A stretch of 64,000 bases of DNA, from contig CANMRT010000001.1 of NCBI GenBank assembly GCA_947500415.1, positions 956,982-1,020,981 on the forward strand, in the 5' to 3' direction. This DNA comes from an uncultured Roseicyclus sp. (GTDB lineage: Bacteria; Pseudomonadota; Alphaproteobacteria; Rhodobacterales; Rhodobacteraceae). A program made the position numbers and the translations under genes. Below, piece after piece: positions 1 through 64,000 of this stretch (positions are counted from its first letter, which is position 1; each line of letters begins with the position of its first letter). The notes beneath the pieces were generated by a model. It saw only the letters and a program-made list of their open reading frames with translations. It was not told the DNA's origin and ran no database searches.

Positions 1-469
1 CGAGCGCCGCGCGCATCTGGAACGTTGCCTGATGGCCTGCACCGATCATGCCGAGAACTTTTGCGTCCGGCCGGGCGAGGTGTTTGATTGAGACAGAAGA
101 CGCCGCAGCGGTGCGCAAGGCGGTCAGAAGGTTGCCACCCACCATGGCTTTCACGCGACCGGTCTCAGGTTCGAACAGGAAAACCGTGGACTGATGGTTG
201 ATCAGCCCGCGTTTGTCGAGATTGTGGGGCCAGTAGCCGCCGGCCTTGAGGCCGAGGACACCAGGGGCCACGCCGCCTTTGAAGCCATAGAGCGCATCTT
301 CGGTTGGCATCGCTTCGCGCACGACCGAGAAGTTCTGCGCTTTTCCTGCGGCCATGGCCGCGAAGACGTCTTCTACAGCCGCAAATGCCGCATCGCGGGT
401 GAGGAGGTCGGCGATCATCCCCTCGGGGACGATTGCCAGTTCGTGCTGTGCCGTCGGAGCGCCGTCCAT
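1..469 (-). CDS. bhcD: Iminosuccinate reductase BhcD (partial, N-terminal part)
   Basis: This is the last enzyme of the beta-hydroxyaspartate cycle; it reduces iminosuccinate to L-aspartate with NADH in the cytoplasm. About 156 N-terminal residues are present and the rest lies beyond the left edge. The translation matches the ornithine cyclodeaminase/mu-crystallin family: a segment with GFKGG and GLKAGGYWP, then GGNLLTALRTAAASS, then the start of the Rossmann fold at VLGMIGAGHQA. The ATG overlaps the bhcC stop codon (ATGA), so the two genes are translationally coupled. The assignment to BhcD rather than another cyclodeaminase-like enzyme rests on family membership plus position after bhcA, bhcB and bhcC. 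Confidence 0.9.
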   Translation of the reverse strand, partial: MDGAPTAQHELAIVPEGMIADLLTRDAAFAAVEDVFAAMAAGKAQNFSVVREAMPTEDALYGFKGGVAPGVLGLKAGGYWPHNLDKRGLINHQSTVFLFEPETGRVKAMVGGNLLTALRTAAASSVSIKHLARPDAKVLGMIGAGHQATFQMRAAL

Positions 470-1632
470 CAGTAGGCCCGCCCGCGTGCCGAAACCGGCC
501 AGACGGTTTCCACGACACCGTTGCGGACGCCGACATACCAGTCATGGACGTTGCATGTCGGGTCACAATGGCCCGGCACGAGGTGCAGCTTGTCATTCAC
601 TTTCAGAACGCCGTCGGGGTCTGCGACCACGCCATGTTCGTCTGAACATTTCACATATTCGACATCCGTGCGCCCGAAGATCACCGGCAGGCCGGAGTCG
701 ACGGATTGCGCCTTGAGGCCCGCATCGACGATGGCTTTGTCGGCTTTGGCGTGGGACATGACGGAGGTCAGGATGAACAGCGCGTTCTCCCATTCGCCCT
801 GGTCGATGCGCTTGCCGTCGGCATCGAGGATGCGGCCGTAGTCAGCATCCATGAAGGCGTAGGAGCCGCATTGAAGCTCGTTGTAGACGCCCGAGTTGCT
901 CTCGAAATAATAGGAGCCGGTGCCTCCGCCGCCGACGATGTCACACTCGATGCCGTCCGCTTTCAGCGTGTCGACGGCGTCCTTTACCTGGGCGACCGCG
1001 ATGGCAATCTTTTCCTTGCGGTCGTCATAGGAGTCCATGTGCTGCATCGCGCCTTGGTAGGCCTGAATGCCCGCGAATTTGAGGCCGTCTGCCGCGTCGA
1101 TGGCTTTGGCGATTTCGACAACCGCAGGCGTGGTGGTCACACCGCAACGGCCCGCGCCGCAGTCGATTTCCACGAGGCATTCGATCTCTGTGCCGTGCCG
1201 TTGCGCGGCTGCGGAGAGGTCGGCCACGTTGGCCAGATCATCAACGCAGCAGATCGTGCGCGCGCCCAGTTTCGGCATGCGGGCGAGGCGGTCGATCTTG
1301 GCGGGGTCACGGACCTGGTTGGAGACGAGCACGTCCTTGATGCCGCCGCGGGCGAAGACCTCGGCCTCGGACACCTTTTGGCAGCAGACGCCGCAAGCGC
1401 CGCCCAATTCGACCTGCATCAGGGCGACGTCAACGGATTTGTGCATCTTGCCGTGCACACGGTGACGCATGCCGTGGGCCTTGGCGTAGTCACCCATCTT
1501 CTTGATGTTGCGCTCAAGCGCATCGAGATCGAGGACCAGCGCGGGCGTCTGAACCTCGGAAGCCTTCATGCCGGGCTTGGCGGGGATGTCGAAGCCGACC
1601 TCATAGTCAGCGAATGCAGCCATATCTTTCAT
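469..1632 (-). CDS. bhcC: 3-hydroxy-D-aspartate aldolase BhcC
   Basis: This PLP enzyme condenses glyoxylate and glycine to (2R,3S)-beta-hydroxyaspartate, the carbon-carbon bond-forming step of the cycle. The 387-residue product has the alanine racemase/D-threonine aldolase fold: QTPALVLDLDALERN near the N-terminus, the PLP-lysine region HRVHGKMHKS, IVGGGGTGSYY for phosphate binding, and the C-terminal metal-site motif PGHCDPTCN. The ATG at 1632 is chosen because a GGGAG ribosome site lies just upstream and it gives a typical family length. A longer upstream reading would run into bhcB. It is followed directly by bhcD with a 1-codon overlap. Confidence 0.93.
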   Translation of the reverse strand: MKDMAAFADYEVGFDIPAKPGMKASEVQTPALVLDLDALERNIKKMGDYAKAHGMRHRVHGKMHKSVDVALMQVELGGACGVCCQKVSEAEVFARGGIKDVLVSNQVRDPAKIDRLARMPKLGARTICCVDDLANVADLSAAAQRHGTEIECLVEIDCGAGRCGVTTTPAVVEIAKAIDAADGLKFAGIQAYQGAMQHMDSYDDRKEKIAIAVAQVKDAVDTLKADGIECDIVGGGGTGSYYFESNSGVYNELQCGSYAFMDADYGRILDADGKRIDQGEWENALFILTSVMSHAKADKAIVDAGLKAQSVDSGLPVIFGRTDVEYVKCSDEHGVVADPDGVLKVNDKLHLVPGHCDPTCNVHDWYVGVRNGVVETVWPVSARGRAY

Positions 1633-1657
1633 AAGATTTCTCCCAGTGTTCAGGTAA

Positions 1658-2626
1658 TCAGACGGCCATCCATGGCAGCTTGGCGAGGTCCACGTTGCCG
1701 CCGGTGATGACGACACCAACGCGGCGGCCTTTGAAGACCTCAGGGTTTTTCAGGATTGTCGCGAGCGGCACGGCGCAAGAGGGCTCCATCAGGATTTTCA
1801 TGCGTGCCCAGGTGAGTTTCATCGCGTCGATGATTTCTTCTTCGGAGGCGGTCAGGATATCGGTCACGTGGTTGGAAACGAAGTGCCAGGTGTTTTCCTT
1901 GAGCGGCACCTTGAGACCATCGGCGATGGTCACCGGCGCATCGTCGGCGATGATATGGCCGGCCTTGAACGAGCGGTAGGCATCGTCGGCCTGCTCGGGT
2001 TCGGCCGCGAAAATGTCCACGTCGGGGGCGATGTTCGATAGCGTCAGGCAGCAGCCCGATATCATGCCGCCGCCGCCAATGGGGGCGATGACAGAGTCGA
2101 GGCCGGCGACTTGCTCTATCAGTTCACGCGAACAGGTGCCCTGGCCGGCAATGACGCGGGGGTCGTTGTAGGGGTGGACGAAATCGGCACCCGTTGCGGC
2201 GTGGACTTCGGCGAAGACGGCCTCGCGACTGGTGGTCGAGGGCTCGCATTCGGTGATGATGCCGCCATAGCCACGCACGGCGTCTTTCTTTGCCTGCGGG
2301 GCCGAGTGCGGCATGACCACGTGGCAGGGGATGCCACGCCGACCCGCGGCGTAGCTCAGGCTGAGCGCGTGGTTGCCGGACGAATGGGTGCAGACGCCCT
2401 TTTCGGCATCGGCGTCAGACAGACCGAAGACGGCATTGGACGCGCCGCGGACCTTGAAAGCACCGGCCTTCTGGAAGTTCTCACACTTGAAGAACAACTC
2501 GGCCCCGGTGAGTTCGTTGAGGTAGGTCGAAGTCAGAACGGGCGTGCGGTGGATGTAGGGTTTGATCCGCTCATGCGCGGCGATGACGTCGTCAAATGTG
2601 GGCAGGTGGGTAGCCATATCTTTCAC
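1658..2626 (-). CDS. bhcB: Beta-hydroxyaspartate dehydratase BhcB
   Basis: This PLP-dependent dehydratase of the serine/threonine dehydratase family eliminates water from beta-hydroxyaspartate to give iminosuccinate. Family signatures are visible: the PLP lysine in ENFQKAGAFKVRGA, SSGNHALSLSYAAG, and the glycine-rich phosphate loop GGGGMISGC. A GTG at 2626 has an AAGGA site at good spacing; the ATG at 2617 is the alternative. The first residues, KDMA, are also found at the start of bhcC. The gene lies between bhcA and bhcC on the same strand. Its position separates it from ordinary threonine dehydratase (ilvA, tdcB). Confidence 0.92.
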   Translation of the reverse strand: MKDMATHLPTFDDVIAAHERIKPYIHRTPVLTSTYLNELTGAELFFKCENFQKAGAFKVRGASNAVFGLSDADAEKGVCTHSSGNHALSLSYAAGRRGIPCHVVMPHSAPQAKKDAVRGYGGIITECEPSTTSREAVFAEVHAATGADFVHPYNDPRVIAGQGTCSRELIEQVAGLDSVIAPIGGGGMISGCCLTLSNIAPDVDIFAAEPEQADDAYRSFKAGHIIADDAPVTIADGLKVPLKENTWHFVSNHVTDILTASEEEIIDAMKLTWARMKILMEPSCAVPLATILKNPEVFKGRRVGVVITGGNVDLAKLPWMAV

Positions 2627-2637
2627 GCGCTTGGTCC

Positions 2638-3828
2638 TTATTCTGCGGCCATTGCTTGTGCGGCGGCGGTTTGGCGGTAGGTTTCCTGGGCGGCAGCAAC
2701 GCCAGACCCGAGGGTGATGTCGAGGCCGAGGTCGGCCATAACCATCTCGGCTGTGGCGATACCTGAGAGCGCTTGCACATCGGTCAGCATACCAAGATGG
2801 CCGATGCGGAAAACCTTGCCCGCAACGTCACCCAGGCCGGCCCCGAAGGCCACATCGTAGCGGGTGGCGGCGTGGCTGCAGATCAGGCCTGCGTCGAAGC
2901 CGTCAGGCGTACGAATGGCGGAGACGGTGTTGGAGTAGAGGTCGGGAGAGACAGCGCAGAGCTTCATGCCCCAGCCGTGCACTGCGGCGCGAACGCCATC
3001 CGCGATGCGGGCGTGGCGGGCGAAGACATTTTCCAGGCCCTCGGCGTGGATCATATCGCAGGCCATTTTCAGGCCGTTCAATAGACCCACGGACGGGGTG
3101 TAGGGGTAGGCGTTGGCCTCATACCCCTTTTTCATGTCGCGGATGTCGAGGAAGGTGCGAGCGCAAGTGGCGCCCTCGATCGCGGCCATGGCCTTAGGCG
3201 ACACGCCGATGATGGCGAGGCCTGCGGGCAACATGAACCCCTTCTGAGAGCCGGTTACGGCGATGTCGACGCCCCAGTTGTCGAATTCGAAGTTCATGGA
3301 GCCGATGGAACTGACGCCATCCACGAAGAAGAGCGCCGGGTGGTTGGCGGCGTCGAGCGCTTTGCGCACACCAGCCACGTCCGACACGACGCCGGTGGCG
3401 GTTTCATTGTGGGTGGCGAGGACGGCTTTGATTTCGTGGTTCGTGTCGGCGGCGAGGATGTCGGCGAACTGCGCGACCGGCAGGCCTTCGCCCCAAGGCA
3501 CCTCAACGAAATGCACGTCGAGGCCGTGACGTTGGCACATGTCGATCCATTTGTGCGAGAACATGCCATTGCGCGCTGCAAGAACCTTATCGCCGGGCGA
3601 GAGCGTGTTGGTGATCGCGGCCTCCCACCCGGCAGTGCCGGTTGCGGGGAACACGAACACTTCGGCCTCGGTGGACTTCAGCACCGATTTCACACCGGCG
3701 AGCGCCGGGTGGAGGATGTCCGCAAATGCGGCTGAGCGGTGGTCCATCGTCGGCAAATCACATGCGCGGCGCAGGACCTCGGGCATGTTGGTCGGGCCGG
3801 GAATGAACACTGGGTTCTGGGATGTCAT
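2638..3828 (-). CDS. bhcA: L-aspartate:glyoxylate aminotransferase BhcA
   Basis: This PLP aminotransferase of class V transfers the amino group of aspartate to glyoxylate, making glycine and oxaloacetate. It both feeds glycine to BhcC and releases the product of the cycle. The 396-residue protein begins with the family hallmark IPGPTNMP and has FVFPATGTAGWEAA, FVDGVSSIGSM and the Schiff-base lysine in TGSQKGFMLPAG. The ATG at 3828 places the conserved GPT motif near residue 10, as in serine-glyoxylate aminotransferases. It is the first gene of the operon, ending 11 bp before bhcB, and is divergent from bhcR across a 172-bp regulatory gap. Confidence 0.93.
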   Translation of the reverse strand: MTSQNPVFIPGPTNMPEVLRRACDLPTMDHRSAAFADILHPALAGVKSVLKSTEAEVFVFPATGTAGWEAAITNTLSPGDKVLAARNGMFSHKWIDMCQRHGLDVHFVEVPWGEGLPVAQFADILAADTNHEIKAVLATHNETATGVVSDVAGVRKALDAANHPALFFVDGVSSIGSMNFEFDNWGVDIAVTGSQKGFMLPAGLAIIGVSPKAMAAIEGATCARTFLDIRDMKKGYEANAYPYTPSVGLLNGLKMACDMIHAEGLENVFARHARIADGVRAAVHGWGMKLCAVSPDLYSNTVSAIRTPDGFDAGLICSHAATRYDVAFGAGLGDVAGKVFRIGHLGMLTDVQALSGIATAEMVMADLGLDITLGSGVAAAQETYRQTAAAQAMAAE

Positions 3829-3888
3829 GGTGCCGTCTCCTCCAAAGCGTTGGGGCAATATAGGCACTGCTTGCATCACGCACAATTT

Positions 3889-3909
3889 TTTTGAAATCGT
3901 TTTTCAAAA
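3889..3909. promoter_or_regulatory. Inverted repeat in the bhcA-bhcR intergenic region
   Basis: TTTTGAAA and TTTCAAAA are arranged as a dyad with a 5-bp centre, inside the AT-rich region between the divergent bhcA and bhcR. It could be part of a promoter or operator. Its function is inferred from position only. Confidence 0.35.
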
Positions 3910-3952
3910 GTGTTAACATGGATCTTAAGTGAAAAGAAACAGTAGGTTGCAG

Positions 3953-3971
3953 TTTTTCACATTGTGAAAAA
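3953..3971. promoter_or_regulatory. Perfect 19-bp inverted repeat, candidate BhcR operator
   Basis: TTTTTCACA and TGTGAAAAA flank a single central T, giving 9-bp perfect arms between the divergent bhcA and bhcR genes. IclR-type regulators bind short palindromes, and BhcR is known to act at the bhc promoter. This is the best candidate site for autoregulation and operon control. It ends 29 bp before the bhcR start. Confidence 0.6.
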
Positions 3972-4000
3972 TGATTTCAGCTTGTGGCGGAGTGACCCAA

Positions 4001-4828
4001 ATGAGTATTGATTCCACCCCATCCCGCCGCGCGCGCGGGCGCCCGAGGGATTGGGACGACAAAACTGCACAGAACACGATCAAATCCCTCGACCGGGCGA
4101 TGGAGGTGTTGGAACATCTGTCGACCCTGCCAGGGGCCACGTTGACGGCGCTGGCTGACGACCTCGGCCAATCGCCTGCCACGATCTACCGCATCCTTGT
4201 GACGCTAGAGGGGCGCGGACTAGTAGAATTCGATGCTGGGGGTCAGCTTTGGCACATCGGGGCGCGTGCCTTTGTGATCGGTGCGCGCTACCTGCGGCGA
4301 ACGACGCTTGTGGATCGGGCGCGGCCCATCTTGAGGCGGCTGATGGAGGAAACAGGCGAGACCGCGAACCTTGGCATAGCGCGGAATGCGCATGTGCTGT
4401 TCGTGGGTCAGGTCGAAACCAACGCTACAATCCGTGCCTTCTTTCCGCCGGGCACGCTGTCGCCCATGCATGCCTCGGGTATAGGGAAGGCTTTGTTGGC
4501 GCAAATGTCCGATGACCGTCTTTCGCGCCTGTTCGCAACGGCCCCGTTGGATCAATTCACGGCCCGCACGCTCACTGAACCGTCAGCATTGCGCGCCGAC
4601 TTGGAGGCCACGCGTGAACGGGGCTTTGCCATCGATGATGAGGAAAAGAACGAAGGCATGCGCTGCATCGCGGCCCCTGTCTTTGATCTAAGCGGCGGGG
4701 CGGTGGCCGGGCTTTCGGTGTCGGGCCCAGTTAGTCGGGTGAGCAAAGCCAATACCGAACAATTGGCCGATGCCGTGATGCAGGCCGCGGCGGAATTGTC
4801 TGCGGCGATGGGGGCGGAGCAGGCCTGA
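4001..4828 (+). CDS. bhcR: IclR-family regulator BhcR
   Basis: This is a transcriptional regulator of the beta-hydroxyaspartate cycle; in Paracoccus denitrificans it responds to glyoxylate and controls bhcABCD. The 275-residue protein has a basic N-terminal tail (RRARGRPR), a winged helix-turn-helix at about residues 25-85 (SLDRAMEVLEHLS, LGQSPATIYRILVTLEGRG) and a C-terminal IclR effector domain (MHASGIGKALLA, GFAIDDEEKNEGMRCIAAPV). The ATG at 4001 has a GGAG site about 8 bp upstream. An earlier ATG at 3971 falls on the end of the operator palindrome and lacks such a site. The gene is divergent from bhcA. Confidence 0.92.
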   Translation: MSIDSTPSRRARGRPRDWDDKTAQNTIKSLDRAMEVLEHLSTLPGATLTALADDLGQSPATIYRILVTLEGRGLVEFDAGGQLWHIGARAFVIGARYLRRTTLVDRARPILRRLMEETGETANLGIARNAHVLFVGQVETNATIRAFFPPGTLSPMHASGIGKALLAQMSDDRLSRLFATAPLDQFTARTLTEPSALRADLEATRERGFAIDDEEKNEGMRCIAAPVFDLSGGAVAGLSVSGPVSRVSKANTEQLADAVMQAAAELSAAMGAEQA

Positions 4829-4953
4829 GTGATCTTGCGTTGTGGTCCGGTTTTCGGTTACATTTGCAACTGAGCAAACGCTCCCCGCGGGCCGGGATCT
4901 TGTTTGTCGCGTGAAGGGCACGTTCCACGCGGCGCATAGATAGGAGGATCCCG

Positions 4954-6054
4954 ATGGGACCATTCCCGCATGACGCCCCGAAAGCCGTTATCGATGCCGC
5001 AAATGTCGCCGGAACCGATGGGTTCGAGTTCGTGGAATTCGCGCATCCTGACCCAGTCGCGTTGGAGCGGCTGTTTTCGGCCATGGGATATGTCGAGGTG
5101 GCGAAGCACAAGCGGCGCGACATCTCTCTCTATCGGCAGGGCGACATCAACTATGTGATTAACCGCGAGGCGGGCACGCACGCCGCCCGGTTTGTAGAGG
5201 CCCACGGGCCTTGTGCGCCCGCGATGGCTTGGCGTGTGGTCGATGCAGCGCACGCCTTGAAATGTGCCGTGGACTACGGGGCCGAGGAATACACCGGTGA
5301 CGACAAGACGCTGGACGTGCCGGCGGTCGTGGGTATTGGCGGCTCGTTGCTGTATTTCGTGGAGACTTATGGCGACGGCGGCAGCGCCTATGGGGCTGAG
5401 TTCGATTGGTTGGGCGAGGTTGATCCAAAGCCGGAGGGCGCGGGGTTCTACTATCTCGATCACCTGACTCACAACGTGGCGCGCGGGAACATGAGCACCT
5501 GGTATGATTTCTACGCCAAGGCCTTCAACTTCCGCGAAATCCGGTTCTTTGACATCGAGGGCAAGCAAACGGGCCTGTTTTCCCGAGCGCTGACCTCGCC
5601 TTGCGGAAAGATCCGTATTCCGATCAACGAAAGCAAGGATGAGACTAGCCAGATCGAAGAATACCTTCAGCAATATAAAGGCGAAGGCATCCAGCACATC
5701 GCCGTGGCGACCGAGAATATCTACGATGCGGTGGACCGGATTGCAGCCGCCGGAATCAATTTCATGCCTGCGCCGCCCGATACCTATTACGCCATGAGTG
5801 GCGCGCGGGTGCATGGCCACGAAGAGCCGATTGAGCGGATGAAGCAGCACGGCATCCTGATCGACGGTGAAGGCGTGGTCGATGGCGGCGTGACGCGGAT
5901 CTTGTTGCAGATATTCTCGAAAACCGTGATCGGGCCGATCTTTTTCGAATTCATTCAGCGCAAGGGCGATGACGGGTTTGGCGAGGGCAACTTCAAAGCG
6001 CTCTTCGAGTCGATTGAAGAGGATCAAATCCAGCGCGGGGTTTTGAAGGCCTAG
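4954..6054 (+). CDS. hppD: 4-hydroxyphenylpyruvate dioxygenase
   Basis: This Fe(II) dioxygenase converts 4-hydroxyphenylpyruvate to homogentisate in tyrosine breakdown. The 366-residue product has the two vicinal-oxygen-chelate domains of the family. Likely iron ligands are the histidine in YLDHLTHNV, the histidine in GIQHIAVAT and the glutamate in FFEFIQRKGDDGFGEGNF. An AGGAGG ribosome site stands 7 bp before the ATG. No other homogentisate-pathway gene is adjacent. Its stop codon overlaps the end of the convergent xylB by a few bases. Confidence 0.95.
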   Translation: MGPFPHDAPKAVIDAANVAGTDGFEFVEFAHPDPVALERLFSAMGYVEVAKHKRRDISLYRQGDINYVINREAGTHAARFVEAHGPCAPAMAWRVVDAAHALKCAVDYGAEEYTGDDKTLDVPAVVGIGGSLLYFVETYGDGGSAYGAEFDWLGEVDPKPEGAGFYYLDHLTHNVARGNMSTWYDFYAKAFNFREIRFFDIEGKQTGLFSRALTSPCGKIRIPINESKDETSQIEEYLQQYKGEGIQHIAVATENIYDAVDRIAAAGINFMPAPPDTYYAMSGARVHGHEEPIERMKQHGILIDGEGVVDGGVTRILLQIFSKTVIGPIFFEFIQRKGDDGFGEGNFKALFESIEEDQIQRGVLKA

Positions 6055-7502
6055 CGCAGGGCCTCATTCACGGATTTGAGCGCAGGGTAGAGGGCGCGGT
6101 AACCGGCAAGGCGCGGGGCGAGAATTTCGGCGCGTGCCTGGTCCGGCGTGAACCAGCGGGACACCTCCGGCTTAACGGCGGCTTCTGCGACGGGGGTGCC
6201 GGTAGCGATTTGTGCCAGCCGCGCGGCGCCGAGTGCCGGACCTACATCGGCGGCTTCCGAGCGGCCAAGGGCCACGCCCATCACATCGGCGATCATCTGC
6301 AGCAGGAAATCGCTTCGGGTTCCACCGCCGATGGCCAACAGGCGTTCCGGCTTGGTGCCCGCCGCGGCCATGGCGGCCTGGGCGTCGGCGAAGGTAAAGG
6401 CGATGGCCTCCACCACTGCGCGCATGAGCGTGCCTTGGGTGGTGCCTTCGCTCAGGCCCCAAAATCCCGCGCGGATGTCGGCGTCGCCGTGCGGCGTGCG
6501 TTCCCCGGTCAGGTAGGGCAGGAACAAAGGGCCTGGTTGGGCGGCCTCGGCCTCAGCCAGCAACTCGGCAATCGGACGGTTGAGGAGTTCGGCAAGCCAC
6601 GCCATAGGCCGTGCGCCATTGAGCATCGCGGCCATCTGGAACCACAGATCAGGCAGGGTGTGGGCATAGGCGTGGATGCGGTTGGCGGGGTTCGGGCGGC
6701 AGGTTTCAGTGGTCACGAAAAGCTGGCCGGAGGTGCCGAGTGAGACAAAGCCGTCACCGGGCGCGACCGCGCCGATGCCGACCGCGCCTGCGGCACCGTC
6801 ACCGGCGCCAGTCGCGACCGGGATACCGGCGGGCAGGTCAAGCGCGTCGGCGGCCTCTGGGTGCAGTTGTCCGGCGATGGCGGAGCCGTCGAGAACGGCG
6901 GGCAGCCAGTTCGGGTCCGTGGCCGAGGCCGCGCAAAGCTTGTCGGACCATGTGCGGTTATGCTGATCGAACCAGCAGGTTCCGGCGGCGTCTGAAGGGT
7001 CAGTGACCAATGCGCCGTGCAGGAAGAGGCCCACGTAATCCTTGGGCAGCATGATATGGGCGATGCGGGCATGCTCTTCGGGCGCGTGTTTGGAAAGCCA
7101 CAGCAGCTTTGGGGCTGTGAAACCGGGCATTGGCGGCACACCGGCGATATGGCCGATGTCGGGCACCGCCGCCGCCATCTCAGCGCATTCTGCGCTGGCC
7201 CGGCTGTCGTTCCACAGGATGGCAGGCCGGATCGGTTGCTGAGCCTGATCCAACAGAACCGCACCGTGCATTTGCCCGGACAGACCAATGGCTGAGACCT
7301 GCGCGCGGTGGTTGGCGTCCAGATTATTTGCGGCGATCTTGACCGCATCGACCCAATCCTGCGGGTTTTGTTCGCTTCCGCCAGGAAAGGGCGTGCTCAG
7401 GCGCAACGGCGCATCGACGCTTGCCACGACCGCGCCGCTTTCATCAGCAAGACACAGTTTCACGGCGGAGGTGCCGATATCGATCCCGAGGGCGAGGGTC
7501 AT
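6051..7502 (-). CDS. xylB: Xylulokinase
   Basis: This FGGY-family kinase phosphorylates D-xylulose to xylulose 5-phosphate. The 483-residue protein starts with the phosphate-1 loop [11 protein letters not shown] and contains [13 protein letters not shown], typical of xylulokinases, the FGGY signature region near [12 protein letters not shown], and the adenosine-binding motif [17 protein letters not shown]. No xylose isomerase or sugar transporter lies next to it, so the substrate could also be another ketopentose made elsewhere in the genome. It is convergent with hppD and divergent from copA. Confidence 0.92.
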
Positions 7503-7607
7503 CGGGGGCGTCCTTTTTTGGCCAATGGTTCCAGCGTTTGCGGGGCTCAGTTAGGGCGATCCGAAGGTGGAAGGCAATTGGATAGGGCACATGTTCGACC
7601 TTGCCCC

Positions 7608-7642
7608 TTGACCTTCCAGTTGATGGAAGGTCCATGTAGAGT
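7608..7642 (+). promoter_or_regulatory. CueR-type copper-responsive promoter of copA
   Basis: A 21-bp dyad, ACCTTCC at 7611 and GGAAGGT ending at 7631, has the arm sequences of known CueR boxes. A -35-like TTGACC at 7608-7613 overlaps its left arm. A -10-like CATGTA follows after a 19-bp spacer, the over-long spacer typical of MerR-family promoters. It lies about 47 bp before the copA ATG and is the expected target of the cueR gene at 10208. Confidence 0.85.
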
Positions 7643-7688
7643 GGGCCGCGCGACGCTTACCCGCGGTGCAACCAATTGGACCATCCTG

Positions 7689-10193
7689 ATGACCCATCAC
7701 TCGTTGACGATATCTGGCATGAATTGTGCCTCCTGCGTGGGGCGGGTGGAGCGTGCCTTGGCGGAAGTGCCCGGCGTCGAGGATGTGCGTGTGAACCTCG
7801 CCACGGAACGGGCGGAATTCGATGGGGCTGATGCGGCGGCGATCAAAGCGGCGGAGGAAACCTTGCGTGACCTTGGCTATCCGGCCCGCACTGTGGATGT
7901 GACGTTGCGCGTGCAGGGCCTGTCATGCGCATCGTGTGTTGGCTGGGTGGAGCGGGCGCTTGCGGCGGCGCCTGGAGTCGTGAGTGCTTCCGTCAATCTT
8001 GCGTCTGAGACGGCTCAGGTGACGGTGTTGGAGGGGGTCCTTTCCCCCAGCGAAATCGCGCAGGTTTCCACTGCGGCAGGCTACGCGGCCAAGGTCGCGG
8101 GAGCGGATGCACCAGCCAATCAGTCGCAGGAAAAGGCCGCAGAAGCGGATGATGCCAAGCGCCGTATGTGGTGGGCGGCGGCGCTAACGCTTCCGGTGTT
8201 TCTGTTGGAGATGGGGTCGCATCTTATCCCGGCGTTGCATGGGTTTATCGGATCAACGATCGGCCATCAGGCCAGCTGGCTCATCCAATGGGCCCTGACC
8301 ACATTGGTCCTGATCGGCCCGGGCCGGGGGTTCTACACCAAAGGTATCCCGGCGCTTTTCCGCGGCGCGCCGGATATGAACAGCCTTGTCGCGGTGGGGA
8401 CATTCGCAGCCTATGGCTTCTCACTGGTGGCGACGTTTGCGCCCGGGTTGCTGCCTGAGATCGCGCGCGCGGTCTATTTTGAGGCAGCGGCGGTGATCGT
8501 CACGCTCATCCTTTTGGGCCGATGGCTGGAGGCGCGTGCCAAAGGGCGCACGGGGGCGGCAATTCAGCGGCTTGTTGGGCTGCAAGTGCGCCATGCCCGC
8601 GTAGAGCGAGACGGGGTGGCACTGGACGTGCCTTTGGATGAGGTCGTTGTTGGAGACGTGCTTATCGTGCGCCCCGGTGAGCGGATTGCTGTGGATGGGG
8701 AGGTCATCGACGGCACCTCCCACGTCGACGAAAGCATGATGTCGGGGGAGCCGATCCCGGTCGACAAGAGCGCCGGCGATCCGGTGACGGGCGGCACTGT
8801 CAACGGCGCGGGCGGTTTTCGGTTTCGCGCAACGCGGGTGGGGGCGGATACCGCGCTCGCCCAGATCATCCGCATGGTGCAGAACGCCCAAGGCGCGAAG
8901 CTGCCCATTCAGGCCTTGGTGGACCGCGTCACGATGTGGTTCGTGCCAGCGGTGATGGCGTTCGCGGCTTTGACGGTTCTCGTCTGGCTGGCGTTTGGCC
9001 CGGACCCCGCCTTTACGTTCGCATTGGTTGCGGGCGTGTCCGTCCTGATTATCGCATGCCCCTGTGCGATGGGGTTGGCCACGCCGACCTCGATCATGGT
9101 GGGCTCGGGCCGCGCGGCAGAGCTGGGCGTCTTGTTCCGCAAGGGCGAGGCGTTGCAACGGCTGAGCGACGTGGACGTGGTGGCCTTCGACAAGACCGGT
9201 ACGCTGACCGAAGGGCGCCCGGACCTGACGGAAATGGAGATGGCCGACGGGTTCAACCGGGCGAATGTTCTTTCGTTGGTTGCCGCCGTTGAGGTTCGGG
9301 CGGAGCACCCCGTGGCCGAGGCCATCGTGCGCGCGGCGCGCGCTGACGGGTTGCCACTCGCGGAGCCACCCGAATTTGAGGCGCTGCCCGGATATGGGGT
9401 GCGCGCAACGGTTTCCGGACACGAGGTGCTTGTTGGCGCAGATCGTTTGATGGAGCGTTTCGGGGTGGCGCCGGATGATCTGAAAGCGCGTGAAGCTGCG
9501 CTGGCTGCGCAGGGCAAAACGGTGCTGTTTGCGGCGATTGATGGGAAATTGGCGGCCTTGATTGCCGTCTCGGACCACGTGAAACCCTCCAGCGCTGCAG
9601 CTATTGAGGCGCTTCAAACGCGTGGCCTGCGGGTGGCGATGATCACCGGCGACAAGGAAGCGACCGCCAAGGCCATTGCGAAGGATCTGGGGATCGACAC
9701 CGTGATCGCTGGAGTTTTGCCGGACGGAAAGGTTGCGGCACTGGACCGTTTGCGCGCAAATGAACAGGTGCTGGCGTTTGTTGGCGACGGCATCAACGAT
9801 GCGCCCGCACTGGCCCATGCAGATGTTGGCATTGCGATTGGCACGGGCACGGATGTGGCGGTTGAGGCCGCAGATGTGGTGTTGATGTCCGGCGATCTTT
9901 CCGCTGTGGTGACGGCCCATGAGGTCTCTCGCCAGACCATGCGCAACATTCGCCAGAACCTTGGCTGGGCCTTTGCCTATAACACAGCACTGATCCCGGT
10001 GGCCGCTGGCGTTCTGTTCCCCGTCTTCGGCGTGCTCCTGTCACCGGTCTTTGCCGCCGGAGCGATGGCGCTGTCGTCTGTCTCGGTTCTAACCAATGCA
10101 CTGCGATTGCGGGGCATACGGCCAGCCTTGGGCGCGTCGTCACAACCACCGACGGCTGAGGCCGCGCGGAAGCAACCGATAGCCGCTGAATAA
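7689..10193 (+). CDS. copA: Copper-exporting P1B-type ATPase CopA
   Basis: This membrane pump expels cytoplasmic Cu(I) using ATP. The 834-residue protein has two N-terminal heavy-metal-associated domains, each with a CxxC site (GMNCASC near residue 12, GLSCASC near residue 80). Eight membrane segments are expected. The ion-path motif CPC is in [13 protein letters not shown], with the TGE-equivalent SGEPIP, the phosphorylation motif DKTGT, the HP motif (EHPVAEAI) and the hinge [10 protein letters not shown]. The ATG at 7689 is used because it directly precedes the first metal domain and follows the CueR promoter; the open frame extends further upstream into xylB. cueR follows after 14 bp. Confidence 0.95.
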
Positions 10194-10207
10194 AGGAGGC
10201 GAGCCCC

Positions 10208-10600
10208 ATGAACATCGGTGACGTGGCGAAGGCGTCGGGTGTTCCGGCCAAGACGATCCGCTACTATGAGGACATTGACCTGATCCGCCCGCAACGCGGC
10301 GAAAACGGATACCGCCATTTCCGTGAGACGGACCTGCACAAACTGGCTTTCCTGGGCCGTGCTCGAGCGCTGGGCTTCTCCATCGCGGCCTGTCGCGTGC
10401 TTTTGGCGCTCTATGAGGATGAAGGGCGGAGCAGTTCCGAGGTCAAAGCCATTGCGTCAGAGCATTTGCAGGAGATCGACCGCAAAATCGCCGACCTCAG
10501 CGACATGCGCGATACGCTGGCCGAACTGGTGGAGAGCTGCGCGGGGGACAACCGGCCTGACTGCCCGATCCTGTCTTCGCTGGCGAGGAAAGTCGGCTAA
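10208..10600 (+). CDS. cueR: MerR-family copper-responsive regulator CueR
   Basis: This Cu(I) sensor activates copA by distorting its promoter. The 130-residue protein begins with the MerR helix-turn-helix (MNIGDVAKASGVPAKTIRYY) and has a dimerisation helix. The C-terminal metal loop contains two cysteines eight residues apart (CAGDNRPDC), as in CueR. A GGAGG ribosome site precedes the ATG. It sits 14 bp after copA and so is probably co-transcribed, with feedback through the box at 7611-7631. It is the last chromosomal gene before the island. Confidence 0.93.
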   Translation: MNIGDVAKASGVPAKTIRYYEDIDLIRPQRGENGYRHFRETDLHKLAFLGRARALGFSIAACRVLLALYEDEGRSSSEVKAIASEHLQEIDRKIADLSDMRDTLAELVESCAGDNRPDCPILSSLARKVG

Positions 10601-10624
10601 GGGGCGGCGTCATCTGGGGGAATG

Positions 10625-10669
10625 GTGGAGGCGAGTACCGGAATCGAACCGGTGTACACGGATTTGCAA
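10625..10669. repeat. attL: 45-bp direct repeat, fragment of the tRNA-Cys 3' end
   Basis: These 45 bases are identical to 21494-21538, which is the 3' half of the intact tRNA-Cys. The copy here is only the 3' fragment and cannot fold as a full tRNA. It marks the left junction of an integrated element and is the original chromosomal 3' end of the tRNA gene. Sequence left of it is GC-rich chromosome and sequence right of it is AT-richer island DNA. Confidence 0.95.
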
Positions 10670-10729
10670 GGGGTATACATTGCTTAAATCACAATAAAAT
10701 CAAATAGTAAGGCGCAAGTTTTTGTAGGT

Positions 10730-10749
10730 GTGTGCAAAATTGTGCACAC
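10730..10749. repeat. Inverted repeat near the left end of the island
   Basis: GTGTGCA and TGCACAC form 7-bp perfect arms around a 6-bp centre, about 60 bp inside attL and about 105 bp before the methyltransferase start. It could be an operator for the methyltransferase or a recombination arm site. Function is inferred from position only. Confidence 0.4.
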
Positions 10750-10853
10750 AGCGCTGTTCTTTCCCGACGCCGTTTAACGATGCAAAGTGTTCTACGGATT
10801 GTATCTGACAGTGAGAGGCAATACTACAACTTGTAGAAAGTGAGACCGAAACT

Positions 10854-12071
10854 ATGCTGCAGCCGGATTTTTTCGAACAAGAGCCCCAGATTTGGGAGAA
10901 GTACCTTCCAATTGTTGAAGCTGCGGAGGTGCCAGACCAAAACGTAAACACCTGGGACATCCCCTACACCATTCGCCAGCTAGCTTACCTTACCCACTCA
11001 CATTTCAGATACTACGGGAAGTTTCCATCCGTAGTCGCAGGGCAGATCATCGACGAGTACTATGACAGAGCTACAGCCCGTCCCATCCTGGACAACTTTT
11101 GTGGCTCAGGGACGACGTTGGTTGAAGCGTCGCTGCGTGAGATACCCTCATTTGGGATCGATGTCAGTTGGCTAGCTGTAATGGCTTCGAAGGTAAAAAC
11201 CCAACACATAGAAACCAGCAAAGTTTCAGAACTATTAAGGGAGATCGAGCGCGCATACTCGCCCAGCCCTGTCGAAGAGCTCCATCAGCATGAAGAGAAA
11301 TGGTTTGAACCGTCTGCGGTTTCAGGTCTCAAGTCGATCCAAAGCATTTTGGGTGAAATGGATGCTACGAAGGAATCGGAATTTCTGATTTGCGCATTCC
11401 TTGCAATTATTCGGAGAACATCGCGTGCATTTGATGCTGAAGTTCGCCCTCATATCAACAAGGAAAAGCGCCAGAGAGATCCACTACAAGCATTCTCTAA
11501 GAAAGTTCGTGAGATGGTGGATAACCAACGAGCATATCAACTTCACACAAGTGATGGGATTAATCACAAGTGTCTCCTCGGAGGAGCAGAAGTAGCTTCT
11601 CAAGTCTATTCAGGTGAAAGCCCGTCCCTAATCATAAGCCACCCGCCGTATCTAAATGCATTCAATTACGCTCCCGTTTTTAAGCTTGAGTACCTTTGGG
11701 GAGAACCTTTCGAGGAGCGCTTTGTTGGCGAACGTAGTTACTATAAAAAAGAGATGATTGCGCATCCAGCAACTGAAACTAATTCCGAGAGATACTTAAA
11801 TCTACTTCGTGCCGCGTATAGCGAATCGTACAAAATGCAGAATGCGGGAGATTCTCTAGCCATTGTTATTGGCGATTGTACGCGGCACAAAAAGCTGGTC
11901 CCTGTATTGAATACAGTCACCAAAATAGTATCGGAGATTGGGTATACCCCAGTAGCAACAAATTATCGTACTACACACTATGGCACTGGGAAATATGCCT
12001 ACAATACTAGGGCAGATTACCACAACGACGAAAGCGCCAAAAAGGATGGGATTCTAGTATTTAAGAAATGA
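10854..12071 (+). CDS. SPPY-class DNA methyltransferase (amino-methylating)
   Basis: The 405-residue protein has the S-adenosylmethionine-binding motif NFCGSGTTLVEA at about residue 82 and the catalytic motif SHPPYLN at about residue 262. It also has the N-terminal YGKFPS region seen in methylases with motif order I then IV. The SxPPY motif implies methylation of an exocyclic amino group (N4-cytosine or N6-adenine) in DNA. The target sequence cannot be read from the gene. It converges on the nuclease-like gene at 12061, overlapping it by 11 bp at the 3' ends, which suggests a restriction-modification pair. Codon use is AT-richer than in chromosomal neighbours. Confidence 0.8.
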   Translation: MLQPDFFEQEPQIWEKYLPIVEAAEVPDQNVNTWDIPYTIRQLAYLTHSHFRYYGKFPSVVAGQIIDEYYDRATARPILDNFCGSGTTLVEASLREIPSFGIDVSWLAVMASKVKTQHIETSKVSELLREIERAYSPSPVEELHQHEEKWFEPSAVSGLKSIQSILGEMDATKESEFLICAFLAIIRRTSRAFDAEVRPHINKEKRQRDPLQAFSKKVREMVDNQRAYQLHTSDGINHKCLLGGAEVASQVYSGESPSLIISHPPYLNAFNYAPVFKLEYLWGEPFEERFVGERSYYKKEMIAHPATETNSERYLNLLRAAYSESYKMQNAGDSLAIVIGDCTRHKKLVPVLNTVTKIVSEIGYTPVATNYRTTHYGTGKYAYNTRADYHNDESAKKDGILVFKK

Positions 12072-13140
12072 CTAGTCTGCCGCTATCGTAAGTAATTGAT
12101 TTTTGGTTTCCATCTGCGATATCGATGAAAATCCTTCCAGCTTTCTTCGCAACAAGCCCGTCGATAATTGTCTTCACGTTCATATTATTCTCGTAGGTTT
12201 CTTTCGATATAAATGCATAAAAGTCAACGCCGAACTCCCGCTCAAATTCAGCAAACGCCTCAACAATTAGAGCATCAGGCACAACTAGGTTGTAATCTAT
12301 ACATGCTTGGATCATATTTCGACTTTTCTGCTCCCAATGTGCAAACTCTGTGATCACAAGAATACTAACCAAATCGCGTTCATCCGGGCGCAAATCGAAA
12401 GTGCCAAATCGACGTTTGCGAACATCAAGCGCAACAAAAGACGACTGCTTTGCTTTTTCAGGTGTTTGCGGACCACTAAGGCACTCATTAACAACACCTA
12501 CGAGAAATTCTTCTCTGATCTCATAGATATCAAGTATGCGACATGAGCGGAGAGTCTTGTCAAATTCTCGTAAGCTTTGCTCATTGCTGAGTACCGCAAA
12601 TTCACCATCTTCAAACACGGCTGCAATGATCCGATGATAAGGTTGTAAACTCTCCTTAAAGACAAGGTCTCCTGAATCGCTGTCCGTTATCACAACTTCA
12701 TTTTGATCAATGGTAATATAAACGCCAACTTTGCCGCGTTCGGTTTTTGTAAAACTAATTGGAACAGGTGTATCAAAAGGAACGATGAAGCCTTGTCCGT
12801 TCGGGTTTTTTGAAAACTTCTTCTTAAAGGATTGGTTTACAGTTTGCTCAACACCGACTTTTTTACACTCTACAAAACCAATTATGCTCTCTATATTCTT
12901 GATTTCACCGCCGTTTCTTTTTTCTGGCGGCACTTCGCATAAAACGAACTCGACCTTGTGTCCTGCGTCGGAGAAACCAAACAACTTAGGCTCAACGTTC
13001 ATACGTCGGTTCAACTCAGGATCGTGGTTGAGCGCTGAGTAAGTGACAAGTTCGAGCATATCGCCAACTTTCCTACCGACTTGGTGCCCCGCGTGACGAA
13101 ATTGCGAGATATACTTGAAAGTATCTGAAAGCATGTTCAC
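12061..13140 (-). CDS. PD-(D/E)XK-like protein, probable restriction endonuclease partner
   Basis: The 359-residue protein is not recognised by name. A candidate nuclease core lies in the N-terminal third: an acidic residue in KVEFVLCE, then a strand ending in IIGFVECKKVG, which fits the E-x-K part of PD-(D/E)XK nucleases. The C-terminal half has no motif I recognise. Convergence with the methyltransferase and overlap of the 3' ends support a restriction role, since the two genes of type II systems are often adjacent. It could instead be another nuclease or a non-catalytic DNA-binding protein. Confidence 0.6.
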   Translation of the reverse strand: MNMLSDTFKYISQFRHAGHQVGRKVGDMLELVTYSALNHDPELNRRMNVEPKLFGFSDAGHKVEFVLCEVPPEKRNGGEIKNIESIIGFVECKKVGVEQTVNQSFKKKFSKNPNGQGFIVPFDTPVPISFTKTERGKVGVYITIDQNEVVITDSDSGDLVFKESLQPYHRIIAAVFEDGEFAVLSNEQSLREFDKTLRSCRILDIYEIREEFLVGVVNECLSGPQTPEKAKQSSFVALDVRKRRFGTFDLRPDERDLVSILVITEFAHWEQKSRNMIQACIDYNLVVPDALIVEAFAEFEREFGVDFYAFISKETYENNMNVKTIIDGLVAKKAGRIFIDIADGNQKSITYDSGRLVIS

Positions 13141-13388
13141 TCCTTATGGCGTGAGTACCATGCCGCCGCATCTATGGCTATCTGCTAAGTGGTGTTTTGA
13201 CCAGGTTTTCCGCGGACCGCCGATCCGTGATTGTTTGACCGCCATAGCAATTGCGTGCGCTTTGGATCCTTACGCCAAATCCAACAACAATCCGTGGCTT
13301 TTTCCGTTTAGATCGGTGTAACGCATGGTAGCGCTGCTGATCTTGTGGCGTGTCAGCGTTAGAACCAAACGGACAGTGATGCCTCAAG

Positions 13389-13724
13389 TCAGCGCCGTGC
13401 CACCACCTTCGCCAAATCTGCGATCAGCGCCAGCTTGTCGTCATCGACTTCCAGCGTTGTCGCGCTTAGCTCACTAATGAGACGGCTACGCAGTTTTGAC
13501 GTGTTGTTCGGTTCGTAATCGAAAAAGAACTTAAGTTCTAAGTCGAGCGCGGTGGCGATGTCACTTAGCGTGTTGAAGTTCGGGGCTGTTTTGCCGCGCT
13601 CCAAGTTCGACACGGTTTCAAAGCTCATGTCGATAGCTTCAGCCAGCGCTGCTTGTGTCATACCACGCATCTTGCGTGATGCCTTAACGCGCGATCCAAT
13701 TTCCTGCTTCAAATCCATAGTCAT
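13389..13724 (-). CDS. Xre-family helix-turn-helix regulator
   Basis: The 111-residue protein carries a Cro/C1-type HTH at about residues 8-62 (GSRVKASRKMRGMTQAALAE, FETVSNLERGKTAP). A short C-terminal tail may be for dimerisation. It might be the controller of the neighbouring methyltransferase/nuclease pair or the repressor of the island's integrase. It lies 248 bp behind the nuclease gene on the same strand, and that gap shows no gene. A second ATG two codons downstream is possible. The ribosome site is weak. Confidence 0.85.
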   Translation of the reverse strand: MTMDLKQEIGSRVKASRKMRGMTQAALAEAIDMSFETVSNLERGKTAPNFNTLSDIATALDLELKFFFDYEPNNTSKLRSRLISELSATTLEVDDDKLALIADLAKVVARR

Positions 13725-13830
13725 ACACGGCTTGTAAATCGAAGCTTTGGGCTTGAGATCGAAGCAGAATGACCGTTAATTCAAAGAAACGTATTTTGAA
13801 GCCGTTTTTTGTGCGGTGTAGGAGGGAAAA

Positions 13831-14250
13831 TTGGATCGACGCTTATTTTTGATTGGAGCGCTTGCACTTAGTGCGTGTCAAGCAACCACAAACCCGCATC
13901 TCAGTGCGGGTGCTGAGCAACGCTTTGTGCCAGTTGAGAACGCGGCGGCGCTGATGGCAATCGTTGGCGGACGCACAGTTGAATACACAGAGCAGAGCAA
14001 CACTGGCGCGGGTATTAGACAAACGTTCAACAGGAACGGCACGACAGTCTACGGGGATCAAAGGCGAGTTTGGACCGTACAAAACGGTCGGTATTGTTCG
14101 AGCGTTGATCTGCAATCAGACCCAAGCACATGGTCTTGCTTCCAGCTTGACGTGAACGAAGCTGGGACAATCATTCGCTGGATCGACGTTGAGGGCACGC
14201 CACGAAACCCAGAACTAGGACCTGACACTGGGTATGGCAGGATACTCTAA
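13831..14250 (+). CDS. Small lipoprotein of unknown function
   Basis: The 139-residue protein starts at a TTG preceded by an AGGAGGG ribosome site. It has a short signal peptide ending in the lipobox LSAC (cysteine at residue 16), so it should be anchored to a membrane after lipidation. The mature part has no motif I recognise. It contains YTEQSNTGAGIRQTFNRNG and two further cysteines that could form a disulfide. It is the only exported cargo protein visible on the island. Confidence 0.7.
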   Translation: MDRRLFLIGALALSACQATTNPHLSAGAEQRFVPVENAAALMAIVGGRTVEYTEQSNTGAGIRQTFNRNGTTVYGDQRRVWTVQNGRYCSSVDLQSDPSTWSCFQLDVNEAGTIIRWIDVEGTPRNPELGPDTGYGRIL

Positions 14251-14921
14251 GGCGGCTACTGCTGCTTAGTGATATCAGTTGGTGAATTTGCGTCTCTGCT
14301 TCGCAGTTCCACAAGCGCCATACGTTTCTTTTCATCTTCGCTTCGCAAAGCTTCAAAGTCACTTCGGCGCATTTTCTTTGCCAGAACATGTCATTCGAAA
14401 ATGGAGTATGATTGCGTGGCTTTACCTAGAGCAAATAGATCAAGCCCTATTTCGGGCTTGATCTAAAGGCTAAGGCGTTACCCGTCGCTTTTTTTGGCTA
14501 CGCTCCCCAAACCATAAAGGAAGAGCAGGTTTTCCTATCATCTCTATTATTGGGACATCATACGCACATGGTGGGCTGGCGTAGCAAAGCTTGTTCCACC
14601 ACGTTGACGGGTACCGCACAGCGGCTTGTCATCCGTCTCACTCAATTCACGCATCTCTGCGCTACAACCATTCCGACAACAGTAAGCACAGTACTGCAAT
14701 GGCAGCGTGCTTTAGGCATCCTGCGCGCGATGGCAGGGTAGACTATTGAAGCGCATAACTGACGAATGCGTTTGCTTACCGTCTCACATCAGAACGGGTT
14801 TGCGGCACAATGATAACTGGCGTGCTAACCTTAAGGTCAGTTTTTGGTGCAGCCTTAGCTGTCTAATGTATTTAGCAAAGGGCGGCGATCAGGCTGCGAA
14901 ACGTTGGATTTTTTGCCCTTC
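14251..14921. other. Gene-free stretch of the island
   Basis: There is no convincing reading frame on either strand across about 670 bases. The only clear structure is the perfect hairpin at 14436-14465. The region lies between the lipoprotein and the catalytic-only recombinase and might be a remnant or hold a small RNA, but nothing specific can be shown. Confidence 0.5.
14436..14465. repeat. Perfect 12-bp-stem hairpin
   Basis: TAGATCAAGCCC and GGGCTTGATCTA flank a 6-base loop. There is no T-tract, so it is not a classic intrinsic terminator. It could be an operator or the stem of a small RNA. It sits inside a gene-free stretch. Confidence 0.5.
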
Positions 14922-15494
14922 TTAGATCAACTCAATTGCGTTGCGCATCTTGTTCTCGTTCAGCTCGATGTAGCGCATCGTTGTGTTCAGGTGTTTGTGT
15001 CGTGCAAGCGCTTGGATCACGCGCGCATTGATGCCCTTGTCTGCTAGCTCTGTCAAAAACTGCCGACGCCCGCTGTGCGAGCTTGCGCCTTTGACGCCCG
15101 CTAGCTTGTAGAAGCGGGCAAACAGGTTGACGATTGTTTGTGCGCTGAACCCGCCGCCCTTTGCGCTGAAGAAAAGCGAAGCATCTTGCTTTGCGATATG
15201 ACGGGGATGCTGCGCGGCGTATGCTGCCAGTGCCTTCGCCAATCGCTTGCTGACCAGCACCGTCGCGCTGTCGTCGCCTTTTGTCTGTGTTGCTGCCAGG
15301 TAGATCGTGTCGCGCACTTTGCCGCTGTCTTCAAACACGTCGCCCACTCGTAGCCCTGCGATCTCGCACGCGCGCAGCCCCGCAAAGAAGCTGAGCGCGA
15401 AGATAGCGTGGTTGCGGATGGGATAGCGATGGGCGTTGATGACTGCGGACACGCGCTTGCGTTCTGCGTCGGTTAAGAGCTTCGCTTGTTTCAT
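14922..15494 (-). CDS. Catalytic-domain-only tyrosine recombinase
   Basis: The 190-residue protein consists of just the catalytic domain of a phage-type integrase. The arginine of box I is in GLRACEIAGLRVGDV, the HxxR of box II is in SSHSGRRQF, followed by ALARHKHLNTT, and the nucleophile tyrosine is in MRYIELN. The N-terminal arm-binding and core-binding domains found in full-length integrases (300-450 residues) are missing. It could act as a short recombinase, similar in size to fimbrial switch recombinases, or be a truncated integrase. It is distinct from the frameshifted integrase at 19902-21316. Confidence 0.85.
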   Translation of the reverse strand: MKQAKLLTDAERKRVSAVINAHRYPIRNHAIFALSFFAGLRACEIAGLRVGDVFEDSGKVRDTIYLAATQTKGDDSATVLVSKRLAKALAAYAAQHPRHIAKQDASLFFSAKGGGFSAQTIVNLFARFYKLAGVKGASSHSGRRQFLTELADKGINARVIQALARHKHLNTTMRYIELNENKMRNAIELI

Positions 15495-15629
15495 GCATCA
15501 CCTCGAAATATGCGTTTTCGTTGTAATCCATTGTAAAGTCTAACATTCTAGCGGACGACCGATTTTAGCATAGTGCCTAAGTCGTTGAAATCGAACAGGC
15601 TTTGGCGAAGATGTTATGAACTGCTAATT

Positions 15630-15971
15630 CTATAACAATTTGCGCGGTGGCGCTGCGTCCAGGGCGACTTCTGTGATGCGATGCTGCTCAGCCAGAAAAG
15701 CTTTGAGCGCAGTATTCACTTCGTCCAGCCCGCGTATCTCTGCTTCCAGCAATCCGCCCATGCGCCTGTTGCTTAGTTTCAGCGTCGCCAGCTTTAGCTG
15801 GACACTGCGCATACAGTCGATTGCGGCGGTGACGCTGAAATCGCGCCCGCTGTGTTTGCGCTCGCCAAACCAACTTTTGCTTTTGCCGCACCAGTTCGTG
15901 CTGAACTCTTCGCCGTTCTGTACGAGATCATGCTCGACCAGTCGTTCGTATACCTGCTCTAAAAGTGTCAT
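15630..15971 (-). CDS. Hypothetical island protein, about 113 aa
   Basis: This is a small soluble protein beginning MTLLEQVYERLVEHDLV and containing FSTNWCGKSKSWFGERKH. It resembles short helix-turn-helix-like proteins I have seen annotated as DUF6626, but that link is uncertain. The ATG at 15971 is preferred because a GGGAG site precedes it. The frame could start five codons earlier. It is the last gene of a minus-strand run from about 17875 to 15630, and its ribosome site overlaps the stop of the preceding gene. Confidence 0.6.
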   Translation of the reverse strand: MTLLEQVYERLVEHDLVQNGEEFSTNWCGKSKSWFGERKHSGRDFSVTAAIDCMRSVQLKLATLKLSNRRMGGLLEAEIRGLDEVNTALKAFLAEQHRITEVALDAAPPRKLL

Positions 15972-15982
15972 GTATTGCTCCC

Positions 15983-16249
15983 TCAAAGCCCGCTGTACTT
16001 CGGCTTGCGGGGCTTGCTTGGCTCAGCGACGCGCACGGGCTTTACGGGGGGCTTTGGATCAAGCTCTGTTTCGCGTCGTTTCGCTTTGCGCCGCTGTGCT
16101 GCCGCGTCCGTCTCGTGCACCAACTGCCGCAAGTCGTTCACGCACTGCGCTGTTGCTGTCAGCATCGCTTGTGTTGTTGCAAGCTTCTGTGCGCGGGTCT
16201 GATCTGCAAAGCCCCTGCGCAGCGCGTTGATCGTTTCTGTCGTGTTCAT
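15983..16249 (-). CDS. Hypothetical basic island protein, 88 aa
   Basis: An 88-residue, strongly basic protein with an N-terminal helical region (MNTTETINALRRGF). Its C-terminal tail is rich in lysine, arginine and proline (KRRETELDPKPPVKPVR), suggesting nucleic-acid or protein binding. A GGGAG ribosome site precedes the ATG. It lies just downstream of a terminator and 11 bp before the next gene. No family was recognised. Confidence 0.6.
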   Translation of the reverse strand: MNTTETINALRRGFADQTRAQKLATTQAMLTATAQCVNDLRQLVHETDAAAQRRKAKRRETELDPKPPVKPVRVAEPSKPRKPKYSGL

Positions 16250-16305
16250 CCGTCGCTCCCTTAGAATTATTTATCATTTGGGAGCTAAGGCGTGGGGGAG
16301 GTAGA

Positions 16306-16321
16306 AACGTATTAACACGTT
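16306..16321. repeat. Near-perfect GTGTTAACAC palindrome copy 1
   Basis: This is one base different from a palindrome centred on GTTAAC (here ATTAAC), between the 88-residue gene and the terminator of the ATPase gene. It matches the inner 12 bases of the perfect copies at 17811 and 18223 except at that position. It is the only copy in an intergenic region. Confidence 0.5.
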
Positions 16322-16336
16322 TATTGCTGCCAAAAG

Positions 16337-16363
16337 AAAAGCCCCAGCATTGCTGGGGCTTTT
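16337..16363 (-). terminator. Rho-independent terminator of the AAA+ gene
   Basis: An 8-bp GC-rich stem (GCCCCAGC/GCTGGGGC, extended by A-T pairs) with a 3-base loop is followed on the minus strand by TTTTCTTTT. It lies 3 bases after the stop of the ATPase gene. The stem could also work in the other direction. Confidence 0.85.
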
Positions 16364-16366
16364 GGG

Positions 16367-17047
16367 TCATTTGATAAGGCGCAAATTGTTTGGACGCGGT
16401 GGCGGCGCGATGGGCTGTGCGAGCATCATCGCGTTTGGCACGATGTCACGCCAACTGCCGTCGCTGTTTCTTACAATTTCGTCGATCTCGTCGGCGCTGA
16501 GACAAAGCTGTTGATCGCGCAAGATTTGCTCGACACGGGCGCGTATGGACGTGGGATCGGCAGCATTGAAGTTGATCGTCACGCAACGGTTCAACATGCC
16601 TTTGTCAAGCTGCTCCAGATAGTTAGTGGTCAATACACTGACAGTGTTGGGCGTGTTGAGAAACACTTTGAGCGCGCGTTGTGCATCGCTGGTCAAGTTG
16701 TCCACTTCGTCAAAGATGAAGTAGTGAAGCGAGCTTTCGTTGAACGAAAGGGTGCTGGCAATGGCGTTACAGTTTTGCATGATCGATGTGATTTTTGCGA
16801 CCTTTTGGCATGACACAAAGTGTGGCTTGTTGTTGATTGCCTTGCCGCTTCGCGCTCTTTCGAACTCGTCGCAAAAAATGTGCGCATAAGTCGTTTTGCC
16901 AGTGCCATACGTCCCGTAGAAGCACAGGGCTGATTTGCCGCTTGCTGGGAACGGGAAGCTGCCAAGCATTAGCGCGGAGATTTGGTTTTGTGCTGTGCTG
17001 TTTGCAAAAACCATATCGAGAGTAGATTGGGGTGCAGTGTTTGTCAT
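16367..17047 (-). CDS. Clamp-loader-like AAA+ ATPase
   Basis: The 226-residue protein has a Walker A loop GTYGTGKTT near residue 44, Walker B FIFDEVDN near residue 117, a sensor-1 stretch LTTNYLEQ, and MLNRC. The last resembles the SRC arginine finger of RFC/DnaX-type clamp loaders such as T4 gp44. It lacks a DnaX C-terminal extension and the cysteine zinc site of bacterial gamma/tau. It may load a sliding clamp or remodel replication or recombination complexes for the element. It lies in a minus-strand run, 12 bp after the amber-interrupted gene, with an AGGAG site. Confidence 0.75.
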   Translation of the reverse strand: MTNTAPQSTLDMVFANSTAQNQISALMLGSFPFPASGKSALCFYGTYGTGKTTYAHIFCDEFERARSGKAINNKPHFVSCQKVAKITSIMQNCNAIASTLSFNESSLHYFIFDEVDNLTSDAQRALKVFLNTPNTVSVLTTNYLEQLDKGMLNRCVTINFNAADPTSIRARVEQILRDQQLCLSADEIDEIVRNSDGSWRDIVPNAMMLAQPIAPPPRPNNLRLIK

Positions 17048-17557
17048 CAGTCTTGCTCCTTATGCCGCCAACTTTTGAGCTTCGCCCGTTGCTTCGTGCT
17101 GCTGCTTGTTGAATGCGTCGTTCTTTTTGTCCGCAGCGCTTTCAGCCTTAGCGCGCCCCTTGGCTTTTTTCTTTGCCTTTTCGTTGTTGCTGTAGAGGTT
17201 TGACAGCGCGCCTGAGACGACTGTTTTGCCTGCAATGCGTTCGCCTACGTTTTCTTCAAAAACCACGTGCTTTACTTCGACGTTGCCGCGCGCGTTCAGC
17301 TTGCCAACCAGCACGACATACTGACCAATGTTGTCAGTGGCGCACTGCGCAATTTCTTCACATGCAATCTCAGTGATGTTTGCGGCGTTGTCAGCAAGCT
17401 CACGTCCCTCTGCAGCACGCTGCTTTGGCGTTTTTGTGTTCTTTGCAAGCGCAGCACGGATTTCTTCAATACCACCGCGCTCTTCGATGTAGCGCGCAAT
17501 CGCATTGCCCGTCCCTACGCCTTCCTGCGCTGCACAGCTCAAAACGCGCGCATATGA

Positions 17558-17566
17558 GTTAACACG
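17558..17566. repeat. Half copy of the GTGTTAACAC motif
   Basis: GTTAACACG, the right half of the 16-bp palindrome found at 17811 and 18223, lies inside the second part of the amber-split gene. Its left arm has diverged. Confidence 0.35.
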
Positions 17567-17810
17567 GCGACTGTCTGTATCGCTGTCGCTGAACACGTAC
17601 TTGGTGACAAGCTGGATGAAGCTGGGCTTTTTGTTCACGGGGATGTTGCGCTTTTGGACCTACTTCTGCAGCCACTCAAACTTCTCAGCGCTAACGTCAC
17701 CGCCATCCTTCGCGTCCAAGTAGACAGTGTAGATATTGCCCAACAATTCATACAGGCGCTGGTTCGCAGTTGCATAAAGCGTCGTCTGCCATTCTTCACG
17801 TTCTGCAAAA

Positions 17811-17826
17811 AGCGTGTTAACACGCT
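17811..17826. repeat. Perfect 16-bp palindrome AGCGTGTTAACACGCT, copy 2
   Basis: A perfect dyad with no centre gap, identical to 18223-18238 and lying 412 bp from it. It is inside the 5' part of the amber-split gene. The minus-strand reading encodes RVNTL there. Confidence 0.7.
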
Positions 17827-17990
17827 TCTGGAAAGCTGCGAGTGTGGTTTCTTTGATGTTCAAGTTCTTAGTCATTGCTTTTCCTTTCATTTTCGCAATC
17901 AAGCTCTTTATCAAGCTATGACACCTTTATACCTCAGGACTGCTATGCTAGATACGAACAGGCATTGAAGACTTCGATGATTGTTAACGC

Positions 17991-18743
17991 ATGAGACGTT
18001 TTTTTATTTCCAAGCACCCAACTTTTGGCAGGACGCCTGTTCCCGCAGCATTCAAGGTCGAAGCTTCGCCATATTACTGGTGGTGGTATGCGTTGACGCT
18101 GAATACGGACTACGCGGAAGCCTGCGCAAATGACGGGCTTGGATGCGAGCGCGTCTTCGAGGATTTTGGTGATGTGCGCTATGAAGGCAATCGCCACGCC
18201 GCATTCAAAGCTTGGTGGAACGAGCGTGTTAACACGCTTGAACAGCGCGGCGCTTATTTGTTTGCCGAACCTGTGTTGCGTGGCAAATCAGTTTCGATTG
18301 TGACGGACTTGGACATTGCGGCTGAGGCGATAGGAGCCGAAGAACGCATATTGGTGAACATACCGCTGGACGCGCAGCGCAAGCATATTGAATGGCGGCT
18401 GAACAACATTTTGAAGAAGCACTTGAAGCCAGAAGCCGCGCGGCTTGTAAAATCAGTTCGAAAAAGCAAGGCAAGATACAGCTTGGAAAAGCCCATCGTG
18501 CCAGATGCGCTGAAAAAGTGCTTCGATCTTTACGATGCGAAGCAAGCAGCGGCAGCGCAGGGAGAGAAGGTGAGTAACTTTGACTTGGCGAAGCGCGCAC
18601 GGATCAAAGTGCAAGAACGTGAAAAGGCTGACGAAGCAAGCTCGCCTGAAAGCCACCGTCGCACTGTGTCAGCCACTGTTTCCCGCTATGTCCGGCAGGC
18701 AGAGCGGATGATTGAACACGCGGCACAGGGGCAGTTTCCATAG
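17991..18743 (+). CDS. Hypothetical island protein, 250 aa
   Basis: This is a soluble basic protein. Its N-terminal part is rich in aromatic residues (SPYYWWWYALTLN), followed by a helical middle and a charged C-terminal half (ARLVKSVRKSKARY, RARIKVQEREKAD). No catalytic motif was recognised. Small-element genes with this kind of tryptophan/tyrosine-rich start occur in phage-like islands, but I cannot assign a family. It is divergent from the amber-split gene across about 115 bp and convergent with the next gene. A perfect GTGTTAACAC palindrome lies inside it. The ribosome site is weak. Confidence 0.6.
   Translation: MRRFFISKHPTFGRTPVPAAFKVEASPYYWWWYALTLNTDYAEACANDGLGCERVFEDFGDVRYEGNRHAAFKAWWNERVNTLEQRGAYLFAEPVLRGKSVSIVTDLDIAAEAIGAEERILVNIPLDAQRKHIEWRLNNILKKHLKPEAARLVKSVRKSKARYSLEKPIVPDALKKCFDLYDAKQAAAAQGEKVSNFDLAKRARIKVQEREKADEASSPESHRRTVSATVSRYVRQAERMIEHAAQGQFP
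18223..18238. repeat. Perfect 16-bp palindrome AGCGTGTTAACACGCT, copy 3
   Basis: Identical to 17811-17826. It is inside the 250-residue hypothetical gene, where the plus-strand reading encodes RVNTL, the same peptide as at the other perfect copy although the genes are unrelated and on opposite strands. Confidence 0.7.
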
Positions 18744-18745
18744 TG

Positions 18746-19345
18746 CTAGCCGCCCTGCCAAGCAGCGATTATTTCTTTGAACGGGGAATAATCGCCACGC
18801 TCAGTGCACTTTCCAACCAGTAGCTGAACGCGCACAACGGCATCGTTCAACGCTTCATCCAGTTTTGTTTCATCAATCGTATCGCCTTTTGGCTTGACCC
18901 ATGCGTTCGTTAACAAGCCATACGCCAAGAGCGTTATCGCGCCTTCGTCAATCCTTTCTGATTGCCTATCAAATCCAAAGCAAATGTCCCAATTTGTGGC
19001 GAGAGCAGAGCAGATTGCGGGACCAAATAGGTTTGTTGGGCGCATGGTGCACGTAAAGCTAACATGATCGTCCTGTGATCCATTGTCTTGTGCAGGGCTT
19101 AGATCAAAGCCAAGTATCCTTTGCACGTCTTCGTTCATGCTTCGATCCATGCCAAAAACGCGCTCTCCTGTCGGCGCAACCAAAGTCTTAAATCCAAAGC
19201 CGCTCATTTCCATTTCGTCTGAGACACTTGGATCAACGTCGTCCATGTTCGCAGTGCCAACAAATCCTAAATTAGCTTCGATTGCTGCATCTGAGGCGAT
19301 TGCAAGTTGCGCGATCCACAGCAGCTTTTCTTCTGTCGTTTGCAT
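18746..19345 (-). CDS. Hypothetical island protein, 199 aa
   Basis: A soluble acidic protein of unknown family, without a signal peptide or clear membrane segment. Its start (MQTTEEKLLWIAQLA) is helical, and the middle contains GFGFKTLVAPTGERVFGMD and VSFTCTMRP. An AGGAG site precedes the ATG. It ends 2 bases beyond the end of the convergent 250-residue gene. Composition is acidic and tryptophan-containing and gives no functional clue. Confidence 0.55.
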   Translation of the reverse strand: MQTTEEKLLWIAQLAIASDAAIEANLGFVGTANMDDVDPSVSDEMEMSGFGFKTLVAPTGERVFGMDRSMNEDVQRILGFDLSPAQDNGSQDDHVSFTCTMRPTNLFGPAICSALATNWDICFGFDRQSERIDEGAITLLAYGLLTNAWVKPKGDTIDETKLDEALNDAVVRVQLLVGKCTERGDYSPFKEIIAAWQGG

Positions 19346-19444
19346 TGGGCATCTGCTCCTTATGTGTCTGGAAACGCTTAAATTTTGGTCGTTTGCTTAC
19401 GTATTTGAGCACATACTTGCGATATGAACGCAAGGAGAAATGGT

Positions 19445-19867
19445 ATGACACAATTGGCGAAACTGACGGTAAAGACGGTGAAGCGGGCAAATGCGAAAGA
19501 CCCAACGCAACAACGCCGCGCAAAGCTGATCGCAGCCATCGAAGAGCAAGCGAAGGTGTTCGCTGCAAAGCTGAAAGGCGACGTGCATCAGGTGCGCGCA
19601 AAAAGTTGGGCGACAAACGAACACGGCGAAAAAGTTGCCATTGAGAAAATGCGGCAAGTACGCGCGTGGTTTTTTGAGCAGGACGGCGGCTGGTATGTGC
19701 AATGCAGATACGGCAGCAAAGTGCTGGACTTGGGCAAGGGCAACGCGGTGTTTGTGAAAGAACTGAAAGACGTGGAAGGTGCGCTGGAAGCGTTTTTGGT
19801 TGCAACGCAACAAGGCGAACTGGACGCTGCGATTGAGGCGGCGCTGAGCAAGCGCAAGGCAGCTTGA
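19445..19867 (+). CDS. Hypothetical island protein, DUF6641-like, 140 aa
   Basis: A basic N-terminal helix (MTQLAKLTVKTVKR) and charged middle are followed by a compact domain with WFFEQDGGWYVQCRYGSK. That pattern resembles the small phage and plasmid proteins grouped as DUF6641; the family link is tentative. The ATG at 19445 is preferred because GGAG lies 6-8 bases before it. The protein may bind nucleic acid. It lies between the 199-residue gene (divergent) and the integrase (convergent). Confidence 0.55.
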   Translation: MTQLAKLTVKTVKRANAKDPTQQRRAKLIAAIEEQAKVFAAKLKGDVHQVRAKSWATNEHGEKVAIEKMRQVRAWFFEQDGGWYVQCRYGSKVLDLGKGNAVFVKELKDVEGALEAFLVATQQGELDAAIEAALSKRKAA

Positions 19868-19901
19868 TCGACACTGGCACGGGCGCGTTTTGCAGCGCCC
19901 G

Positions 19902-21316
19902 CTACCCGTTCAAAATCAGCATTAGCGTGCTAGCGTTTATTTTTTCAGCGCGCTTTGCATCCAGCGCTTTCATCGCAATCTCTTCCGTCACAACATAACC
20001 GTCGCGCCCAACGCCAAGTGCCGCCAAAAGTGCCTCGTCCTCAAGCAGTCCGTCCGCGTGCATCGCAAAAGCGGCGTCAACGACGCTTTGTGCGCCCGCT
20101 ACAGCGTCCTTAGCTTTTTCCGCGCGCATGTTCCGCCCGCTGTGCAGTTCCGCGTTTAGCAGCGGGCTATATTTGCTGTAATGTTTGTCGATCATCGCTG
20201 TGCTGTTGCCCAGTTGCTTGCTGAGCGCGTGCGTCGTGATCCCGCGCTTCAAGTCGCGCGTCGCGTAGTAGTGCCGCAAACTGTACAGCGTGCGCTCTTT
20301 GCCATCTGCGCCTGTTTTCAAATCCATCACGTCCAGCAGTGCATTAAATGCGCGGTTTAAGCTTGCAATATTGGCAACGTCGCCAAGTCGTGTCGCAAAT
20401 ACGAACTCGTCGCTGCGTGCTGCGATCAATTCGTCAAATGTCCCGTCTTGTAGCTTGGATTCAACTTGCGCTGTCTGTCTAAGTAGCCTTCAACAGTGTC
20501 CCGCGCCACAGCGCTGCGTTTACGTGTTTTCCCGTCCACGTTCACCACCAAGTAGCGTTCGTCGCCTTTGTCCTGCCATTCAACGTTGCGCCATCGCAGC
20601 CCAAGCGCTTCTGTGCCGTGCCGCACCCCAGTGTTCGCTAAAAACAAGACGTAGTTGCGCAGCACTTCCCGTGTCGCTGCTGCCATGGTGTTCTTCGTCT
20701 TTTTGTGCCAGGTGCGCAGCGCGGTGTAGATCTTCTTGTACTCTGCGTCCGTAAAGCTGCCCCTGCTTTCGCTTTTGACGCCCTTGTTTAGCAGGGTGGG
20801 GCGCATTGATTTAACGAGCCAGCTTTGTAGCTCCGCTTCATCTAGCACCCTGTTCAGCGCAGCATTGTGGTTATTGATGCCGCTTTGCGAGAACGGTTTT
20901 TTGTTTTGCTGCGTGCGCCAGGCGTCAAATTCGACCAAGCCCTTGTAGTCAATCTTGTCTACGTCCGTATCGCCAAAAAACGGTATCAGCCAGAGACGCA
21001 GCGCTGAGATGTAGTCCTTGTACGCTTGCTTACCTGTACCGCTCTCCAAAGTGTCCTGCATACGTTTGATGGCGTATTCTGCGACGTGCTTGAACTTGCG
21101 GGTTTGGGCGGGAAGGTTGTTTTTGATGCGTGCTTGCGTGTTGTAGTAAAGTTCAAGCGCACGTTCCCGGGCTTCTTCCAAGTCGTCCGTCTTCGTGCTT
21201 TTCACAATGCGCTTGCCGTTGTCCAACGTCAGCCGTGCATACCAATTCTCGCTGTTCGCCCGCTTATCCAGCTTCAGCTTCTTGTGCACATTTACTGTCG
21301 TTGTGCCGTAGCTCAT
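19902..21316 (-). pseudogene. int: Tyrosine-recombinase integrase of the island, frameshifted
   Basis: Two overlapping frames together make one integrase of about 470 residues. The first (21316-20426) has an N-terminal arm/core-binding region and box I arginine (NTGVRHGTEALGLRWRNVEW). The second has the box II HxxR (YSLRHYYATRD) and the tyrosine (MIDKHYSKY). The catalytic residues are thus split and neither part alone can work. The frames join at about 20471-20480, where the minus strand reads AGACAGACAG. Adding one ACAG unit restores a continuous frame (GYLDRQ then TAQVESKL). The gene sits 177 bp inside the intact tRNA-Cys, as expected for the integrase that formed the island. Confidence 0.85.
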
Positions 21317-21346
21317 TTCATCATGCTGCCCGCATCTGTCTGTTAA

Positions 21347-21359
21347 ACATACAGTATGT
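21347..21359. promoter_or_regulatory. 13-bp palindrome upstream of int, candidate operator
   Basis: ACATAC and GTATGT flank a single A, 31 bp upstream of the integrase start codon. The position suits repression of int, possibly by the island's Xre protein. Function is inferred. Confidence 0.4.
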
Positions 21360-21399
21360 GAAAACAGACGGACTTTGTAGCGGAAAACTGGGTGCGGAC

Positions 21400-21417
21400 T
21401 GTGTACGATTTGTGTAC
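21400..21417. repeat. Paired TGTGTAC direct repeats near attR
   Basis: Two copies of TGTGTAC start 11 bp apart (21400 and 21411), one helical turn, about 80 bp inside the right attachment site. The spacing and place would suit arm-type integrase binding sites. Confidence 0.35.
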
Positions 21418-21436
21418 AGACGCAAAAACAAAAAGC

Positions 21437-21462
21437 AAAATCGGCTCAAAAAGCCGATTTTT
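21437..21462 (-). terminator. Rho-independent terminator downstream of tRNA-Cys
   Basis: AAAATCGGCT and AGCCGATTTT form a 10-bp stem with a 5-base CAAAA loop, with A and T tracts on either side so it can act in both directions. On the minus strand it lies about 30 bp beyond the tRNA-Cys 3' end and is supplied by island DNA. Confidence 0.8.
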
Positions 21463-21493
21463 GTATGTCTAGCCACTATATGTTGTGGAACCA

Positions 21494-21538
21494 GTGGAGG
21501 CGAGTACCGGAATCGAACCGGTGTACACGGATTTGCAA
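21494..21538. repeat. attR: 45-bp direct repeat
   Basis: Identical to 10625-10669. It forms the 3' half of the functional tRNA-Cys, so the island restored the tRNA gene when it integrated. Confidence 0.95.
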
Positions 21539-21568
21539 TCCGCTGCGTAACCACTCCGCCAACTCGCC
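21495..21568 (-). tRNA. tRNA-Cys (GCA)
   Basis: A 74-base tRNA gene with encoded CCA. The acceptor stem GGCGAGT pairs with ACTCGCC, the anticodon loop reads TTGCAAA with anticodon GCA, and the T arm is GGTTCGAATCC. The gene is the integration target of the 10.9-kb island. Its 3' half is attR and a duplicate 3' fragment remains at 10625-10669. Confidence 0.97.
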
Positions 21569-21618
21569 ATCCGCAGTGGTGCGCCTCTAGTAGGAGAACG
21601 CCGAAATCGCGGCAAGCC

Positions 21619-23049
21619 CTAATCGCTGGATGCCACCGCAGGTAAGCCACCTTTGATCTCGACGACACGCTGTGGGAAGGGGATTTCGATGTGGTTGTCC
21701 TTGAGCGCGTTCCAGATCAGGAACAGAACGTCCGAGGTGTATTTGTTCGCCCCATCGTCGATACCGTTCACCCAGAACTCCACCGCGAAGTCTATGCCGC
21801 TGTCGCCGAAGCCGCGCAGCTCGCAATCGGGCGGGAAGGGGTCATCCAGCACCTCGGCATGGGTCGCCACGGCCGCCTCTACAATCGCGGGAACCAGGTT
21901 TATGTCCGTATCGTAGCTCACGGAAAATGCGGCCTCATATCGGTTGGCCGAGCCGCTGTCGGAGTAATTCACAACGCGCGTGATGATGAAATCTTCGTTC
22001 GGCACCACGATCCAGCGGCCATCATAGGTCTCCAGGATCACGGCGCGCGCGGTCATGCGGATGATGGTGCCTTCTTCGCCGCCGTCGAGCGCCACGAAGT
22101 CGCCCACCGTTGCCTGACCTTCCAGCAACAGGATCACGCCTGAGATGAAGTTCGACGCAATCCTTTGCAGGCCGAAACCCAGACCCACACCAATCGCACC
22201 GGTCAGGACCGCAAGGGAGGTCAGCGGGATGCCCATGATGTTCATGAAAACAAGGAAGGCCGCGCCGAAAATCGCGATCTCTGCGGCCTTCACCGCCAGT
22301 TGCCGCGTAGCTGGCCGCATCTCAGCTTGGCGTTCAATCAGCGACGTGGATTGATCGTTTGACCAGCGGCCGAACCAGAAAATGATGCTGCCGATCACGA
22401 CGAAGCGGATCAGGTCGAGCAGGTTGAAAGATAGATTGCCAAGGGGGACGACCACTGCTTCTAGCCGTGCTGAAATGACGTCGAGCAAGCCCAAAGTATA
22501 GAGCGCGGCGATGGGGAGAAGGACGTATTTCCCCAGCATTTTCAGGAAGCTGTCGGTGATGATGTCGCGCACCAATGCGCGCACGGCGAGGAACAGGAAA
22601 ACCCGTTTGCCGAAGGCGATGACCGTGCCGCTGTCGAAGATGGAGCGTGTCAGTTGTTCGCCGATTCCCGTCAAAGCGAAGGCCAAGAGCGGCATGGTCA
22701 GCGGCAAGAATAGCCGCAGGAACAGGCGCGCCTTGTCGAAAATCCGCTCGGATCCGTCTTCCGGCGACAGCCATTGCGTCAGCTTCGGCTGGATGCGTTT
22801 GGTGATGTAACGCGCCAGAAGGAACGCCACCAAAAGGACCGCGAATTGTGACCATGCGGCGGGGCTCAACAGCCATGCCTGCGCAGTGTTGAGGCCCTGA
22901 AAGACGAATTCCAGCGCCTGCTGCGCGAAGGGGGGCAGGCTTTCGGCCCATTCCGGCAAGGGCGGGGCAGGGGGGACTTCGACCGCTTCCATGGCGGGTT
23001 CAACGGCTGCGGCCTCTGTGCCGCCTTCGGTTTCGGTCTCTTGTTCCAT
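21619..23049 (-). CDS. MscS-family mechanosensitive channel
   Basis: This inner-membrane channel opens under membrane tension to release solutes after osmotic downshock. The 476-residue protein has an acidic, proline-rich N-terminal stretch (EVPPAPPLPEWAE), several membrane segments, and the glycine/alanine-rich pore helix (GAIGVGLGFGLQRIASNFISG). This is followed by the beta domain (GDFVALDGGEEGTI) and the cytoplasmic alpha/beta domain ending IEIPFPQRVVEIKGG. The start at 23049 (MEQETETE) is used because the upstream frame extension has no typical features and runs into the divergent gene's promoter region. It is larger than E. coli MscS (286) because of the extra N-terminal segments. Confidence 0.9.
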   Translation of the reverse strand: MEQETETEGGTEAAAVEPAMEAVEVPPAPPLPEWAESLPPFAQQALEFVFQGLNTAQAWLLSPAAWSQFAVLLVAFLLARYITKRIQPKLTQWLSPEDGSERIFDKARLFLRLFLPLTMPLLAFALTGIGEQLTRSIFDSGTVIAFGKRVFLFLAVRALVRDIITDSFLKMLGKYVLLPIAALYTLGLLDVISARLEAVVVPLGNLSFNLLDLIRFVVIGSIIFWFGRWSNDQSTSLIERQAEMRPATRQLAVKAAEIAIFGAAFLVFMNIMGIPLTSLAVLTGAIGVGLGFGLQRIASNFISGVILLLEGQATVGDFVALDGGEEGTIIRMTARAVILETYDGRWIVVPNEDFIITRVVNYSDSGSANRYEAAFSVSYDTDINLVPAIVEAAVATHAEVLDDPFPPDCELRGFGDSGIDFAVEFWVNGIDDGANKYTSDVLFLIWNALKDNHIEIPFPQRVVEIKGGLPAVASSD

Positions 23050-23235
23050 AGTCTGCCTGCGATCCGCGCCAGTAAAGCTGCTCACCATCTTTGTCCGCGC
23101 GAATGGGTTTGCGCGCAAGGCCCACGTCGTATGAGCCTTTCGTCGCACATACGCGCAACGCGAGAGAGGGCGGTTGCCTGTCTTAAGCGCTTGTGCGAGA
23201 ACAATTTCGAAAACTAGACAGAGTGGTTCAGTTTC

Positions 23236-23889
23236 ATGGCGGACTTCACGCAACGCAGGGTTACGATGGTCGACACTCAGGTGCGCCCATCCGATGTTAC
23301 CAAGTTCCCAGTTCTCGATGCGATGCTGAGTGTCCCGCGCGAGGTCTACGTGACCGACGCCAAGCGCGACCTTGCCTATGTGGACACGCCCATTGACCTT
23401 GGCGGCGGTCGCCAGCTGCTGGATGCGCGTGCGATTGCAAAGCTTCTGGAGGCGATGACGCCTTCGCCTTCCGACCTCGTTCTCGAGATCGGTGCAGGCG
23501 CGGGTTACACGACGGCACTGTTGGCGCATATGGCCGAGGCTGTGGTGGCCGTGGAAGAGGATGAAGACCTCGCCCGCGATGCAGAAGCGGCCCTGTCAGA
23601 GCAAGGCGTGGACAATGCCGCGATCGTGCAGGGCGCGTTGGTTGACGGCAGCGCAAAGCACGGGCCGTTCGATATGATCATGATCTTCGGCGGTGTGCAG
23701 CAGGTTCCGGACGGCATCTTGGAGCAACTCAAGGACGGCGGCCATATCGCCGCGATCTTCATGGAAGGTGCGGTAGGCGAAGCGCGGGTTGGTGTGAAAT
23801 CCAGCGGGCGCGTCAGTTGGCGTATGGCCTTCAACGCAACGGCACCGCTGTTGCCGGGCTTCGAAAAAGCCCCAAGTTTCGCATTCTGA
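23236..23889 (+). CDS. Protein-L-isoaspartate O-methyltransferase family protein
   Basis: A 217-residue cytoplasmic methyltransferase of the Pcm family, which repairs isoaspartyl residues in aged proteins. The SAM-binding motif LEIGAGAGYTTALLA lies near residue 84, with a VAVEEDEDLA strand after it, and RQLLDARAIAKLLEA before it is the family's Q-L/M-like motif. Rhodobacterales commonly have this divergent Pcm-like gene directly before tolC, as here, and its true substrate there is not established. An ATG ten codons downstream with an AGGG site is an alternative start. Confidence 0.8.
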   Translation: MADFTQRRVTMVDTQVRPSDVTKFPVLDAMLSVPREVYVTDAKRDLAYVDTPIDLGGGRQLLDARAIAKLLEAMTPSPSDLVLEIGAGAGYTTALLAHMAEAVVAVEEDEDLARDAEAALSEQGVDNAAIVQGALVDGSAKHGPFDMIMIFGGVQQVPDGILEQLKDGGHIAAIFMEGAVGEARVGVKSSGRVSWRMAFNATAPLLPGFEKAPSFAF

Positions 23890-23978
23890 ATACAAGCGCG
23901 ACCAACATCGCAAACGACAAGACAACGAAGAAACGACAGGCAAGACACAGGCAAAACCAGATCAAGCGGGGGATCGGA

Positions 23979-25367
23979 ATGGCAGTTCAAGTGATCGCAA
24001 AGGCAAAGGCCGCAGCATGGGCCATTGGCCTGTCGTTAGTGACGGCGGTGCCGGTTCAGGCCGATGGGTTGCGGCACGTTATGGCCGACGCCTATCGCCA
24101 CTCCAACCTGTTGGAGCAGAACCGCTACCTCCTTCGCATCCAAGATGAAGGCGTGGCCCAAGCGGTCGCGCAATTGCGCCCCATCATCAGCTTCGTGGCC
24201 ACGATGAGCCGCGATGTCATCAACAACACATCGAACGCCTCTGCCTCGCTGGTGCTGGAATATCTCGTTTACGACGGCGGTGCGCGGCGCTTCGGTGTCG
24301 AAGCGGCTGAAGAAACTGTGCTTGCCACGCGGGAGCAACTGATCTCCTTGGAACAGCAGGTTCTTCTTGATGCCGTGACGGCCTACATGAACGTCTGGCG
24401 CGACATGCAGATCGTGGGCGTCCGCGAACGCAATGTGCGGGTTATCACCCAGCAATTGCGCGCGGCTCAGGACCGGTTTGAGGTCGGCGAAGACACCCGC
24501 ACCGATGTGGCCCAGGCCGAGGCGCAATTGGCCACGGCCCGCTCGCAATTGGCCGCAGCGCAAGGTGCGCTGGATATCAGCCGCGAGTTGTTTAACCTCG
24601 CCGTCGGACGCTATCCCAACGGCCTGTCCGGCCCCGGAAGTCTGCCCAATGTGCCGCGAACCGAGGCAGCCGCCCAAGCGCTGGCCCGGCAGGAGCATCC
24701 CGCAATCCGCGCGCTTCAGCATGAGGTGACGGCGGCAGAGCTTGGCATCGAACAGGCCCGCGCCGGCGTGCGCCCACAAATTGCGCTGGAAGGCCGGGCG
24801 ACGGAAGTGTTTGAGAATACGGCCAATCCGTTCGCGGAAGGCACCTCAGGCACCATCGGCGTAACGCTGACGCAACCGATCTATCGGGGTGGGCAGCTTT
24901 TGTCGCTTGAACGTCAATCGCGCGCGCAGGCGGCAGCGATCCGATCCAGCCTCAACCAGCAGGTGCGATTGAACCTGCAAGCTGTGGGCAACGCCTGGGC
25001 CGGCATGGAAATTGCCAACGCGCAGATCCAGGCCGCTGACCAACGGATTGAGGCGGCGGAACTAGCGTTCCGGGGCGTGCAGGAAGAAGCGTCACTTGGC
25101 GCACGCACAACCCTGGATGTGCTGGATGCGGAACAGGACGTGCTCGACGCCCGGATCAGCCGTATTCAGGCGCAGACCGACCTCTATCTATCTTGTTACC
25201 AGCTTCTGGCAGCGTCCGGATTGCTGACGGTCGAACATCTGCATCTAAACGTGCCGGAATATGATCCGGCAGCCTACGCGAACCTCTTTTCCAATGCACC
25301 ATCGAGGGTCAACAGCCCACAAGGGCAGCAATTGGACTCGATGCTGGAACGGATCGGCCGCGACTGA
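23979..25367 (+). CDS. tolC: TolC-family outer membrane efflux channel
   Basis: The outer-membrane exit duct for type I secretion and RND/MFS efflux. The 462-residue protein has a signal peptide (AWAIGLSLVTAVPVQA, cleavage after VQA near residue 28). Two repeated outer-membrane efflux domains follow, with long helices (DRFEVGEDTRTDVAQAEAQL in the first half and GARTTLDVLDAEQDVLDAR in the second). The ATG at 23979 with a GGGGGA site is chosen because it begins the signal peptide. A frame open further upstream overlaps the pcm-like gene. It forms a likely operon with that gene. Confidence 0.93.
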   Translation: MAVQVIAKAKAAAWAIGLSLVTAVPVQADGLRHVMADAYRHSNLLEQNRYLLRIQDEGVAQAVAQLRPIISFVATMSRDVINNTSNASASLVLEYLVYDGGARRFGVEAAEETVLATREQLISLEQQVLLDAVTAYMNVWRDMQIVGVRERNVRVITQQLRAAQDRFEVGEDTRTDVAQAEAQLATARSQLAAAQGALDISRELFNLAVGRYPNGLSGPGSLPNVPRTEAAAQALARQEHPAIRALQHEVTAAELGIEQARAGVRPQIALEGRATEVFENTANPFAEGTSGTIGVTLTQPIYRGGQLLSLERQSRAQAAAIRSSLNQQVRLNLQAVGNAWAGMEIANAQIQAADQRIEAAELAFRGVQEEASLGARTTLDVLDAEQDVLDARISRIQAQTDLYLSCYQLLAASGLLTVEHLHLNVPEYDPAAYANLFSNAPSRVNSPQGQQLDSMLERIGRD

Positions 25368-25419
25368 CCGCAGCATCGGCTGTCTATAGCGGCCCGTGGC
25401 ACAACATCTGCATTTTACA

Positions 25420-25450
25420 CAATTCCCGTGCAGCTAAAGCGCGGGAATTG
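25420..25450. terminator. Hairpin downstream of tolC
   Basis: CAATTCCCGTGC and GCGCGGGAATTG pair over 12 bp with one T-G pair and a 7-base loop. It lies about 50 bp after tolC and 120 bp before the PopZ-like gene. The following TTGTGTG is a poor T-tract, so termination is likely but not certain. Confidence 0.55.
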
Positions 25451-25571
25451 TTGTGTGAAAAGGCAGTTTTGGGTATCTTGCGCGTGAATTGAGGATGAAG
25501 ACGGCCCGAAAAAGGGCTGCAAGTGGTGTGCCGGATCGCCTTTGAGCGCCGCGCGTCTGAGGAGAGCAAGA

Positions 25572-26744
25572 ATGTCTGACCCTGCGAAAACGCCGGAAGA
25601 GATTGAGGATGTTTTGGCATCCATCAGGCGGCTTGTCTCTGACCACACGCCCGGCCCAGACGGCTCCATGCAACCGTCCGATGCTGACGAAGAAGCCCCG
25701 GCTGCTTCCGAGGCGCCGAAGTCAGAAGATGGCGGTGAACGCCTTGTTTTGACGCCGTCTTTCCGGGTGAACGAACCCGATGATTCGTGGGCCCCGGTTG
25801 CAGAACAGGATGCCGAAGAAACCGCAGATGCGACCGACAGCCTTGTTTTGAATGTGCTCGCCCAAGATGCGGCGGCGGAAGAAGCGACAGATGGGCCAAG
25901 CGGTGAATGGCAGCCCGATGATCGCATGGCTGAATACGACACCGTCGGCCCGGAAGGTGACGCCGAAGAGGTATCGGGTGAAGCCGATGCAGCCGACAAT
26001 TTGCAGGACGACACCGACACCCTCGACGATCTGGAATCCGACGCAGAAGACGTAGCCGACCTGATCTTGCTGGACGGCGCGGCACCCGAGGCTGCGGAAT
26101 TCGAATCTGAGACCGGCGATGAGAATTGGCCAAGCGATGGCGCGGAAGCGGCGCTGCTGACCCTTGTCGCGCGCCGTGACCCGGCACCAGCCGAGAGCGC
26201 GGAAGCGGAAGAAGTAGAGAACTCCAACGCTGCCGACGCACACGCAGAAAACGATGAAGATACGTCGGAGACAAGCGATCCGGGGCCGGACGTTGCAGAG
26301 GTCGAAGCAACCGAAAATATGGCGGATGCGCCGGACGAGAGTGAAGATGAGGCGGTTATCGAAGGGGAAACCCACGACGCCGCATCTGAAACCGAAGCCT
26401 TGGACGACGAGACGCCAGATGAAGGTGTCAGCGACGAAGAGGCCCCTGCCGACCCTCCTGTTACGCCTGTCTTCTCGCGCAAACGACCCGTGCCTGAGAC
26501 TGTGTCGGAGGCAGAAGACGCGGCCGCGACAATCGAGGCCGAGGATCTGGGTGAGGCACCGTCACCTTTCACCTTCCCCGACACGGACGAAGGCATCCTT
26601 GACGAGGAAACACTGCGCGAGATCATCGTCGACGTTGTGCGCGAGGAACTGCAGGGCGTTCTCGGCCAGCGCATTACGCGCAACGTGCGCAAGATGGTGC
26701 GCCGCGAAATCCGTCTGGCGCTTGCGGCTGAAGACCTCGACTGA
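25572..26744 (+). CDS. PopZ-like (DUF2497) acidic scaffold protein
   Basis: The 390-residue protein has the two ends of the PopZ/DUF2497 family: an N-terminal helix (TPEEIEDVLASIRRLVSD) and a C-terminal oligomerisation helix bundle (LREIIVDVVREELQGVLG, then RKMVRREIRLALA). Between them lie about 300 residues of low-complexity acidic sequence rich in Glu, Asp and Ala. In Caulobacter, PopZ (177 residues) forms a polar hub that anchors ParB and the chromosome origin; the middle here is far longer. A role as a polar organiser is inferred from the terminal motifs. A GAGAGCAAG site precedes the ATG. Confidence 0.75.
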   Translation: MSDPAKTPEEIEDVLASIRRLVSDHTPGPDGSMQPSDADEEAPAASEAPKSEDGGERLVLTPSFRVNEPDDSWAPVAEQDAEETADATDSLVLNVLAQDAAAEEATDGPSGEWQPDDRMAEYDTVGPEGDAEEVSGEADAADNLQDDTDTLDDLESDAEDVADLILLDGAAPEAAEFESETGDENWPSDGAEAALLTLVARRDPAPAESAEAEEVENSNAADAHAENDEDTSETSDPGPDVAEVEATENMADAPDESEDEAVIEGETHDAASETEALDDETPDEGVSDEEAPADPPVTPVFSRKRPVPETVSEAEDAAATIEAEDLGEAPSPFTFPDTDEGILDEETLREIIVDVVREELQGVLGQRITRNVRKMVRREIRLALAAEDLD

Positions 26745-26873
26745 AGCTGGTCTCAGCGCCAACCGCACCACCCGTTTCCGCAATCATCCCGTGCAGTGCC
26801 CATTGCGCGGCTACGTCCGCGCGGGCTACATCAGAAGCAATGGCTGCAGAACCGTGGCCGAGGTGCGGGACAG

Positions 26874-29117
26874 ATGACCACAACACCCGAAACAGAAAGC
26901 CGGAAGCTGCTCTCCAGGCTGCAAGCTGTCATGGCCGAGGCCGATGCGGGGCAAGAACGGCTGGACCGCATCACCAGTTTGATTGCGGATTCCATGGCAT
27001 CGGAGGTCTGCTCAATCTATCTGCTGCGCGACGCCGAAACCCTAGAACTTTGCGCCACGCAGGGCCTTGCCGCTGAAGCGGTTCACGTGACACGCATGAG
27101 GTTGGGTGAAGGCCTTGTGGGCCGCGTCGCGCGCCGGGCACGCCCGATCAACACCACTAACGCGCCCTCTGAGCGCGGCTTCCGCTATATGCCGGAAACG
27201 GGGGAAGAGGCGTTTTCCAGCTTCCTCGGCGTTCCGATCCAACGCCTTGGTGACCGGCTAGGCGTTCTGGTCGTCCAATCTAAGGACGCGCGGATTTTCT
27301 CGGAAGATGAGGTCTACGCGTTGGAAGTCGTGGCCATGGTTTTGGCCGAAATGACCGAACTTGGCGCGTTCGTGGGCGAAGGTGCGGCGCTGTCGGCCCG
27401 CCACACAAGCCAGGTCATGTTCAAGGGCACCTGCGCGCAAGAAGGTGCCGCAATGGGCCACGTCTGGCTGCACGAGCCGCGCGTTGTCGTGACGCGACTG
27501 GTGTCCGAAGACCCGGACGCCGAACGCACCCGTCTGGTGGAGGCCGTCGATCAACTGCGCACCGACATCGACCAAATGTTGACCCGCGCACCGGTGGGCG
27601 ACGCCGAGCAGCGGGAAGTGATGGAATCCTACCGCATGTTTGCCCGATCCCGCGGCTGGCTGCGCCGGATGGAGGAGGATATCGCCCTGGGCCTGAGTGC
27701 CGAGGCGGCTGTCGAGAAGGAGCAATCCAGCGCGCGCGCACGGATGGAAACGGTTCCTGACGCCTACCTGCGGGACCGGCTGCATGATCTCGACGATCTG
27801 TCGAACCGGTTGCTACGGCTGCTGACAGGGCAGGGGCGCGACACCGGGGCAGACATGCCTGCCGATCCGGTGCTGGTTGCGCGGAACATCGGCCCCGCTG
27901 AGTTGCTCGACTACGGGCGCAGCCTAAGGGGCGTGGTGCTGGAAGAGGGCTCCGTCGGGTCCCACGCGGCTATCGTCGCCCGCGCCTTGGCCATTCCATT
28001 GGTGATCAACGCCAAAGGCATCGCAACCGAGGCGCTGAACGGCAACCCGGTCTTGGTAGATGGTGACCAGGGCATCGTGCACCTGCGCCCTGAAGATACT
28101 GTGTCGAGCGCCTTTCGCGACAAGCTCGCCATGCAGGCTGAAGCGCAGGAACGCTATGCCTCGATCCGGGAAAAACCTGCGCAAAGCCTTTGCGGCACAG
28201 TGGTGAACCTGAACATGAACGCGGGCCTCATGGCCGACCTCCCCTCGCTGCCCACATCGGGCGCGGAAGGGGTGGGCCTGTTCCGGACTGAGCTGCAATT
28301 CCTGACCCGTGCGCGCGTCCCACGCCGGGGCGAGTTGGCCAGTCTCTACGCCCGTGTGATGGATGCAGCCGGCGGCAAGCGCGTGGTGTTCCGCACACTT
28401 GATATCGGGTCGGACAAGGTCCTGCCCTACATGAAGCCCCAGGATGAGCCGAACCCTGCCTTGGGCTGGCGGGCGATCCGCGTGGGTCTGGACAAGCCGG
28501 GTGTGATGCGGATGCAATTGCAGGCGCTGATCCGGGCCGCAAATGGACGGCCCCTGACGGTCATGTTCCCTTTTATTGCGCAATTCGATGAGTTCACCCA
28601 GGCCCGTGATCATCTGTTGCGGGAAATGGACCGAGAGGCAGCCTTGGGCCACACCCTGCCCGAAAGCCTTGACGTGGGCGCGATGCTGGAAACCCCCAGC
28701 CTCGCCTTCGCGCCACGCCAGTTTTTCGAGATGGCCGATTTCATCTCCATCGGCGGGAACGACCTGAAGCAATTCTTCTTTGCGGCGGACAGAGAGAATG
28801 AACGGGTCCGGCGGCGCTATGACACGCTCAACGTCAGCTTCCTGACGTTCCTGGAACAGATCGTTCATCGCTGTGCGGACACCGACACGCCGCTGAGTTT
28901 CTGTGGCGAAGATGCCGGGCGGCCGGTCGATGCGCTGTGTTTTGCGGCGATGGGCCTGCGCAGCCTGTCGATGCGGCCATCGTCCATCGGGCCGGTAAAG
29001 TCCCTGCTGCGGCGCGTGGACCTACGTGAGGCGCGTGGAGTGATCACCGAGGCACGCGGCTCAGGTGCGCAAAGCGTGCGCGGAGCGGTCATGGACTGGC
29101 TGAAGCGGCAGGGGTAA
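26874..29117 (+). CDS. ptsP: GAF-domain phosphoenolpyruvate-protein phosphotransferase PtsP
   Basis: Enzyme I of the nitrogen-related phosphotransferase system takes phosphate from PEP and passes it to NPr, regulating metabolism rather than sugar uptake. The 747-residue protein has an N-terminal GAF domain (about residues 15-155), the HPr-binding region, and the swivelling domain with the phospho-histidine in GSHAAIVARALAIP. The PEP-binding barrel follows (GVGLFRTELQFL, LDIGSDKVLPYM, FCGEDAGRP with the catalytic cysteine). The canonical TNDL of the barrel reads GNDL here. The ATG at 26874 begins the conserved N-terminus; earlier codons look like non-coding sequence. Confidence 0.93.
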   Translation: MTTTPETESRKLLSRLQAVMAEADAGQERLDRITSLIADSMASEVCSIYLLRDAETLELCATQGLAAEAVHVTRMRLGEGLVGRVARRARPINTTNAPSERGFRYMPETGEEAFSSFLGVPIQRLGDRLGVLVVQSKDARIFSEDEVYALEVVAMVLAEMTELGAFVGEGAALSARHTSQVMFKGTCAQEGAAMGHVWLHEPRVVVTRLVSEDPDAERTRLVEAVDQLRTDIDQMLTRAPVGDAEQREVMESYRMFARSRGWLRRMEEDIALGLSAEAAVEKEQSSARARMETVPDAYLRDRLHDLDDLSNRLLRLLTGQGRDTGADMPADPVLVARNIGPAELLDYGRSLRGVVLEEGSVGSHAAIVARALAIPLVINAKGIATEALNGNPVLVDGDQGIVHLRPEDTVSSAFRDKLAMQAEAQERYASIREKPAQSLCGTVVNLNMNAGLMADLPSLPTSGAEGVGLFRTELQFLTRARVPRRGELASLYARVMDAAGGKRVVFRTLDIGSDKVLPYMKPQDEPNPALGWRAIRVGLDKPGVMRMQLQALIRAANGRPLTVMFPFIAQFDEFTQARDHLLREMDREAALGHTLPESLDVGAMLETPSLAFAPRQFFEMADFISIGGNDLKQFFFAADRENERVRRRYDTLNVSFLTFLEQIVHRCADTDTPLSFCGEDAGRPVDALCFAAMGLRSLSMRPSSIGPVKSLLRRVDLREARGVITEARGSGAQSVRGAVMDWLKRQG

Positions 29118-29276
29118 TCCGCCGCCCCTCGGGGTCACGCTTTTGCAAAGCGCCAACCCTCCTCGCAGCGGCTACGTATTCGGATTACTCTCAAGAACGT
29201 GGGGGGCTGCCCCGTCTGCGTGCCCGAAGGACCGCAGCCTCCTCCGGAGTTGCATTTGCCAAGATGAAGGCGCGGG

Positions 29277-29903
29277 TCAGCCCGAGCGGCGGAGGGTGGC
29301 GGTCAGAATGCCCATGCTGATCAAGGTTGCGCCGCCTGCGCGGGTGAGCCATGCGATCACTCCCGGGCGCGCAAGGCGGTTGCGCAGTGATCCTGCCAGA
29401 AGCGCATAGGCCAGCGCGTTGAGCGTGGCGATGGAAACGAAAGTCGCGATCAGGATCAGGAATTGCGGCAGCAACGGCGCGGTCGGCGTGAGGAACTGCG
29501 GAACAAATGCGATGAAGAAGGCGATGGATTTGGGGTTAAGCGCGGTAACGGCGGCGGCATGGCCGAAGGTACGGCGGGAACTGATGGCTTGTGCTTCGGG
29601 CAGGGCGAAGGCAGCCGTCTGCGCGCCAAGGATCATCTTGATGCCAAGGTAAACGAGATAGATGGCGCCTACCCATTTCAGTGCTGTGAAGAGCGTTGCG
29701 GAAGCCAGCACCAAAGCGCCCAAGCCTGCAAGAGACGCGGTCATGGCGATGAGGTCGCCCACGGCCACACCAGCGGCTGTTGAGACCGCAACGCGCCGTC
29801 CCTGGCTAATGGCGTAGCTCAGCACCAGCAAAACAGTCGGCCCGGGGATGAGGACCAAGAGGGTAGAGGCGGCAACGAAGGCCAACCAGGTTTCGAATGG
29901 CAT
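29277..29903 (-). CDS. LysE/RhtB-family amino-acid exporter
   Basis: An inner-membrane exporter of amino acids or related small molecules. The 208-residue protein has the family's six predicted membrane segments and the characteristic N-terminal signature VLIPGPTVLLVLSYAISQGR, plus NPKSIAFFIAFVPQF in the middle. The substrate (threonine, homoserine, leucine or other) cannot be told from sequence. It is separated by 24 bp from the upstream DUF2269 gene on the same strand. A second family member is at 54104-54733. Confidence 0.9.
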   Translation of the reverse strand: MPFETWLAFVAASTLLVLIPGPTVLLVLSYAISQGRRVAVSTAAGVAVGDLIAMTASLAGLGALVLASATLFTALKWVGAIYLVYLGIKMILGAQTAAFALPEAQAISSRRTFGHAAAVTALNPKSIAFFIAFVPQFLTPTAPLLPQFLILIATFVSIATLNALAYALLAGSLRNRLARPGVIAWLTRAGGATLISMGILTATLRRSG

Positions 29904-29927
29904 GTCTCAGCGCTCCTTTTCCGACAC

Positions 29928-30395
29928 TCAGCCCCAAAGCGGCGGCTTTGTCACCATCAACCAGAATACAAATGTCAGGGCGGCGAAGGCGGGCCAACCA
30001 AGCGCGAACCAGATGCGGTAGAGGTGGCGTGCTTCCGGTGGAACGCCACCGGTGGTTTGGGCGCAGAGATCGCGGATACGGATTTGCAGGTGAACGACCG
30101 GGGCCCAGCAGAGGAAGGCCAGGATGTAGAGAGCGTATGTGGTCAGTAGCCAGGGTTCCGTCCAGCCGAAGCCCGCGTACCAGACAAGCCACAGGCCCGT
30201 CGCAGGTTGAACGATGCCCGCAGGTGTCGTGAACAGCCAGTCGGCTACCACAACCCCGGACGCGACCCCATGGACCTGCGTCGCATCGCCGTAACGCATC
30301 ACCCAGACCATCTGAAATGCCGTTCCGATGCCTGTGCCGAAAAGGACGGTGCTCGACAGGATGTGCAGCCATTTGACGGTCAGGTACGGGTCCAT
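29928..30395 (-). CDS. DUF2269-family integral membrane protein
   Basis: The 155-residue membrane protein has four predicted helices. It begins MDPYLTVKWLHILSSTVLFG, with the TVKWLHILSS start typical of DUF2269 proteins, and contains a conserved-looking QPATGLWLVW stretch. No function is established for the family. The ATG at 30395 overlaps the stop codon of the preceding dehydrogenase/DoxX gene (ATGA), so the two are coupled and may work in the same membrane process. Confidence 0.75.
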   Translation of the reverse strand: MDPYLTVKWLHILSSTVLFGTGIGTAFQMVWVMRYGDATQVHGVASGVVVADWLFTTPAGIVQPATGLWLVWYAGFGWTEPWLLTTYALYILAFLCWAPVVHLQIRIRDLCAQTTGGVPPEARHLYRIWFALGWPAFAALTFVFWLMVTKPPLWG

Positions 30396-31648
30396 CAGCG
30401 TTCGTCCTCCAGCACCATCCAAGTGGCGATCAGGGCGAGAATGGGAATGTTCTTCAGAAGTCCGCCGAGCGGGAGCAGCCATAGGCCGGGCGCGATTACG
30501 GTGAAGGCCATCGTATAAGCGCCGACGAGCGCCAGTTGAAGCGCGCCGGTCAGTCTTGGTCGCCAATTGCGCAGGAGGGCAAAGGCCAGGACAAGGTCGG
30601 CAATGCCACCCAAGCGGGCGAGCGCAATCCAGCGACCATCTGGCAAGCCGGTATGGGCTGTCATCGGTAGAAACGTCTCGGACGGCAGGAACAGTCCAAG
30701 CAGGCCTGAGGCGAGCCATAGAAACGCCAGCACAAGGCGCAGCATGGGTCGGATCAGGAATAATCGCGCGTGCCATAGATCCTGTGTGCCAGCAGGGCGG
30801 TGGGCCAGAAACGCCTCCACCCCACGGGGCTTTGCGGCTAGCTGCGACACCAGATCCGCCTCATCGGTTTCGATGCCGTGAGTGATCTGGGCCACGGCGG
30901 TGCGAGAGATCGGGGCCATGTTCAGCGCGTCGCCCACGCCGCCCAGGGCCATCGCCATCGGCTCCGGGATCGGCAGCGGGCGGGCCTTCGGCAAGCCAAG
31001 CCACCCCCGCAAATCGGCGATCAGGCCCGATTGCGTTGTGCGGGTGGGGCCGCCGATGTCCCACGGGTGACCCGGTTTCGGGTTGTAGAGGCATTCGCCC
31101 ACAACACGCGCCAGATCCTCGGCATGGATCGGGTTGAAGACCTGTTCGCCTGATCCAACCACAGGCGACACCAGTGGCATCGCCGCCAAACCGCGCAACA
31201 GGGAAGTTCCGCCGTAGGAGGTGTTAGCCATGACCAGCCCCGGGCGCAGGATCGTTAGGCCCGCCGCCTCCGCCACGCGCTCCCCCTCACGCCGCCAATG
31301 CGCAAAAGGCGTGTCGGCTTCGATCCCCACGGCGGAGATCAGAACGCCACCGTCGGCGCGGGCATAAGCCGCTTCCGGGGCCTTCACATGAACCGCCTCG
31401 AACCGGGCGTCGGACGCAGTCAGCAACCCCGCTGCGTTTACGATCATACGGCCCTCAGCGGCCTCCCAAAACGCCGGATCGTGCGTGGCCGAAGCAGCCA
31501 AATCAGCCTCAAGCACCTCAAATCCCATCCGTGCCAAGCGCGTGACCCGCCGGGCAGAGGCCAGTACATCCCAGCCTTCAGCGCGCAGGTGAAAGGCAAT
31601 GTGACGCCCGATGAACCCATCCGCACCAAGGATCAGAACGCGCTTCAC
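30395..31648 (-). CDS. NAD(P)-binding SDR/NDUFA9-like protein fused to a DoxX-like membrane domain
   Basis: The 417-residue protein is a two-part fusion. The N-terminal ~290 residues form a Rossmann domain (VLILGADGFIGRHIAFHL) of the extended short-chain dehydrogenase type, close to complex I NDUFA9-like proteins. The C-terminal ~120 residues have four membrane helices resembling DoxX (LARLGGIADLVLAFALL, LPLGGLLKNIPILAL). A quinone- or redox-linked membrane role is inferred. Its ends overlap both neighbours by ATGA, making one operon with mtnP upstream and the DUF2269 gene downstream. Confidence 0.82.
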   Translation of the reverse strand: MKRVLILGADGFIGRHIAFHLRAEGWDVLASARRVTRLARMGFEVLEADLAASATHDPAFWEAAEGRMIVNAAGLLTASDARFEAVHVKAPEAAYARADGGVLISAVGIEADTPFAHWRREGERVAEAAGLTILRPGLVMANTSYGGTSLLRGLAAMPLVSPVVGSGEQVFNPIHAEDLARVVGECLYNPKPGHPWDIGGPTRTTQSGLIADLRGWLGLPKARPLPIPEPMAMALGGVGDALNMAPISRTAVAQITHGIETDEADLVSQLAAKPRGVEAFLAHRPAGTQDLWHARLFLIRPMLRLVLAFLWLASGLLGLFLPSETFLPMTAHTGLPDGRWIALARLGGIADLVLAFALLRNWRPRLTGALQLALVGAYTMAFTVIAPGLWLLPLGGLLKNIPILALIATWMVLEDER

Positions 31649-32514
31649 AGCACCCGGCCTGCCACGGCATCCAGCCGCGCCATCACGTCAGGATCGCGCG
31701 CTTCAGGGGCTGTCATGATCGCGTGTTCCAACGCTCGGTCGCATCCCGCCGGGCAGGGCGTGCGGTCTGCCGTCAGCGCGTGCGCAACGCCCGCAACCAT
31801 GGCTCGCGCGCTGGCGGCATTGCCGTGGAGCGTTTCGATAATCTCGGTGATTTCAACCGCGCCATGGTCGGGGTGCCAACTGTCGTAGTCAGTGATCATC
31901 GCGACGGAGGCGTAGCAAAGCTCTGCCTCGCGGGCGAGTTTGGCCTCAGGCATATTCGTCATGCCGATGACATCGCAGCGCCAGACCGCTCGGTAGAGCT
32001 TGGATTCCGCGAGGGTCGAAAACTGAGGACCCTCCATCGCCAGATAGGTGCCGCCGTCGTGGACGGTCACACCCGCCGCCGTCGCAGCTTCTCGTGCCAC
32101 GCTCGACAACTCCGGGCAAACGGGATGGGCCACCGACACATGGGCCACGCAACCCGTTCCAAAGAAAGACTTTTCCCGCGCGAACGTGCGGTCGATGAAT
32201 TGGTCGACGATCACGAAATCGCCCGGCGCCATCTCTTCCCGAAACGATCCGCAGGCGGAGACACTCAGCACATCGGTCACGCCCAACCGCTTCAGCGCGT
32301 CGATGTTGGCGCGGTAGGGGACGGTGGTTGGGGAGTGCACATGCCCGCGCCCGTGGCGGGGCAGGAACGCAATGGGCAATCCGTGCAGTCGCCCGGTCAG
32401 GATCGCGTCGGACGGCGCGCCGAAGGGGCTGTCGATCTCGACCCATTCCGCCTCTTCCAAGCCATCCATCTGGTAGAGGCCGGAGCCCCCTATGATGCCG
32501 AGATACCTGTCCAT
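31645..32514 (-). CDS. mtnP: S-methyl-5'-thioadenosine phosphorylase
   Basis: This enzyme cleaves methylthioadenosine with phosphate to adenine and methylthioribose 1-phosphate, the first step of methionine salvage. The 289-residue protein starts with the phosphate loop GIIGGSGLYQM and has RHGRGHVHSP, DVLSVSACGSF and AMEGPQFSTLAESKLYR, all typical of MtnP. The start at 32514 (MDRYLG) is chosen because the glycine-rich loop should lie near residue 10. Adenine released here can be recycled by apt at 37088. It leads the operon with the SDR/DoxX gene. Confidence 0.93.
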   Translation of the reverse strand: MDRYLGIIGGSGLYQMDGLEEAEWVEIDSPFGAPSDAILTGRLHGLPIAFLPRHGRGHVHSPTTVPYRANIDALKRLGVTDVLSVSACGSFREEMAPGDFVIVDQFIDRTFAREKSFFGTGCVAHVSVAHPVCPELSSVAREAATAAGVTVHDGGTYLAMEGPQFSTLAESKLYRAVWRCDVIGMTNMPEAKLAREAELCYASVAMITDYDSWHPDHGAVEITEIIETLHGNAASARAMVAGVAHALTADRTPCPAGCDRALEHAIMTAPEARDPDVMARLDAVAGRVL

Positions 32515-32584
32515 TTCCCCACGCGCCCTTGCTTGACCAGGCGCATGGTTGCATCGGGCCAGCCCCGATGCAACGCGTCGCGTT

Positions 32585-33064
32585 TCAGCGGCGGCGCAGC
32601 GTGATGTTCGGATTGCCACGCCCGGTATCGGGATAGCCGAGGCGAACTGTCAGGTCGGAGGCGGAATAGACCCCGGTGCCAGAGGTCGTCAGCCCTTCTT
32701 CGCCCAATGCCGCAGCTACAGCTGAAGGCAAGCTGCCCCCTTCTACGATGTGGTTCGGGCCAGCGATGTTGCATTCATTTGGCAGGAAGGTGGCATTGAC
32801 CCGATCGCGACCAGACCCGCTTCGAAACCCTCGTGCGGCGGGGTTCAGCACATTGATCTCGGTGAACCCAGCCGCAGCAAGGGCCGCAGCATCCACCGGT
32901 TGCCCGCGCATGTGGCGTACGCATTGCGGGGCCAAAAGCTGCATCCGCGCGGTTGTTGCGGCCACTTGCACGTCGTTGCTCAGCCCGCCGCCTGATCCGG
33001 TAGGGGCACAAGCGGCGAGGGCGGCGAGGAAGGGAAAAGAAAAAGCGAAGCGTGTCTTGGGCAT
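32585..33064 (-). CDS. Hypothetical lipoprotein
   Basis: The 159-residue protein has a signal peptide with the lipobox LAAC near residue 19, so it is probably lipidated and anchored in the envelope. The mature part has two more cysteines (APQCVRHM and PNECNIAG), possibly a disulfide, and no recognised domain. It lies 70 bp upstream of mtnP on the same strand; whether they share a transcript is unknown. Confidence 0.75.
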   Translation of the reverse strand: MPKTRFAFSFPFLAALAACAPTGSGGGLSNDVQVAATTARMQLLAPQCVRHMRGQPVDAAALAAAGFTEINVLNPAARGFRSGSGRDRVNATFLPNECNIAGPNHIVEGGSLPSAVAAALGEEGLTTSGTGVYSASDLTVRLGYPDTGRGNPNITLRRR

Positions 33065-33344
33065 CGGAAACCTCTGAGACTGTGAAGCGCTGGTCTAGTC
33101 TGACATGGCGACGCCCATTGCAGTCGGCAAGATCGGGCGCCAAACCCTGGACCGGTCGTTGTGCTTCAGACCTATCCAAAGGCACCTTGAACAGCGTCTC
33201 CCAAGGTGTGTCTGCGCCGCAACGCGGCATAGCCGGTATGCCGATGAATGCCGTGACTTAACCGCGCGTTCACTCTACCTGCCTACCAAACGACGGTCCG
33301 TGCCGGGCCTTTGACGCGCGAACAAACTCCTTCGAGGTATCTCT

Positions 33345-35018
33345 ATGAGCCGCATTCTTGCGGCGGTCACGTCTGGCCGCTTCTCCTCCGATTTATCGAA
33401 CATGGGCGGGGGCATGACCCCAGGCCGCATCCGGATCGAGATTCTTGCCGGCCTGACCGTGGCCTTGGCGCTGGTGCCAGAGGCGGTGGCGTTTGCCTTC
33501 GTTGCAGGCGTTCACCCGCTTGTGGGCCTCTACGCGGCCTTCATCGTTGGCCTCATCACGGCGGTGATCGGTGGCCGCCCCGGCATGATATCGGGCGCTA
33601 CGGGGGCCTTGGCGGTTGTCATGGTCAGCCTCGTGGCAACCCACGGCGTCGAATACCTTTTTGCGACAGTAATTCTGATGGGCTTGATCCAGATCCTCGT
33701 GGGGATCATGCGGTGGGGCAAATTCATCCGCCTTGTGCCGCATCCGGTCATGTTGGGGTTCGTGAATGGCCTCGCTATCGTTATTTTCCTGGCGCAATTG
33801 ACGCAATTCCAGGTGCCCGGCACGGCGGAAGTCTCCGGCCATGGCATGGCAGGCGGCGAATGGCTGAGCGGTCTGCCCCTTGCGATGATGCTGGGTCTGG
33901 TGGCCCTGACGATGGCCATCATCTGGCTGCTGCCCAAGGTCACAAGCATCGTGCCTGCGCCCCTTGCGGGCATCGGCATTACAGCGGCCATCGTGCTGAT
34001 CTTCAACATCGACGTGCCCCGCGTGGGTGATCTGGCCGAGATCGCGGGCGGCTTCCCACCGTTCCACATTCCGTTCAATTTCACCACCGCCGACCTTCCC
34101 GGTCTTTATGGCGACTACCTTGCGCCGTTCTCGCTGGAAACGTTCTGGATCATCCTGCCTTATGCTTTGATCCTGTCGGCCATCGGCCTGATCGAAAGCC
34201 TGCTGACGCTGAACCTTGTGGGCGAGATCACCGGCGAGAAGGGCGGCGCGTCGCGTGAATGCGTTGCGCAAGGCGTGGCGAATACTGTGACCGGATTCTT
34301 CGGCGGCATGGGCGGCTGTGCCATGATTGGCCAGTCGATGATCAACGTGAAATCCGGGGCCCGCACACGGCTTGCCGGGATTGCGGCAGCGCTCTTCCTT
34401 TTGTCGTTCATTCTGGTCGGTGCACCTTTGATCGAGCAGATCCCACTGGCGGCACTCGTGGGCGTCATGTTCATGGTCGTGATCGGCACCTTTGCGTGGA
34501 ATTCACTGCGCATCCTGTTCAAGGTGCCACGCACCGATGCCATCGTGATCATCCTTGTTACCGTGGTGACTGTTGCCACCGACCTGGCCACCGCCGTCGT
34601 GGTCGGTGTGATCGTCTCTGCCTTGGCCTACAGCTGGCAGAACGCCACACGCATCCACGCCATCACTCGTGAAAGCGCCACGGAAAAAGGCGCGAAGGTT
34701 TACGAAATCCAGGGGCCACTGTTCTTCGGCTCCTCCGACGGGTTCATGGAATTGTTCGAAATCGACAGCGACCCTGACACTGTGATTGTTGATTTCAACG
34801 CCAGCCGCGTGGTCGACCAATCCGCGCTTCAAGCGATTGAGGCGGTTGCAGGCAAATATGAGGCCGCCGGGAAGCGTATCATGCTGCGCCACCTCAGCCG
34901 CGACTGCCACGCGCTGCTGCAAAAGGCGGGGCACCTGATGGTCGATAGCGATGACGACCCGGACTACGAGATCGCAACAGACTACTCGGTGCGCACTGGT
35001 ATTCTGGGCGACCACTGA
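33345..35018 (+). CDS. SulP-family anion transporter with STAS domain
   Basis: An inner-membrane anion transporter; SulP proteins move sulfate, bicarbonate or dicarboxylates. The 557-residue protein has a long membrane domain (VALALVPEAVAFAFVAGV near the start, then ALILSAIGLIESLLTLNLV). The C-terminal cytoplasmic STAS domain (IVDFNASRVVDQSALQAIE) begins at about residue 440. The substrate cannot be assigned from sequence, and no sulfate-assimilation or carbonic anhydrase gene is adjacent. The upstream gap of 280 bp shows no gene. Confidence 0.93.
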   Translation: MSRILAAVTSGRFSSDLSNMGGGMTPGRIRIEILAGLTVALALVPEAVAFAFVAGVHPLVGLYAAFIVGLITAVIGGRPGMISGATGALAVVMVSLVATHGVEYLFATVILMGLIQILVGIMRWGKFIRLVPHPVMLGFVNGLAIVIFLAQLTQFQVPGTAEVSGHGMAGGEWLSGLPLAMMLGLVALTMAIIWLLPKVTSIVPAPLAGIGITAAIVLIFNIDVPRVGDLAEIAGGFPPFHIPFNFTTADLPGLYGDYLAPFSLETFWIILPYALILSAIGLIESLLTLNLVGEITGEKGGASRECVAQGVANTVTGFFGGMGGCAMIGQSMINVKSGARTRLAGIAAALFLLSFILVGAPLIEQIPLAALVGVMFMVVIGTFAWNSLRILFKVPRTDAIVIILVTVVTVATDLATAVVVGVIVSALAYSWQNATRIHAITRESATEKGAKVYEIQGPLFFGSSDGFMELFEIDSDPDTVIVDFNASRVVDQSALQAIEAVAGKYEAAGKRIMLRHLSRDCHALLQKAGHLMVDSDDDPDYEIATDYSVRTGILGDH

Positions 35019-35131
35019 GCGTGCGGGTCGTCCGTCGCTCCTCCGCCCTGCGGACTGCCTCGCAGGAGTTTGTTATCTGTTGCGCGTGAACCGGTAGCCG
35101 CGCCGGTTTGGCGACTGTCCGAGACCGTCCT

Positions 35132-35737
35132 CTATTCCCCCGGACGGTTCAGCGAAAAGACCTCTCGCACCACGGAATAATCGCGGTAGCCCAAACGTGT
35201 CAGCGGGTTGAATTTGGTCACGTCAAACAGGCCTTCGATCAGGCAATCATCGCGCATGTGGACACCCACCACCTTGCCAAAGACGGCGAAATTTGCCTCA
35301 CCCTTCAATTGCACGATCTGCGTCAGGCGGCACTCCAGCGAAGCAGGCGCATTGGCAACCCGCGAACAGGCAATCTCAGAGCATTCGGCGCGCGCGATGC
35401 CCGCTTTCGTGAACTCATCCTCTTCTTTCGGCCATGGCCCCGAGGTCTCGTTCATCGCAGCCCGCGCCTCGTACTCAACGATGTTCACGCAGAACACGCC
35501 CGTCTCGCGGATATTGGCCACGCTGTCCTTGGTGTCGCCCCGGTCTTCCTTGGTCGATGTTGAGGAAAACATCACCTGCGGCGGCACGTACGCAACGGCG
35601 TTGAAGAATGAATAGGGGGCCAGGTTTTCGGACCCGTCCGACCCGCGCGTGGAGATCCAGCCAATGGGCCGAGGCGTCACAATAGCATTGAAAGGGTTGT
35701 GGGGCAGGCCGTGGCCGTCTTCGGGTCGGTAGAACAT
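35132..35737 (-). CDS. Flavin reductase-like FMN-binding protein
   Basis: The 201-residue cytoplasmic protein has the flavin reductase-like split-barrel fold: NAIVTPRPIGWIST near residue 18, NLAPYSFFNAVAYVPPQVMF, and GVFCVNIV, the FMN-binding pattern of the family. Its partner oxygenase, if any, is not adjacent. The start at 35737 (MFYRPEDGHG) is the usual one for these proteins; an open frame continues upstream over the divergent acetyltransferase but without family features. Confidence 0.88.
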   Translation of the reverse strand: MFYRPEDGHGLPHNPFNAIVTPRPIGWISTRGSDGSENLAPYSFFNAVAYVPPQVMFSSTSTKEDRGDTKDSVANIRETGVFCVNIVEYEARAAMNETSGPWPKEEDEFTKAGIARAECSEIACSRVANAPASLECRLTQIVQLKGEANFAVFGKVVGVHMRDDCLIEGLFDVTKFNPLTRLGYRDYSVVREVFSLNRPGE

Positions 35738-35812
35738 GGGGCGCGAAATCCTCGTGGTTTGGCAAAGACCTACCCCCGTGCTAACCCGCTGACCAGAGGC
35801 GGATATCGGGCA

Positions 35813-36289
35813 ATGTATCGGATTATTCAGGAAACCGCGCAGGATGGGCCCGAGGTTGAGGCCCTCTACGACACCTGCTTTGCGCCGGGGCGTGAGGCGC
35901 TGTCGTCTTATCGTTTGCGCGATGGGGTGCCGCCGGTGGGCGCGCTCTGCCGCGTGGCGCGCGACGATCTGGATATCGTGGCCGGTGCCGTACGTTTCTG
36001 GCCCGTGCGCGTTGGCCGTGCTGAGGCACTGCTGCTTGGCCCCATCGCCGTTCACCCCACCCGTCAGGGCGAAGGCCTTGGTGCACTTCTGATGGAAGAG
36101 GGGCTGGAGGCTGCCGAAGCCGCCGGTTGGCACCGCATACTGCTGGTCGGCGACGCGCCTTACTACGCGCGCTTCGGCTTTGCGCCCCTGACCGATGTGG
36201 CCATGCCGCCCCCGACAAACCCTGCCCGTATCCTGGCCCGCGGCGCCTGGGATGCCGTCACGGGTCGCGTCACCCGCTGGGGCGGTTAA
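35813..36289 (+). CDS. GNAT-family N-acetyltransferase
   Basis: The 158-residue protein has the acetyl-CoA-binding region IAVHPTRQGEGLGALLMEEG, with the Q/RxxGxG/A-type signature, and RILLVGDAPYYARFGF further on. This pattern matches the YhbS-like group of predicted acetyltransferases. The substrate is unknown. The start at 35813 (MYRIIQE) is chosen by family length and lies after the divergent flavin reductase start. Confidence 0.85.
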   Translation: MYRIIQETAQDGPEVEALYDTCFAPGREALSSYRLRDGVPPVGALCRVARDDLDIVAGAVRFWPVRVGRAEALLLGPIAVHPTRQGEGLGALLMEEGLEAAEAAGWHRILLVGDAPYYARFGFAPLTDVAMPPPTNPARILARGAWDAVTGRVTRWGG

Positions 36290-36378
36290 GCCGCAGCCCA
36301 TGCACCCGCGCAACAGGTGCCACCCTTTGACATCGACACTCTTGATCCGTCAGCGCCAGCGCGCCATCAAACGTGACT

Positions 36379-37074
36379 ATGTGGCGTGTTCTTCTTCTCG
36401 TTTGCCTTCTTGCCTTGCCCAACCCTCGCGCCCTTTCGGCGCAGGAATTCGTGACGGTCCCTGACATCATCTCCGATGACGCGTTCTATCGCCTCGTGGC
36501 CTGTGGCGCTGTGCCGGGGGGGGAATGTTCGAAGCCGTTCATCTACTGGCCCGAGGATCGGCGGCTAAACCTGCGCGTTGGTATCGCGGCAACCGGCGAC
36601 AGTTTCGCCGATTACCGCTATGATATCGTGGATGCCGCCATCGACGCCGCCATTGCCGAGATCAACGGCGCGGGCGCGCATCTTTTCATGGAGCGTGTCT
36701 ATGAGGGCGAGATGGATATTCCCGTCTATCTTGTCGATGCCCCCCAAGGCGGTACGATCGAAGGCACCGGTTTGGATGAACTTGACGGGTCTTCCATCGC
36801 CATCGGGCGTGTGGCGATCCGGTCGCGCGGTGAGGATATCGTCGCGGCGTCCATTGCGATCAGCCATGACATCAGGCGACGCGAAATCGCATCTGTGATA
36901 CTTGAAGAACTCGTGCAATCCTTGGGCCTGGTGACAGATATCGCGTCACCCGCCTATGAGCGTTCAATCTTTGCTGAGAACGGCAACTCCATGACCCGCC
37001 TGCGCGGGCAGGACGCTGCCGCCCTTCGCCGCCATTACCCGCGCCCCGGCGTGCCCGTCCGCCCCTCGGAATGA
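36379..37074 (+). CDS. DUF2927-type exported protein
   Basis: The 231-residue protein has a signal peptide ([20 protein letters not shown], cleavage likely before QEF). The mature part has [20 protein letters not shown] and [19 protein letters not shown]. The EELxQSLG segment is what I recall from DUF2927 proteins, which have a metalloprotease-like but unproven fold. A GTG two codons earlier is an alternative start. It is followed 13 bp later by apt. Confidence 0.65.
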
Positions 37075-37087
37075 AAGGCCATACGCC

Positions 37088-37627
37088 ATGATCGCCGACA
37101 AACAGGTGCGCGACTACATCCGCACCATCCCAGACTTCCCGCATGAGGGCATCCTGTTTCGCGATGTCACGACCCTGTTCCAGGACCCGCGCGGGTTTCG
37201 TCTCGCAGTTGACCAGCTGCTGTCGCCTTTCGTGGGCCAGCACATCGACGCGGTCGCAGGGTTAGAGGCGCGTGGGTTCATTTTGGGTGGTGCCGTCGCA
37301 CACCAATTGTCCAAAGGCTTCATCCCGGTTCGCAAGAAGGGCAAGCTTCCTGCGGCCACCATCGAACAAGAGTACAAGCTGGAATATGGCGAGGCGATTG
37401 TTGAGATCCACGATGATGCGGTCTCTGCCGGGGACAAGGTTTTGATCGTTGACGATCTGCTTGCAACCGGGGGCACTGCCGAGGCCGGGATCAAGTTGAT
37501 CGAGCGATTGGGGGCCGAGGTTCTGGGCTGCGCCTTTGTGATCGATCTGCCCGACCTGGGCGGGCGCAAACGGCTAGAGGCGATGGGCGTTCCCGTCCAC
37601 GCGATTTGCGCATACGAGGGGATTTGA
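37088..37627 (+). CDS. apt: Adenine phosphoribosyltransferase
   Basis: This enzyme converts adenine and PRPP to AMP, recycling adenine such as that freed by methylthioadenosine phosphorylase. The 179-residue length is typical. [17 protein letters not shown] and [11 protein letters not shown] are Apt signatures, and the PRPP-binding loop is [14 protein letters not shown] at about residue 118. It lies downstream of the DUF2927 gene in the same direction and close enough for co-transcription. Confidence 0.95.
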
Positions 37628-37844
37628 ACCGCCCGGAAAAGTTCAAGTCGGCGCGCGCAATTAACCGGACATTAACCCTGCAGTCTTACCTCTTGGTCAT
37701 CCGCAGTGTTGTTTGCGGATTTCTCTGCTTGTCGTACCCAGACGCTGCACGTTCCGACCCCAATCCGGGACGTGCAGCACTGGCCCGGCAACCGCTCTCT
37801 CTGGATTGTCATTTCCGCTCTGGCCCGCTACGCCTTTGCCGTCC

Positions 37845-37931
37845 GCGGGCGTGATGGAATTGGTAGACATATCGGACTTAAAATCCGTGGGGCCTCGGCC
37901 CGTGTGGGTTCGAGTCCCACCGCCCGCACCA
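37845..37931 (+). tRNA. tRNA-Leu (TAA)
   Basis: An 87-base tRNA gene with a long variable arm typical of class II leucine tRNA. The acceptor stem GCGGGCG pairs with CGCCCGC, followed by encoded ACCA. The anticodon stem-loop CGGACTTAAAATCCG has anticodon TAA, and the T arm is GGGTTCGAGTCCC. Confidence 0.96.
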
Positions 37932-38731
37932 AAAACTCCAAAAAGAAATTTGGAAGTCAAATGTTTGGCCCGACAGAGTTTCACTGAATCCACTTAGTCA
38001 ACCAACTTCTCTTTTTTCGTCGTTTGTTCTCGAAGTGAGCAGAGCTACCGCAAAATTTGTGTTCCGAAATTTCTGTGTTGTTGGCTCTATGGCCCCACCA
38101 AGAGTACCATGCAGCGAGTCTGGGACACTCCCTGAAAGTGCTCCAAATCTGCTATTCGCGCCTTTCGGGAGCGAAGCGGCGCAGCGGTCAGTGTATTTGC
38201 GTCAATTGCATCTAGCGGATCCCCTAAGTGCATAAAAAGGGCGGGAAGCTAGTATTCGCTGTTGGTGCAAATTGGGCGCTTGAAAATGGGTGATCTCCTT
38301 GCATGGACAGGTCCACGAACAACTCGATTTGTCTCCAAATCTCGCGGTTTTTCGGAACGTCATGAACAGCCGTATCACCCTCCGTTCGAATACTCGGGAT
38401 AAGCGTTCCCGGTCGCCGTACCCGACCCGGGTAGAAGGATATGTGCCAATGGGCTGAGGCAAGACCAATCCCTTGAAAACCGTGGACCTTGACCCATCAG
38501 TCAAAGCTTCGGTAGTGCGAGAAGAACATGAGTTGCGTCGCGGCGGTGCTCAGGCACAACATGCAAGGCATGAAGCGGCTCCAACGCCACGGCTTATCCG
38601 AAATCTGGCCCATGAACGCTTGAATGCAGCCGTCGGGTGTTTCGGCTTCTGATGATCCACAACCCTGAGAAATGTCGCCGCGATTGAAATACTTGCAGGC
38701 TCATCGGGCTGCACTCCCAGTCTGATCCCGC
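37932..38731. other. Gene-poor stretch after tRNA-Leu
   Basis: About 800 bases with no reading frame that looks like a real protein. Short frames at 38202-38504 and 38550-38816 (minus) have no ribosome site or family features. Sequence next to a tRNA 3' end is a common integration target, so this could be an old scar, but no integrase remnant or duplicate of the tRNA end is visible. Confidence 0.45.
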
Positions 38732-39187
38732 CTAGGATCCCACAAGGATAGTGGCGCATCCTGCCATTCCAATCGGCACGCCAAGTGGCAATTTGGACGA
38801 ACGCCACACAGCCCAATCGCTTTCGGGGTTTGCGTAACGCGTACGTGCAAGCGTTATGGCAACAATCGCAAGTAGCGAGATCAAGCCAAAGCCGAACAGC
38901 ACTTCAGGTAATGCAGAAACCGGAGCAAAAAGTGCTAGCGCCGGCAACACCTTGGCATCGCCTCCACCCATTAGCCGGGCTGCAAAAGCGCAGAAGCACA
39001 ATACGAAAACGATCCCGGAAAGGGCAAGCTGTGGCCAGACCCATGCACCGCCCCCTTCAAGGGCTATTTGCGCTGCGAACAAACAGACAAGCAGCAAGCT
39101 GATCACATTCGGAAGTCGCATCATTCGCAGATCGCAGAAGGCGATCGAAAGACAAAGGGCAAAAAGGGCGAGCGTGATGGGGCTCAT
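38732..39187 (-). CDS. cpaA: Prepilin peptidase CpaA/TadV
   Basis: This type IV prepilin peptidase (A24 family) cleaves the leader of Flp pilin and TadE-like pseudopilins at the inner membrane. The 151-residue protein is hydrophobic with about five or six membrane segments. It has the two catalytic aspartates in SIAFCDLRMMRLPN and in MGGGDAKVLPAL (the GxGDxK motif). The start at 39187 is preferred; an ATG three codons earlier is possible. It overlaps the end of the LuxR-type gene by a few bases and faces away from flp. Confidence 0.88.
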   Translation of the reverse strand: MSPITLALFALCLSIAFCDLRMMRLPNVISLLLVCLFAAQIALEGGGAWVWPQLALSGIVFVLCFCAFAARLMGGGDAKVLPALALFAPVSALPEVLFGFGLISLLAIVAITLARTRYANPESDWAVWRSSKLPLGVPIGMAGCATILVGS

Positions 39188-39942
39188 GCGGCGCATCCGT
39201 TTGGCACGCGCTTCTCGGCGTGAAGTTGATGCACGACACTCACCATTCCGTCTGTTCCGGTCTTAGCATAGATGTTGCGAAGATGCGTACGCACTGTCGG
39301 CATGGCGCATCCCAGACGCTCAATGATGTCATGCGGTTTCAAGCCTTTCATGAGAAGGTGACAGATCTGCACTTCTTTGCGGGTCAGACCGAAGGAATTC
39401 TCGGCGGACAGAATGGGTGCGATGACTTCGTCCGAAAGATCGGTGTTCAGCGCCGTTTGGATCAAGCCATTCCGGCGCTGCAGCCAGGCGTTGGCCAAAA
39501 GATCCGAGACAGCTGACAGAAGTGCCGTGGCGTCATGCGAAAGAACGAGCACATCCATAACGCAGTCATTCCGCCCGAGAACAATCATCGAACGGCGGTC
39601 ACCGCGTGGCCCGAATGCCTGAACATGGCCTGCGCGCAGCCGGACAACTGCGGCGGCGGACGGTATCTGGTTGTCTTGATCGCTTTCGAACGTGCCGTGG
39701 GACGCAACCGTTTGCGCGTCCCGGTGGCTTAGCTCGTAGCGCAAATAGATCGCGCCGCTACCTTGGCATGCCTTCGCGAATTCCGCGATCATCACATCCA
39801 GGCCGATCTGTGCCGCCATTCCCAGCCCGATGGCCTGCCCCAATTGAAACGCCTGCACGACTGCGGCGCTTGTGGCAGATGTTTTTTTTTCTGACGCACA
39901 CTTCATCTTGGTACTGTCTCTTATTTGTTCGATGTGCCTCAT
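39184..39942 (-). CDS. LuxR-family transcriptional regulator
   Basis: The 252-residue protein has an N-terminal region compatible with an autoinducer-binding-type domain (about residues 20-170, no clear ligand residues seen). The C-terminal GerE helix-turn-helix is FGLTRKEVQICHLLMKGLKP, then TVRTHLRNIYAKTG. Position between cpaA and the divergent flp suggests it controls the Tad locus, possibly through the dyad at 39983-40007. The true ligand, if any, is unknown; no luxI-type gene is present in the window. A start at 39906 is possible. Confidence 0.8.
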   Translation of the reverse strand: MRHIEQIRDSTKMKCASEKKTSATSAAVVQAFQLGQAIGLGMAAQIGLDVMIAEFAKACQGSGAIYLRYELSHRDAQTVASHGTFESDQDNQIPSAAAVVRLRAGHVQAFGPRGDRRSMIVLGRNDCVMDVLVLSHDATALLSAVSDLLANAWLQRRNGLIQTALNTDLSDEVIAPILSAENSFGLTRKEVQICHLLMKGLKPHDIIERLGCAMPTVRTHLRNIYAKTGTDGMVSVVHQLHAEKRVPNGCAA

Positions 39943-40268
39943 TTCTATGCAGCCGCCCGGCGCAGAATTAAGGAAATGTTAAGATTTCTTACTATCGGAT
40001 AGAAATCCTCGGATGTGGAGCATTGGGCGAAATTTAGCCAAAACGAACTGTTTCCAATCTTGCCGTAGGGTCACTTGGGAAAAGTCTTGGCCGAAAGAGG
40101 TGCAGATTGCGACAGCAATGGGGCGCGCTTGGTCGCCAGCCCGAAGCGGACGCCTTGTTCGCGCGAAACTCATCCATTTGAATGATGTCTGCAGACTGCA
40201 AGTGGGGGATTTTGGCTTCATCAGAACGGACCGGTGTTCGGTCCCGTCTTAAGTATGGAGCCATCGGT
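39943..40268. other. Intergenic control region between luxR-type gene and flp
   Basis: A 326-base gap between divergent genes without a coding frame of note. It should hold the promoters of the Tad locus and of the regulator. The dyad at 39983-40007 is its only clear symmetric element. Confidence 0.5.
39983..40007. promoter_or_regulatory. Interrupted dyad, candidate operator of the Tad-locus regulator
   Basis: CTATC-G-GATAG forms a perfect 11-bp core, and outer arms GATTT and AAATC extend it with a 4-base bulge on the left. It lies 41 bp upstream of the LuxR-type start, in the region shared with the flp promoter. Confidence 0.4.
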
Positions 40269-40478
40269 ATGGTTGATAAAACAAAGTCCCTGCTCGCGCG
40301 TTTTCGTCGTGATGACGAAGGTGCAACCCTCGTCGAGTACGGTATCGCACTTGCCCTCGCAATCACGCTCGGCGCTGGTGCGCTTGTCACGCTTTCGGGC
40401 GAAGTGGGCGACTCGATGTCCGCAGCGGGCACCGCTCTGCCGGACGCGCCGACCGTAACCACGCCGCCGCCATCCTAA
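40269..40478 (+). CDS. flp: Flp/Fap-type pilin
   Basis: The 69-residue major pilin subunit of the Tad pilus. A positively charged leader (KTKSLLARFRRDDEG) ends in the Flp processing site, with cleavage expected after the glycine in DEGATLVEYG, and Glu at +5. A single hydrophobic helix follows. The ATG at 40269 is chosen to give the short leader. The mature pilin would be about 50 residues with a proline/threonine-rich end. A perfect hairpin follows the gene, separating it from cpaB. Confidence 0.93.
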   Translation: MVDKTKSLLARFRRDDEGATLVEYGIALALAITLGAGALVTLSGEVGDSMSAAGTALPDAPTVTTPPPS

Positions 40479-40488
40479 TCGGCTGGCT

Positions 40489-40520
40489 TCATGCGCTGCA
40501 TCGATTGGTGCAGCGCATGA
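40489..40520 (+). terminator. Perfect 12-bp hairpin between flp and cpaB
   Basis: TCATGCGCTGCA and TGCAGCGCATGA flank an 8-base loop, 10 bp after the flp stop codon. There is no T-tract. It may stabilise the flp message or partially terminate, so that pilin is made in excess of the assembly proteins. Confidence 0.65.
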
Positions 40521-40592
40521 CCTTCGCCCAAGTGACCCACCACCAACAAAAAATGAGGTCGCAGCAACGAAATCCCAGAGGTCGAGAAACAG

Positions 40593-41444
40593 ATGCGCAT
40601 TTTTCCAATACTATTGTCGGTTTTCGGGATCGCGGCTGCGGGAGTAGCGTTTACACTCGGCCAAAGCATTTTTGCGCCTCAACCTTCAAATGCAGCCGCG
40701 CCCGCAGCGCCCGCGGCCCCCGTTCAGCAAATCCTGATTGCTGCCGCCGACGAAATTCGCTTCGGCGAAGCCATCACCCGCGAAATGCTTGTTCCGCAAA
40801 CCTGGCCTGCTGATCTTGTCCCAGATGGCGCTTTTGACAATGCCACCGCCCTACTTGGCGCCGAAGGCACCGCGCCTCGCCGCGCCACTCAGACCATTCG
40901 TGCCGGAGAACTGATCCTTTCCGATAATGTTTCGAACTTCGGGGCTGTCGTGACAATCGGCTCGACCCTGACGCCCGGTCTTCGTGCCGTGGCGATCAAC
41001 GTGAATACTCAGACGGCAGTTGGCGGCCTAGTGAGTCCGGGCGACCGCATTGACATTGTGCTGACCCAAGGCAGTGGTGCTGATCTGCGAACGGGAACAA
41101 TCCTGCAAGATGTTCGTGTTCTGGCCGTCGATCAGGCGGTCGACTCGCGTGGTGCAGCTGATGCGCGCACACTGACGGTCGAGGTTTCGCCGCGTGATAG
41201 TCAGCGCCTGGTTCTGGCACAGCAAGCCGGTCGCCTCAGCTTGACGTTGCGCAATTCCGACAGCGACCTTGGAGCCGAAGCCCCTGACCAGATCACGATG
41301 CGCGATATCTGGGGGATACCGGAGCCTGAGCCCGAACCCGAACCTGTGCCGGTCGTCATGCCCACCCCTGCACCGGCCCCAGCTGCACCCACCGTGACGG
41401 TGCGCCGCGGGATCTCATCTGAAACTATCGTGCTGTCGCAATGA
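40593..41444 (+). CDS. cpaB: Flp pilus assembly protein CpaB/RcpC
   Basis: A periplasm-facing pilus assembly protein associated with the secretin. The 283-residue protein has an N-terminal membrane anchor (LSVFGIAAAGVAFTLGQSIF) and a SAF domain near residues 45-110 (IRFGEAITREML). A conserved C-terminal RcpC part follows (GSTLTPGLRAVAINVN, VSPGDRIDIVLT). The C-terminus has a proline/glutamate-rich linker (PEPEPEPEP). It is followed by tadG with an ATGA overlap; a cpaC secretin gene would be expected here in other tad loci. Confidence 0.92.
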   Translation: MRIFPILLSVFGIAAAGVAFTLGQSIFAPQPSNAAAPAAPAAPVQQILIAAADEIRFGEAITREMLVPQTWPADLVPDGAFDNATALLGAEGTAPRRATQTIRAGELILSDNVSNFGAVVTIGSTLTPGLRAVAINVNTQTAVGGLVSPGDRIDIVLTQGSGADLRTGTILQDVRVLAVDQAVDSRGAADARTLTVEVSPRDSQRLVLAQQAGRLSLTLRNSDSDLGAEAPDQITMRDIWGIPEPEPEPEPVPVVMPTPAPAPAAPTVTVRRGISSETIVLSQ

Positions 41445-42874
41445 ACCTGTCCCAAGCATTAATGCGCTGGCGCGACGAGGACGACGGATCAATTCTGACT
41501 GTTTTCGCACTGATGCTGGCGATCTTCGCCGGTATCGTTGCATTGAGTTTCGATTTCGGGCGCTCGGCGGCAACACAGTCAGAACTTCAGTCCTTCGCTG
41601 ACAACGTGGCGCTTGCCGCGGCGGGTGAGTTGGACGCACAACCAGACGCGATCACGCGTGCGCAGACTGCGGCGGCGACGCTTATCGCGGACAGCCAGAC
41701 ATATGCCGAGGGTGATCAGACTCTCTCAGGTAATGACGAATACACTCTCACCTTTTATGCCGTCCGGCCCAATCCCGATGGCTCGACCCAGCCTACGACA
41801 AATGCGGAAGCCGCAGGCTACGTGGCCGTTCAGATCCACAACCGTCAAGTCGAATCGGTATTTGGCGCGGTCTTCAACGCGCTTACCGGGCGCACGGATG
41901 AAGACCAGAACGTTGCCGCTTACGCGGTCGCCGGGTTTACTAGTTATGCATGCGACATAACCCCAATGATGTTCTGCGCCCCGAGTGCGGATTTCCGGGC
42001 TGACGAGAATGTCGGCATTACGGTCCAGTTGCGAACGGGCGGCGGTGCTGGACAATGGGGACCCGGAGCATTCGGCTTTCTCGATGTTGCCTCCGGCATT
42101 GTAGACAATGCCGGTGTCTGTGCGGGTCTTGGCGGAAACGCCCTCGATATCTGCTTGATCGCCGCGTCCGGCAGTCGCACGGCTTGCTTCAGCCAAAGCG
42201 GTGTCGATATTCAAACCGGCCAGCGCGTTGGCAACTACGAGGCGGCTTTGAACATCCGCTTCGATATCTTTGGCGGCAGCGCCAACAACCTTCGCAACAA
42301 TTCTGACTACCCCGTCGCCCCGCATGTTCTGAGCGGCTATGCCCCAAGTAACGGACAATGCATGGGCAACAATGCTGTCGATCTGCCGAATGTGGTCGGC
42401 CTTCCACGTGACGACTGCCATTCTCTGGGCACCTGCGGCCGCTTCGGCGACGGCGATTGGTCTGCGGGGCGCACCAATTACGTGCTGACCAATTACGGTG
42501 GCATTGATCCGCACCCTGAAGCCATGACCCGCTACGAGTATTACCAAGCCGAGATCGAGGCCTACGAAAACGCTAATGGCCAATTGCGCCGTGTGTTGGG
42601 TGACTTGATCCGGCCCAGCTGTTCCAACAACGTCTCCGACGATCCGGCTCGTCGTGTCTTTGTAGCGGCCTCCATTGATTGCACAGGCAACGCTGTGGGC
42701 GGAGGCTCAAGCAACGTGCCGGTCCTGGAATATGTCGAGGTGTTCATGATGGCCCCGGTCGGCCTTGATGGCACGCGCGATGTCTGGGTCGAGGTCATCG
42801 GCGGTGTCGGTGGCGGCTCCATCGGCAACGAAACGGACGCCGTCGTGCGCGACGTGGTGCAGTTGTACGAATGA
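41441..42874 (+). CDS. TadG-like pilus assembly protein
   Basis: The 477-residue protein has an N-terminal TadE/TadG-type hydrophobic segment after an acidic run (EDDGSILTVFALMLAIFAGI), then a periplasmic part starting FDFGRSAATQSELQS. That is the TadG_N pattern of putative Flp pilus-assembly proteins. The large C-terminal part contains several cysteines (YACDITPMMFC, DDCHSLGTCG) that may form disulfides in the periplasm; no von Willebrand domain motif was seen. It overlaps both neighbours by 4 bases. Confidence 0.8.
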   Translation: MNLSQALMRWRDEDDGSILTVFALMLAIFAGIVALSFDFGRSAATQSELQSFADNVALAAAGELDAQPDAITRAQTAAATLIADSQTYAEGDQTLSGNDEYTLTFYAVRPNPDGSTQPTTNAEAAGYVAVQIHNRQVESVFGAVFNALTGRTDEDQNVAAYAVAGFTSYACDITPMMFCAPSADFRADENVGITVQLRTGGGAGQWGPGAFGFLDVASGIVDNAGVCAGLGGNALDICLIAASGSRTACFSQSGVDIQTGQRVGNYEAALNIRFDIFGGSANNLRNNSDYPVAPHVLSGYAPSNGQCMGNNAVDLPNVVGLPRDDCHSLGTCGRFGDGDWSAGRTNYVLTNYGGIDPHPEAMTRYEYYQAEIEAYENANGQLRRVLGDLIRPSCSNNVSDDPARRVFVAASIDCTGNAVGGGSSNVPVLEYVEVFMMAPVGLDGTRDVWVEVIGGVGGGSIGNETDAVVRDVVQLYE

Positions 42875-43371
42875 GCGGTTTTCGCAAATATCTCGAGCGT
42901 TTCCGTCGCGATGATGAAGGGGCCATCCTGGTCGAATTCGCGTTGGTTCTGCCAATCATGCTTCTGATTTTCGGCCTTTCGATCGAAGCGGCGCGGACCT
43001 TCTGGTCCTATCAGGCGACAATCGCAGGTGTGCGCGACGCGACCCGCTACGTCGGGCGGTCCGAGCAGACCGGTATCTGCGACAACGCAACACCCAACCT
43101 TGATCGATGGCAAACAATCGTGACCGACATAGTGCGCGAGCAAAACAACGGCACTGTGATCTTTCCTTCTTCGATCACAATCAATTCCGTGACGCCTGTT
43201 TTGACGTGTGTGGCTGACGGCGACTTCCGCCTTGCTCAGGTACCGATGGCAACCGTGACGGCTCAGCTTTCGATCACTTTTCCATTCTCCGGCCTGTTCG
43301 ACTTGGTGGGTGCCGAGCTGCCCACAATTGATACGGTGGTCAGCGATACCGGAAGGATCTTTGGCGCATGA
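42871..43371 (+). CDS. TadE-family pseudopilin (first copy)
   Basis: A 166-residue TadE-like protein. A short basic leader (FRKYLERFRRDDEG) is followed by the processing-like site EGAILVEFALVLPIMLLIFG, where Glu and hydrophobic residues match TadE/TadF pseudopilins. The C-terminal periplasmic domain has two cysteines. It should be processed by the prepilin peptidase at 38732. Four-base overlaps link it to tadG and to the next TadE-like gene. Confidence 0.85.
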   Translation: MSGFRKYLERFRRDDEGAILVEFALVLPIMLLIFGLSIEAARTFWSYQATIAGVRDATRYVGRSEQTGICDNATPNLDRWQTIVTDIVREQNNGTVIFPSSITINSVTPVLTCVADGDFRLAQVPMATVTAQLSITFPFSGLFDLVGAELPTIDTVVSDTGRIFGA

Positions 43372-44012
43372 CCCGGTTCGTTTGCCCATATCCGTTACGC
43401 GCCTTCATCAAGGACGAGAAAGGAGCAACCATGGTTGAATATGCCATGGTGATGCCGCTGTTCCTGTTGCTGGCCTTCGGCATATTGGACTTCGGGCGGT
43501 TGGGTTTCTCATACGTGATGGCGCAGAAGGCCACTGAACGTGCCGTGCGCGAAGCCGTCGTCCGCACACCAGTTTGCGCCGGATTGCCCGACGCCAATTC
43601 CCGTGGCGCACTGACAGAGGACACCATCGGAATGCGCTACGGCACGTCCTGCCAAAGTGACCCGCAACTGTGTGCCGATCCCGGAACGTTTAGCTGCACG
43701 GCAGCATCCGGCGGATCAACGGGATCAGAGATATTCACGCAAATTCAGGCGCTTTTACCAACGAACGCCACGCCTGAAAACCTGAGCTTCAGCTATGCCT
43801 TCGACTCTAATCTTGGTTTTTTGGGCGGGCCCTACACACCAGTTGTGACGGTTGAATTGCAGGATCTCGAGTTCGAATTCGTCACCCCGATCGGGGCGTT
43901 GGCGGCCCTTCTAAACACTGAATCCGCCGATGGTTTGGGCCAGTCCTTTGGCTTCCCCGCCATGAGCACAACGTTGCCCGGCGAAGTTCTTCTCGATGGA
44001 GGAAGCACATGA
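43368..44012 (+). CDS. TadE/TadF-family pseudopilin (second copy)
   Basis: A 214-residue TadE-like protein with the same plan as its neighbour: a short leader (FIKDEKG) and the helix GATMVEYAMVMPLFLLLAFG. The periplasmic domain with several cysteines (TPVCAGLP, GTSCQSDPQLCADPGTFSC) is longer than in the first copy. It may correspond to TadF. It overlaps cpaE by 4 bases. Confidence 0.83.
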   Translation: MTRFVCPYPLRAFIKDEKGATMVEYAMVMPLFLLLAFGILDFGRLGFSYVMAQKATERAVREAVVRTPVCAGLPDANSRGALTEDTIGMRYGTSCQSDPQLCADPGTFSCTAASGGSTGSEIFTQIQALLPTNATPENLSFSYAFDSNLGFLGGPYTPVVTVELQDLEFEFVTPIGALAALLNTESADGLGQSFGFPAMSTTLPGEVLLDGGST

Positions 44013-45403
44013 ACGACATCAGTTTCACCTCGCGCCGCACGCGCAACGTATCGGCCTCTGACGATGTTCTGGAGCTCGATCCTTTCGAGCACGCATCTCC
44101 AGCGCCGTTGACCCCGTTTGAGATCGTTCAGGAAGGCACCGAAGAAGCATCCGTCACCCCCGCGCCGAACCAGCGCGCGAACGACGGCACCGAGACCAAC
44201 GCGCCGTCGCGCACCCGTACCATGGTCGTTTCCGAAGTTGCCGGTATGGCCGAGATGGTCGCTCTCGGTCTGGCCAAGGATGATGGCCTTGAGGTGTCCC
44301 ACAAGCGTGTCGCTCTTTCCGATCTTGTCGCAGATCAGGACGTCGATTTGGATGCGATCGACCTGATCGTTTTCCAGGTTCGCACGGGAAATGACGCCGA
44401 CCTAAAGACTTTGCGCGACCTGAAATCCAAGCGCGGTGCGGCGCTGAAGGTCTTGGGCGTGAGCAGCGAAATGCTGAGCCTTGCCACGGCCCGTGCGCTC
44501 ATGGACGCAGGTGTTGACGAGGTTATGCCTTTGACATCGATGCAACCTTCCAGCGCACATGCTGACCAGGTTGAAGCGGCCGTGGATCCAGCGCAGGCGA
44601 TCCAGGCCGGGGTCACGCGCAATGCTGTCATTGTCGCGGTCGCAGGGGCGCGCGGCGGCATCGGGACAACTGCTTTTGCGCTCAATCTCGCGACTGTGCT
44701 GGCACGACGCGCACACAAGAAGGACACAGGCCCATTGCCTAGAGTTGCCGTTGTCGATTTCGATTTTCAGAACGGCGTGCTGGGGGCGTCCATCGATATC
44801 CATGACGGCGGCGCTTATCTGGAGCTTCTCAAGGGAGAAGTTGAACCAGACCAGACTTTTGTCAAACGCGCACTGGTACCATACGATGATGGCGGCTTCG
44901 ACGTCTTGTCTGCCCCGGCCAGCATTGCACCGCTCGACGCGCTGACGCCTGGCATGGTCGCCACATTGCTGGATGAGCTTCGGCTTGCCTATGACTATGT
45001 GGTCCTCGACCTTCCGCGTTCTCTTGTCGACTGGGTGGACCCGGTTCTTGTCCGTGCGGATCGGCTGTACATCCTTGGCGACACCACTGTGCACACTGTC
45101 CGCCAGATGCGCCGCATGATTGACCTTTATGCGGACGATCACGCGGCCCTTCCGATTGACCTTGTGGTGTCGAAGCAGACCAGGCCGTTCATTCCGGGTG
45201 CCGACATCAAGGAGGCCGAAACCTTTCTTGAGCGCAAACTCGAATTCTGGGTGCCCGATGACAGTCGTTCGGCCAAGCGTGCGAATGACAAGGGCCGACC
45301 TATTCTGCATGAACGCCCAAAGTCTCCGATCGCCAAGGCCATGGCCCCCGCCATTGGCGTTCTGCGCGAGATGCAAGCCTCTACGACCCGGCGGAGGGCG
45401 TGA
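44009..45403 (+). CDS. cpaE: Pilus assembly/localisation ATPase CpaE/TadZ
   Basis: A MinD/ParA-like protein that directs the Tad machine to its cell pole. The 464-residue protein has an N-terminal receiver-like domain, then an ATPase domain starting at about residue 208. It has a deviant Walker A (GARGGIGTTAFALNLATVL, without the usual lysine pair) and VAVVDFDFQNG and VVLDLPRSLVDW. The missing lysine is also seen in some TadZ proteins and suggests weak or no ATP hydrolysis. cpaF follows after 3 bp. Confidence 0.9.
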   Translation: MNDISFTSRRTRNVSASDDVLELDPFEHASPAPLTPFEIVQEGTEEASVTPAPNQRANDGTETNAPSRTRTMVVSEVAGMAEMVALGLAKDDGLEVSHKRVALSDLVADQDVDLDAIDLIVFQVRTGNDADLKTLRDLKSKRGAALKVLGVSSEMLSLATARALMDAGVDEVMPLTSMQPSSAHADQVEAAVDPAQAIQAGVTRNAVIVAVAGARGGIGTTAFALNLATVLARRAHKKDTGPLPRVAVVDFDFQNGVLGASIDIHDGGAYLELLKGEVEPDQTFVKRALVPYDDGGFDVLSAPASIAPLDALTPGMVATLLDELRLAYDYVVLDLPRSLVDWVDPVLVRADRLYILGDTTVHTVRQMRRMIDLYADDHAALPIDLVVSKQTRPFIPGADIKEAETFLERKLEFWVPDDSRSAKRANDKGRPILHERPKSPIAKAMAPAIGVLREMQASTTRRRA

Positions 45404-45406
45404 TCC

Positions 45407-46870
45407 ATGGGTGTCTTTTCAGAATTTCGCAAAGGCCGCGATGGCGCAACCGGCACCCCCACAAACGATGCCGCGCCGGAAGCTATTTCTCGCACGCGCA
45501 GTCCAGTGCCTGTAGAACCGACACGCACCCCCACCGAGCCAACTTTGACCCGCGTCGATGGATCCGCCGCCGCCGAGGCAAGCCGACTGACAAACGATGT
45601 CGAATGGTTCGAGCTGAAAAAGAACCTGCATGACGCCGTTTTGGAGCAGATGAACCTTTCGATGATCGAAAAGGTTGATCGTGCCGAACTGCGCCGTGAG
45701 TTGAGCGCGCTGATCGTGCAGCATTTGTCAGAGGCTGACATCACCCTTGGCGCGGACCAATTCAAAAAACTTGTGTCGGAACTGCTGGATGAGGTTCTGG
45801 GCCTTGGACCCCTTGAGCCGTTTTTGAAAGACAACAGCGTATCGGACATTCTCGTGAACGGTCATGACAGCATTTACGTGGAACGCTACGGACTTCTGGA
45901 ACGGTCTGGTGCGACGTTCCGCGACGAGAAACACTTGCTGCGGATCATCGACAAAATCGTAAGCCGTGTTGGACGCCGCATCGACGAGAGCCAACCATAT
46001 GTCGACGCGCGCTTGCCCGACGGAAGTCGCGTGAACGCGATCATTCGGCCCTGTGCCATTGACGGTCCATCGCTGTCGATCCGCAAATTCTCAGCCGACA
46101 AATTGACGTTGGAGGGAATGGTCAAGTTCGGCGCGCTCAGCGAAGGCGCCGCCCGGTTTCTTGAAAGTGCGGTTGCAGCCCGGATGAATATCCTGATTTC
46201 GGGCGGCACTGGTTCGGGCAAGACAACTTTGCTCAACGCCCTCTCTTCGTTTGTTGATCCCCGCCAACGCATCGTGACCATTGAAGACGCGGCCGAATTG
46301 CAGCTGCAGCAAGACCATGTAGTCCGTTTGGAAACGCGCCCAACAAACACCGAGGGCGCAGGCGAAATCAACCAGCGTACCCTTGTGAAAAACGCCCTTC
46401 GGATGCGCCCGGACCGCATCATCATCGGCGAGGTCCGGGGCTCGGAAGCCTTTGACATGTTGCAGGCGATGAACACTGGCCATGACGGGTCGATGACTAC
46501 AATTCACGCAAACACGGCGCGGGACGCATTGAGTCGCCTGGAGCAGATGCTTGTGATGATCGGCGGGGATTTCCCGCTGTCGGCCGCACGTACGCAACTT
46601 GCTTCCGGTATCAACATCGTAATCCAGCTCAATCGCCTGTCGGACGGCTCGCGGCGCGTGATGAGCATCTCCGAAATCAACGGTCTCGAGAGCTCAACCG
46701 TCCTTATGCAGGAGATCTATAGGTTCACGCGTAAGGGTCGGGATTCAGATGGTCGCGTGATCGGGCGGTTTGGGCCAACGGGTGTGCGACCCCGTTGTGT
46801 CGAAGCGATTGAAGCTGCGGGCTTTTCCATACCGGTTTCGGCCTTCACGGCCGAGGAGCCTGACGTATGA
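45407..46870 (+). CDS. cpaF: Tad pilus ATPase CpaF/TadA
   Basis: A secretion-type hexameric ATPase that drives extension and retraction of the Flp pilus. The 487-residue protein has an N-terminal linker, the N2 region (KDNSVSDILVNGHDSIYVER), Walker A GGTGSGKTTLLNAL at about residue 266, the Asp box IVTIEDAAELQLQ, Walker B-like RMRPDRIIIGEVRGSEAFDM and the His box DGSMTTIHANT. Length and order are typical. It overlaps tadB by 4 bases. Confidence 0.95.
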   Translation: MGVFSEFRKGRDGATGTPTNDAAPEAISRTRSPVPVEPTRTPTEPTLTRVDGSAAAEASRLTNDVEWFELKKNLHDAVLEQMNLSMIEKVDRAELRRELSALIVQHLSEADITLGADQFKKLVSELLDEVLGLGPLEPFLKDNSVSDILVNGHDSIYVERYGLLERSGATFRDEKHLLRIIDKIVSRVGRRIDESQPYVDARLPDGSRVNAIIRPCAIDGPSLSIRKFSADKLTLEGMVKFGALSEGAARFLESAVAARMNILISGGTGSGKTTLLNALSSFVDPRQRIVTIEDAAELQLQQDHVVRLETRPTNTEGAGEINQRTLVKNALRMRPDRIIIGEVRGSEAFDMLQAMNTGHDGSMTTIHANTARDALSRLEQMLVMIGGDFPLSAARTQLASGINIVIQLNRLSDGSRRVMSISEINGLESSTVLMQEIYRFTRKGRDSDGRVIGRFGPTGVRPRCVEAIEAAGFSIPVSAFTAEEPDV

Positions 46871-47835
46871 CGCAATTCAGTTCCCTCGATATCAGGTATT
46901 TCTTCGCCGTTTGCATCGTGATTGGTGTGTTGATCGCGCTTGAAGGCGTTCGCCAGTTGCTGTGGGGGGCCGATACCGGGGCCAAGTCCAGAACCCGGCG
47001 ACTGCAAAATCTGACAGCACAGACCTCGGTCGACGGGGAACTCGGGAAGCTGCGCGTTCGGGTCGAACGATCAGCGCTCGAATCCATTCCTTACTTTGGC
47101 GATATTCCACGTCGGATGAAGCAGGCCGGAATGACCCTCAAACCGCGTTTGCTGTTGATGATCTCCGCACTGGCAACGGCGGTGCTGTTCCTGCTGCTTC
47201 AAAGCTATGTGAATGCGGTCGTGGCAGCCGCGGCCGCGATCCTCATCGGGATGATCCTTCCGATGTCGGTTATCAACATCTTCCGTAAGCGACGTATTGA
47301 GGCTTTTGTGAAAGCATTGCCCGAAGCGCTGGACCTTATGCGCCGCGGTTTGTCGGTCGGGCACCCATTGAACGTTACCATCCAAAATGTGTCGTCTACG
47401 TTGCCGGGTCCAATTGCCGAAGAATTCGCCATTGTTGCCGCCCAGATCGCCTACGGAGAGACATTGCAGGACGCTGTCTTCGAATTGGCGAAGCGCATGG
47501 ATCAGGAAGACGTCTATTATCTGGCGGCGACGATCCAGCTTCAGCACAGTGCAGGGGGCAACCTCGGAGCGGTGCTTGGCACCCTGTCGAAGGTGATCCG
47601 CAAACGTTTTGCGATGCGACGCCGCATCAAGGCCGTGAGCTCGGAGGGTCGCATTTCGGCGGTGATCCTGACGGCGCTCCCGTTCGGCATGTACGCGGGC
47701 ACGCTTTTGACCGCGCCAAACTACTACTCCGGCGTATCCGACGATCCGCTATTCATACCGATGTGTATCGGCATCGTCTTCTTCGTGGTTGGGAACGGCT
47801 TGATGCTGCACAAGCTCGTCTCGTTCCGTTTCTGA
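46867..47835 (+). CDS. tadB: Tad pilus inner-membrane platform protein TadB
   Basis: A type II/IV-secretion F-domain protein of 322 residues that forms the inner-membrane platform with TadC. It has an N-terminal membrane helix, a pair of helices near residues 95-140 (LLMISALATAVLFLLLQSYV), and the GspF-type cytoplasmic domain (ALPEALDLMRRGLSVGHPLN). Two C-terminal membrane helices follow. It sits directly between cpaF and tadC as in other tad loci. Confidence 0.92.
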   Translation: MTQFSSLDIRYFFAVCIVIGVLIALEGVRQLLWGADTGAKSRTRRLQNLTAQTSVDGELGKLRVRVERSALESIPYFGDIPRRMKQAGMTLKPRLLLMISALATAVLFLLLQSYVNAVVAAAAAILIGMILPMSVINIFRKRRIEAFVKALPEALDLMRRGLSVGHPLNVTIQNVSSTLPGPIAEEFAIVAAQIAYGETLQDAVFELAKRMDQEDVYYLAATIQLQHSAGGNLGAVLGTLSKVIRKRFAMRRRIKAVSSEGRISAVILTALPFGMYAGTLLTAPNYYSGVSDDPLFIPMCIGIVFFVVGNGLMLHKLVSFRF

Positions 47836-47848
47836 AGGGCACAGCGAA

Positions 47849-48841
47849 ATGGACCAGATGATCTTTGAAGGCCTGACTGTTGCGATCGACAGAAGAACGA
47901 TCTTCATGCTCGCGCTTGGCGTGTCCGTCCTGTGTGTCTTCCTGGGCATATTCTCAACGTTTGCGGGGCGTGACCCGGTGGTTGAACGCATGCGCGCGGC
48001 ATCCGCGACATATGGCAGAGATAGTCGTCGGCGGGATTTGCTGAAGACACCAGATCAGATGCCCGAAGGCGTTCTGAAAGCTCTTATCCCCGAAAAACGC
48101 TCCGAGCGTACGCAAATCCGCGCTCAGTTGCAGCGCGCGGGATTTGATAGTCCAAACACAGTACGAAACTTCTTCGTGCTGCGCCTTGGGCTTGCGATGT
48201 TCGCTCCCACACTTGCCATCCTCGTCTTTTCGATACGCGAATTCTTTGGCATGCCATCATCGATCGATGAATGGCTCAATGGCATCACCAATCTGCAGGC
48301 CACTCAGACAGTCGCGGTTTTGACTGCCATCGGCTTCTACACGCCCACGTTCTGGTTGAACCGAAAGATCAAGGCGCGTCAGGTGCAGATTCAATTGGGT
48401 TTTCCCAACGCGCTGGACCTGTTGCAGATCGCCACTGAGGCGGGTCTTGGGTTCGATGCTGCAATGACCCGCGTTGGACAGAGACTGGCCTATGTTTGCG
48501 AGCCGGTCTCCGAAGAATTCCTGATGTGCCAGGCGGAAATCCTGGCCAGCCGCGACCGGCGGCAGGCGCTTGAGGACATGGCCGAACGCATGGGCGTAGA
48601 AGAAGTAGACGCTTTTGTGCAGGTTGTTGTCCAATCCATGGAGTATGGCACGTCCATCTCGACCGCGTTGAATGCCTATGCACTTGAGATGCGCGAGACC
48701 CGTGAAATGAAGGCCGTCGAAAAGGCCAACAAGCTGCCGGTCCAGATGTCCGCTGTAATGGCCTCGATGATGCTGCCCGCGCTATTCTTGATTACGTTGG
48801 GACCAACGGTCATTCGATACCTCGAAGTTTTCGGTGACTAG
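47849..48841 (+). CDS. tadC: Tad pilus inner-membrane platform protein TadC
   Basis: A 330-residue GspF-type platform protein, partner of TadB. It has an N-terminal membrane helix (IFMLALGVSVLCVFLGIFST), a membrane pair near residues 110-170, and the F-domain (FPNALDLLQIATEAGLGFDAAMTRV, VVQSMEYGTSISTAL). C-terminal helices follow (AVMASMMLPALFLITLGPTV). It is the last recognisable gene of the locus; no tadD follows. Confidence 0.92.
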   Translation: MDQMIFEGLTVAIDRRTIFMLALGVSVLCVFLGIFSTFAGRDPVVERMRAASATYGRDSRRRDLLKTPDQMPEGVLKALIPEKRSERTQIRAQLQRAGFDSPNTVRNFFVLRLGLAMFAPTLAILVFSIREFFGMPSSIDEWLNGITNLQATQTVAVLTAIGFYTPTFWLNRKIKARQVQIQLGFPNALDLLQIATEAGLGFDAAMTRVGQRLAYVCEPVSEEFLMCQAEILASRDRRQALEDMAERMGVEEVDAFVQVVVQSMEYGTSISTALNAYALEMRETREMKAVEKANKLPVQMSAVMASMMLPALFLITLGPTVIRYLEVFGD

Positions 48842-50247
48842 TTTGACAGCCCGCAAGGCAACGGCTTGACGGCGGTTTTGAAAATGGCCGAACAATCGAG
48901 ACTACCCGCTGAACTTGATAAAGGAACTCGGGATCAGTGTGATTTTGATTTGGAAACGCGAAATCACACGCGTGGCTCTTCACTAACGGGAGCAACGACT
49001 TCTGCGATGGCTAGAGCGTCTTTTGACGCAGCGCCAGGGTATAGAACGATGCTGCCCCTGTTCGTGAGACCAAGCAGCATTTGACCTGCGCAAAGATCAC
49101 TAATTCGCTTGAATTGTCGTGCCACCCAAGTGGGTCGAATGGGATGCATGTCGTAGGCACTGACCTTTTGACCGGTGGAGGGAATCAAGCCCCGGATAAT
49201 CCGCCGATATTGGCGGGCAAAGATGTGCAGGCGCTTTCGAAAGTGGCTGGGCCAACGATACTCCCAGCCGACCGAGAATCCTCGTTCACTCACTTCTTCA
49301 TAGCGGTGCGCGTCCCTTCAGGGGATGCCATGTGCAGCAAATTCTGAGGTTTTCGTTGCAGAACAGAGACGTGTTCTTCGATCTGACCGGCGGAGGTCGG
49401 CTTCGGCTGATCTTGATGTGTGACGCGGAGAGTGTACATTTGAAATATTTCAGGCGAATTGGGCAGTTGGCAAACTTGCGAAGCTCGCCTAGGTCGACGA
49501 AAGAATTTCGACTGCCGTGCGTTCGCTGCCTCTGGTAATGCTGTCGGGAATGAAGTCGGAATTTCTCGCCGAATTCATTTGCAATAGTCAAATATTCTTG
49601 GCGGACCGCATTTCTTTGTCAGCTTTGCGGAATAGGTTGTCTCAAGGTTCTTGAAGGCTTGAAACAAATCATCCTTCGGCCATCCTGCAGATGGACTCTC
49701 AATCGTATCGAATGCGCTGTCCAGTCTCACCAATTCCAATAATCTAGCGCCCATCAATGGCCAAGATGGCCGCCGCGCAAAATCAGCCAGGCTGGCAATA
49801 CCTAAGTTCTCCATTATGTCAGGAATTGCCAGTGTCGCGCCCTTCGGGGACAGTTGTACGGTGCAAAACCAGTGAAACTTGTACCTGTTTGCATCACGGT
49901 TAGGTATGAAAGCTGCCGTTCAAGCGACCACGGCTCAGATCTGGAAAGACTGCAGAGCGTGAGTTGACCCGCACCTTGCTTAGCAGTGGCAGCGAAAGTC
50001 CGGTTCCACGGGCCGGATCGCAGCAATCGACTTTATGGATCTATGGCAGGTACGGGCCGCAAGCCTCTTCTACCAAGAGTCCGCCCAACGCAACAATTAG
50101 GGGAACTCGGAAATTGGTTCTGCGCGTTACCGTTCGATTATGCCAAAGCGTGGTGCGAGGGAACGCCACTTGCCAATATTGGACGCGCCGTGGTCAGCTA
50201 AGATTACGGGCATCTAAAGGGTGCCGAATATCTTTGGAGCCATGGCT
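48842..50247. other. Gene-poor stretch downstream of the tad locus
   Basis: About 1.4 kb without a convincing complete gene. Short frames on both strands lack ribosome sites and family features. The one protein-like part is the start-less frame at 49575-49919. The place where tadD or other tad genes often lie is thus empty or degenerate. Confidence 0.5.
49575..49919 (-). pseudogene. Possible relic of a gene 3' end
   Basis: A 115-codon frame open from a stop at 49920-49922 to a stop at 49575. Its composition is protein-like (SLADFARRPSWPLMGARLLE, DDLFQAFKNLETTYSAKL). It has no start codon in the upstream third, and the ATG at 49814 lies mid-way without a ribosome site. It looks like the C-terminal remnant of a lost gene. 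The family was not recognised. Confidence 0.35.
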
Positions 50248-52218
50248 ATGAACCCAGAACAGGTCCTTGCTCTCCTCTCTGCTTTGCTTGGAGAGCCTGC
50301 GGATACCACCGAGCTTGAAGCTCGGTTTGCCAACGGCGGCGATCCGCGATACCCGATCGAAATCGTATCATGTACCCGCCCGGTAGCACCTGACGAGATT
50401 GACGGTCAGACGGTAATTTGCGGTACGGTGGCGGTACCCGAAGATCACGCAGATCCCGAAAGCCGAGTGTTAAATCTCAGCTTCATCGTTTTTCGGGCCC
50501 GTTCACTCGCGCCTGTTACCGATCCTGTCGTCTATCTGCACGGCGGACCAGGCGGCGGTACGGTTCAATCGGTTCGCGCGCTCAGCTTCTTTTTCGACCA
50601 TCTCAGGGGCCGCAGGGACATCGTGGCTTTTGACCAGCGCGGTGTTGACGCCAGCGCCCCAGACATGGATTGCTTCGGAACTTTGGCCGAAAACATTGAG
50701 CCAATTGTGGACCAATTGGGTGGAGCACATCTGCCCGAACTTGAGCAAACCATCGTTCGCGAATGCATCGCGGAACTGGATGGACGCGGTTTTGACCTTC
50801 CGCAGTTCAACACAACCCAAAACGCTTTGGATGTGCAGGCCGTGATGTCGGCTCTGGGCTACTCAGAATACAACATCTACGGCGTGTCGTACGGCACGAA
50901 ACTTGCTTTGGAGGTTATGCGATCCGCTCCAGACGGCGTTCGTTCGGTCGTGTTGGACAGCGTCGCGCCGCCACAGATCCCGCTCTATGACACGCTGTTT
51001 GTTCCGCACACAGAAGCCATCCGGAACACCTTCGCCCCATGCGAAGTGGACCCGACCTGTGCAGAAGCGTATCCCAATATCACACAACGTTTTTTCGATC
51101 TGTTGGAGCAGCTTGAAGCCTCACCCTTGCATGTGTCGGGACTTGAGTTGGATGGCGAGACGCTGTTTGCGGTCTTCGCGGCCCGCAACAATTGGTCCGA
51201 TCCAGATATTCGCGGCTTCACGACCTACGCACCCGCACTCGTGAGTGCGTTGGAAGACGGCAATGTCGATCTCATGACGCAAATATTTGACGGTCAGATC
51301 CCGCCCCCATCCAACCCAGAGGCCTTGATCGCCGGAGCAGTGGGCCTAAGTCCGGAGGAACAGGTGCTTGCGCAAGCTGCCCTCAACGCGATGTCGCAAA
51401 TGACAATCGCCTCTGACACGGCGTCATCTGTTTTGGAGCAATTGGAGGCGGATCGCGACCTTGATGCCGGGCCTCTGTCTTTGGGCGAGTATTTTGATGA
51501 TGAGCTTGAGCATGCCTTCGTCGCCTTGCCCGAACGTGAAGATCGTGTGGCGTTCGCGCGCGACTACCTAAACCTTCGTTTTGTCGCGCCTAGCGCAGGA
51601 GCGCTCCTGGATCTCGTACGCTCCCATTTCGATGGGCCAACCGCGGCCCGCCTGGAGTCGCTTATTGCAGTGCTAAACCCCGAAGAGGTCGAACGCGTTT
51701 TCGGGCTGATTGCCATGGACAATGCAGGATTGGCGACTGTGATGGAGGGTGAATTCGAGCTCTACCTCTATGCGTGTCAGGAAGACTTTGCAGACGGCTT
51801 CAACTCCGCCGCAGGGTTTGGCGAAACTGTCGTGAATCTGGGCTATGGACCGTTGATGACGGCAGCACTCGCCAATGTACCCAGCCTTTACAGCGATTGC
51901 GCCGAGTTCAATCCGGTGCCCCGCGACAATTACCTTGAGCCTGTCAGCTCAGACATTCCGGTATTGGTTTTCTCTGGCGAGATTGACACTCAGACAGCCG
52001 CATCCTGGGGCGAGCTGACAGCAGAGACTCTGTCGAACAGCCAGTCATTTCTTTTCCCGGAAACAGGGCATGGCGCGCTCCTGTTTGGCCAATGCGCGCG
52101 AGATATCGGCGAGGCGTTTTTGGAGACCCCAAGCGCCGCAATCGATGGTGCCTGCGTGGCCGATTTGCGGCTGCCGTACCTTATGCCTGACGGAAGCTTC
52201 CTGGCGGTTGAGGATTGA
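50248..52218 (+). CDS. Alpha/beta-hydrolase of the tripeptidyl/prolyl aminopeptidase type
   Basis: The 656-residue serine hydrolase has the oxyanion/HGGPG motif VVYLHGGPGGGTVQS, the fold strand IVAFDQRGVDAS and the nucleophile elbow GVSYGTKLA. The catalytic acid is in FSGEIDTQTAASW and the histidine in FPETGHGALLFG, a TAP-like C-terminal arrangement. Such enzymes remove N-terminal proline or short peptides. Unusually, no signal peptide is visible at the N-terminus. The ATG at 50248 has GGAG 8 bp upstream; GTG 50221 and ATG 50242 are alternatives. Two unrecognised envelope proteins follow. Confidence 0.85.
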   Translation: MNPEQVLALLSALLGEPADTTELEARFANGGDPRYPIEIVSCTRPVAPDEIDGQTVICGTVAVPEDHADPESRVLNLSFIVFRARSLAPVTDPVVYLHGGPGGGTVQSVRALSFFFDHLRGRRDIVAFDQRGVDASAPDMDCFGTLAENIEPIVDQLGGAHLPELEQTIVRECIAELDGRGFDLPQFNTTQNALDVQAVMSALGYSEYNIYGVSYGTKLALEVMRSAPDGVRSVVLDSVAPPQIPLYDTLFVPHTEAIRNTFAPCEVDPTCAEAYPNITQRFFDLLEQLEASPLHVSGLELDGETLFAVFAARNNWSDPDIRGFTTYAPALVSALEDGNVDLMTQIFDGQIPPPSNPEALIAGAVGLSPEEQVLAQAALNAMSQMTIASDTASSVLEQLEADRDLDAGPLSLGEYFDDELEHAFVALPEREDRVAFARDYLNLRFVAPSAGALLDLVRSHFDGPTAARLESLIAVLNPEEVERVFGLIAMDNAGLATVMEGEFELYLYACQEDFADGFNSAAGFGETVVNLGYGPLMTAALANVPSLYSDCAEFNPVPRDNYLEPVSSDIPVLVFSGEIDTQTAASWGELTAETLSNSQSFLFPETGHGALLFGQCARDIGEAFLETPSAAIDGACVADLRLPYLMPDGSFLAVED

Positions 52219-52262
52219 AGTGAGCACAGAAGCCGACCAACACCTTAGTTCAGGAGAGGTAC

Positions 52263-52559
52263 ATGAAAGCCCTCATATCAGCGATACCATTGATAGTCTG
52301 TTCCGCCGCTTCGGTGAGCGCCTTCGATCGCCAAACGACGGTAGCGCTGGAATTGTGTCACAGCTATCTCTGGGAGGTTCCCGAATTCGCGGATCTGCCT
52401 AACGCAGCAATTTCGGTTTTTCCCGGTCTATTCGACGACAATACAATAACGGTGTTTTGGAATGTCTATTGGGATGATCCCATGACGCGCGTTGCAGGCA
52501 ATTGTACGATTGTTAACGGAGCTCTGGAGGGGTTCGAGAACTACCTTGATCTGAATTAA
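52263..52559 (+). CDS. Small exported protein of unknown function
   Basis: The 98-residue protein has a signal peptide (MKALISAIPLIVCSAASVSA) with cleavage expected before FDRQ. The mature 78 residues have two cysteines (ELCHSYLW and GNCTIVNG) that could form a disulfide. A GGAGAGG ribosome site precedes the ATG. It starts 45 bp after the hydrolase in the same direction. No family was recognised. Confidence 0.7.
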   Translation: MKALISAIPLIVCSAASVSAFDRQTTVALELCHSYLWEVPEFADLPNAAISVFPGLFDDNTITVFWNVYWDDPMTRVAGNCTIVNGALEGFENYLDLN

Positions 52560-52601
52560 CATGGCCTTCGTGCATCGCAGCAATGGCCGCGCGGTCTGGC
52601 C

Positions 52602-53633
52602 ATGACGTCTAGATTCGGATGGGCAGCAATCGCTGTAGGGCTGTTGATTGCAGCGTTGATGGTCGCAGCACTGGTCTGGCGGCCATTATCGATCGAAACC
52701 CTCGACAGCTCGCCCGGCCAACCGTCGGGAGTCTCTGAGGATTCGATCGAGATGGGAGCCCTGGAGCAACGGCTTCTGGACGTTGGCTTGCATCCGACTG
52801 GTCAACTGAGCGATTTGGGTGTTGATGACCATTTGGCCCGGCTTACGGCGGGCTCAGTCGATGCGGCAACGCTGCTTGCCTATGCCGATGCGATTGAAAC
52901 CTTGGCAGAACGAAGCACCGAACGCGGGCAACCTTTGCCCCCCACCCTTTGGGATGTCAGCACGCCCGCCTTGGTCGAGGCCGGATGGAACGTCTATTCG
53001 CTTACGGAGGCCTTAGCATCCGACCCGGGCCGCATTCATGTAAATCTATTGTCCGATGCCTACGCGGCTTTTTTGGAGCACCGACCAAACGCACTAGATG
53101 GTGCTCTTGCGGTGCTTCCTTTGGCGCGCCGCTATGTGGAAGATCTACCTGAAGCGGCTAGGGCCGAACGTGAAGAACACGCCGACACTGTGGGCGAGGC
53201 GACATTGCTCATCTGGCAAGCATTGCTGTCAGGAACGACGCGATACAACCCAATCACCCATCGCCCACTTTGGAGCCATGGCTATGTGGGCCACTTCAGC
53301 GTTCCGCATATTCACCAATACGCCGTCGGGGAAGGGATGACGCCAAGCCAGGTTTGGGGCGTGGAAGGATTCAATCCGACATTTGTGGGACCGGCGAGTA
53401 ATTCAAACCAGGTTGAGCACTTGGGGATCTCCTCCTTGCTACAGGGGGTAGCGGACGTACCCGAGGCCGTCCTCAGCGAAATTGAAGCTTTTGAGGTGTT
53501 GGTTGACGGTCAAGACTCAGACGCGGCCGCAGCTGATCGAGCGCTCAATGCTGCTATTCGAAGCAATCTGCTACCCATAATCGACGAAGATGTCTTTGAG
53601 ATCGTAGATGTGCTGCAGGCAACTCTACAGTGA
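52602..53633 (+). CDS. Membrane-anchored periplasmic protein of unknown function
   Basis: The 343-residue protein has one N-terminal membrane helix (WAAIAVGLLIAALMVAALVW) and a large soluble domain, probably periplasmic. The soluble part is helical, with a conserved-looking block rich in His, Trp and Tyr (PLWSHGYVGHFSVPHIHQY). No family was recognised. It is in line with the hydrolase and the small exported protein and may belong to their transcript. Confidence 0.65.
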   Translation: MTSRFGWAAIAVGLLIAALMVAALVWRPLSIETLDSSPGQPSGVSEDSIEMGALEQRLLDVGLHPTGQLSDLGVDDHLARLTAGSVDAATLLAYADAIETLAERSTERGQPLPPTLWDVSTPALVEAGWNVYSLTEALASDPGRIHVNLLSDAYAAFLEHRPNALDGALAVLPLARRYVEDLPEAARAEREEHADTVGEATLLIWQALLSGTTRYNPITHRPLWSHGYVGHFSVPHIHQYAVGEGMTPSQVWGVEGFNPTFVGPASNSNQVEHLGISSLLQGVADVPEAVLSEIEAFEVLVDGQDSDAAAADRALNAAIRSNLLPIIDEDVFEIVDVLQATLQ

Positions 53634-54103
53634 TGCATCAAGTTTTTGGCCGGTCAATTTCCTACCTTTGAGACCCGCTGTACCATGCTTGGCCGATCCC
53701 CAGCGTTGCGCCTTATGCGAACGTCTGGACCGACGCTCTGCAACGCAACATCTGAGAGAGTGAATGGAGGTCCGCTTTGGGCCGTCAAGCGACGTTCACC
53801 GAGAGGGGTCGCCGTTGGGATTCTGCACTGCATCGTAGGTCGGCACCGAGCCCATTTTGGCAAATGCTGCGAGTTGCACCAATGGCGAGAAACGTCAGAA
53901 AGCCGACGTTGACGAAGTTGAGGACGGCCCTTACCAGCCAATCATCGCATCGGGCCGCGCCGCAATGCAGCTTCTCCGAACCCGATTTTCGCCGCACAGC
54001 CACAATCTTTGCCCGTTCGAATTAGCGGATCATGGGGCGAAGTGAACTTTCGCTGCACCCTCGCTAAGGCCAGCGATCGCTAGCATTCGGGCTAAGGTAA
54101 AGC
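53634..54103. other. Intergenic stretch without a gene
   Basis: 470 bases between the membrane-anchored protein and the convergent LysE-family gene. Short frames on both strands have no ribosome site or family features, and no strong terminator was seen. Confidence 0.45.
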
Positions 54104-54733
54104 TCATGCTGTGTCGCGCAGCGTCTTAAGACCAAGCATCAGAGCGGCACCGATCAGGAACGCGCTGCCTATCCGGTCGACCATCGCCGAAGCATTTTCC
54201 TTAAGTTTCGAAGCAATCCAGCTGGCTCCAATTCCATAGCTCGACAAAAACGTACCATCGACAATCAGATATGTGACCGAAAGGATCAGAAACTGCGGCC
54301 AGAACGGCATACCGGGCTCAATGAACTGCGGGAACAGTGCAGCAAAGAAAACGACCGCCTTCGGATTTGCAGCAGAGGTTAGAAACCCCTGACCCCATAA
54401 GGTTCTCAGGGATGCAGAGGCTGCGGCGCCAGCCTTTGAACTGGCGTGGCTTGCCTGCCGCCACATGCGAAGACCCATCCACATCAAATAGGCGACACCA
54501 AGCCACTTCACGATTGCAAGGGCATGTTGCGAAGCCACCAGGACCGCCGCAAGCCCTAGACCAGCTGCCGCCATTTGCAACGCATTCGCGGTTAGGTCAC
54601 CAGCTGCCGTTGCAAGTGATCGCTTGAAGCCATGTGTCATGCTGTTGGAGAGCATAAGCAAATGGCTCGGCCCGGGCGTCACCATAAAGGCAAGAACTGT
54701 TGCGAGGTAGGTTAGCCATATTTCGATAGTCAT
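54104..54733 (-). CDS. LysE/RhtB-family exporter
   Basis: An inner-membrane amino-acid or metabolite exporter. The 209-residue protein has six predicted helices, the family N-terminus (VTPGPSHLLMLSNSMTHGF) and the mid-protein signature SAANPKAVVFFAALFPQFI. The substrate is unknown. Its start overlaps the stop of the EamA-type transporter gene (ATGA), so both are made from one message; the divergent LysR-type gene may control them. Confidence 0.9.
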   Translation of the reverse strand: MTIEIWLTYLATVLAFMVTPGPSHLLMLSNSMTHGFKRSLATAAGDLTANALQMAAAGLGLAAVLVASQHALAIVKWLGVAYLMWMGLRMWRQASHASSKAGAAASASLRTLWGQGFLTSAANPKAVVFFAALFPQFIEPGMPFWPQFLILSVTYLIVDGTFLSSYGIGASWIASKLKENASAMVDRIGSAFLIGAALMLGLKTLRDTA

Positions 54734-55638
54734 GGGCGCGTTCCTTCGTCGCTCAGTTCAACTACTGGCGTGGGCGCACTTTTGATGGAGAGCAGGACCG
54801 CAACCAACACAATCGCACCTCCGATAAGCGTCGCAGTCGGGGGAATTTCTGACAATACAAGGAATGCGAGGATCGGTGCGAGCGGCGTTTCCAACGCGCC
54901 CAGAAGGGCTGTCTGCCCGGATGGGACGCGTTTTGCTCCCTCGGCCAGTGTGACGGAAGCGATTGCGTGCATGACACCGAAGGCAGCGAGGATTGCGATT
55001 TCGACTGGATCAATTTGCAACGGTGAACCGAAGATGAGGGCCAATGGCACCAGAAACAGAGATTGCAGTACCGAGGGCCCTGCGCTCGGTGTGTCTGGCC
55101 TTGCGCGGTAGATGACCATGATGGTCGCCATTACCACGGTCATTAGCAGCGCCAACCCATCCCCCGTTAGGTTCACATCTCCCAATGAGCCCGCGACGAT
55201 GGTGCCGACGCCTGCAAGCGACCCCGCCGCACCGAGCGCAGTACGCCGCGACACACGCTCTTTCAGTGTAACCCACGCCATCAAGGCGGCGATGAACGGG
55301 GCGGATGCGTAGATCAGTGCAACGTTCGCAATGGTTGTAAGTTTGAAAGCCGGGATCAGCGCGGCGGTACCAACGGCCCCGATGACGCCGACAGCAAAAC
55401 CTGCCCGACCCATAAAAAGAAACTCTTGCCGCAGCGCACCTCGCCTCGCGACCCACGCCGTCGTGACAGTGGCCGCAAAGACGCCCCGCCAAAAGATCAC
55501 GGCCCATGCCGCCGCTTCAACGCCCTTGGTGAAGATCCCAGTCGTGCTGAACGTGATGGCCGACACGATGAGTAACGTGACCCCGACCGCATAGCCGGAC
55601 CGCACCTTTGATCGTCTGACAGTATCAAGTTCCACCAA
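54730..55638 (-). CDS. EamA/DMT-family transporter
   Basis: The 302-residue inner-membrane protein has ten predicted helices as two EamA repeats. The first contains TFSTTGIFTKGVEAAAWAVI, and the second starts near residue 155 (LLMTVVMATIMVIYRARP) and ends LIGGAIVLVAVLL. These carriers export amino acids, purines or similar metabolites; the substrate here is not known. It forms a two-gene operon with the LysE-type exporter and is divergent from the LysR-type regulator. Confidence 0.9.
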   Translation of the reverse strand: MVELDTVRRSKVRSGYAVGVTLLIVSAITFSTTGIFTKGVEAAAWAVIFWRGVFAATVTTAWVARRGALRQEFLFMGRAGFAVGVIGAVGTAALIPAFKLTTIANVALIYASAPFIAALMAWVTLKERVSRRTALGAAGSLAGVGTIVAGSLGDVNLTGDGLALLMTVVMATIMVIYRARPDTPSAGPSVLQSLFLVPLALIFGSPLQIDPVEIAILAAFGVMHAIASVTLAEGAKRVPSGQTALLGALETPLAPILAFLVLSEIPPTATLIGGAIVLVAVLLSIKSAPTPVVELSDEGTRP

Positions 55639-55753
55639 GAGTTTTTCTCACTCATTTAAAACATGTCTCATGTGGTACCTGATCAAATATTGCGGGACCT
55701 CCACGACGACAAAGGAATTGATTTCACTAGATGCATTAGATTTATTGATGCAT

Positions 55754-56689
55754 ATGCCAAGACGCTCACTTCCCCCACTGCGCGCATTGCAGGCCTTCGA
55801 GGCGACCGCACGTCATCTGAGCATCTCTCGAGCTGCGGCAGAGCTTGGTGTTACGCCTGGGGCGGTAAGCCATCAGATCAAGACGCTGGAAGACTGGCTT
55901 GGTGCGGCGCTGTTTCATCGGCTGACCCGCGCTCTGCGTCTGACAGAGGCAGGAGAGGCCGCCCTTCCACTGATGACGGAAGGCTTTGACCGGTTGGCCG
56001 CTGCGACAGCCTGCATGCAGGCGCGCACCGATAATCACTTGCTGACGATCAGTGTCAGCCCCGGCTTTGGCTCCCTTTGGCTTGTGCCGCGGTTGGATCG
56101 CTTTCGGCGCAAACATCCAGAGATCGAGGTGCGCCTCGATGGAACGGATCGGCTGGTCGATATCGCGAAGGGGGAGGCGGACGTCGCGATCCGCTATGGG
56201 ATGGGCGGCTATACGAACGTGCTTTGTGATCGGTTGTTTGCAATGCGGGCCACACCTGTGTGCAGCCCAGATGTTTTGAAACGGGGAGCAGGGCTGCGGT
56301 CACCTGCTGATCTTGCAGGCCACACGCTGCTGCACGTTGAATGGAAGGAGGCCGAAGGCAGTTGGCGCACCTGGCTTCTTGCAGCTGGTGCGCATGCCGT
56401 AGACCCTTATAAAGGGCCGCGCTTTACCAAAGAAGACATGGCCGTCCGCGCCGCCTTGGACGGCGAAGGCGTCGCCCTTATCGGCGACCGCATGGCAGCC
56501 GATCATCTCGCGTCGGGTCGCCTGGTGCGCCCTTTCGATGCTGACCTGAGCACCCCCCTCGTCTTCGCGTATTTTTTCCTTCGGCCCAAGGACCGTGAGG
56601 ACGATCCAAAGATCCGCGCGTTCCGAAAGTGGTTGCTCGTCGAAGCGGAAAGCGTTGGGGAAGCGGTTACTCTATCATCGTCGCCATAG
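55754..56689 (+). CDS. LysR-family transcriptional regulator (GcvA-like)
   Basis: The 311-residue regulator has an N-terminal winged HTH (RSLPPLRALQAFEATARHLS, AAAELGVTPGAVSHQIKTLE) and a C-terminal periplasmic-binding-like effector domain (LLTISVSPGFGSLWLVPRL). The HTH resembles GcvA-type regulators. It is divergent from the EamA/LysE exporter operon with about 115 bp between, so control of those exporters is likely. The start at 55754 (MPRRSLPPL) follows family convention; ATG 55748 is also possible and no clear ribosome site supports either. Confidence 0.88.
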   Translation: MPRRSLPPLRALQAFEATARHLSISRAAAELGVTPGAVSHQIKTLEDWLGAALFHRLTRALRLTEAGEAALPLMTEGFDRLAAATACMQARTDNHLLTISVSPGFGSLWLVPRLDRFRRKHPEIEVRLDGTDRLVDIAKGEADVAIRYGMGGYTNVLCDRLFAMRATPVCSPDVLKRGAGLRSPADLAGHTLLHVEWKEAEGSWRTWLLAAGAHAVDPYKGPRFTKEDMAVRAALDGEGVALIGDRMAADHLASGRLVRPFDADLSTPLVFAYFFLRPKDREDDPKIRAFRKWLLVEAESVGEAVTLSSSP

Positions 56690-57515
56690 AGAATGAATGC
56701 TCCGACGCGGACCTTAACGCAGGGCGCAGCTTTCCGTAGTTTGGGCTCGTCGCCGACCTTGGAGTAAGCGTGGCATAAAGTACTTTTGGCTCAGCTATTT
56801 CTAGTAAGGACGGCCCCAAACCTGACGTTAATGACTTAGTCAAAACTGCGCTGCGGCATTCCCAAAGCAAACGTCGGAGCTGAATATCAGATCTAGGGGT
56901 CATTCGGCATCAACCGCCGGGCAGCAACAGGGTTAGGGAATGGATCAAAACCGCCTATCATCAGCCAGGACCACAAGCTGCGCGATAGCCAAAAGCTGAC
57001 GACTGTCGGTTCTGATCACGCTGGTCAGCTTGCCACTTCAGTCTCACAGAAGGCCGATTTTGGATCGGGCCTCAGAATCTGCGGCACACCTAAGATCGAA
57101 GACACCTGCTCCACAGGGCCGCTGGTAGGTGAAGCACGGCATGCGAGTCCGGAAATTGATTGTTAAATGCGCATGATACGCATCGATCAGTATCCGCCAC
57201 TGGAATCTGACTTTGAATCGTGTCGCCGAACCTGCGCGGATCCGGCTTTCTACTTAGTGGAGAGCCGACTTGTGCGAACCTTTCCCCAAACTTCCTGAAA
57301 AACCTTGTCCTAGATTAGTGCTCTTCGTCACATCTCCGCTCGGCGCGGCGGTAACCTGCAGGCATCGCCATCATCCTGATGAAGGGACGATGGAACACTA
57401 CGCTCAATCCCGGTGATGGGGCGGCGTGTAGGTTAACCCGCGCCAAGGGCCTTGAAGTTGTGGCGGCCATCCTGCTGCCGTGCCTCGCCCCTGTTGCATA
57501 ACTAAGGAATGCCCA
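56690..57515. other. Gene-poor stretch before the PRC-barrel gene
   Basis: About 825 bases with no convincing gene on either strand and no clear repeat. Parts may be degenerate former coding sequence, but I cannot assign them. The promoter of the PRC-barrel gene should lie at its right end, where AAGGA precedes the ATG. Confidence 0.4.
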
Positions 57516-58346
57516 ATGACAGTTTCGAACAATCGATTGGCACGGCTTTCGGCCATGGCCCTGCTTGCTAGCGCGGCCACCGCGCTTGCGCTTGCGACGA
57601 CGGCTTATGCCGATGGTCACACCTCTGCTTTCTCCGACATGGAATTCGATGCTGAGGTTAACCTCAACGCGTCGGAATTGATCGGAAGCCGCGTCTACGT
57701 ATCCGAAATGGACATGAGCGATGGCATGCTGCCCCCGGAGGGCGAGCGTGAATGGGACGATATCGGAGAAATCCACGAGATCGTCCTGACCCGCGCTGGC
57801 GAAGTAGGTTCTGTTATCGTCGACGTGGGTGGTTTCTTGGGCATCGGCGAGCGTGAGGTCGCCATCGACATGTCGCAGCTTCAGTTCGTCTCCGACGGGG
57901 AAGATGCGGACGAGTATTTCATCGTTGTACGCGCAAGCGTGGCGGGCGTTGAAGATGCGCCCGAATACCGTGGTACCAACATGGACATGGAGGCAGATGC
58001 GGATATGCGCGACGCCGACGACCGCATGAGGTTGACCGCGCCAGCCGTGACGCGCGAAGGCTATGAGCCCGCAGACATTGAGCAGTTGACCTCCGAGATG
58101 CTGACGGGTGCCCGCGTCTATGGTTCGGAAGATGAGGACATCGGCGAAATTGGCGAGCTGCTTCTGACGGATGACGGCATGATCGACCGCGCCGTGATCG
58201 ATGTGGGTGGCTTTTTGGGTATAGGCGAACGCCACGTGGCCGTGACGATGGAAGAACTGACGATCTTGCAAAGTGATGGCGATGTGCGGGTCTACATCGA
58301 CGCCACGCAAGAGGCACTGGAAGCACAGCCAGAATACGAGGGCTAA
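57516..58346 (+). CDS. Exported protein with two PRC-barrel domains
   Basis: The 276-residue protein has a signal peptide (LSAMALLASAATALALATTA, cleavage near AYA-DGH). Two tandem PRC-barrel repeats follow, each with a strand pair reading VIDVGGFLGIGER or the near-identical VDVGGFLGIGERE, at about residues 98 and 228. The linker is acidic and methionine-rich (MDMEADADMRDADD). PRC-barrel proteins bind other macromolecules; in Rhodobacterales such exported forms are linked to envelope or stress functions, but no reaction is known. A rho-independent terminator follows. Confidence 0.85.
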   Translation: MTVSNNRLARLSAMALLASAATALALATTAYADGHTSAFSDMEFDAEVNLNASELIGSRVYVSEMDMSDGMLPPEGEREWDDIGEIHEIVLTRAGEVGSVIVDVGGFLGIGEREVAIDMSQLQFVSDGEDADEYFIVVRASVAGVEDAPEYRGTNMDMEADADMRDADDRMRLTAPAVTREGYEPADIEQLTSEMLTGARVYGSEDEDIGEIGELLLTDDGMIDRAVIDVGGFLGIGERHVAVTMEELTILQSDGDVRVYIDATQEALEAQPEYEG

Positions 58347-58385
58347 GCGCGCTCCCATCGAAACATGATGGGTATGTCACGAAGT

Positions 58386-58418
58386 GCTGTCGCCGGATGT
58401 CTGGCGGCAGCTTTTTTA
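58386..58418 (+). terminator. Rho-independent terminator after the PRC-barrel gene
   Basis: GCTGTCGCC and GGCGGCAGC form a 9-bp stem with one T-G pair and an 8-base loop, followed by TTTTTTATT. It lies 40 bp after the stop codon. Confidence 0.9.
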
Positions 58419-58483
58419 TTCCGGCGCGACGTGCCGGATCTCAACTCGCCCGATTGCTGGGCATCTCAAAAGGAATTGCGACA

Positions 58484-58738
58484 ATGACTGGAATAGGTTG
58501 GTTCGGAGCGTTGATCATCGGCGCACTGGCAGGCTGGATCGCTGAGAAAATCATGAAATCCGACATGGGTTTGCTGATGAACATCGTGCTCGGGATATTG
58601 GGCGCCTTGGTATTGAACGGGATTTTGTTCATGGTCATCGGCAATACACTTGGCGGCTGGATCGGTCAGTTGGTTGTTGGCGCCGCCGGGGCGTGCTTGC
58701 TGATCTACGTGGTTCGTCTGATCCGCGGCAGAGCCTAG
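58484..58738 (+). CDS. GlsB/YeaQ/YmgE-family membrane protein
   Basis: The 84-residue protein has three hydrophobic segments and the family start IGWFGALIIGALAGWIAEKI with glycine-rich helices (NIVLGILGALVLNGI). The family includes stress-induced transglycosylase-associated proteins; the function is unproven. The ATG at 58484 has AAAAGGA upstream. It ends in front of a bidirectional terminator shared with the convergent AI-2E-family gene. Confidence 0.88.
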   Translation: MTGIGWFGALIIGALAGWIAEKIMKSDMGLLMNIVLGILGALVLNGILFMVIGNTLGGWIGQLVVGAAGACLLIYVVRLIRGRA

Positions 58739-58745
58739 CTCGCGA

Positions 58746-58776
58746 CCCGTTAAGCGCCGATCCTGCGCTTAACGGG
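58746..58776. terminator. Bidirectional terminator between convergent genes
   Basis: CCCGTTAAGCGC and GCGCTTAACGGG form a perfect 12-bp stem with a 7-base loop. On the plus strand it is followed by CTTTCGCTTTTT. It overlaps the stop codon of the minus-strand AI-2E-family gene. Confidence 0.85.
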
Positions 58777-59920
58777 CTTTCGCTTTTTCCAATGCGTCCG
58801 GATCGTCGTCGTCAAGGCCGCCCAGGAACCGCCCGATGGTACTCAACGACTCTGTCTCGTCGCAGGCTATCTTGACCACGATCAAGATGGGCAACGCCAC
58901 CACCATCCCCATGACCGACCAGATCCAGGCGAAGAAAGCCACCGTCAGGAACACGACGGTGGTGTTCAACCGCATCCGTCGAGAGATAAGCAGAGGCGTA
59001 ACGAACTGCCCCTCGATTGAGGTCAGAATGACGTAGGTCGCGAAGACGCCCGCGGCGATCCACGTCCCGTCAAGGCTGACGAAGGCCACAGCCGCGGCAA
59101 TGCTTGCGCCCAGAAGCCCGCCGAGGAACGGGACGAAGTTCAGGCAAAATGCCATGAATCCAAAGACGGGGGCGCCGGGCACACCCCACAAGGCCATTGC
59201 AATGGCAACGGCGATGCCAAGCCCAAAATTAATCACGGTTATCCCGCCAAGGTAGTAGCCAAGACGATCTTCCACCGAATGCAACACTTCCACGGCGCGG
59301 CGCTTGTCGCGGAAGCGATCAAAGCTCTGCACAGTCTTAGTGAAAAACATGTCGCCAGATGCAATGAGGAAGAACAGCAGAAGAAGGGCGAACATGATGC
59401 GGCTCAGAAAGCCAGGTGCCATGCTGAACAACGTGGCAACCAGCCCTGTATCAGAGACGACCTCAACCGCGACCGTTGCCTGATCCTGATCTGCGATTAT
59501 CTCTTCAGCGGCGACAGTCGCGTCATTGATCGCCTCAAGCGTGCCGCCGGATTCCCGCAACTTTTCCTGTATCTGTTCGATCAGCGACGGCAGATCTTCG
59601 ATGAACTGGGCAGCGGGTGCGCTCAATTGAACAAGTAACAACGCGATCATGACGGTCAGGACCGTCGTGAACAAGATGGCCGAGACAAAGGGGGGAATGC
59701 CCAATTTCTCCAGCCAGCGTCTGGGACGGTTCAGGACAAAGTAGCCAAGACAGGCGGTTATGAGTGGGATCAGAAAGTCGCTGGCCCAGACCAGGCCTTG
59801 CAGCAGCAAGATGGCGAAAATGCCGATGATCGGGATTTCGAGCCTGCCCAGTGCCCTTGGCGCTCGGTCCTCCGACGCGGCGGCGATCGGTTCCGGTGGA
59901 GTTGCCTTGCGCTCAATCAT
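58769..59920 (-). CDS. AI-2E-family (TqsA/PerM-like) membrane transporter
   Basis: The 383-residue protein has eight or so predicted membrane helices and the family layout. There is an N-terminal pair (IFAILLLQGLVWASDFLIPL) and a soluble insert (PSLIEQIQEKLRESGGTLEA). A C-terminal conserved half follows (GIAVAIAMALWGVPGAPVFG, FVPFLGGLLGASIAAAV). Family members include autoinducer-2 exporters and sodium/proton antiporters; the substrate here is unknown. It starts 130 bp after the convergent-direction YihY gene's end. Confidence 0.88.
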   Translation of the reverse strand: MIERKATPPEPIAAASEDRAPRALGRLEIPIIGIFAILLLQGLVWASDFLIPLITACLGYFVLNRPRRWLEKLGIPPFVSAILFTTVLTVMIALLLVQLSAPAAQFIEDLPSLIEQIQEKLRESGGTLEAINDATVAAEEIIADQDQATVAVEVVSDTGLVATLFSMAPGFLSRIMFALLLLFFLIASGDMFFTKTVQSFDRFRDKRRAVEVLHSVEDRLGYYLGGITVINFGLGIAVAIAMALWGVPGAPVFGFMAFCLNFVPFLGGLLGASIAAAVAFVSLDGTWIAAGVFATYVILTSIEGQFVTPLLISRRMRLNTTVVFLTVAFFAWIWSVMGMVVALPILIVVKIACDETESLSTIGRFLGGLDDDDPDALEKAKAR

Positions 59921-60050
59921 TTGGTTGTTCCTATTTTGGCCGACCGGCCGGCTTTGGTCGCATGATCGACTGAAGCCGATTCCGCGTGGCGACCTGCCGG
60001 ACGCAATGAACCGGGTCTCGGGCCCAACTCGACGGTCGATTGTTCAAGAG

Positions 60051-61001
60051 TTAACCGCTATTTGCCGCCTCACCTAACGTATCGGCCTTGACGGCACCCC
60101 GTGCACCCATGGGTTCGTCCCGGCCCGTGGTTGTATCCCTGCGTGTCTGCGCCTCTAACTCCGCATTCAATTCGGCACCCAGCAAGATGATGAAAGCTGA
60201 AATCCAGAACCACATCAGAAGCACGATGACGCCGGCCAGCGTCCCGAAGCTTTCGTTGTAAGAACCGAAGTTGCTAACATAGAACGCAAAGCCCGCTGAC
60301 GCGATGATCCAGACCAGACAGGCCACAACAGCGCCCACAGAGGCCCATTTCCATTCGGCTTCTTCGCGTGAGGGCGCATAGCGGTAGAGAACCGACAACC
60401 CGCAGATTGTGAGCGCGAGGACGGCGGTCCAAAGCACGAGGGTGGCGAGGCCCTCCACAACCGGGCCCAGGTCCAGCAATGCCAAGGCAGCCGGCAAGGC
60501 CAGCATCGCCATCAGGGCAATCAACAGACCTAACATCAGGAACAAGGTCAGCCCGAAAGTCACAAACTTGAGTTTGATGAAGCCACGGTCTTCGTCTTCA
60601 TCGTAGGCCACATTGATCCCCTGCATCAGGCTCGCCATACCCTTGGATGCGGAATAGAGCGCAATCAGGATGCCCAGAATTGCCGCCAGGCCGAGCCCGC
60701 CCTCGCGCGATCCGGCCACCTCGGTCGCCTGTGCCGTCACGATATTGATGACTTCCTGCGGCAACAGGCCCGCCATGCTTTCAAGCCGCTCAACAATTGC
60801 GTTGGGTTCGATCAAAAGCCCGCCAATAGCCATGATCGCCGTGACAGCGGGGAACAGCGCCAACAGTCCATAAAAGGCCACACCCGCAGCGATCAATCCG
60901 ATGCGATCTTCGGAGATTTCGTCCTTCAAACGAAAGGCTATGTCCTTCCATCCCTTTGCGGGGATGTCTCTGGGGGTATCGGCAGTGCGACCGCGTGCCA
61001 T
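60051..61001 (-). CDS. YihY/virulence factor BrkB-family membrane protein
   Basis: The 316-residue inner-membrane protein has six predicted helices. Family features include an N-terminal cytoplasmic helix (GWKDIAFRLKDEISEDRIGL), the first membrane segment (IAAGVAFYGLLALFPAVTAI), YSASKGMASLMQGINVAYDE, and a C-terminal helix (FGTLAGVIVLLMWFWISAFI). The role is unknown despite the old RNase BN name. The ATG at 61001 starts the conserved region. It belongs to a same-strand group of envelope-related genes from 63143 to 58769. Confidence 0.88.
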   Translation of the reverse strand: MARGRTADTPRDIPAKGWKDIAFRLKDEISEDRIGLIAAGVAFYGLLALFPAVTAIMAIGGLLIEPNAIVERLESMAGLLPQEVINIVTAQATEVAGSREGGLGLAAILGILIALYSASKGMASLMQGINVAYDEDEDRGFIKLKFVTFGLTLFLMLGLLIALMAMLALPAALALLDLGPVVEGLATLVLWTAVLALTICGLSVLYRYAPSREEAEWKWASVGAVVACLVWIIASAGFAFYVSNFGSYNESFGTLAGVIVLLMWFWISAFIILLGAELNAELEAQTRRDTTTGRDEPMGARGAVKADTLGEAANSG

Positions 61002-61065
61002 GGAGTAGACCTTCCGTTTCTGGTGTTCGGAGGGGCGCGCGATAGATGCCCCCCTCCGATATCTT

Positions 61066-62202
61066 TCATGTGTTGGGCTTGCCCAACTTTTCGTCCTTCG
61101 CTGCGGTCTCAGCCGCATCTGCCACCCGGTGGACGGCTGACTTTGCCTTGTCACTCACCGCTTGCGCAGCAGATTTTTCGCGCGGCGCGCCGCTGTCGAG
61201 GTCGGATTTGGTTTCGGACGCAATGTCCTTAGCCTCCTCTTTCACCGATTGACCGACGGCCATGGCCTTCGCCTTCTCTTCCTCGAACACCCGCTCGGCC
61301 TCGCTGAAGAGTGCGTCGCTCTGGGTGCCCATCAGATCATCCTCAACCTTGCTGCGTGGCAACGCCCCACCCAACGCCGCTCCGATAGCGACGGCAAGTG
61401 CGCCCACGACCAGAGGCTGCCGGTCATAGAAATCCGCCGCGGCATCACTGCCCTGCTGGACAGAACGCGCTGTCTGGCGACGAAGTTCCATCGCCCTCTG
61501 ACGGGCGATGATCACACGACGGCGGCCGTCCTCGGACAGCGCTTCCGTGCCTTCCGCGATCCGCTGACCTGCGGCTGACAGATTATCGCGGGCGGTACTG
61601 GCACTGTCGGCGAGGCTTGCCTTGGCCGATGCGGCCGCATCGCTCACTTTGCCCACCACGCTCGACGCCGTGTCGGATGCCGATTGCGCTGACGACTTTA
61701 CGCCTGCTTTGGCCGCGGCGGCACCTTTCGCCGCTTGGTCCTGCGCGCCGGAGGCGGCATCCGCAACCCGTTCCTTAACCGAGGAGCTGTCGCCCTCATC
61801 GTCGCGTGCCCATGACGGTATGCTGTCGTACCCTACGCTGCCGCGTGTTGCGAGTGATGCGGGCCGTTCGCGTTGAACCGGGTAGTCAACCAACCGATGA
61901 TTATCTTGGCCGTCATGCTCGACCCGCGCAGAGGACCCCACGGACGGACCCTTGCCGCTGCCGAACATTAACCACGCGAGGCCAATTCCCGTGAGCGCCA
62001 GTGGCACGGGGTTTGCCTTGACCTGTTCGCTGATCGACCGGCCCATATCGCCGCCATGTTCGCGGAACTGGTCGCCGATCTGGCGCACGATGGTGTCGAT
62101 CGAGAACTTGTCTTGCAAATCTTCGATATTCGACGTCAGGTCCGAGCGCTGCTCTTCGATCTCGCGTTCGATCTCTTCGGGGGAGCGGGTCTCATTTGTC
62201 AT
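61066..62202 (-). CDS. DUF3618-containing membrane protein
   Basis: The 378-residue protein starts with the DUF3618 region (SPEEIEREIEEQRSDLTSNI) and a membrane segment (VPLALTGIGLAWLMFGSG). A long alanine/serine-rich, coiled-coil-prone middle follows (residues ~130-230) and a second hydrophobic stretch (LVVGALAVAIGAALGGALP) with a charged tail. Function is unknown; such proteins occur with holin-like and DUF883-like neighbours as here. Its start overlaps the end of the upstream holin-like gene by 11 bp. Confidence 0.8.
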   Translation of the reverse strand: MTNETRSPEEIEREIEEQRSDLTSNIEDLQDKFSIDTIVRQIGDQFREHGGDMGRSISEQVKANPVPLALTGIGLAWLMFGSGKGPSVGSSARVEHDGQDNHRLVDYPVQRERPASLATRGSVGYDSIPSWARDDEGDSSSVKERVADAASGAQDQAAKGAAAAKAGVKSSAQSASDTASSVVGKVSDAAASAKASLADSASTARDNLSAAGQRIAEGTEALSEDGRRRVIIARQRAMELRRQTARSVQQGSDAAADFYDRQPLVVGALAVAIGAALGGALPRSKVEDDLMGTQSDALFSEAERVFEEEKAKAMAVGQSVKEEAKDIASETKSDLDSGAPREKSAAQAVSDKAKSAVHRVADAAETAAKDEKLGKPNT

Positions 62203-62593
62203 CGTATGCCTCCTTCACGGCTGCGGCGTCGCGCTTCACGTTCTTCACGGTCCGCGTCGGGGCCAGGCTGGAGATTTTCAGGTCATTAACGCCCTTGGTG
62301 ATCAACGCGAACGCGATCCCGGCAAGCAGGACGCCGACGATCAATGCCGCCCAACCGCCATCGAGGCCCAGTTCCGTCAACGCGGCGACCAGAGCGGCGG
62401 CCAGCACGTTAAGCGAGACCAACGCGATGATTGCGGCACCGGCGATCAAGGCGATGGCGACACCCGCCTGGGTCAGGTTTTCGCTGATTTCCGCGCGGGC
62501 CAGATCAACCTCACTCCGGACCAGGCCGCTGATGTTGCCAAGCGCATCGGACAGAAGGCCCCCGGCACTCTTGTTTGTGGTGTCATCGCTCAT
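62192..62593 (-). CDS. Holin superfamily III-like membrane protein
   Basis: The 133-residue protein has an N-terminal amphipathic region (LVRSEVDLARAEISENL) and two strong hydrophobic helices (VAIALIAGAAIIALVSLNVL, AALIVGVLLAGIAFALITKG). This matches the family called Actinobacteriophage holin superfamily III, which is widespread in bacterial chromosomes and not evidence of a phage. It is coupled to both neighbours by overlapping ends. Confidence 0.82.
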   Translation of the reverse strand: MSDDTTNKSAGGLLSDALGNISGLVRSEVDLARAEISENLTQAGVAIALIAGAAIIALVSLNVLAAALVAALTELGLDGGWAALIVGVLLAGIAFALITKGVNDLKISSLAPTRTVKNVKRDAAAVKEAYDDK

Positions 62594-63054
62594 CAGACAT
62601 CTCCGTGCATGTTGGAATAATGGTCAGGCGCGGGGAGGGAGGCCGTCTCAGGCTCACTCGACGCCTTGGCAAAGCGGGTCGCCGCGAAGCCGATCAACAA
62701 TGCGCCGCCCAAAAACACCATTGGGTTGCGACGGGCGAAGGTCGTGACATCGCGCACCAGCTCACCCAGATCCTTTTCGCGCATCGCATCCGACGCGTCG
62801 GCCAGCCCCTCCGCGATCTGTCCGAACGTGCGCTCCTGCGGGGAGCCGTTGCGCAATTCGTCGGCAGCCGTGCGCAACGCAGAGGCAACACCGGACACTT
62901 CGTCGGCCATTGATGATTTGGCGGCGTCTGCATGGCCGCGCGCAGCGTCGGCGGCATCTTTTGCAACGGTACTGGCCGCGATCTTGGCCTGTTCTGCCAC
63001 GTCAGCTGCGGCTTGTTTGACCTGCTCGGTGGCAGGCTTCTTGGGGGTCGACAT
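62593..63054 (-). CDS. DUF883-like tail-anchored membrane protein
   Basis: The 153-residue protein has a long alanine-rich helical region (QAAADVAEQAKIAASTVAKD), RREDL-like charged helices, and one hydrophobic helix near the C-terminus (RNPMVFLGGALLIGFAATRF). This layout resembles DUF883/ElaB-type stress proteins that bind ribosomes at the membrane, but the match is by general plan only. Its stop overlaps the start of the holin-like gene (ATGA). Confidence 0.7.
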   Translation of the reverse strand: MSTPKKPATEQVKQAAADVAEQAKIAASTVAKDAADAARGHADAAKSSMADEVSGVASALRTAADELRNGSPQERTFGQIAEGLADASDAMREKDLGELVRDVTTFARRNPMVFLGGALLIGFAATRFAKASSEPETASLPAPDHYSNMHGDV

Positions 63055-63074
63055 AAGTGATCTCCAATTCAGGG

Positions 63075-63143
63075 TCAGAGGATGAAGCCGACAACGGCCA
63101 AAACGACGACGATCAATCCGATTAGGTAGAAAACGTTATTCAT
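63075..63143 (-). CDS. 22-residue membrane peptide
   Basis: A very short gene of 22 codons encoding a single hydrophobic helix (starting MNNVFYLIGLIVVVLAVV). An AGGATG ribosome-like site lies 4-9 bp before the ATG, and the gene sits 20 bp upstream of the DUF883-like gene in the same direction, so it is plausibly the first gene of that operon. One-helix peptides of this size are known in Gram-negative stress responses. Function is unknown. Confidence 0.6.
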   Translation of the reverse strand: MNNVFYLIGLIVVVLAVVGFIL

Positions 63144-63340
63144 GAGGCATCCTTTTCCAGAGCCGGGGCGATGGCAGCGGCCCCGCATGATTCAACTTAA
63201 GGGCTCGGTTGCGTCCGTGCGGCGCGCAGGCGCTAATCTGGTTTAGGTTTTGCCGGGTTATGGCGCCTACTTGCACGATCAGGCCTATCGGCAGAGGAGT
63301 TAGGGGGTAGCGTGGTGGCCTGGCCTTGAAGGGAAACACC

Positions 63341-63838
63341 ATGACCATCGACACACTGGAAGACCTCTACGTCGAGCAACTCAAGGACATCTACAGCGCC
63401 AACTCGCAGGCGCTGGATGTCGCAAAAGCGATGGCGGAGGCGGCCACCGATACTGACCTGAAAGACGCGCTGCAGGCGGGCGCAGACGGCATTCAAGCCG
63501 GCATTGACGCGCTGGAGGGGATTGCCGCGCGGCATGACGAACAACCAAGTGGCGAACATTGCAAAGGTATGGAGGGGCTAGTCAAAGAAGCCCGAGCCCA
63601 CGCGCTGGACGAGAGTTTCGGCGAGGATGCAACCCGCGACGCCATGATCATCACGCAATATCAGCGGCTCGTACACTACGCCATTGCGGGCTACGGATGC
63701 CTCGCCGCTTTTGCGGCGCGCCTGGATCTGGCCGAGGACGTGACCGCGCTGAAAGACTGCCTGGATGCCTCATATGAGGGCGATCGGACGATGACCGAAC
63801 TGGCCACCGGCGGCATCAATGAAGAGGCACAGGCCTGA
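63341..63838 (+). CDS. DUF892 (YciE/YciF) ferritin-like protein
   Basis: The 165-residue protein is a predicted four-helix bundle. It starts MTIDTLEDLYVEQLKDIYSA, the standard DUF892 opening, and has acidic and histidine residues at positions suited to a di-iron site (KEARAHALDE, QYQRLVHYAIAGYG). Family members are induced by osmotic and oxidative stress. The ATG at 63341 follows GAAGGGAAA. It is divergent from the 22-residue peptide gene. Confidence 0.88.
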   Translation: MTIDTLEDLYVEQLKDIYSANSQALDVAKAMAEAATDTDLKDALQAGADGIQAGIDALEGIAARHDEQPSGEHCKGMEGLVKEARAHALDESFGEDATRDAMIITQYQRLVHYAIAGYGCLAAFAARLDLAEDVTALKDCLDASYEGDRTMTELATGGINEEAQA

Positions 63839-63842
63839 GCCT

Positions 63843-64000
63843 TCAGGCAGGCTCGGCAGTGTCGAGCTTGCCGATGGGCCCCGGGTCAAGCGCGGACGGG
63901 AACCAGGTTGTGTCCATGTCGACGAAGGCGTCCACGAACTCGACGTCTTTCTCCCACTTATCACGGGCCAATAGACGGACGTAAGGCCGCTCGATCTCGA
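63843..64000 (-). CDS. Partial gene, C-terminal 51 residues, product not recognised
   Basis: The frame is open from the right edge to a TGA at 63843-63845. The peptide is acidic with aromatic residues (ERPYVRLLARDKWEKDVEF, DAFVDMDTTWFPSALDPG) and looks like the end of a real protein. Codon usage with G or C at third positions fits the chromosome. It is convergent with the DUF892 gene. The family cannot be assigned from this fragment. Confidence 0.65.
   Translation of the reverse strand, partial: EIERPYVRLLARDKWEKDVEFVDAFVDMDTTWFPSALDPGPIGKLDTAEPA

Follow-up and report, generated by a model that had tools for sequence, protein, structure and literature searches.

According to the portion of the source covered here, the SGI1 group and streptococcal IMEs combine site-specific integration and matched att repeats with, in some members, replication genes besides the integrase, and count type II restriction-modification (R-M) systems among their maintenance genes (PMC5704250). 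PICMIs are defined, in the excerpt of their description, by int, alpA and prim adjoining fis (PMC10803314). An equally partial account of SEs gives an intA-tfp-intB operon at the left end, gammaproteobacterial hosts and a median size of 15.7 kb (PMC10214605). Three known tyrosine-recombinase-like relaxases, MobK (catalytic tyrosine Y179), TcpM and MpsA, are described in the relevant excerpts as having no core-binding domain (PMC9299015, PMC8152469).

The stretch of DNA analysed here (the window, 64,000 nucleotides) holds a 10.9-kb island inserted in tRNA-Cys, with identical 45-bp copies that start 10,869 bp apart (Table 1). A search of the complete 4.0-Mb genome that allowed up to 3 mismatches placed a 22-nt att core at two positions only (reversed-pattern control, 0). 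Between 11001 and 21000 the GC content of the ten 1-kb windows is 0.42-0.55, versus 0.59-0.68 for the ten between 1 and 10000. Two congeneric genomes carry the empty site, in which a MerR-type gene is followed after 14 or 16 nt by tRNA-Cys; in the window, 24 nt separate the MerR-type gene from the att copy. With an integrase gene (interrupted here), matched att repeats at a tRNA end and empty sites in relatives, the island has the marks of an integrative element, and its coordinates, tRNA-Cys site, GC contrast and empty sites bear out the earlier note's description of a compact mobile island with perfect att repeats. The same att core is occupied in two congeners by elements of about 10 kb with terminase and head or portal genes.

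Table 1. Features of the island in the window (positions within the window; a dot marks features given no strand)
Feature	Positions	Strand	Evidence or remark
Distal att repeat	10625..10669	.	45 bp, identical to tRNA-side copy
Type II DNA methyltransferase, 405 aa, cargo	10854..12071	+	PADLOC PDLC03239 7.9e-111; Pfam N6_N4_Mtase 1.4e-5, just under cut-off
Type II restriction endonuclease, 359 aa, cargo, convergent with methyltransferase	12061..13140	-	PADLOC PDLC03437 1.7e-101
XRE-type regulator, 111 aa, backbone	13389..13724	-	Pfam HTH_3 7e-15; sister 97% identical
139-aa lipoprotein-like ORF	13831..14250	+	96% identity in sister locus L011
Short tyrosine recombinase, 190 aa, catalytic domain only	14922..15494	-	Pfam Phage_integrase 2.5e-23
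DUF6626 protein, 118 aa	15630..15986	-	Pfam 5.6e-9
88-aa ORF	15983..16249	-	common to sister, 95%
Exchangeable module (p250, c5, ATPase, 199-aa ORF, palindromes)	16292..19423	.	blastn against sister
Palindrome AAACGTATTAACACGTTT	16305..16322	.	3 mismatches to 18-bp site
Clamp-loader-like AAA+ ATPase, 226 aa	16367..17047	-	phrog_168 7.9e-23; RFC small subunit 5e-18
c5 family, C-terminal part, 192 aa, past in-frame stop	17060..17638	-	c5 profile 2e-12
c5 family, N-terminal part, 84 aa, ends at in-frame stop	17660..17914	-	c5 profile 8e-9
Perfect 18-bp palindrome AAGCGTGTTAACACGCTT	17810..17827	.	inside c5 start region
p250, all-helical (predicted), family marker, divergent from c5	17991..18743	+	model pLDDT 89.1
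Palindrome copy, 1 mismatch	18222..18239	.	inside p250 start region
199-aa ORF	18746..19345	-	Pfam, PHROGs, tblastn consulted; family unassigned
DUF6641-like protein, 147 aa	19424..19867	+	phrog_31551 2.6e-18
Integrase, C-terminal piece, separate frame	19902..20429	-	
Integrase, N-terminal piece	20426..21316	-	
tRNA-side att repeat	21494..21538	.	
tRNA-Cys(gca)	21495..21568	-	insertion target, kept intact; holds second repeat copy

Like the SGI1 group and streptococcal IMEs, the island and its relatives (p250 islands) show site-specific integration, matched att repeats, replication-like genes and type II R-M; unlike them, they have no recognised relaxase, and the module of p250, c5 and ATPase, with or without an HUH-type protein, is not among the Rep types named for IMEs in the covered portion of the source (PMC5704250). 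Satellites, in so far as the excerpts describe them (PICMIs, PICIs, P4-like elements, cf-PICIs), share the small size and replication-like module, and PICMIs also a defence-cargo slot at one end; the island differs in having no alpA, prim or packaging gene, in its site (tRNA-Cys, not fis) and in that no phage link was seen. By that partial definition it falls outside the PICMIs, with AlpA and primase families absent by Pfam and tRNA-Cys as its site, and it is neither a cf-PICI nor a prophage, head and packaging genes being absent from PHROGs (10 proteins) and Pfam (15) searches. Like SEs, whose intA and intB are tyrosine recombinases, p250 islands carry more than one recombinase per element; unlike SEs as excerpted, the island's two recombinases lie 4.4 kb apart in no common operon and the hosts are mainly Alphaproteobacteria. 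Its gene order, without an intA-tfp-intB operon at the left end, sets it apart from SEs so described.

The cargo consists of an adjacent methyltransferase and endonuclease of matching families, a type II R-M system as predicted from sequence by PADLOC, which firms up what had been called an R-M-like pair; Pfam assigned no family to the endonuclease. The XRE regulator is part of the backbone common to the sister element rather than of the R-M pair, because it is 97% identical in a sister carrying another R-M, a membership overlooked in the earlier note. For the 139-aa ORF, Pfam gave no family and the sister was the only match among the relatives compared by tblastn, a comparison in which the 199-aa ORF matched only the window's own place (L062). 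The label DUF6641-like stands on its PHROGs match; in Pfam the protein reached just 0.003, its 18 bits falling short of the cut-off of 27. Counting the genome of the window itself, DUF6641 occurs in 21 of the 388 genomes of the family.

The backbone recurs, in varying combinations of integrase, short recombinase, DUF6641, DUF6626 and the p250/c5/ATPase module, in att-bounded Rhodobacteraceae islands. In the congeneric sister G004 it is 91-93% identical at the DNA level and is joined to another type II R-M and another p250/c5 module, without the ATPase; the flanks share a sole match of 385 bp at 73.8% in the 14.6 kb compared. Relatives with matched repeats lie at tRNA-Cys (G004, 10.6 kb; G341, 13.9 and 30.7 kb in tandem; G057, 20.9 kb) and at tRNA-Phe (G422, 27.5 kb; G200, 20.3 kb), and G228 has 9.6 kb with a 19-bp repeat. 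Across these seven and the window, integrase and short recombinase are found in 8/8 att-bounded elements, p250 and c5 in 7/8, DUF6641 in 7/8, the ATPase in 6/8 and HUH in 4/8; p250, divergent c5, DUF6641, short recombinase and integrase share one att interval in six of the eight, the window copy, with its interrupted c5 and integrase, among them. The module is not universal, since p250, c5 and the ATPase are all missing from the first G341 element, an att-bounded one that does carry the integrase, the short recombinase, DUF6641 and HUH; the G057 element has neither DUF6641 nor HUH. Cargo varies likewise: another type II R-M in G004, a type III R-M in G422 and, outside defence, a beta-eliminating lyase in G228 and an LGT/redoxin protein in the first G341 element, whose 1173-aa protein had no PADLOC match.

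A profile threshold of E < 1e-15 yielded 34 unique p250 loci, 27 of them with 2.6 kb or more of sequence upstream. These 27 have a divergent c5 at 20 (missing at seven), the ATPase at 20 and both genes in one direction at 19, while the 19 loci of at least 19 kb hold DUF6641 (15), DUF6626 (16), the short recombinase (14), the integrase (12) and HUH (9), all counts being biased because loci were partly picked by DUF6641 or p250. Relatives of p250 also occur in Novosphingobium and Bradyrhizobium, as well as in MAGs that are Comamonas-labelled or gammaproteobacterial. Because homologues stand in att-bounded islands of other Rhodobacteraceae, the outcome named earlier as fatal, homologues found only as fixed chromosomal genes, did not occur. 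The island apparently belongs to a mobile-element family of Rhodobacteraceae and related Proteobacteria that had been undescribed before; we found no published description of p250 islands, in keeping with the earlier note's view of the island as the best place for an undescribed system.

The exchangeable module of the island has no blastn match to the sister and lies between the sister's 91% and 92% blocks. A fold search with the predicted p250 model gave no significant match, and the modelled folds of p250 and c5, a protein of roughly 270 aa in the family, resemble nothing solved. At one locus, on a Bradyrhizobium plasmid, p250 has a CyRepA1/Herpes_ori_bp-type replication protein as a near neighbour. 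The ATPase, whose clamp-loader-like character the PHROGs match upholds, shares with replication factor C and DnaX, which stand beside T4 gp44 as clamp-loader ATPases, an AAA+ core, sensor 1 and the arginine-finger and sensor-2 positions. The Walker A G/K, Walker B E, sensor-1 TN and the arginines at the finger and sensor-2 positions are invariant in 24/24 aligned sequences, so the AAA+ hallmarks of a clamp-loader small subunit are present; the Walker B aspartate, kept in the window copy, gives way to N or E in several relatives. Unlike RFC and DnaX, it is encoded in an island with c5 and has no collar domain, since the match to the RFC small-subunit model stops at position 202 of 322 (residue 203 of 226), leaving no room for one. 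Apart from members truncated at a contig end, the family measures 204-299 aa in our own ORF calls, whose start codons are uncertain.

Three palindrome sites occur in the window against 0.02 expected, all confined to the swapped module. Arrays lie directly 3' of p250 in L012, L080 and L081, the last two not independent because they look closely related. In a palindrome-pair test, 5/20 modules (window, L012, L013, L071 and L081) beat 40/40 shuffles at some length and L064 and L068 beat 39/40, the remainder being less clearly distinct. Some relatives, though not the window copy, add an HUH-type protein, in which H118, H120 and, after them, Y168 are invariant in 9/9 aligned sequences, a pattern we take to be the motif of an HUH replication initiator with its catalytic tyrosine. 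Pfam gave nothing for it at E 0.05 (for the L048 member, at 0.01) and a PDB profile search no match. PHROGs placed one of six members, a divergent one, in a replication-named family ('replication initiation protein' phrog_3584, 1.4e-5) and two in unknown-function families only, and gave none for three.

The window copy looks partly decayed. Its integrase, which the earlier note had rightly placed at the tRNA side but read as one gene, consists of two overlapping pieces in different frames, whereas the gene is a single frame in the sister (97% identity) and other relatives. The 84-aa and 192-aa ORFs are parts of one c5 gene split by an in-frame stop. Both lesions had been overlooked. Because integrase and c5 are interrupted, this copy is probably stuck. 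Whether it is a fixed, decaying genomic island, kept for its R-M system after losing mobility, we hold to be an even call: the two lesions and a relative, G109, that is likewise broken speak for it, against which stand the perfect att repeats, the chance that both lesions are assembly errors and the match to the sister, 91-93% in the backbone but 74% in the sole matching flank piece, which argues for recent transfer. This reading covers the window copy only and is compatible with our preferred explanation for the family.

Two further readings concern how such elements would travel. A phage satellite, packaged by a helper, using a replication module of its own once induced and protecting its host by R-M, as in P4-like elements, PICIs and PICMIs, would suit a size near 10 kb, a tRNA site and a replication-like module beside a defence-cargo slot. 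In the excerpted source, capsid-remodelling genes are missing from PICMIs too, and some PICMIs bear type I and II R-M (PMC10803314); the two congeners have elements with terminase, head or portal genes at the same att core, and the ATPase has matches, partial only and 31-37% identical, to clamp loaders in six phage records. Yet AlpA, primase, terminase and capsid families are absent from the Pfam hits (E <= 0.1) of 15/15 window proteins, and family members reach 20-31 kb. The IMG/VR collection is chosen by viral hallmark genes. Relatives of p250, DUF6641 and HUH were found neither in phage records nor in IMG/VR scans, the latter a weak negative because of that choice. No packaging gene was found either, and the satellite proposed in the earlier note seems unlikely to us. 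Its other proposal, a mobilisable element, would call for a relaxase, and Pfam finds none in 15/15 proteins; the same search, with PHROGs on 10, recognised no virion or conjugation genes, as that note had said. The island has a second, short tyrosine recombinase, which had been overlooked. If it were a relaxase like MobK, TcpM and MpsA, nicking oriT so that the element rides another's conjugation channel, its domain layout would fit, by likeness to published descriptions in excerpt only: the core-binding domain is missing in all (PMC9299015, PMC8152469), its Y175 compares with Y179 of MobK, and R41, K72, H140, R143, H166 and Y175 are invariant in 21/21 aligned members. However, its nearest relatives by sequence are XerC/XerD/XerA-type recombinases, and its plasmid relatives are mostly on non-mobilizable plasmids: of 332 records, 186 belong to plasmids typed so, 138 to mobilizable and 8 to conjugative ones. 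We consider this reading improbable.

The explanation we favour, with a probability of roughly two in three, is that these integrative mobile elements form one family that brings its own replication module and swappable, often R-M, cargo; the module would copy the excised circle, and the window copy is probably stuck. Excision and replication we infer from sequence, the latter from the invariant ATPase motifs, the HUH-type protein, the plasmid neighbour of p250 and the palindromes. In intact members, the integrase would excise a circle by acting at att. The module with its palindromic sites (p250, c5 and the ATPase, joined in many relatives by the HUH-type Rep) would then copy this circle by recruiting the host's polymerase and sliding clamp to the origin of the element. 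Circle multimers may be resolved, or the circle processed for transfer, by the short recombinase. The cargo slot adjoins the distal att, and the R-M held there may shield the host from phage and make element loss costly. A bolder version, which we put forward tentatively and think somewhat doubtful, is that a private collar-less clamp-loader ATPase with p250 and c5 replicates the circle across bacterial classes, the whole module being a swappable cassette with palindromic origin sites that passes from one backbone to another independently of integrase and R-M cargo.

Such a family would provide a recognisable backbone for islands that move R-M and other cargo among Rhodobacteraceae, perhaps further. 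The tRNA-Cys site is common to p250 islands and to elements with head and packaging genes, so competition for one site is open to study. The module offers a natural case in which a collar-less clamp-loader-like ATPase and two families without known fold relatives may be tested in mobile-element replication.

The 10.9-kb island is a site-specific insertion at tRNA-Cys. The earlier note had proposed an island of this size bounded by perfect 45-bp repeats, and this is borne out, as the two copies are exact and lie 10,869 bp apart, with the right copy within the tRNA gene. The 22-nt att core, allowing up to three mismatches, occurs at only two places in the 4,012,295-base genome. In the congeneric genomes G001 and G005 the site is empty and reads MerR-type gene, 14 or 16 nt, tRNA-Cys and a mechanosensitive-channel-like gene (a name from our own reading of the sequence). 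The same neighbours flank the island in the window, where it lies between the MerR-type gene and tRNA-Cys, which argues for site-specific insertion. GC content is 0.42-0.55 in ten 1-kb segments of the island (11001-21000) versus 0.59-0.68 in ten segments covering 1-10000, and an Rfam search matched the tRNA alone. Reading the Cu-ATPase and MerR genes to the left as part of a tandem element was rejected, because MerR adjoins tRNA-Cys at the empty sites and no third att core turned up in the genome. Elsewhere in the window, GC is also lower (0.52-0.60) over ~22 kb after a tRNA-Leu(taa) gene, and this stretch may be another mobile region.

Positions of the features discussed (window positions unless a genome contig or a fetched locus is named)
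Feature	Position	Strand	Remark
Left att repeat	10625-10669		
Right att repeat	21494-21538		
tRNA-Cys(gca)	21495-21568	-	
Block matching G004	13353-16291		90.9% identical (blastn)
Block matching G004	19424-19903		91.7% identical (blastn)
Block matching G004	19902-21568		92.9% identical (blastn)
First cassette	10670-13352		no blastn match in G004
Second cassette	16292-19423		no blastn match in G004
c5, two parts	17060-17638; 17660-17914	-	
p250	17991-18743	+	
tRNA-Leu(taa)	37845-37931		
Lower-GC region	37845-60000		
Tandem elements, G341	G341:C1:453800-498378		three att copies
Repeat-bounded region, G228	G228:C8:25185-51532		24-bp/19-bp repeat, three copies
Damaged member, G109	L055:450-2318		
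Protein pair beside p250 and DUF6641	L085:6672-9844		
Protein pair beside p250 and DUF6641	L089:6438-9724		
HUH-like and Herpes_ori_bp-type genes, G101	L061:14395-18050		
Element at the same att core, G008	L145:1037-10744		~10 kb
Element at the same att core, G009	L147:1405-11492		~10 kb
Further att-core interval, G008	G008:C1:2293700-2309300		~15.5 kb
Further att-core interval, G002	G002:C1:1231042-1265654		~34.5 kb

The sister element in G004, a genome of the same genus, occupies the same tRNA-Cys. The matching blocks of the two elements are 91-93% identical, whereas the sole matching piece of the flanks is 385 bp at 73.8% identity (blastn), and the element is therefore closer between the strains than that piece of chromosome. 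Two blocks of the island have no match, and two cassettes have thus been exchanged, namely the cargo and the p250/c5 module. In the first, the type II restriction-modification (R-M) pair of the window faces a different type II R-M pair in G004 (PADLOC; restriction enzyme 1.6e-83, methyltransferase 6.3e-89). In the second, p250, the all-helical marker protein of the family, is only 25% identical between the two, and the ATPase is absent from the G004 element. The members closest to the window's p250 lie in other lineages: G200 (48%), G289 (40%) and two gammaproteobacterial MAGs (41 and 38%). The XRE gene was considered as a controller specific to the window's R-M pair, and this was rejected because it is 97% identical in G004, whose R-M differs.

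From its left end, the island carries convergent genes for a type II methyltransferase and restriction enzyme, the XRE regulator and a 139-aa lipoprotein-like ORF, followed by a 190-aa tyrosine recombinase, DUF6626, an 88-aa ORF and a 226-aa clamp-loader-like AAA+ ATPase. The right part holds two c5 parts, the divergent p250, an orphan ORF of 199 aa, the DUF6641-like protein and the integrase. The short recombinase consists of a catalytic domain only, with R41, K72, H140, R143, H166 and Y175 invariant in all 21 aligned sequences. Small ORFs without an assigned family gave no informative match to PHROGs or Pfam.

This copy carries two lesions. The earlier note had rightly placed an integrase at the tRNA side, but it is not one gene: its coding sequence falls into two pieces that overlap and differ in frame, while the sister and several other relatives have a single frame. 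ORFs of 84 and 192 aa align to the first and second parts of the c5 family, with a single in-frame stop between them. Whole c5 members are mostly 244-320 aa (our ORF calls), a G289 relative has one open frame across the region, and a reading as two genes was rejected because c5 is one frame in relatives. The window copy is probably immobile now, unless the lesions are assembly errors; intact copies are present in other genomes. Another damaged family member was seen in G109, with two stops in DUF6641 and a split integrase.

With the window's genome included, 3 of 101 related genomes have p250, 2 of 394 the ATPase (E 1e-15) and 21 of 388 DUF6641. A scan of 84,980 species genomes gave 58 pattern matches, of which 25 proved on alignment to be p250; their hosts are mostly Rhodobacteraceae, but also include Novosphingobium, two gammaproteobacterial MAGs, a Comamonas MAG and an Asaia-labelled one. 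The relatives' loci share a common backbone in varying combinations. There are 34 unique p250 loci, a count that leaves out six doubly fetched places and a weak p250 match (L051, 4e-8); 27 have enough upstream sequence, with a divergent c5 in 20 and the ATPase in 20. Loci of at least 19 kb (n = 19) contain DUF6626 in 16, DUF6641 in 15 (inflated, because part of the loci were picked via DUF6641), the short recombinase in at least 14 and the integrase in at least 12 (lower bounds, since loci end), and an HUH-type protein in nine. ORF calling was greedy, and small genes may be missed or misplaced.

Matched repeats bound seven related elements in six genomes. Four lie at tRNA-Cys, one each in G004 (10.6 kb) and G057 (20.9 kb) and a tandem pair in G341 (13.9 and 30.7 kb); those of G422 (27.5 kb) and G200 (20.3 kb) lie at tRNA-Phe, and a 19-bp repeat bounds the one in G228 (9.6 kb). 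Together with the window, all eight carry the integrase and the short recombinase; p250, c5 and DUF6641 occur in seven each, the ATPase in six and the HUH-type protein in four. G341 element 1 is without p250, c5 and ATPase, and the G057 element without DUF6641 and HUH. Five other joined regions (G427 a and b, G057 a, G341 contig 2, G341 b) showed no repeat longer than 17 bp. The two G341 elements share three att copies, and the cargo of element 2 is export- and oxidase-like, as judged by eye. In G228, the three repeat copies enclose, besides the 9.6-kb element, a 16.7-kb cluster that looks metabolic and contains no family genes. On an Azospirillum plasmid, genes for the short recombinase, an integrase and DUF6641 fall within 16 kb and neighbour one for a CHAT-domain protein. 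A plasmid origin of the island is not supported, with one match each for p250 and DUF6641 in plasmid records and none for the ATPase, HUH or c5.

The cargo slot adjoins the distal att. PADLOC was run at 1e-5 on ten chosen proteins from five relative loci, and four of the five gave a match: type II R-M in G004 (L011), type III R-M with an HKD/Snf2 protein in G422 (L097) and, in two G427 loci where no repeat >17 bp was seen, DrmD (L042) and a type I methyltransferase (L043). No chosen protein of G341 element 1 (L092) matched. The G228 cargo is a beta-eliminating lyase. This mixture indicates that R-M is a common but not universal cargo of the slot.

The clamp-loader likeness of the ATPase, already proposed in the earlier note, was confirmed by matches to phrog_168 (7.9e-23), the RFC small subunit (5e-18) and solved RFC subunit 3 (1e-10). 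All 24 aligned members keep the Walker A residues, the Walker B glutamate, sensor 1 and the arginine-finger and sensor-2 positions; the Walker B aspartate varies, and the protein is too short for a clamp-loader collar domain. The HUH-type protein is present in about half of the longer relatives and has FGTLKF- and FHxHF-like motifs and a tyrosine later. In HUH replication initiators, the HUH motif likewise comes first and the catalytic tyrosine later. This protein had no Pfam or PDB profile match, and only one divergent member of six matched a PHROGs 'replication initiation protein' (1.4e-5); the HUH label is therefore one that we infer, and in the relatives the protein may be a replication initiator.

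The palindrome AAGCGTGTTAACACGCTT occurs at three sites in the window (0.02 expected), all inside the exchanged module. Loci L012, L080 and L081, the latter two apparently close kin, have three or four copies of another palindrome, CAAACACTGTGTTTG, directly after p250. When 20 modules were shuffled, those of the window, L012, L013, L071 and L081 exceeded 40/40 shuffles at some length and L064 and L068 39/40, the remainder being less distinct. The confidently predicted models of p250 (pLDDT 89.1) and c5 (88.8) matched no PDB fold significantly, nor did p250 match any viral model at a significant level. A Bradyrhizobium plasmid has p250 near a CyRepA1/origin-binding-type replication protein, and two replication-type proteins, one in L061 and one in L007, gave Pfam matches; none of six p250 neighbours in L085, L089, L073 and L052 had a Pfam family. 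In L085 and L089, two proteins (~436 and 592-658 aa) without a Pfam family stand in the c5/ATPase position. In G101, where an integrase, DUF6641 and a short recombinase also lie at tRNA-Phe, the HUH-like protein adjoins a 1019-aa Herpes_ori_bp-type protein; this may be a replication module of a third type.

These features are best explained by a family of integrative elements with a putative replication module of their own and exchangeable cargo. The integrase would excise the element, as the att repeats and empty sites suggest, and the module, judging from its gene content, would copy the excised circle. We prefer to read the short recombinase as a putative multimer resolvase, because the solved proteins closest to it are of the Xer type and, of 332 plasmid records with a relative of it, 186 are typed non-mobilizable. 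Alternatively, it may act as a relaxase like MobK, TcpM and MpsA, enzymes that also have no core-binding domain (PMC9299015, PMC8152469). The earlier note's observation that recognisable virion and conjugation genes are missing stands, with relaxase, secretion, head, tail and terminase absent from the Pfam matches of all 15 proteins and the PHROGs matches of ten.

Packaging of the island in virions, as a satellite, would accord with partial ATPase matches in six phage records; however, p250, DUF6641 and HUH gave no match in scans of IMG/VR and phage records, and these negative scans make packaging less likely. A clamp-loader-like frame also lies inside L008 (MT839880.1), a 6.8-kb 'Bacteriophage sp.' record without annotation. 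Two other genomes of the genus, G008 and G009, carry elements at the same tRNA-Cys att core with a different 349-aa integrase and a terminase large subunit, plus a major head protein (L145) or a portal-like protein (L147). With no tail gene among the ten proteins scanned (seven and three), these look like capsid-forming satellites. Further intervals between copies of this core, in G008 and G002, had no tblastn match to island proteins at 1e-3.

Among known systems, the island is not a capsid-forming satellite, given that the Pfam and PHROGs matches above include no head or terminase gene. Its working would resemble that of integrative mobilisable elements with their own replication genes (PMC5704250) or of minimal satellites with a defence slot (PMC10803314). 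It differs from PICMI in having no alpA, prim or fis site (PMC10803314) and from SE in gene order (PMC10214605). Open-licence literature yielded no paper on DUF6641 or DUF6626, no paper on integrative phage satellites at tRNA genes of Rhodobacterales, and, partly judging by titles and abstract beginnings, no description of the p250 island family. The element is of a familiar type with an unfamiliar replication-like module, and the window copy is damaged. Where R-M is carried, it would protect the host against phage and stabilise the element.
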